In this document: positions 1 through 23,280 of the stretch, one piece after another
Layout of the letters: each line of letters starts with the position of its first letter
How positions within the stretch are numbered: position 1 is the stretch's first letter
Origin: a virus
DNA length: 23,280 bases
Direction: 5' to 3' (one strand)
Virus record (IMG/VR): IMGVR_UViG_3300032313_000380
Span: 1-23,280 of that record
Translations under genes and position numbers: made by a program
Notes under the pieces: model-generated
The model's input: only the letters and a program-made list of their open reading frames with translations
The model's database searches: none
What the model was told of the DNA's origin: nothing

Positions 1-3000
1 AGAGCATACATCCAAGAAGCAACAGATGCCACAGTGGAAGAAGGTCAAACCATAATTGTTAACTCAGGTAGCAATGGACAAAAACAATGGTACTTCAATG
101 GAACAATTTGGATTGAGTCACAACAAAAACAAACAGTAAATCAACCGCCGTTATTTGATGTGATAAATTCCGACGGTATAAGTTTTGGTGACAACTCAGT
201 TTATCCAGGTACAACTTTTATTGGTAGTAAAATATTTTCGTACAAAATTGGAACTGGATCAGACGACTCTGTATTGGGTTTTCCTTTAAGTTATAAAAAT
301 TTAATAACACAAGGAGATATTCAATTTGAAAATAATTTTGACCTAGATACTTTTAACTATATTTTGAGCGCAGGTATTACAGATACTGTTGATGTCAATT
401 CCGGCTTGATCCAGAAAAATTTAAGTAGAACAACCAGTACTCGACTAAACACCTGGGCTATCAATTCTAATTTTAGCAAGCAATATCAGATATTCAATTT
501 CACATATGATGGAATTACAAATCTATTTCCAGTAGATATCTTGCCAAACATAAGTGTTGATATTCCAAATATAAAAGTAGTTATTAACAGTTTACCCGTG
601 GCAAATGGACAATTTGGTATTACCAAGGTAATTGATAAACTGGCAATTCTAGTAGACCCAGGTCTTTTAACTACCGGGGATGTGGTTTTTGTTAGTATTT
701 TCAACAGTACATCTACGTCAACACAAGGGTTCTATCAAGTTCCTGTAAACTTTGATATCAACAGTTTAAACACTGATCTAGAAACATTGACCCTGGGTCA
801 AATGCGTAATCATCTAATAGAGTACAAAAACAACAGTCTTGACATCGTTGGCAATGTGCCAGGAAATAGCAATATTAGAGATATTAACTTTGTCAATCGC
901 GCCGGAAGTATTCTGCAGCATAGTGCTCCTATCATTTACTCAGGATTGTTTTTAAATCATCCTACAATGAATTTTGTTGATTCGTTAAGATTGGCATCAC
1001 GCGAGTATTCGCAGTTTAAAATTAAATTCTTAGAACTAGCTGCTAATTTAGAATTAGATAGAACCAATATTGCTGCATGTGTAGACATCATAATGTCGGT
1101 GTTGAACAACGTTAAAAATGATAATTTTCCTTACCACTACAGTGACATGATTCCGCATGGTGAGGATGATCGAATAGTTCTTCCTAGCTATACGGTATTT
1201 GATACAGACATCAGAGCATACGAAATAACTTCAATATTCCAAGATTCTGTTGTGAACAATAAAGCTGTTTTGATATATTTAACTAGACAATTAAATGGTA
1301 TTGTGACCACAACGCTGTTAGTCAACGGGCAAGATTATTATTTTGATCAGACCAGACCGGCAGTAGTGATACAAGATTCTTTTAATCTACTTTACAACGA
1401 TATAATCAGTGTTGTGGAATATAATAATACCGATGGCAGCTATGTTCCAGAAACCCCAACAAAATTGGGACTGTATCCCAAGTATGTTCCTAACATATTT
1501 GTTGATAACACTTATAGAACTCCAATACAGGTAATTCAAGGGCACGACGGTAGTTTGACACCAACATTTGGTGATTTCAGAGATGATGTTTTATTGGAAC
1601 TGGAAAGAAGAATCTATAACAATATCAAAGTTAAGTATGATCCAGTTAACTTTAACATTAACGATTATGTTCCTGGTAAATGGAGACTGTTGGACTACAC
1701 ACACCAGGAGTTTAACCAACTGCTGAGTCGCAGCTTTCTCAATTGGGTAGGCACAAACAGAGTAGATTTTACTACCAACAATACTTTTAAAGCATCTGAT
1801 GCATTTACCTGGAATTATAAAAAATTCAGAGATGTGATCAACGGAGAAACCCTACCAGGCACCTGGCGTAGTATCTTTAGATATTTCTTTGACACTGATC
1901 GACCACATACAAATCCCTGGGAGATGTTGGGGTTCAGTGAAAAACCAGCATACTGGGATGACAGATACGGTCCTGCACCGTACACTGGCGGCAATATTGT
2001 ATTATGGAGCGATCTAGAATCTGGATACATCCATGCTGGTCCTCGCGCCGGAATTGATTTACGATACAGTAGACCTGGGTTAATTTCGGTTATTCCGGTT
2101 GACGACAGCGGAAATTTACGCAACCCATCAGAATTTTTAGTCACTGATTTTGACAGTGCAAATGCCAATACCAGCTTTGCAGTTGGCGATATTGGGCCAA
2201 CTGAACTGGCCTGGAGAAGAAGTAGTGATTTTCCTTTTGCATTGCAGTATGCATTGGCCATTGGCAAGCCTGCTAGGTATTTTGGATTATTGGCAGATGT
2301 ACAACGTTATAACAGAAGTACAACCACTAGTCAATTCGTGGATTCAGTCAATAACAAACATATTCAACCGAATATTCTACGAATAAACGGGTACATAAAC
2401 ACAGACGGAACGATAGAAAGAAGTGCCGGTTATTTAAATTGGATAAAAGATTATTTAAAAAATATTGGTATAACTGATGCTGGTACAGTGTTAAAAGAAA
2501 ATTTAAGCAGAATCACGGTTCAATTGGCATACAAAATGGCCGGCTATTCGGATAAAAGATTTTTAGAATTGTTGGCCGAACAAGTTAGTCCTAGCAGCGT
2601 AAACGATAGTGTGGTCATCCCAGAAGAAAATTACAGTATAGAATTATACAAAGGCGCACCTTTAAGTAAAATAACTTATTCAGCAGTCATTGTAGAAAAA
2701 AGTGTCAATGGATACACAGTCAGTGGATATAATATCACTGATCCTTATTTCTACATTATCCCTAGTTTGCCTAACAATAATGCTTATACAGTCGAGGTTG
2801 ATGGTCAACGAGGCACAATTTACAAAGATTTCAAATCACAGAGATTCACAATTCCGTATGGTTTTGAATTTAATTCAAAACAACAGGTAGTAGATTTTTT
2901 AGTCAGCTATCAACGTTATCTAATAGCTCAAGGATTTATTTTTGAAGATAGAGATAATTTGTTGAACGAAAATAAAGATTGGATACTAAGTGCCAAAGAA

Positions 3001-6000
3001 TTTTTACATTGGACCAATCAAGGTTGGAAAATAGGTAACATACTGGTCTTGAGTCCAGTATCTACCACAATAAAAATATTCAATGAGGTTGCAGTAGTAG
3101 ACGAAATCACAAACACTTCTAGTGGAAGTAGAGTGCTTGATATAAATTATCAACCCATTAGAAAAAATAATTTTACAATAGTTAGAGACAGTAATTTATT
3201 CACATTAAAGTCTTTGAACGAACAAACTGTGGGATTCGCAGAATTTAATTTGATACAATACGAGCATCTGTTGGTACTTGACAACACAACAGTATTTAAA
3301 GATGTAATATATGTGCCCGAAACAGGAAACAGACAATATAGACTAAAATTGGTAGGAGCAAAAACTGGATTTTGGAATGGTAGTTTGGAATTGCCAGGAT
3401 ATGTTTACAGCAGTGATTATATTGATGACTGGCAACCAGGGCAGGATTATTTAAAAGGCACAGTGGTTTCCAACAAGTTAAGATATTACGCTGCCATCGA
3501 GAACATATCTGCTGCCGATCAATTTCAAACTACTCTATGGAAACAACTTGGACAAAATGAATTAAAATCGGGAGTAATTAATAACTTTGCTACCAATGCA
3601 AGTCAATCATTGCAGTATTACGACATTAATTCTCAGCCACTTGACGAACAAATACAACTGTTTAGCAATGGTTTGATTGGTTTTAGACCTAGACAATATT
3701 TCACAAACTTGGGCATTGACATTGTCACTCAATCAAAATTCTATCAAGGATTGATCAAGCAAGGCGGTACTACCAATGCTATTTCTGCACTTAAAGGAGC
3801 ACAATTTAACAACTTAAACACTGAGTTGAATTTTTTTGAAAATTGGGCTGTTAGAGTGGGCGAATATGGTGCAATTGACATAAATCAATTTTATGAATTT
3901 ATTTTGCCTGATGCGGAATTTGACAATAATCCGGCTGTGTTTCAACTGACAGACGGCACAACAACAGCACAGATTGACATAAAAACATTTAACAGTGCCA
4001 CTACATATAAAATCAGTGGTTCTTTTACTGCTAATTTTTTAAGAACAGAAACAATTGATCAACCAGCTGAACTAAAAACTTTACCGGTCGCTGGCTTTGT
4101 TAATCTTGATGATGTAGACAGCACAATATTTAATATTACAGATTATGCCAAATACTCCAATATAGTAAACAATATGGGAGAGGGTTATACTTTATGGACC
4201 GCTCGAGACTACAACAATCAATGGAATGTTTATAGAGCATCAAGCGTTCCGGGTCTAGCATTTATTTTACGGTACAATACTGATTCTCGTGCAGAATTGG
4301 TTATAAGCGCCGAACACGGACTAGAGGCAGGTGATCTTGTAGCATTGAAAAATTTTGACAACAGATACAACGGAATTTACCAAGTTGATTCCGTAATAGA
4401 TACAACAAGATTCTTAATTACAATTTACAACAATTTGCAAGAGCTAATTGATGCCGAAGCAGTATTAGGTAACGGCATAGTTTATAAACTGACAAGCAGT
4501 AAATTATCTACTCCAACATCGATAACAGACAGTACTCCTGACAACGGCTGGATCTTTAATGACAAAATTTGGATTGAAAATTTAGACAATAAAGGAAATT
4601 GGGGAGTTTATACAAAAACAGATCCTTGGGGATACCAAGACAAAATACAACTGGGCGAGAGTCAGTACGCCGGCAATGACCATTTTGGAAGAGCCGTTGC
4701 GCTAGACAACACTGGATTGTATCTATACGGCGGCGCACCAGACAGTTTTAATGGTAGAGTAAGCATTTATGCGAGAAATTCCAGCAACGGTTGGGACAGT
4801 TACGGATCATTATCAGGCAATAACCCAGTGTTAGACAGTTTTGGTAAAGTGTTAGTAACTGCAACAGTGGGCAGCTCTAATTACCTTGCAGTGTCGGCGT
4901 CAGATTCAGGAAATGGCCAAGGTGTTGTTTATGTATTTGAAAATCAAGTCTTGATGCAAATTTTAGCAGACAGTGCTGGATCTCCAGGAGATGAATTTGG
5001 AGCATCAATGGCAATAAGTGATACTGCAACATACCTTTATGTTGGTGCACCCGGTGCCAACAAAGTGTATTGTTATGCATTAAATACCCCAAGAGAACAG
5101 ACGACACAGAACATTCTAGGATCAACTGGAGTTGACACCTTTAATTTGAATTTTTCGGCCACTGATGCCAGTGACATTATTGTAACTGCACCACTAAGAT
5201 CATCAGAATATCTTCCAGGTATAGATTACACTGTGGCTACTTCGCCGGATCGAATTATATTTACAGTTGCTCCAATCAGTGGCGAAAGAATAACAGTTCA
5301 GAAAAGAACTTATTTTTACAGTCTATTAGACACATTACCATTGCTGTCTGAATCTTCGGCGGGTAGTAAATTTGGATCATCTGTGGTGTGTAATAGTGAC
5401 GGATCTACTATTGCAGTTGGCGCCAGTGGTGCCACTGTTGATGGGTTAGCCGATGCAGGTGCTGTGCATGTTTATCACAGAACAGTAACTGAATTTATCA
5501 CAAACGGTATTACAAATACCTTCACTTTGCCAGATAATTTAGGTGCATTATTCTATGTTTATTACAACGGAGCACTGTTAACTAACGGCCCTGATTATTA
5601 TATCATTGGTACAAACATAATACAATTTGCAGGATTTGATATACCTACAGCCGGAAATAACTTAAAGGTAGAAAGTAATCAATTCATACTGGATCAAACA
5701 ATTTATCCGGAAACAATTGGAATTGCCGGCGGAGAATTTGGTACCAATCTAACCATGTGTAATAGTGGGTGTAACATTTATGTTTCAAGTCCTACTTATC
5801 AAGAAGCAAATTACAGATTTGGTCTAGTAACTAGATATCTTAATGTGGGTCGAGTATATGGGACGATCACAGGATCAGTACAGAATCCAACAGTGGCCGT
5901 TGGTGAAAGCATTGTGATTAACAATAAAGTGGTTACATTTACAGGAACCACATTGGCTGTGGTTGTGTCTAATATAAATGGAGCAAATATTCCTGGTGTA

Positions 6001-9000
6001 ACAGCTTCAATAGTGGATAACAAATTAAAAATAGACAGCGACGTGGTTGTTATAGCAAATAAATTAAACATTGTGTCTGGGAACACCGGAACACCGTTGG
6101 CAGATCTTGGCTTAGAAGATTATCAGTATGTTCAAGTGATACAACATCCAGACATGTTAGGCGAAACTTTTGGCTCAACATTGAAAGTTGATCAAACCAG
6201 TGGTACTTTGGCAATTGGCAGCGATGGTGCTGACATGAGTATCTTGATCCACATTGATACTACATTGGCTGTACCTACAGTTTTTGACAGTGGTGGTACT
6301 AAATTTGTTGATCTGATCACAGACAGTGGTGCAGTTTATATCTACAATCTTATGGCCAATCCGTACGAGGATGTGGATAATCCTGCGTTGTTTACATTTA
6401 CCCAAAAATTAACAGGCCCAAATTTAGATACAGGCTTTAATTTTGGTGCAGCTATAGATTTGAAATCTGATTATTTAATTGTTGGCGTGTCTAACGATTA
6501 TGATTTAGTCACCGAGGGTGGTAGTTTATATTATTATTATAACCAAGACGCCAAATCGGGATGGACTCTGACTAGATACAAAGAGCCCAGAGTAGATATT
6601 GGTGCAGTGTCAAATGCGTTCCTGTACAATATTTCTTCTCAAAACATATTGGATTTTTTTGATTATCTAGACCCAGCAAAAGGCAAATTGCTGGGTGCAG
6701 TGGAACAAGAATTGGACTACAAGGAAGAATACGATCCTGCTAGCTATAATCAATCAACCAGAACAAACACAATCAATAACACCAATTTTTATTGGTCAGA
6801 CAGGCATACTGGACGTACCTGGTGGGATTTGTCAGTGGTGAGTTTTATAGACTATGAACAAGACATTCTGCAGTACCGAGCTAAAAATTGGGGAAGTCTG
6901 TTTCCAGGTAGCCAGGTTATTATTTACGAATGGGTAGAAAGTGATTTTTTACCTAGCCAATATGTCAATTCAGTAGGTGACGGAATACCCAAGTATCCTG
7001 ATGATACTGCTTACAGTTCGGTCACTGTAGTAGATCCAACTACCGGAATAATCAATCAAAAATATTACTACTGGGTATCAGGAAAAACAAATGTCAATGT
7101 AACACAGGCAAGACGTACATTAAGTGTGAAAGCTTTGGAATCGTATATTACAAGTCCCAAGGATCAAGGCATTCCTTATTTGGCATTGCTGGCTCCCAAT
7201 TCTGTTGCAGTCTACAATATCAACGATCAGCTGATCGGCAATGACGTTGCAATACACATGGACGTTTCCGAAGTAAGAAATAGCAATTTGATACATAATG
7301 AATGGCAGTTAGTTCAGCAAAATGCCGGAGCAGAGTCTATTCCTAGTAGAGCCATTAACAAATTAAAAGACAGTATTGTGGGATTTGACAATAACGGGCT
7401 GATAGTGCCGGATCCTTTATTAACTGCACAGGATAAATTGGGTATACTTGACTTTCCTAGACAAACAATGGTAGTCAACAGAATAGCGGCACTGCGGGAG
7501 TATGTAGAGACATTAAACACAATTCTTGCTCAATATCCTATACTGTTAATTACTACACCTTCTTCGTTATTGTTGCAAGATCCACTGCCGGCATCTGGAT
7601 TTGACACACAAACCAGTAGTGTTACTGATTTGGCTTATCTAGACACCGATGCATTTGCAAACGGTTATAAAATTTTAATTCCGTCTGATTCTGATTATCA
7701 AGGCAAATGGAGTATATATAGCTTTAATTCTATCAACGATACTTTTGAATTATTTAAATTACAAAGTTTCAAGACTGATTTATTCTGGAATCCTGTTGTT
7801 TGGTATGATACCACTTATCAAAACGGCAAAGAAATCAACTACACTGTGGACATTTACAGTGACATACAAGCACTGACTCCGGCAATTGGTGACTATATCA
7901 AAGTCCTTGATAGTGGTCAAGGTAAATGGTTACTGTACGAAGTACTTTCAGCTAGCTCATTGAGTTTGATTGGAGCCGAAGACGGAACCATGCAAGTCCG
8001 CAGCGAAGTATATGATGTAACTGTTGGTGCAGGATATGATAGTGCAGTATACGATTCTATAGGATTTGACCCGCAAGCAGTTCAAGAATTGCAAAATATT
8101 TATAATAGCGTGTATCAAGAAATGTTGATAGGTAATCTAAGCACTGAGTTTAATAGATTATTTTTAACAATAATAAACTTTATTTTTGCCGAGCAAAAAA
8201 ATCCAGACTGGATATTTAAAACCAGTTTCATTGATGTTTATCATAATCTACGAACTCTTGAACAGTTTCCTAATTATGTTAGAGATAATCAAAGTTTCTA
8301 TAATGATTATATACAAGAAGTAAAACCTTATAGAACACAAATTAGAGAATATGTGCCTAGCTATTATAGACAAGAATTGGCACAAGGTGATTGGACCGAT
8401 TTTGATTTACCTAGCTCTTATGATTCTCGATACAAAACATTTAGAATTCCGGACATATCAGTTACATCCGATGCTGATTTATTTCAGACTGAATTGTACA
8501 GTGATTGGGCCAATAATTATAAATTCAAAATAACCGATTACATAATTGGTAATGTGGGATTGAATTATACATTGCCGCCCAATGTTGAAATAACTGGTGG
8601 TGGTGGTACAGGCGCCACTGCTATAACCACAATTGATGCAAACGGCAAAGTGTCTGGAATTACTGTGACCAATCCAGGCTCGGGTTACACTGTAACACCC
8701 AATGTGTTTATAAATGGAGATGGTGTCGGGGCAACAGCATATCCTCTACTGAAGAATGAATTTTACAATTCGCAAGCAAATTTAAGTTACAATTTAGTTA
8801 GAAGTATAGATACAGAAATTAAATTTGATAGATTCGCATATAGCAGCAACTTGGTAGTGTGGCAACCCAACACTGCTTATGCAAATACTGTGATAACTTC
8901 TGGAAACACTGTTGTGGATCCTGGTAACATATATGTAAGTTCGGGTAACATAGTGATTTATAATAATCAGGTATATCTTGCTGTAAATGCAAATGTTACC

Positions 9001-10788
9001 ACAGACTCAATATTTGATTTTACTAGATTTTCAAGGGTCGACAGTGGTAATGTTTTACTAAATGCAGCAGATAGAATTTTAGCGTACTATACACCTGAAA
9101 TAGGCATGCCAGGTAAATCACTTGCACAACTGATTAACGGAGTAGAATATCCAGGAATCAGAGTTGATGGCCCAGGATTTAGAGCCAATACATTTGAAGT
9201 CACTAGCAATGTTATTTCGTTTAATTACACTGGCCTCACAATGGACAGCGGCAATGTTGATGCATTTAATTTCCAAACGTTGGGATTTGAAATAAATCAA
9301 GGCATCAGAATTGAAGCATTGGTACCCTTTAACTTCCAAAACAACGGATATTTTACTATCATTAGTGTTGACCGCGATTCAATGACATTGACTGGACAAC
9401 CCGTAGAGACAACATACAAATTGATGTTGGATGCTCCGATTACGGCGAATTCTGGTGATTATATTACTCAAGCAAATACATTAGCAAATGCGTATGTACT
9501 ACAGTCAGTTACGAATTCTACTCAGGTGGATATAATATACTCAGTGCCAGAATTTGCAGTATCGTCGAATATTATTAGCATCAATGGCACAGTCACTGGA
9601 TCTAATATTGCACAAATTACCACAGGCGGTAATGCTAATGTTATTATATCGTATCTTGATCTGCAGACTACATTGGATTCAAATATTTATAGTACCTATT
9701 TGGATACAGAATTAGGAACAAGACCACAAGACATAAACATCGTGGGCGGAGCTTATGTTGATGCCTATGTAAGTCATGCTCCGGAAGAATTATTACCTGG
9801 CAGAATTTATGATGCCATGGAAATAAATGTGTTTAGCAACACCGCGGGAAATACTGCAACTTACGGATACAGGGTTTTCCAGCCAATGAGTGCAAACATT
9901 GAATATACAAGAATAAGTGCCAATGCCACAACAACACTTTCTGCTAATTTAGAATTAACAGATGATGAAATCTTGGTAACAGATGTGACAAAATTACCAA
10001 CACCAAGTCCTGATTTAGGAACTCCCGGCATAGTGTTTATCAATGGCGAACGAATCGTGTATTATCAAAAATACGATTTTGCTAAAATGTCAACTGCTAT
10101 TGCCTGGACCGCAAATACACAGATACCTATAAACACTTTAATTGCTCTTAATAGCAATGTTTATTTGACCACCGGTAATGTATATGCAAATGCCAATGTG
10201 TATGTTAATTCTGCCAACATTCAATTGATTACAATAAATTCACTGAGACAACTACGTAGAGGTGTAGATGGCACAGGTGCCTCAAATATTGTACTTGCTG
10301 GTAATCTAGTGTCGGACAGCAGTCAAGCACAACTGATTCCAAATGCACAAATTTATAGTTCAGTAACAGTAAGTGGAAATCTTAAAGTTACTTCAAATGT
10401 AACTTATAAATTAATATTAAGTTCAACTGTTACTGCCAACATTGGTGATTATATCACACAATTTGCCAATACAGGTAATGCTAGAGTACTACAGAGTGTA
10501 ACAAATGCAAATGTTGTTCCTGTTGATTTTGTTACTGGTACGTTCCGAACAGCAGCAAACATAGGTACACGAATAAATCTTGTTAGCTTAACTAGCGGGA
10601 TTACAAACATAAATGCCAATGTTATTAGTTTGAATACATTGGGTTCTGTAAATTCAAACGGAAATGTTGTGCTATCAAGTGTATCGTTATTAAGAAGTAA
10701 CATCTGGGAACAATTTGGTACAACCCTGCAAAACAGCACTACCATTGGAGCACAATTTATCAGAGCGGAGCCTAGTTATACACCATGA
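1..10788 (+). CDS. Giant virion structural protein (5' partial), with FG-GAP beta-propeller
   Basis: The frame is open from base 1 to a TGA at 10786-10788, giving at least 3,595 residues; the true start lies upstream, and the GTG at 34 is only the first in-window start codon. Residue numbers count base 1 as residue 1. Modules seen in order: a conserved phage structural segment with LGLYPKY near 489, then GHDGS...FGDFRDD...LELE around 514-541; a segment with DTDRPHTNPWEML near 630-645; a seven-repeat FG-GAP propeller at about 1561-2170; a WWDLS-containing segment near 2274; a GGGGTGATA...NPGSGYT module at about 2866-2920; and a C-terminal GERIVYY/LRQLRRGVDGTG module at about 3349-3428. From memory, such segments occur in large uncharacterised structural proteins of T4-like cyanophages and related aquatic phages. 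The likely role is baseplate or distal tail structure, possibly host contact. Codon phase is uninterrupted. Stop and next start overlap as ATGA. Phage structural identity is fairly sure; exact place in the virion is not. Confidence 0.8.
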   Translation, partial: RAYIQEATDATVEEGQTIIVNSGSNGQKQWYFNGTIWIESQQKQTVNQPPLFDVINSDGISFGDNSVYPGTTFIGSKIFSYKIGTGSDDSVLGFPLSYKNLITQGDIQFENNFDLDTFNYILSAGITDTVDVNSGLIQKNLSRTTSTRLNTWAINSNFSKQYQIFNFTYDGITNLFPVDILPNISVDIPNIKVVINSLPVANGQFGITKVIDKLAILVDPGLLTTGDVVFVSIFNSTSTSTQGFYQVPVNFDINSLNTDLETLTLGQMRNHLIEYKNNSLDIVGNVPGNSNIRDINFVNRAGSILQHSAPIIYSGLFLNHPTMNFVDSLRLASREYSQFKIKFLELAANLELDRTNIAACVDIIMSVLNNVKNDNFPYHYSDMIPHGEDDRIVLPSYTVFDTDIRAYEITSIFQDSVVNNKAVLIYLTRQLNGIVTTTLLVNGQDYYFDQTRPAVVIQDSFNLLYNDIISVVEYNNTDGSYVPETPTKLGLYPKYVPNIFVDNTYRTPIQVIQGHDGSLTPTFGDFRDDVLLELERRIYNNIKVKYDPVNFNINDYVPGKWRLLDYTHQEFNQLLSRSFLNWVGTNRVDFTTNNTFKASDAFTWNYKKFRDVINGETLPGTWRSIFRYFFDTDRPHTNPWEMLGFSEKPAYWDDRYGPAPYTGGNIVLWSDLESGYIHAGPRAGIDLRYSRPGLISVIPVDDSGNLRNPSEFLVTDFDSANANTSFAVGDIGPTELAWRRSSDFPFALQYALAIGKPARYFGLLADVQRYNRSTTTSQFVDSVNNKHIQPNILRINGYINTDGTIERSAGYLNWIKDYLKNIGITDAGTVLKENLSRITVQLAYKMAGYSDKRFLELLAEQVSPSSVNDSVVIPEENYSIELYKGAPLSKITYSAVIVEKSVNGYTVSGYNITDPYFYIIPSLPNNNAYTVEVDGQRGTIYKDFKSQRFTIPYGFEFNSKQQVVDFLVSYQRYLIAQGFIFEDRDNLLNENKDWILSAKEFLHWTNQGWKIGNILVLSPVSTTIKIFNEVAVVDEITNTSSGSRVLDINYQPIRKNNFTIVRDSNLFTLKSLNEQTVGFAEFNLIQYEHLLVLDNTTVFKDVIYVPETGNRQYRLKLVGAKTGFWNGSLELPGYVYSSDYIDDWQPGQDYLKGTVVSNKLRYYAAIENISAADQFQTTLWKQLGQNELKSGVINNFATNASQSLQYYDINSQPLDEQIQLFSNGLIGFRPRQYFTNLGIDIVTQSKFYQGLIKQGGTTNAISALKGAQFNNLNTELNFFENWAVRVGEYGAIDINQFYEFILPDAEFDNNPAVFQLTDGTTTAQIDIKTFNSATTYKISGSFTANFLRTETIDQPAELKTLPVAGFVNLDDVDSTIFNITDYAKYSNIVNNMGEGYTLWTARDYNNQWNVYRASSVPGLAFILRYNTDSRAELVISAEHGLEAGDLVALKNFDNRYNGIYQVDSVIDTTRFLITIYNNLQELIDAEAVLGNGIVYKLTSSKLSTPTSITDSTPDNGWIFNDKIWIENLDNKGNWGVYTKTDPWGYQDKIQLGESQYAGNDHFGRAVALDNTGLYLYGGAPDSFNGRVSIYARNSSNGWDSYGSLSGNNPVLDSFGKVLVTATVGSSNYLAVSASDSGNGQGVVYVFENQVLMQILADSAGSPGDEFGASMAISDTATYLYVGAPGANKVYCYALNTPREQTTQNILGSTGVDTFNLNFSATDASDIIVTAPLRSSEYLPGIDYTVATSPDRIIFTVAPISGERITVQKRTYFYSLLDTLPLLSESSAGSKFGSSVVCNSDGSTIAVGASGATVDGLADAGAVHVYHRTVTEFITNGITNTFTLPDNLGALFYVYYNGALLTNGPDYYIIGTNIIQFAGFDIPTAGNNLKVESNQFILDQTIYPETIGIAGGEFGTNLTMCNSGCNIYVSSPTYQEANYRFGLVTRYLNVGRVYGTITGSVQNPTVAVGESIVINNKVVTFTGTTLAVVVSNINGANIPGVTASIVDNKLKIDSDVVVIANKLNIVSGNTGTPLADLGLEDYQYVQVIQHPDMLGETFGSTLKVDQTSGTLAIGSDGADMSILIHIDTTLAVPTVFDSGGTKFVDLITDSGAVYIYNLMANPYEDVDNPALFTFTQKLTGPNLDTGFNFGAAIDLKSDYLIVGVSNDYDLVTEGGSLYYYYNQDAKSGWTLTRYKEPRVDIGAVSNAFLYNISSQNILDFFDYLDPAKGKLLGAVEQELDYKEEYDPASYNQSTRTNTINNTNFYWSDRHTGRTWWDLSVVSFIDYEQDILQYRAKNWGSLFPGSQVIIYEWVESDFLPSQYVNSVGDGIPKYPDDTAYSSVTVVDPTTGIINQKYYYWVSGKTNVNVTQARRTLSVKALESYITSPKDQGIPYLALLAPNSVAVYNINDQLIGNDVAIHMDVSEVRNSNLIHNEWQLVQQNAGAESIPSRAINKLKDSIVGFDNNGLIVPDPLLTAQDKLGILDFPRQTMVVNRIAALREYVETLNTILAQYPILLITTPSSLLLQDPLPASGFDTQTSSVTDLAYLDTDAFANGYKILIPSDSDYQGKWSIYSFNSINDTFELFKLQSFKTDLFWNPVVWYDTTYQNGKEINYTVDIYSDIQALTPAIGDYIKVLDSGQGKWLLYEVLSASSLSLIGAEDGTMQVRSEVYDVTVGAGYDSAVYDSIGFDPQAVQELQNIYNSVYQEMLIGNLSTEFNRLFLTIINFIFAEQKNPDWIFKTSFIDVYHNLRTLEQFPNYVRDNQSFYNDYIQEVKPYRTQIREYVPSYYRQELAQGDWTDFDLPSSYDSRYKTFRIPDISVTSDADLFQTELYSDWANNYKFKITDYIIGNVGLNYTLPPNVEITGGGGTGATAITTIDANGKVSGITVTNPGSGYTVTPNVFINGDGVGATAYPLLKNEFYNSQANLSYNLVRSIDTEIKFDRFAYSSNLVVWQPNTAYANTVITSGNTVVDPGNIYVSSGNIVIYNNQVYLAVNANVTTDSIFDFTRFSRVDSGNVLLNAADRILAYYTPEIGMPGKSLAQLINGVEYPGIRVDGPGFRANTFEVTSNVISFNYTGLTMDSGNVDAFNFQTLGFEINQGIRIEALVPFNFQNNGYFTIISVDRDSMTLTGQPVETTYKLMLDAPITANSGDYITQANTLANAYVLQSVTNSTQVDIIYSVPEFAVSSNIISINGTVTGSNIAQITTGGNANVIISYLDLQTTLDSNIYSTYLDTELGTRPQDINIVGGAYVDAYVSHAPEELLPGRIYDAMEINVFSNTAGNTATYGYRVFQPMSANIEYTRISANATTTLSANLELTDDEILVTDVTKLPTPSPDLGTPGIVFINGERIVYYQKYDFAKMSTAIAWTANTQIPINTLIALNSNVYLTTGNVYANANVYVNSANIQLITINSLRQLRRGVDGTGASNIVLAGNLVSDSSQAQLIPNAQIYSSVTVSGNLKVTSNVTYKLILSSTVTANIGDYITQFANTGNARVLQSVTNANVVPVDFVTGTFRTAANIGTRINLVSLTSGITNINANVISLNTLGSVNSNGNVVLSSVSLLRSNIWEQFGTTLQNSTTIGAQFIRAEPSYTP
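4681..6510 (+). repeat. Seven FG-GAP-type repeats (predicted seven-bladed beta-propeller) in the giant protein
   Basis: Seven copies of an FG-x(8-14)-L/I-x-V/G-x-S/G-A/S pattern occur in frame. Their Phe-Gly pairs lie at about 4684, 4840, 4996, 5371, 5737, 6169 and 6442. Examples are FGASMAISDT followed by YVGAPG, and FGSSVVCNSD followed by IAVGASG. Each is followed by a strand ending in an aromatic such as VYVFE, VYCYAL or VHVYHR. The count matches the seven blades of integrin-alpha-type FG-GAP propellers. The spacing is irregular: extra segments of roughly 60 to 100 residues sit between repeats 3/4, 4/5 and 5/6. Classic calcium-binding DxDxDG loops are not obvious. The repeat pattern is seen directly; the propeller fold and any role in binding are inferred. 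Confidence 0.7.
9412..9528 (+). repeat. C-terminal duplicated module, copy 1 (giant protein)
   Basis: Encodes 39 residues beginning TYKLMLDAPITANSGDYITQ and ending VLQSVTNSTQV. It aligns without gaps to the segment encoded at 10402-10518, with 24 of 39 identical residues counted by eye. The nucleotide sequences have diverged much more at third codon positions, so this is an old duplication rather than a recent one. Confidence 0.8.
10402..10518 (+). repeat. C-terminal duplicated module, copy 2 (giant protein)
   Basis: Encodes 39 residues beginning TYKLILSSTVTANIGDYITQ and ending VLQSVTNANVV. It is the partner of the segment at 9412-9528. About 290 residues separate the copies; that interval holds the GERIVYY/LRQLRRGVDGTG module. 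Confidence 0.8.
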
Positions 10789-11489
10789 ACTTAACCCAAC
10801 TAAATAGTAATATGGATAAAAATATGGAAGATTTACAAGAAAATTCTATGGAAAAACAAACTAAACCCAACGAAACGGGCGGCATTCATGTGCAGGGACA
10901 CATCAAAATTTTTGACCCTGAATCAGGTGAAGTCTATGTAGACAAACGAAATGCTATTCACTACGAAAATATAAGTGAAGCGATTGCCTACACTTTGGCC
11001 AACAAAGGACAATATTACATCTATGAGATGCATTTTGGTAATGGTGGTACCAGTGTTGACCCCACAGGTATTATCAATTATTTGCCGCCTAATGTAAACA
11101 CCAGTAACAGTAATTTATACAATCCTACTTTTGCAAAAATCGTGGATAACACCAGCGCATTAAATGCTGATCCAACCCGAAACAAGATGGAAATCAGACA
11201 TGTGCCCGGGCGTGTTTATACAGATATTGTTATCAGCTGCTTGTTAGATTATGGCGAACCCACTGGTCAGTCAGCATTTGATAACAGTACCAATTTGGAA
11301 GATACATACACGTTTGACGAATTGGGATTAAAAGCCAGAAGTACAGATGGCAGTTCTGGATTAACTACAACAGGTAAATTACTAACTCACGTGATTTTCC
11401 ATCCAGTACAGAAAAGTTTAAATCGATTGATTCAAATTGATTACACTGTGAGAATTCAAACTTTAACCAATTTAAGTAGCATAGGATAA
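10785..11489 (+). CDS. Conserved phage structural protein, probably baseplate or fibre associated (234 aa)
   Basis: The start ATG overlaps the stop of the giant gene as ATGA, which points to translational coupling; a GGAG lies at 10767-10770, 14 bases upstream, rather far for a good ribosome site. Further in-frame ATGs at 10812, 10824 and 10848 are possible starts, because the first 30 or so residues are polar and low in complexity. The recognisable part begins at about residue 34 with GHIKIFDPESGEVYVDKRNA, followed by IHYENISEAIA and YEMHFGNGGT. I recall this pattern from small uncharacterised structural proteins that neighbour tail fibre genes in large phages. There is no signal peptide, membrane segment or catalytic motif. 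Position between the giant structural gene and the fibres supports a virion role. No precise function can be given. Confidence 0.7.
   Translation: MNLTQLNSNMDKNMEDLQENSMEKQTKPNETGGIHVQGHIKIFDPESGEVYVDKRNAIHYENISEAIAYTLANKGQYYIYEMHFGNGGTSVDPTGIINYLPPNVNTSNSNLYNPTFAKIVDNTSALNADPTRNKMEIRHVPGRVYTDIVISCLLDYGEPTGQSAFDNSTNLEDTYTFDELGLKARSTDGSSGLTTTGKLLTHVIFHPVQKSLNRLIQIDYTVRIQTLTNLSSIG
11483..11486 (+). promoter_or_regulatory. Ribosome binding site (AGGA) for the 371-residue fibre gene
   Basis: AGGA lies 7 bases before the ATG at 11494, and overlaps the last codons of the preceding gene. It supports 11494 as the true start. Confidence 0.6.
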
Positions 11490-11493
11490 TACA

Positions 11494-12609
11494 ATGTCAT
11501 ATTTTGTAAATAAAACCGACGGAGCAGTTATTGTAGTACTAGATGGTACTAAAGATACTACTAGCACAAGTTTAACTTTGTTTGGGCGGTTAGTACAAAA
11601 CTACGGTGATCAAACAAACGAAAATTTTGTTAGACTGCTAGAAAATTTCAGTTTTAACACAAGCCCGGCCAATCCCATAACTGGTCAACTTTGGTTTGAC
11701 ACAAACACAAACAATATCAAGGCATACACAACTGCCAATACATGGGTCACTGTGGGCAGTGTTATACAGGGCAATGTTGATATCAGTGGCAATTTAGAAC
11801 TAGGTCCGTATGCGTTTGCTATCAAAGATCTTGACGGCAATGTTCAAATTACTAATAGTGTCAACAATGCTAACGTAAGTTTTTATACTAATACAGCAGG
11901 AGTCAGCACAAGAGTTTTACACTTAAACGGGCAAACAGGTTTAGTACAAGTAAATGCCAATGCTTCGAGCAGTTTTGGTGTAACAACAAAAATATATGTT
12001 GACAGCGAAATACAACGAGCAACCTCCACTGGAGACACCAATCTACTGGCCAATGTTGCCATTATCAATGCCAATTTGGTTGCCAGAATAAATGCAGAAA
12101 ATAGCCTAAGAGCCAACATTACTGCTGCCAATGCACAAATAGCATTACGTGATACGATCACAAGAGTGAACAGTATTAATACGGCTATAGACACAGCACT
12201 AACTGCCAATGTTGATGCAATTTATTCTAACCTAGTAGCAAGACTCGATCAAACCACAGCAGTAAACACAGCCATGATTGCCAACGTAGCTGCTGCCAAT
12301 GCTCGAGTTAATGGGGCAAATGTTAGTATAACAAATTTAAGCAACAGATTGGACAGTGTTAACACCGCAATTGGTGTTGCATTAACAACCAATTTGGCTA
12401 CAAAAGCAGACACCGTAAGTCCCACATTAACAGGAGTGCCTACTGCACCAACGGCCACGTTTGGTGCAAATACCTTGCAAATTGCTACCACAGAATATGT
12501 CATGACAAGATCAACGTTTTGGGATGGTAGTAGAAAATTTGTTAGTACATCTGATCCCTCTGCTAGTGATGGTGCTAACGGTGATATTTGGTTCAAGTAT
12601 ATTCCATAA
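11494..12609 (+). CDS. Tail fibre protein with N-terminal docking module and coiled coil (371 aa)
   Basis: Residues 1 to about 95 form a phage fibre module with DGTKDTTSTSLTLFG, then NENFVRLLENF and ITGQLWFDT, followed by a short 'W-V-T-V-G' strand. The same module opens the 540-residue fibre downstream. Residues about 100-168 look like a beta-rich repeat region. Residues about 170-305 are rich in Ala, Asn, Ile and Leu with regular hydrophobic spacing (INANLVARINAENSLRANI and similar), read here as a trimeric coiled-coil shaft. Residues 307-336 hold the classic fibre motif SPTLTGVPTAPTA...TLQIATTEYV. The C-terminus ends in GDIWFKYIP. A good AGGA site precedes the start, and only two bases separate its stop from the next ATG. 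Tail fibre assignment is confident; receptor and attachment point are not known. Confidence 0.85.
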   Translation: MSYFVNKTDGAVIVVLDGTKDTTSTSLTLFGRLVQNYGDQTNENFVRLLENFSFNTSPANPITGQLWFDTNTNNIKAYTTANTWVTVGSVIQGNVDISGNLELGPYAFAIKDLDGNVQITNSVNNANVSFYTNTAGVSTRVLHLNGQTGLVQVNANASSSFGVTTKIYVDSEIQRATSTGDTNLLANVAIINANLVARINAENSLRANITAANAQIALRDTITRVNSINTAIDTALTANVDAIYSNLVARLDQTTAVNTAMIANVAAANARVNGANVSITNLSNRLDSVNTAIGVALTTNLATKADTVSPTLTGVPTAPTATFGANTLQIATTEYVMTRSTFWDGSRKFVSTSDPSASDGANGDIWFKYIP

Positions 12610-12611
12610 CA

Positions 12612-14102
12612 ATGACAACACGAGTAATTCAAAGAGAATTTGTCGTACAACCAGGTGATGATACATTACCGTCGGTGACTTTAGGATATGCTTGGTCCAG
12701 TTTTATGAACACGTATGCAGTCTGGCCCTCGGGCGCAGGCGATAGTGTGACCATAAGAAGAACTTTGAATTTACAAGCTGGGAACTATTATGTAACCGGC
12801 GCAGTTGACAATTATGGGTCAGTTAATATAAACGGACAGTACAATATATCTTTGTATAACTTTGGTGCAAATATATCAAGAACTTCAACAGGTAATAATA
12901 CAGAAGTCTATCACCCAGGTGGTCCTATGACCATTACCATCAGTGCCACTAATACAGGCGGTCCCAGGGGTGTTGCAGTAACTATATCTGAATACAAACG
13001 AGATGCTACTCCTATATCAGCAGTTGACCAATTCAGATTTGGAACAGGAGCACAGTTCAGATATGGACCACCTTACGTTGGTGCTTTAGTTTGGAGCACT
13101 AGAAGTCCCGGCACAGCAACCGTTGCTAGATATCAAGTCACTATGCCATTCCGCGCCAACATCACAGCACATGTCTGGGGCGCAGGAGCAGGAGCAGGTG
13201 GGTTAGATGGGTCAGAGGGTGGTCGAGGAAGTCCAGGATTGTACAACACAAACTATTTTACAGTAGAACGAGACGACATTATTGAAGTATTTGTTGGTAG
13301 TGGTGGACAGCCAGCTACGCCGACTCGCGCAAGAGTTGGTAGCACTCCAGGTGGTGCCGGCGGTTTTTCGGTTGTGGATATAAATGGCGATACTACAAAA
13401 TCATTTAATGGTGGTCGCGGCGGTAGCGCCGGGCCCGCAGGATGGTCTGGCGGCGGCGGTGGCGGTGGCGGTGCCAGTGGTGTATTAGTTAACGGAACTC
13501 CTGCTGTTGTAGCTGGCGGTGGCGGTGGTGGTGGCGGTGGTGGAGCTTTTACGCAACCGTATGCTGCAAGGCAACAAGGTGACATTACAAAAAATGCTAT
13601 TGGTGCGTCTGGGACTGATTATCGTGGAGAATCAGGATCAAGTAAAGGTGTAAACGAAGGCAGCGGCGACGGTGGTGGTGCAGGAGGTGGCGGCGGTGGA
13701 TACCCGGGCGGACAAGGTGGTGGTACTCCTGGTGGAGACATTCCCGGAGAAGCAGGGCAGTGTGGGGGTAATTATCCAATTTATGCAGCCTCCACTGGGA
13801 CTAATAGCCCTTATTACAAAAGCGGATATGCTGGCGGTAGCAGCCCGCCAAATGGAACAGGACAAAATGGGCGGGTGTTTCTTTTAATTGAACCTATTTC
13901 GTTGGTTTCGGTTAAAGTATCAGATGAGTGGAAACAGGTACAAGAGGCATTTGTAAAAGTTAGTGGGACATGGAAAGACATTGATACAATCTACATAAAG
14001 GTAGATGATAGTTGGCGCGAGCTAAACGGAGTAGGTCAGGGGGATATTACACTCACTGGCAACACTCAGTCTTACGGCACATCAACAAGAAGCTATTCAT
14101 AA
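12612..14102 (+). CDS. Glycine-rich receptor-binding adhesin (496 aa)
   Basis: Probable host-contacting tip protein. Residues 1 to about 185 are beta-rich. Residues about 190-425 are dominated by glycine, with runs of 8 to 10 Gly and GGxGG/PGG patterns (HVWGAGAGAGG at the start, GGYPGGQGGGTPGG later). This resembles phage glycine-rich domains and the polyglycine type II helix bundles known from T-even gp38-type adhesins such as that of Salmonella phage S16. Residues about 434-474 contain three tandem VKVS-x-x-W-K units, a repeat seen in other phage structural proteins. The C-terminus is Thr/Ser-rich. I chose the ATG at 12612, two bases after the previous stop, over the in-frame TTG at 12588 that would run inside the fibre gene; no clear ribosome site is visible for either. 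Role as adhesin is inferred from composition and position. Confidence 0.75.
   Translation: MTTRVIQREFVVQPGDDTLPSVTLGYAWSSFMNTYAVWPSGAGDSVTIRRTLNLQAGNYYVTGAVDNYGSVNINGQYNISLYNFGANISRTSTGNNTEVYHPGGPMTITISATNTGGPRGVAVTISEYKRDATPISAVDQFRFGTGAQFRYGPPYVGALVWSTRSPGTATVARYQVTMPFRANITAHVWGAGAGAGGLDGSEGGRGSPGLYNTNYFTVERDDIIEVFVGSGGQPATPTRARVGSTPGGAGGFSVVDINGDTTKSFNGGRGGSAGPAGWSGGGGGGGGASGVLVNGTPAVVAGGGGGGGGGGAFTQPYAARQQGDITKNAIGASGTDYRGESGSSKGVNEGSGDGGGAGGGGGGYPGGQGGGTPGGDIPGEAGQCGGNYPIYAASTGTNSPYYKSGYAGGSSPPNGTGQNGRVFLLIEPISLVSVKVSDEWKQVQEAFVKVSGTWKDIDTIYIKVDDSWRELNGVGQGDITLTGNTQSYGTSTRSYS
13449..13735 (+). repeat. GGN triplet tracts encoding polyglycine
   Basis: Dense runs of GGC/GGT/GGA triplets occur at about 13449-13472, 13515-13544 and 13671-13735, inside the adhesin gene. 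They encode the polyglycine strands. The near-identical triplets make this the most repetitive DNA in the window and a plausible substrate for slippage or recombination between adhesin alleles. The complementary strand reads as poly-proline, which is only a shadow of this composition. Confidence 0.75.
13911..14033 (+). repeat. Three tandem Trp-containing repeats in the adhesin C-terminus
   Basis: Three units of about 14 residues follow one another: VKVSDEWKQVQEAF, VKVSGTWKDIDTIY and IKVDDSWRELNGV. The conserved positions are the leading V/I-K-V, the Trp at position 7 and a following K/R. Similar K-V-x-G-x-W repeats are common near the ends of phage fibre and tail proteins. Confidence 0.75.
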
Positions 14103-14125
14103 GCTTTATAGAGCGATAATAAACG

Positions 14126-14134
14126 CATAAATAA
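14126..14134 (+). promoter_or_regulatory. T4-late-type promoter candidate (CATAAATAA)
   Basis: The intergenic stretch 14103-14156 contains CATAAATAA, one base away from the T4 late promoter consensus TATAAATA. It ends 22 bases before the ATG of the 540-residue fibre. This is one of only two gaps longer than 20 bases in the window, which favours a regulatory role. Such a short AT-rich match could arise by chance. Confidence 0.35.
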
Positions 14135-14142
14135 CAAAAGTT

Positions 14143-14146
14143 GGAG
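14143..14146 (+). promoter_or_regulatory. Ribosome binding site (GGAG) for the 540-residue fibre
   Basis: GGAG lies 10 bases before the ATG at 14157, in an intergenic stretch, and supports that start. Confidence 0.65.
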
Positions 14147-14156
14147 AATTTAAAAA

Positions 14157-15779
14157 ATGGCATATAATATTACCTTAACTAATGGATCTGCATTAATTGC
14201 TGGCGGATTACCAGATGGTACAATTGATAGTACTAACAGCAGTTTAACCTTAGTTGGTAAAAACTACCCCGGATACGGATTATTTTTGAACCAAAATATG
14301 GTTCGATTGATGGAAAATTTTAGCAATAGTGCTGCCCCTACTGCCCCGTTACCTGGGCAACTTTGGTGGAACTCGGCTACAAAAAATTTATCAGTTAACA
14401 CTGCTGCCACTAAGGGCACAGCCAGTGCTGCATTTAAAACTATCACCACAATGACGTTTTCTTCTAGTGCGCCTAACAACCCAGTATCTGGTGAACAATG
14501 GTACGATACCATTGGCGGACAGTTGAAAGTATGGGCAGGATCGTGGATCACTATTGGACCTGCAGCAACTACCGCAACAGGTAATTCGGGTGCAATACCG
14601 GATACCATTGCAGCTACTAGTCCAAGTGCAACGTATGTTGTGTTAAAATTTTTTATTGACAATGTATTAGTTGGTATCTGGAACAAAGAAGCTTCGTTTA
14701 CAACAGCGGTAGCTGGATTTGCCACTGTTAATAGAGGACTGAATTTAAGCACTGCACTAAGTCAGGCATTTTATGGAAATGCCGACGTTGCAAATAACTT
14801 GTATGTTGGCGGGATAGCCGTTCCTGGTGCTAGCTTTTTACGAAGCGACACTTCGGGTACTGTAAATGGCTCGCTGTCATTGACCAATGACAGTGGATTG
14901 ACATTTGGTGCTGCCGGAGATTTTATAGGATCGGTCAGCAGCGGTGTTGTAACTTTAAGAAATCAAACAAATAACAAAGATTTAATTTTAAGTTTAAGAA
15001 CTGGTGGTGTACAAACTCCGTTTTTACGCGGTAACTATTTGACAGGACTGGCAGAAGCTTACAGCAATCCCACTTCCTCGTCACCTGCATTGACCTTAGC
15101 TACAAAAAATTATGTTGATACACAATTAGGCGGCGGTACTGGTACCAGTTCTTTTACTGCAAATATTACTCCCGGCGCTAATGTATTATACACATTGGGT
15201 AACACTACAAATCGTTGGAGCAATGTATTTTCTCAAAGCGCACTGGTTGGTAATGTGTTTGCAGCTAATGCCAATATCGCAACTGTTTATGTGTCTGGTT
15301 CCATATTGCCTACCTCAAATACCAGCGTAAACATAGGCAGTACTGGTATGTGGTTCAACACCTTTTATGGAGTATCAGTGCAAGCACAATATGCTGACTT
15401 GGCAGAAAGATTTGAAACTGATCAACCTTACAACCCGGGTACAGTTGTTGCGCTTGGCGGAGTTAAAGAAATTACTGCCGCTTCTGAAGAACTCAGTGAG
15501 GATGTATTTGGTGTTATAAGCACACGAGCTGCCTATTTAATGAATGGTGCAGCCGGTAGCGATGAAACACATCCGCCGGTCGCAGTTAATGGTCGTGTTC
15601 CTGTTAGAGTGATTGGTCAAATACGTAAAGGTGATAGACTAGTTAGTGCTGGAGCCGGATTGGCTAGAGCTGGAGCCAAGCACGAATTAAGTGCATTCAA
15701 CGTAATTGGAAGAAGCTTACAAGATAAAACAGACACAGGTGAAGGAACAATTGAAGCCATAGTCAAATTAAATAGTTAA
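14157..15779 (+). CDS. Tail fibre protein with 'YADLAE' C-terminal domain (540 aa)
   Basis: The N-terminus repeats the docking module of the 371-residue fibre: DGTIDSTNSSLTLVG, then NQNMVRLMENF and LPGQLWWNS. A second half-copy follows near residues 105-135 (NNPVSGEQWYDT...WAGSWITIGP). The middle is beta-rich, with a SPALTLATKNYVDTQL motif typical of fibres, followed by two LGNTTNRWSNVF / IGSTGMWFNTFYG strands. The C-terminal domain, residues about 409-540, starts QAQYADLAERFETD and includes VFGVIS, VNGRVPVRVIGQIRKGD and a final GEGTIEAIVKL. This domain closes many phage fibres and may be related to the peptidase G2 self-cleaving chaperone domains; I cannot identify a catalytic residue. The gene has its own GGAG site and a late-promoter candidate, so it may be expressed separately from the adhesin. 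Confidence 0.85.
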   Translation: MAYNITLTNGSALIAGGLPDGTIDSTNSSLTLVGKNYPGYGLFLNQNMVRLMENFSNSAAPTAPLPGQLWWNSATKNLSVNTAATKGTASAAFKTITTMTFSSSAPNNPVSGEQWYDTIGGQLKVWAGSWITIGPAATTATGNSGAIPDTIAATSPSATYVVLKFFIDNVLVGIWNKEASFTTAVAGFATVNRGLNLSTALSQAFYGNADVANNLYVGGIAVPGASFLRSDTSGTVNGSLSLTNDSGLTFGAAGDFIGSVSSGVVTLRNQTNNKDLILSLRTGGVQTPFLRGNYLTGLAEAYSNPTSSSPALTLATKNYVDTQLGGGTGTSSFTANITPGANVLYTLGNTTNRWSNVFSQSALVGNVFAANANIATVYVSGSILPTSNTSVNIGSTGMWFNTFYGVSVQAQYADLAERFETDQPYNPGTVVALGGVKEITAASEELSEDVFGVISTRAAYLMNGAAGSDETHPPVAVNGRVPVRVIGQIRKGDRLVSAGAGLARAGAKHELSAFNVIGRSLQDKTDTGEGTIEAIVKLNS

Positions 15780-15780
15780 T

Positions 15781-15784
15781 AGGA
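15781..15784 (+). promoter_or_regulatory. Ribosome binding site (AGGA) for the 320-residue structural gene
   Basis: AGGA lies 10 bases before the ATG at 15795, just after the stop of the fibre gene. Confidence 0.6.
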
Positions 15785-15794
15785 ATAAACAAAT

Positions 15795-16757
15795 ATGTCA
15801 TACGCACAGGGTAGTTTAATTGAAGCAACTGATTATAATAATATAATTGGAGCCAATACCAGTAGTAATCCAAGTACGTTTCATGCGGTATGGGCATGGG
15901 GAAACGGTAGTAGAGGCTATGGACAAACTACTATCAGTAATGTTTCTATTGCAGGAACTGTAACTGCGACTCAATGGGCCACTTTAGTTAACAATGTCAA
16001 CAGTGCAAACATACATATCCGCAATACCGGTTCGGGACTTACAGCCAACACCGCAGGTCAAACCATTGGGTTTTCAGCTGGGCTTCCTGTAACAATTACA
16101 CTATTAAATCAAGACAGATTATTGTTTGCCACCAACTCAGCGGTGGTAGTCAACCAAAACAGTTTAACAGCATACAGCGCATGGACCAGTGCCAATACAG
16201 CTAGCACATTGACTAGAAGCTTTGGTGCCAATGTGGCCTTTGAAAGTCCAGATCGAGCAAGATTTTTCTTTAATGCCGGCGGTACATTGAAGTTTAATGT
16301 CAGTTGTGTAAATGGTGGTGGAGCCGGATCTAGATCTGAGGCAGTAACCAATTTGTTTGATAATTTAGGTGGTGTAGCAACATTTGGTGCAAACATAAAT
16401 GGCGGAAGAACCGGTACTGGCGGTACACTGGGAACCAATGATATAGACAAGGGATATTATTCGGCTACAATAGCCAATATTACTATAGTTGCAGTAACCA
16501 GTACAACAACCAATTATACTACAGATACAGCAACAATCACATATAGAACAAACGGTACGCAAGGTCAACACAATGACAACGGCACTATCATAAGTTTATG
16601 GTGTAACATATCCTCAACTTCTGGTGGCAATAGCGGCGGCCAATTTGATGATTCGTTAAATGTAACACCAACTGTTACGATTGATGTTTCCTATCCAGAA
16701 ACAACCAATTTGGCAAATACCTGGGGTGCAGTAACAGTTACTCGCCAAGGTTCCTAA
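15795..16757 (+). CDS. Phage virion structural protein of the tail-fibre region (320 aa)
   Basis: Residues about 32-70 carry VWAWGNGSRGYGQTTISNV followed by GTVTATQWATLVNNVN. From memory this GYGQ...VTA-x-QWA pattern is a widespread uncharacterised structural family found near fibre genes of aquatic phages. The rest is low-charge and beta-rich, with Gly/Asn/Thr-rich stretches (GGRTGTGGTLG and STSGGNSGGQ) and ends in WGAVTVTRQGS. There are no membrane segments or catalytic motifs. It is the last gene of the structural block; the next gene is preceded by a new promoter. The assignment as a virion protein is fairly firm from family pattern and context, but whether it is a fibre, a collar or an adhesin component is unknown. 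Confidence 0.75.
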   Translation: MSYAQGSLIEATDYNNIIGANTSSNPSTFHAVWAWGNGSRGYGQTTISNVSIAGTVTATQWATLVNNVNSANIHIRNTGSGLTANTAGQTIGFSAGLPVTITLLNQDRLLFATNSAVVVNQNSLTAYSAWTSANTASTLTRSFGANVAFESPDRARFFFNAGGTLKFNVSCVNGGGAGSRSEAVTNLFDNLGGVATFGANINGGRTGTGGTLGTNDIDKGYYSATIANITIVAVTSTTTNYTTDTATITYRTNGTQGQHNDNGTIISLWCNISSTSGGNSGGQFDDSLNVTPTVTIDVSYPETTNLANTWGAVTVTRQGS

Positions 16758-16764
16758 AAAAGTC

Positions 16765-16794
16765 TTTACATTTTAATACTGATTAGTGTATAAT
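16765..16794 (+). promoter_or_regulatory. Strong sigma70-type promoter
   Basis: TTTACA at 16765-16770 (five of six matches to TTGACA) and a perfect TATAAT at 16789-16794 are separated by 18 bases. It sits in the 68-base gap between the last structural gene and the 104-residue gene, 31 bases upstream of the ATG at 16826. This is the only near-consensus sigma70 promoter I noticed in an intergenic position. It should drive the overlapping genes from 16826 to beyond the window. Confidence 0.75.
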
Positions 16795-16802
16795 AGCACT
16801 AA
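16783..16802 (+). promoter_or_regulatory. Inverted repeat enclosing the -10 box (possible operator)
   Basis: Arms TTAGTG (16783-16788) and CACTAA (16797-16802) are exact reverse complements with an 8-base spacer that contains the TATAAT box. A repressor binding here would block the promoter. There is no T-tract, so it does not read as a terminator. Six-base arms can arise by chance. Confidence 0.4.
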
Positions 16803-16825
16803 CCAGTACCTACATTTAAATTATT

Positions 16826-17140
16826 ATGAATAGCATTGATGATATTGTAACCGAAGTGCGGCGAGCCACGGATTTTCAAATTAACAAGCAGATTTTGCGA
16901 GAAAAAATTCAAACAGATCTGCATATGACACATAACGGGGGGATGTTCAAGATCACTCCGGAACTGTTGGCATTTGTAAAAACATGGCCCGTAGATGAAC
17001 TTTATTTAGAGGATGTGTACGAAAATCCCATTCAAATTGATCAACAGGTGTTTCTAGTAACTGCACAACAACATTATCAAATTGTAATGAACACATGGCA
17101 CAATGAGTATGAAGAACTCAAAAAAATTAGAAAAATCTAG
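16826..17140 (+). CDS. Conserved phage hypothetical protein (104 aa)
   Basis: A small acidic protein with the pattern LREKIQTDLHMTHNGGMFKI, then TPELLAFVKTW and LYLEDVYENPIQI, ending in QQVFLVTAQQHYQIVMNTWHNEY. From memory, similar short proteins without assigned function occur next to structural genes in T4-like aquatic phages. It is predicted mostly helical, with no signal peptide, membrane segment or metal-binding motif. It is the first gene after the sigma70-type promoter. No good ribosome site precedes its ATG. Its last 38 bases overlap the next gene in another frame. Function unknown. Confidence 0.7.
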   Translation: MNSIDDIVTEVRRATDFQINKQILREKIQTDLHMTHNGGMFKITPELLAFVKTWPVDELYLEDVYENPIQIDQQVFLVTAQQHYQIVMNTWHNEYEELKKIRKI

Positions 17141-17897
17141 AGGAATTGTAGCGTTTGCTTACAATGTTGACACTATTGATTATGTTTCAATAGCTCACAA
17201 TTCTTTACAATTGGCTAGCAAAAAACTTGGATTGCCGTACACTCTAATTACGGACAGTGAATTACAAAATGATCTTTTTACGATGCGACATGATATTGAT
17301 TCAGGCGAATTTATTAAATGGCGTAATGTAGGCAGGCATCATGCATACGAGTTGAGTCCATACAACGAAACTTTGGTAATTGACGTGGATTATTTGATAT
17401 TAGACAATAATCTAAACAAAATTTTTAACATTGAATGGGATTACTTGTTGGCACGTGATAGCCGAGCATTGACTATTACATGGCCTGACCAGATGGGCAA
17501 TACCAGTTTACCTTATGTATGGGCCACAGTATTTGCTTTTAGAAAAACAGACAGAGCTAAAATGTTTTTTGATCTAGTGGGCAGAATTCAAAGAAATTAT
17601 TCTTATTACCGAGCATTGTTTAATATTGACAATCGCAATTTTAGAAATGACTTTGCATTTGCAATAGCTGATGTGATTCTAAACGGGTACACACTAGATA
17701 AAAAATCTATTCCAGGAAGTGTAATAGCTGTAGATCAGTCAATTGATACCATAAACATAATTGAAGGAAAGATTGTTATCAAAGATAAAAACAAATCTTA
17801 CGTATTACCGCACACAAATTTACATGTAATGAGCAAAGCTTATTTACAAAGCAATAACTTTAAAAATTTTGTCAGTCAAATAATCAATGAACCATAA
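17103..17897 (+). CDS. Glycosyltransferase-like protein with DVD motif (264 aa)
   Basis: Resembles GT-A-fold nucleotide-sugar transferases. The N-terminus has RGIVAFAYN followed by a segment reading LQLASKKLGLPYTLIT, as expected for a Rossmann-like first half. LSPYNETLVIDVDYLIL places a DxD-type metal and nucleotide-sugar motif at residues 94-96. A later ATVFAFRKTDRAKMFFDLV and a DFAFAIADVIL segment match equivalent parts of the next protein, so the two are paralogs. Two in-frame starts, 17103 and 17109, both overlap the 104-residue gene; conservation begins only at residue 14, so the choice is open. Its 3' end overlaps the next gene by 11 bases. The glycosyltransferase reading rests on motif and pattern only; donor and acceptor are unknown. 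Confidence 0.6.
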   Translation: MSMKNSKKLEKSRGIVAFAYNVDTIDYVSIAHNSLQLASKKLGLPYTLITDSELQNDLFTMRHDIDSGEFIKWRNVGRHHAYELSPYNETLVIDVDYLILDNNLNKIFNIEWDYLLARDSRALTITWPDQMGNTSLPYVWATVFAFRKTDRAKMFFDLVGRIQRNYSYYRALFNIDNRNFRNDFAFAIADVILNGYTLDKKSIPGSVIAVDQSIDTINIIEGKIVIKDKNKSYVLPHTNLHVMSKAYLQSNNFKNFVSQIINEP

Positions 17898-18708
17898 AGC
17901 ACAATTGGGATTTTTAACTGTGGCCTGTAATACAGAGCAGACTGATTATTTACATTTGGCTTATGTACAGGCTTTAAATGTCAAACGAACACAAAAGAAC
18001 AATCAATTTGCAGTTGTGGTTGACAAAAATACATTGGAAAAAATAACAGATCAACATAAAAAAACATTTGACTATATCATTGAGGCACCCGAACACACAT
18101 TTGGACCATACGGTACAGAAGCATTCGTATTTGATTTAACTCCATTCAAGGAAACAATTAAATTAGAAAGCGATTTAGTATTCACAAGGAGCATTGACCA
18201 TTGGATACATGTATTTAGATTGAGAGACATGGTACTAAGTACCGGCTGCAGAAATTACAAACAACAAATTGCTACCAGTAGAAAATATAGAAAAACATTT
18301 GATGATAACAGTTTGCCTGATGTTTATAACGGGCTCATGTATTTTAGATTCACCAAAACAGCGCGAGATTTTTTTGACACAGCAAAAAAAATATACAGCA
18401 GTTGGAACAGTATTATTGATGTTTTAAAAAATTGTAGAGAGACTGTACCCAGCACTGATATAGTTTTTGCATTAGCAGCTAGAATAGTAGGCGAAGAACT
18501 TTGTACGTTACCCAGTGCAGACTTTGTAAATTTTGTACATATGAAATCTGCTATCAATAGATTTGACGAAGGCCTGTCATTTGATGAAGTGTTTGTTACT
18601 GAAATTGATCAAGGTATGATACGTATCAACAACATAAATCAATTGCATCCGTTACACTATTACAATAAAAATTTTGTCAAACAGCTAGCAGAGTATTATG
18701 AACAATGA
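17887..18708 (+). CDS. Glycosyltransferase-like paralog with ESD in place of DxD (273 aa)
   Basis: Paralog of the preceding protein. LTPFKETIKLESDLVFT aligns with LSPYNETLVIDVDYLIL at the same residue number, so E94-S-D96 replaces D94-V-D96. NGLMYFRFTKTARDFFDTA and DIVFALAARIV match the later paralogous segments. The N-terminus, GFLTVACNTEQTDYLHLAYVQAL, resembles the opening of the neighbour. The first acidic residue of DxD is Glu, which could still bind a metal or could mark altered activity. The start ATG overlaps the previous gene by 11 bases and has no clear ribosome site, so it probably depends on coupling. The next gene overlaps its end by 11 bases. Enzymatic activity is an inference. 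Confidence 0.55.
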   Translation: MNHKAQLGFLTVACNTEQTDYLHLAYVQALNVKRTQKNNQFAVVVDKNTLEKITDQHKKTFDYIIEAPEHTFGPYGTEAFVFDLTPFKETIKLESDLVFTRSIDHWIHVFRLRDMVLSTGCRNYKQQIATSRKYRKTFDDNSLPDVYNGLMYFRFTKTARDFFDTAKKIYSSWNSIIDVLKNCRETVPSTDIVFALAARIVGEELCTLPSADFVNFVHMKSAINRFDEGLSFDEVFVTEIDQGMIRINNINQLHPLHYYNKNFVKQLAEYYEQ

Positions 18709-19069
18709 CCTATGGGACGAAGTTGTTAAGTTAGTAGCAGATTATGATGCTGCCAGGACTGCAATTACAAAAGAATACAGATTGTATTACAACACAGATG
18801 GTACCATTGTTAGTCTATGGGAAAGTGATCATCCCGAAGGTAACAATTATATTGTATTAGACAATCCAGGTGTATTTTATCATACAAATACCATGTTGTT
18901 ACGAGTTCGTGATAAAAAGTTAATAGTGCTTGATCCTCGCGCACCAACACGAACAAGATTAAAAAAATCAATAGTGGGATTTCCAGTTGTGAAAAATAAC
19001 TCGGCATTAATTTTAGAAGCCAATGAAACATATACTGAAGTTGAATATTATGACCGAACAAATAATTGA
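18698..19069 (+). CDS. Conserved phage hypothetical protein (123 aa)
   Basis: The recognisable core is ITKEYRLYYNTDGTIVSLWE, then GNNYIVLDNPGVFYHTN and LLRVRDKKLIVLD. From memory, short proteins with an EYRLYY-D-x-x-G pattern and a G-N-Y-I-x-I-D segment are common hypotheticals in aquatic T4-like phages. A beta-rich fold is likely. There is no leader-type or cysteine-rich segment that would suggest a peptide substrate for the radical SAM enzymes downstream. It sits between two glycosyltransferase-like genes and overlaps both neighbours. Function unknown. Confidence 0.65.
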   Translation: MNNDLWDEVVKLVADYDAARTAITKEYRLYYNTDGTIVSLWESDHPEGNNYIVLDNPGVFYHTNTMLLRVRDKKLIVLDPRAPTRTRLKKSIVGFPVVKNNSALILEANETYTEVEYYDRTNN

Positions 19070-19979
19070 TATTGCAGATTTAGATTGCGTTTTCTTAACT
19101 TATGATGAACCTAAAAAAGAAGAGTTTTGGATCCGGATTCAAAACATGGTGCCGTGGGCAAAGAGAGTTGATGGAGTTAAAGGATCGGATTCGGCGCATA
19201 AGGCAGCAGCGGCAGCGTCGTCCACAGAACGATTTGTTCTTATTGATGGTGATAATATACCCGACCCTGAGTTTTTTAATTTACAATTATCACTTGACGA
19301 AACGAATCATGACCACGTTTTTAGATGGAAGGCACGTAACGTTATTAATGGACTAATGTATGGCAACGGTGGTATGAGTTGCTGGACTCAAGACTTTGTC
19401 AATAACATGCGTACACATGAAGCCAGTCGAGGTGATGAAGAAACTGCTGTGGAGTTTTGTTTTGATCCAAAATACACAGCCATGCACAACTGCTACAGCA
19501 CTACATACCCAAATGGTAGTGCTAAACAAGCATGGAGAGCAGGATTTAGAGAAGGTGTCAAGATGTGCCTTAATAGAGGGCACAAACCCTCACTAGCAGA
19601 GTTTGAGCAAGGTGTGTATAAAAGAAACTATGATCACTTGTGTATCTGGCACAGTGTAGGTGCAGATGTAGAGAATGGTTATTGGGCCATGTATGGTGCA
19701 CGATTGGGTACATTTATGATTATGTTAGAAGGATGGGATCACCACCAAGTACAAGACTTTGACATGCTTGAAAACTTATGGTCTATGTTTAATAAAGAAG
19801 ATCCCCAAGAAGGCTGCGAAAGAATAGAGAACGCTTTAAAGAACAGACTAGGACTACCTATTGTCACATATACACCTGAACAAAGTCAATTCTTCAAACA
19901 TCACTACACTACAGGACAACGCAACAGTGAAATCATGATGACAGAGTTATCTGTTATTAGGAGACAAGAAGGATGGTAA
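19050..19979 (+). CDS. Glycosyltransferase-like phage protein with DGD motif (309 aa)
   Basis: The N-terminal half reads DLDCVFLTYDEPKKEEF, then WAKRVDGVKG and AHKAAA, and then RFVLIDGDNIPDPEF. The DGD at residues 66-68 is where a GT-A DxD motif would be expected. I recall this 'LTYDEP...VKG...AHKAAA...DGDN' pattern from many large aquatic phages, where it is annotated as glycosyltransferase-like or hypothetical. The C-terminal half is unusual, with many His, Cys, Trp and Tyr residues (LCIWHSVGADVENGYWAMYG). It shows no close resemblance to the two paralogs upstream beyond the DxD region. I chose the ATG at 19050, which overlaps the previous gene by 20 bases; an upstream ATG at 19023 would add nine residues and a 47-base overlap. 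Activity and substrate are unproven. Confidence 0.65.
   Translation: MTEQIIDIADLDCVFLTYDEPKKEEFWIRIQNMVPWAKRVDGVKGSDSAHKAAAAASSTERFVLIDGDNIPDPEFFNLQLSLDETNHDHVFRWKARNVINGLMYGNGGMSCWTQDFVNNMRTHEASRGDEETAVEFCFDPKYTAMHNCYSTTYPNGSAKQAWRAGFREGVKMCLNRGHKPSLAEFEQGVYKRNYDHLCIWHSVGADVENGYWAMYGARLGTFMIMLEGWDHHQVQDFDMLENLWSMFNKEDPQEGCERIENALKNRLGLPIVTYTPEQSQFFKHHYTTGQRNSEIMMTELSVIRRQEGW
19959..19963 (+). promoter_or_regulatory. Ribosome binding site (AGGAG) for the SGNH-like gene
   Basis: AGGAG lies 9 bases before the ATG at 19973, inside the end of the preceding gene. It is among the best ribosome sites in the second region. Confidence 0.65.
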
Positions 19980-20545
19980 ATTTATATCTGGATGGCTGTA
20001 GTTTTACCCACGGCGTGGGAATTGACATAACAGATAGATTAGCACACTTGTTCGAGCAGGCTGGATACAATGTTTTAAACTTTTCACGACCCGGAAAAAG
20101 TAACATAGCAATAGCTCAAGATACATATAATAATTCTAATAATGCAGATGTTTTTGTTTTAGGTTTTACTTTTTCACAACGATTTCATTGTAAATTTGGC
20201 GAATATGACATTGATTTATTACCGTCAAATGTTGCTTGGCCAATAGAGACAGAAAAAATGCAAGGTACTGAAATAGAAAATATTTTAAATTCTTTGCATA
20301 AAAACTTTTATCTACTGTTTGACATAAACCATTGGAATAGCACGTCAGACATGTTGATTGATAACACATTAGATTCTTTAAAATTTAAAAATAAAAAAGT
20401 TTTTGCTTTTTCTTGGCAGCAGAGAAGTACTCAAAATAAACTAGTATATCCACTGATAACCGACAGATTAAAAGATGGTCACTTGAATAATAAAGGAACA
20501 AAAAAATTATTTGATTTAATACAAAACAATCTAGGTAATCCATGA
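19973..20545 (+). CDS. SGNH/GDSL hydrolase-like phage protein (190 aa)
   Basis: The N-terminal LYLDGCSFTHGVG has the position and shape of SGNH block I, with Ser10 as the likely nucleophile. RPGKSN at residues 40-45 provides the Gly and Asn of later blocks, and DGHLNNKGT at 168-176 gives the Asp168 and His170 expected for the catalytic pair. All four hallmark elements can therefore be seen. Families of this kind hydrolyse esters, often acetyl groups on sugars. It overlaps the preceding glycosyltransferase-like gene by 7 bases and the next radical SAM gene by 4 bases (ATGA), so it is probably cotranslated with both. The activity fits a glycan-modification role, but the substrate is not known. 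Confidence 0.7.
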   Translation: MVNLYLDGCSFTHGVGIDITDRLAHLFEQAGYNVLNFSRPGKSNIAIAQDTYNNSNNADVFVLGFTFSQRFHCKFGEYDIDLLPSNVAWPIETEKMQGTEIENILNSLHKNFYLLFDINHWNSTSDMLIDNTLDSLKFKNKKVFAFSWQQRSTQNKLVYPLITDRLKDGHLNNKGTKKLFDLIQNNLGNP

Positions 20546-21924
20546 CTAAGAGTAATTTCATGTCAGCAGCAGAAGAAATGAAGGACAAACTAGGTCCCAG
20601 TCTCTGCTTGGCCAAGTGGCAACAGGTAAGTTTACATTTACCTACCGGATTAACAAACAGTTGCTATCATCCGCCCTTGCACGAAATAGATGCCACACTA
20701 TTAAAAGACAATCCAGGTGCATTACATAACACACCTTATAAAAAAGCGCAACGTGTAATTATGTTAAAGCAAGAACGCCCGTCAGAATGTAGTTACTGTT
20801 GGACACAAGAAGATTTGGGCAATTTAAGTGATAGGCATTATCGTTCAGGTGAGCCGTGGGCCGCCGAACACTTTGAGGAGATTGCGAATGCAACAGGCGA
20901 CGAGGACCCTGTTCCTTCCTATGTGGAAGTCAATTTTAATCATGCTTGCAATCTTAAGTGCTCCTATTGTAGTCCTCAGTTTAGTAGTAGCTGGGATGAT
21001 GAAGTGGGACGTTTTGGAGGATATCCCACTAGCACTGTTCATAACGATCCTTCCCATTTTAGCGGTCGCAGACGACCTATCCCTGTTCGAGAGGATAACC
21101 CTTATGTTGATGCATTCTGGGAATGGTGGCCTAGCCTATATCCCAAACTAAAACATTTTCGTATGACTGGCGGCGAACCCTTGATGGACCGGAACACGTA
21201 CCGAGTATTTGATTATGTGCTGGCCTTGCCCAATCCAGAGTTACATATTGATGTTACCAGTAACTTTAGCGTAGAAGAAGCACTGTGGGAAAAGTATCTT
21301 GGATACACACAACGCCTGTGTACAACCAACATAGAACACTTTATGCAATATGTCAGTTTGGATTCCGGTGATCCGGCTCATGCACGATATATTAGACACG
21401 GATTAGACTTCTGGCGAGTTATTAGACGCACAGAAGAATTCTTATCCAAAGTACCTGAACGTAATAGTTTAACATTCATTATCACAATGAGTAATTTAAA
21501 CATTTTGGGATTACGGAAACTATTGGAACATGTATTAGACTTGCGAGACATGCACAGCCATACCTATCAACGTGTTTGGTTTGATACTCCACTACTACGT
21601 CAACCCACATGGCAAAGTTTACAAATACTACCTGCAGTATATGCAAATAGACTACAGGATGTTGTGGATTGGATGAATGCCAATCTAGAAACTGCAGAAC
21701 GTCCATTTCACGGATTCAAAGATTACGAAGTACAAAGATTGCAACGTGTAGTGGATTGGATGCAAGAAGGTCGTAAATTACAACCAGAGTATGTTAAACT
21801 ACAACGTGCTGATTTTTATAGATTCTTTAATGAGCACGACAAACGTAGGAAAACAGATTTTATAAACACATTTCCGGAGATGCGAGAGTTCTGGGAGGAA
21901 TGTAGATATCATGCCCAACAGTAA
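20542..21924 (+). CDS. Radical SAM protein with N-terminal cysteine-rich (twitch-like) domain (460 aa)
   Basis: CNLKCSYC at residues 136-143 is the CxxxCxxC motif that binds the 4Fe-4S cluster and S-adenosylmethionine; MTGGEPL at about 207-213 is the usual GGE motif. Before the core domain are Cys22, TNSC41YHPP and EC83SYC86W, with a characteristic NPGALHNTP segment between them. These could ligate an auxiliary cluster. This arrangement, extra cluster first and radical SAM second, matches what I recall as the 'N-terminal twitch domain radical SAM' family, frequent in aquatic phages and without known substrate. The start overlaps the SGNH gene as ATGA, and the end overlaps the next radical SAM gene by 14 bases. 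The N-terminus is strikingly similar to the truncated gene at the end of the window. Radical SAM identity is firm; reaction unknown. Confidence 0.85.
   Translation: MTKSNFMSAAEEMKDKLGPSLCLAKWQQVSLHLPTGLTNSCYHPPLHEIDATLLKDNPGALHNTPYKKAQRVIMLKQERPSECSYCWTQEDLGNLSDRHYRSGEPWAAEHFEEIANATGDEDPVPSYVEVNFNHACNLKCSYCSPQFSSSWDDEVGRFGGYPTSTVHNDPSHFSGRRRPIPVREDNPYVDAFWEWWPSLYPKLKHFRMTGGEPLMDRNTYRVFDYVLALPNPELHIDVTSNFSVEEALWEKYLGYTQRLCTTNIEHFMQYVSLDSGDPAHARYIRHGLDFWRVIRRTEEFLSKVPERNSLTFIITMSNLNILGLRKLLEHVLDLRDMHSHTYQRVWFDTPLLRQPTWQSLQILPAVYANRLQDVVDWMNANLETAERPFHGFKDYEVQRLQRVVDWMQEGRKLQPEYVKLQRADFYRFFNEHDKRRKTDFINTFPEMREFWEECRYHAQQ
21893..21899 (+). promoter_or_regulatory. Ribosome binding site (GGGAGGA) for the second radical SAM gene
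   Basis: GGGAGGA lies 11 bases before the ATG at 21911, within the 3' end of the first radical SAM gene. It is the longest Shine-Dalgarno match noticed in the window and favours that start. Confidence 0.65.
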
Positions 21925-23050
21925 CACATTTTGCCCATTGCCATTTTTTCAAGTGGTAGTAAGAACTGACGGAACAATGAGTCCATGTTGTGCAATGAGG
22001 GGAACTGCTATTGCAAATATTAAAAATTCCAATATATTGGAATTTTGGGAAAGTGACGCCTTAAAAAAAATCAAAGACCAAATGATAAATGGCACTGACA
22101 AAATTGATGGTTGCAAAGAGTGTTATCACGATGAGAGATTGATTGGGCAATCAATGAGAACCAGTGCATTACAAAAATACAAGTTTCTAAACGATCGCAT
22201 GTACTCAAAATTAATTGACCATTATGGATACTTAAATAAAAAAGCACCAAGTTGGTTAGAGATGCATTTGGGTAATACTTGTAATCTCAAATGCCTTATA
22301 TGTCGTCCAGAAGATAGTTCGATGTTTTTGCAAGAAAATCGTGTAATTGGAATAAGCAAACACAATCAGTCTGATTACACATTAAATAAAGACACAGTTG
22401 ATTTCAATATCGATTTGATAATAGACCACCTGGACGTATTGGATTTACGAGGTGGGGAAAGTTTACTTGTTCCGGCAATTAAACAAAAATTAAAAGAAAT
22501 TTCTCCTACAAAATGTGCAAATAAAACATTAAGAATACAAACCAACGGTACAATTTTAGACGATATCTGGAAAACTATTTTCAATAAGTTTCGATCTGTG
22601 GAAATTATGTTATCAATAGATGCATACGGCGATGATAATTTCTATATACGATACCCAGCTGACTGGAACACCATAGAGAAAAATGTTGATTATTTTATCA
22701 GCGCAGGACATGAACTATCTATTAACTGTACTGTAAGTAATCTTAACTTTTTGTTATTAGACAAGTTACTGGCCTGGGTAACCAAAAAGAAAATTTATTT
22801 TCATTACGCACTGTTAAAAAATCCAGATTACTATCATTTTTCTAATTTGCCAGAGACAGTAATAGATAATGCCAAAAAAAAATTAGCACTATGGGTAACA
22901 TTATATCCATCACTGACAGGTTTACTTTCAGTTGTTTCAACTACAGATAATTGGAATACATTTTGCGAAATGATTAACAAACGAGATTTATACAGAAAAA
23001 ATAGCATTTTCAAAATTTTACCACAACTAAAAGAATATTGGAATGCCTAA
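21911..23050 (+). CDS. Radical SAM protein with N-terminal SPASM/twitch-like domain (379 aa)
   Basis: CNLKCLIC at residues 124-131 is the CxxxCxxC cluster motif, and LRGGESL at 179-185 is the GGE motif. The first 75 residues look like a SPASM or twitch domain placed at the N-terminus: FC8PLPF, DGTMSPC26C27, an 'ILEFWESDALKKIK' segment, and C68KEC71YHDE. In SPASM proteins this set normally follows the radical SAM domain, so the order here is reversed. It differs clearly from its 460-residue neighbour in sequence, so the two are not recent duplicates. It overlaps the gene before by 14 bases and the gene after by 8. Radical SAM identity is firm; the substrate is unknown. Confidence 0.85.
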   Translation: MPNSNTFCPLPFFQVVVRTDGTMSPCCAMRGTAIANIKNSNILEFWESDALKKIKDQMINGTDKIDGCKECYHDERLIGQSMRTSALQKYKFLNDRMYSKLIDHYGYLNKKAPSWLEMHLGNTCNLKCLICRPEDSSMFLQENRVIGISKHNQSDYTLNKDTVDFNIDLIIDHLDVLDLRGGESLLVPAIKQKLKEISPTKCANKTLRIQTNGTILDDIWKTIFNKFRSVEIMLSIDAYGDDNFYIRYPADWNTIEKNVDYFISAGHELSINCTVSNLNFLLLDKLLAWVTKKKIYFHYALLKNPDYYHFSNLPETVIDNAKKKLALWVTLYPSLTGLLSVVSTTDNWNTFCEMINKRDLYRKNSIFKILPQLKEYWNA

Positions 23051-23280
23051 AATAAACAATGAAACAGATTTAGAATACAAACACAGAGTGATCGACATCA
23101 AGTCAGAATCATTCTGCGGCGCAAAATGGTACAACGCAACCATATGGCTAGGATCAGGTATGACTACCAGTTGTCATCATCCGTTGCCACATAAAGTAAG
23201 TGTTGAAGAAGTCAAAGCAAATCCCAAGGCATTACATAATACACCCAAAAAGAAGTCAGAACGACTAATGATGCAAACAG
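23043..23280 (+). CDS. Third radical SAM-type protein, N-terminus only (3' cut by window end)
   Basis: Starts with an ATG overlapping the previous stop by 8 bases and stays open for 79 codons to the window edge. The visible residues include FC25GAKWYNATIWLGSGMTTS, then C44HHPLPH and NPKALHNTPKKKSERL. They align with the N-terminus of the 460-residue protein: C-x-AKW, S-C-H/Y-HP and NP-x-ALHNTP-x-KK are shared. The CxxxCxxC radical SAM motif would be expected about 90 residues further on, outside the window. Membership in the same family is therefore inferred from the N-terminal domain alone. No strong ribosome site precedes it, so coupling to the upstream gene is likely. Confidence 0.75.
   Translation, partial: MPKINNETDLEYKHRVIDIKSESFCGAKWYNATIWLGSGMTTSCHHPLPHKVSVEEVKANPKALHNTPKKKSERLMMQT

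Follow-up and report, generated by a model that had tools for sequence, protein, structure and literature searches.

In pelagimyophages, which are T4-like myophages, GT8-type glycosyltransferases (GTs) and radical SAM cassettes lie beside the tail fibres in a host recognition cluster, and the GT8 genes have been read as modifying the host O-chain (PMC7029224). The Aeromonas jumbo phage vB_AerVM_332-Vera carries eight radical SAM genes in a structural/tail-fibre cluster, and its authors call this array among tail-fibre genes 'highly unusual' (PMC12390700); by that paper's own analysis the phage belongs to another family, and we liken it to our locus by description. The T4-like marine genome TARA_ERS488813_N000010 has a large radical SAM set (12 genes) and the Fe-S assembly genes paaD, grx and an A-type carrier; the available portion of that paper reports Fe-S metabolism and describes no GT operon or conserved gene order (PMC5332604). 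Jumbo cyanophages possess capsular polysaccharide clusters with paralogous GTs and NDP-sugar enzymes, but these are sporadic and polymorphic, and radical SAM enzymes are absent from the paper's main text (PMC7824862). Lastly, the cultured, 255-kb Vibrio phages K566 and K567 (OZ196521.1, OZ196593.1) carry several neighbouring genes related to the N-terminal twitch radical SAM family NF033640, two of them over its cut-off.

The window analyzed here, a stretch of 23,280 nucleotides of the IMG/VR record IMGVR_UViG_3300032313_000380, represents part of the genome of an uncultured jumbo myovirus of the T4-like (Gp23) type. The region for the Gp23-type major capsid protein (PF07068), a family detected in 10 of 11 related large contigs, lies outside the window, and the operon described below is present on contigs of 318 and 374 kb that were selected by this capsid protein. 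Unlike the pelagimyophage cluster, which is hypervariable with cassettes present or absent (PMC7029224), this operon of a jumbo lineage has a core of ten genes in fixed order and a promoter of its own. A tblastn search of 50,697 phage records with rSAM-A, GT3, GT2, SGNH and hypA returned no match, and rSAM-D matched three distant records. The Vibrio K566/K567 proteins share 21.6% identity with rSAM-D, and their locus is devoid of relatives of GT1, GT2, GT3, hypA and hypB. The literature on radical SAM/GT phage operons yielded partial precedents only (PMC7029224, PMC5332604, PMC12390700). Pelagimyophages and phage 332-Vera carry looser versions, so that the kind of locus is already known and the fixed operon is a new variant of it.

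Gene order and cargo slots of the operon

All features lie on the + strand. Upstream of the operon are genes for a 540-aa tail-fibre-like protein (14157..15779) with a match to Peptidase_G2, an autoproteolytic chaperone, and, directly 5' of the operon, for a conserved 320-aa protein (15795..16757) whose family was found in 76 of 81 loci. Gene order was compared across these 81 loci. In every one, the core runs hypA, GT1, GT2, hypB, GT3 followed by the five orthologous groups A to E of N-SPASM radical SAM enzymes, with no order violation. The ten genes overlap one another, and their products are under purifying selection (low dN/dS). We also examined a second set of 80 contigs chosen by GT3, 68 of them new: GT2 lies upstream of GT3 in 80/80, and rSAM-A lies downstream of GT3 in all 61 contigs of sufficient length. 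The gene set, order and overlaps in the window are as the first-pass annotation had described them, and its proposal of one promoter and one conserved unit is borne out, since GT3-selected contigs always brought the neighbours along. Single, scattered copies of the genes were looked for; what we found instead was invariant order and co-occurrence.

Between core genes there are fixed cargo slots (GT3|A, A|B, C|D and D|E) with exchangeable contents: SGNH, extra radical SAM, sulfotransferase-like, NDP-sugar and Fe-S genes, including an Fe-S assembly gene (PF01883) in six loci. Cargo and downstream genes include those for UDP-glucose dehydrogenase, NAD epimerase, DegT aminotransferase, Stf0-like sulfotransferase, APS kinase and carbamoyltransferase; SGNH and carbamoyltransferase genes are located after the radical SAM array. 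In the window, the GT3|A slot holds a gene for an SGNH/GDSL-like protein without a signal peptide (19973..20545). The motifs that had suggested this class are present (GDSL-like DGCSFT, and DGHLNNKG, as candidates for blocks I and V), but the protein has no Pfam match and is not part of the core: related genes occur in only seven loci, five of which fall into the same sequence cluster and sit between GT3 and rSAM-A. A downstream relative matches Lipase_GDSL_2 below the cut-off (1.4e-4) and DUF6071 above it. The SGNH gene and rSAM2, in the A|B slot, are exchangeable cargo outside the pathway core. The single pathway proposed at first keeps its glycan and tailoring theme, which cargo and downstream genes support, and loses these two genes as core members.

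Predicted enzymes of the core

GT1 (17103..17897) carries a DVD motif, in which the metal-binding residues D94 and D96 are invariant. Its structural model (pLDDT 92.6) matches glycogenin (Z 13.3 over 201 residues), LgtC (Z 12.6) and a crystallised PBCV-1 glycosyltransferase described as taking part in glycosylation of the major capsid (Z 12.6); Mimivirus R699 is likewise among the fold matches. On this modelled fold we confidently place GT1 in the GT8 type as a predicted transferase. GT2 (17887..18708) is a paralogue of GT1 (hhalign probability 99.5%) in which ESD replaces DxD, with invariant E94 and D96; its profile matches glycogenin at E=3e-4, and we predict from sequence that it is also a transferase of the GT8/GT-A type. 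The initial description of two paralogous GT-A-like proteins thus stands. By contrast, the third protein, GT3 (19053..19979), initially read as a DGD-type GT, groups only weakly with GT-A-like folds, with a best Z of 7.8 over the N-terminal half; its top Foldseek matches in the PDB are glycosyltransferases, none at E<=0.001. With an invariant DGDN motif, it is a probable GT-A enzyme. Of the core proteins, GT3 is the best conserved, with a mean column identity of 66% and a dN/dS of about 0.03-0.05, and a close-range pattern search of bacterial and archaeal genomes found no relatives. Sequence searches of solved structures gave nothing credible for GT1, GT3 or the two small core proteins, the conserved hypA (104 aa, 16826..17140) and the fast-evolving hypB (123 aa, 18698..19069), both recognized by comparison across loci.

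Three consecutive radical SAM genes had been noted, and three are indeed seen in the window, but the full array extends past the window end and has five core genes, and one of the three is non-core. Two exceed the curated cut-off of 170 bits for N_Twi_rSAM (NCBIfam NF033640): the core enzyme rSAM-A (20542..21924), of the N-terminal twitch/SPASM type, at 293.4 bits and the optional rSAM2 (21911..23050), which has a SPASM domain (PF13186) at residues 8-72, at 280.9 bits. The third, core gene rSAM-B (23043..23280), is cut by the window end; its 79 residues score 35.5 bits and are 74-85% identical to the proteins of loci L008 and L007. In locus L018, enzymes B to E score 288-398 bits. All 187 radical SAM proteins contain CX3CX2C; they include five one-per-locus groups, with group C split into two clades of 25 and 10, and large contigs have 7-19 N_Twi_rSAM genes each. 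For rSAM-C, a sequence search of solved structures found no match; genomic relatives occur in Bdellovibrionota, Elusimicrobia, Bacteroidota and others, and a Pfam scan of 58 of their neighbours revealed no common theme. To our knowledge, no N_Twi radical SAM enzyme has been characterized.

Promoter, hairpin and late-type sites

The operon is preceded by a sigma-70-type promoter, TTTACA-18-TATAAT (16765..16794; -35 at 16765, -10 at 16789), an 11/12 match and the best within 15700-23280. Sigma-70 sites in this interval are at chance frequency (32 vs 30.1 in shuffles), and the case for the promoter is therefore drawn entirely from conservation across loci: 44 of 66 distinct hypA upstream regions score at least 10/12, vs 2.3% of shuffles, whereas 0-3 of about 68 upstream regions of GT1, GT2 and GT3 do so. 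The strong promoter first proposed to open the gene run is upheld by its conserved position. We noted that an inverted repeat, TACTGATTAGTG-TATAATAG-CACTAACCAGTA (16777..16808), spans the -10 element and is a possible terminator or operator. A strong hairpin occupies the promoter position in 46/66 loci (2.4% of shuffles), with the -10 inside it in 24; the promoter lies within or just after it. The hairpin may terminate the upstream fibre transcript.

A T4-late-promoter-like site, CATAAATA (14126..14133), precedes the 540-aa tail-fibre gene; the window's + strand has no other [CGT]ATAAATA. Late-like NATAAATA sites, counted at a match of at least 7/8 to TATAAATA, precede 73% of 99 fibre genes vs 24% in shuffles. 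None was found in the cassette, and the motif is not enriched at the capsid gene (19% vs 23%), so the late reading comes only from the fibre genes. A host-type promoter suggests that production of the enzymes precedes that of the late fibre proteins and does not depend on it. A sigma-70-type rather than a late-type promoter is no less compatible with host takeover than with virion maturation.

Possible acceptors of the modification

Our leading reading, which we hold tentatively, is that of a lineage-conserved tailoring operon that builds a glycan in the cytosol, most likely for a tail-fibre or adhesin protein of the phage. Transcribed from the strong promoter in or right behind the hairpin, the two GT8-type enzymes and GT3 would assemble a short glycan; the N-SPASM enzymes might act on C-H bonds of the sugars or the acceptor, by epimerisation, dehydrogenation or cross-linking, and cargo enzymes could add acyl, sulfate or carbamoyl groups that vary between phages. 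The acceptor would most likely be encoded by the adjacent genes, because every core enzyme has the look of a soluble, cytosolic protein and fibre genes adjoin the operon in every case. A tail-fibre component is accordingly a more likely acceptor than a host surface glycan. The specific proposal that the phage matures a virion protein by radical SAM chemistry, with this enzyme line fitting the phage's own tail-fibre adhesins with a decorated glycan and carbon-centred modifications and exchangeable enzymes tuning receptor contact, is unlikely in our estimate. Many phages' fibre proteins function without such enzymes.

It is possible, if somewhat unlikely, that the operon builds or alters sugars of the LPS or capsule and so keeps sibling phages from adsorbing to the infected cell (superinfection exclusion). 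The early-type promoter and cargo typical of surface glycans are consistent with this, as are published readings of GT8/radical SAM genes in pelagimyophage host-recognition clusters (PMC7029224) and of GT clusters in jumbo cyanophages (PMC7824862). However, none of the core genes encodes a convincing membrane segment; the loci showed no flippase, polymerase or ligase; and the core is strongly conserved, not polymorphic, unlike the sporadic cyanophage clusters. Alternatively, the radical SAM enzymes might mature a short, RiPP-like phage peptide that is glycosylated and released against the host or competitors. Weak matches of the N-SPASM enzymes to many peptide maturases and the small size of the core proteins hypA and hypB are in keeping with this idea, which is nevertheless improbable: the genes overlap throughout and a precursor ORF would not fit between them, neither small protein has a core-peptide-like tail, and no exporter was seen. 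A loose moron island kept near the fibres without a shared pathway is already disfavoured and very unlikely, for although the slots carry unrelated, rapidly exchanged genes, the ten core genes keep their order, overlaps and company, five radical SAM groups are maintained in parallel, and dN/dS is low. Some base hypermodification pathways include carbamoyltransferases and radical SAM enzymes, and the operon's promoter is of an early type, but decoration of a modified base, as in T4 hydroxymethylcytosine glucosylation, is the least probable reading and was dropped on thymidylate synthase evidence (one match per contig in 16/22, none in six, no hydroxymethylase-like second copy, and canonical LPPCH and PFN motifs in the two inspected), and the operon lies in the fibre region, away from replication genes.

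The ten-gene core is fixed over hundreds of environmental contigs and has no counterpart in the nearest cultured relatives checked, and it therefore looks like a defining trait of this jumbo lineage. Until now, individual reports from a few large phages had noted radical SAM arrays by tail-fibre genes and described them as unusual. The gene set, promoter and order described here provide a concrete basis for asking whether phages remodel their virions or host surfaces by radical chemistry.

Gene order and cargo slots of the cassette

A scan with rSAM-A, the first of the five radical SAM genes of the cassette (rSAM-A to rSAM-E), returned 292 relatives, all metagenomic contigs, of which 80 were retained; with the window they gave 81 loci, whose ORFs were called mechanically. 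The order hypA-GT1-GT2-hypB-GT3-A-B-C-D-E-U361 (hypA and hypB, small proteins; GT1 to GT3, glycosyltransferase-like; U361, the family after E) was violated in none of them, allowing for genes absent at contig ends. Because these loci had been picked by rSAM-A, we repeated the analysis with 80 contigs picked by GT3, 68 of them new by contig name: GT2 lay upstream in all 80, and rSAM-A downstream in all 61 with sufficient DNA. Among contigs picked by capsid gene alone, long ones of 374, 318, 175 and 92 kb also carry the cassette, the 318-kb contig in reduced form; a 157-kb contig, a 126-kb contig and the majority of the shorter fragments lack GT3. The kept order, and the neighbours in the GT3-picked and long capsid-picked contigs, therefore indicate that the genes are not single or scattered but form a unit, as the first-pass annotation had suggested.

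Insertions almost never broke the GT1–GT2, GT2–hypB, hypB–GT3 and B–C junctions. Exchangeable cargo genes occupied the GT3–A slot in 51 of 78 loci, A–B in 47/79, D–E in 31/67 and C–D in 13/67. The window carries an SGNH gene in GT3–A and an extra radical SAM gene, rSAM2, in A–B; these two, initially counted with the set, are slot occupants and not core genes. Cargo and downstream genes encode UDP-glucose dehydrogenase, NAD epimerase, DegT aminotransferase, an Fe-S assembly protein, APS kinase, carbamoyltransferase, SGNH/DUF6071 proteins and a Stf0-like sulfotransferase scoring slightly below the Pfam cut-off. Several other sulfotransferase-like cargo proteins show an N-terminal motif by eye, without Pfam support.

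Enzymes and the radical SAM array

The part of the cassette in the 23,280-base virus record consists of nine plus-strand ORFs, which start at 16826, reach the end of the window and overlap or abut one another. GT1 and GT2 are paralogues; GT1 is confidently predicted to adopt a GT8-like fold, and the GT2 profile matches glycogenin. GT3, with an invariant DGDN and a weak fold match, is most likely a GT-A enzyme. No convincing membrane segments were found in the core proteins. Against three relatives, dN/dS was ~0.03–0.05 for GT3, 0.1 for rSAM-A and 0.08–0.2 for GT1 and GT2, values that are rough because dS is near saturation. A second GT3-like domain (~27% identical) lies within 440–960-aa ORFs elsewhere in genomes G001, G023, G024, G014 and G028.

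The radical SAM proteins are members of NCBIfam family NF033640 (N_Twi_rSAM), with its N-terminal twitch/SPASM part. A tree of 187 proteins from 40 loci resolved one-per-locus groups matching gene position: A (40 proteins, support 0.78), B (36, 0.95), D (32, 1.0) and E (28, 1.0), with position C forming two clades of 25 and 10. CX3CX2C was kept in all 187. Large contigs carry 7 to 19 N_Twi_rSAM genes in total.

Predatory bacteria recur among cellular relatives of this family. A Bacteriovoracaceae MAG (L188, 4163–16186) holds about eight family genes near tandem, seven on one strand. In an Elusimicrobia MAG, bin-0981, the rSAM-C relatives number more than ten and are spread over several contigs (L191–L194, L197, L199–L204, L206, L208), a large bacterial expansion. 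Contig L185, assigned to a Flavobacterium sp. bin, has an rSAM-C gene whose product shares 52% identity with the phage protein, and more radical SAM genes; it is probably phage DNA inside a bacterial bin, and a possible hint to the host.

Phage lineage, upstream region and probable timing

Large contigs with the same cassette have a capsid gene of the T4 Gp23 type. The closest cultured capsids (65–69% identity) are those of Vibrio phage 2.275.O, Sinorhizobium phage Phosso, PA5oct (Arenbergviridae) and Eneladusvirus; none of the four has a gene above the N_Twi_rSAM cut-off, and none has GT3. Ahead of the cassette, the window encodes a protein of 3,595 aa or more and then several tail-fibre-like proteins in a row, identified by PHROG tail-fibre matches and a Peptidase_G2 domain. 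The ORF of the former, in the structural block (1–10788), is open at the window 5' end and shows repeated FG-GAP-like motifs by eye. In the fibre block immediately 5' of the cassette, a 496-aa protein (12612–14102) with a long polyglycine-rich stretch resembles glycine-rich adhesins of T4-type phages. Four closely related contigs (L060–L063) have an 84-aa acyl-carrier-protein-like gene between fibre block and hypA, and L050 carries a similar gene.

A promoter had been proposed to open the cassette, and a sigma-70 match of at least 10/12 is indeed kept before hypA in 44 of 66 distinct upstreams, vs 2.3% of mononucleotide shuffles; the GT1, GT2 and GT3 upstreams gave 0–3 such matches. A strong hairpin precedes hypA in 46 of 66 loci (2.4% of shuffles), covering the -10 in 24, including the window (16777–16808), and lying upstream of it in 15. 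In the latter loci the -10 ends ~6 bases 5' of the ATG, so the hypA message would be leaderless. Fibre-gene upstreams carry NATAAATA (73% observed vs 24% in shuffles), mostly 20–26 bases before the start; the late motif was not enriched at the capsid gene. T4 itself uses sigma-70-type promoters early and TATAAAT as its late promoter (PMC3037559). Given these promoter types, the sigma-70 site at hypA and NATAAATA at the fibre genes suggest that transcription of the operon is probably separate from that of the fibre genes, and earlier.

Known systems, predicted pathway and acceptor

Pelagimyophage host-recognition clusters contain GT8 and radical SAM cassettes (PMC7029224), one T4-like marine genome has 12 radical SAM genes (PMC5332604), and Aeromonas phage 332-Vera has eight within its tail-fibre cluster (PMC12390700). 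Vibrio phage K566 likewise carries several related radical SAM genes, but lacks the glycosyltransferase core. The kind of system is therefore already known; as far as the literature searched shows, the fixed ten-gene core, its slots and its promoter are undescribed.

The core would combine glycosyl transfer with radical chemistry, and the cargo would decorate the carbohydrate. A host surface glycan could be the acceptor, a reading in line with the early-type promoter and with published interpretations (PMC7029224, PMC7824862). DNA modification is disfavoured, as the thymidylate synthase evidence counts against it. Adjacency and solubility favour a tail-fibre protein as the acceptor, and core and cargo together are predicted to form a cytosolic pathway that builds and tailors a glycan.
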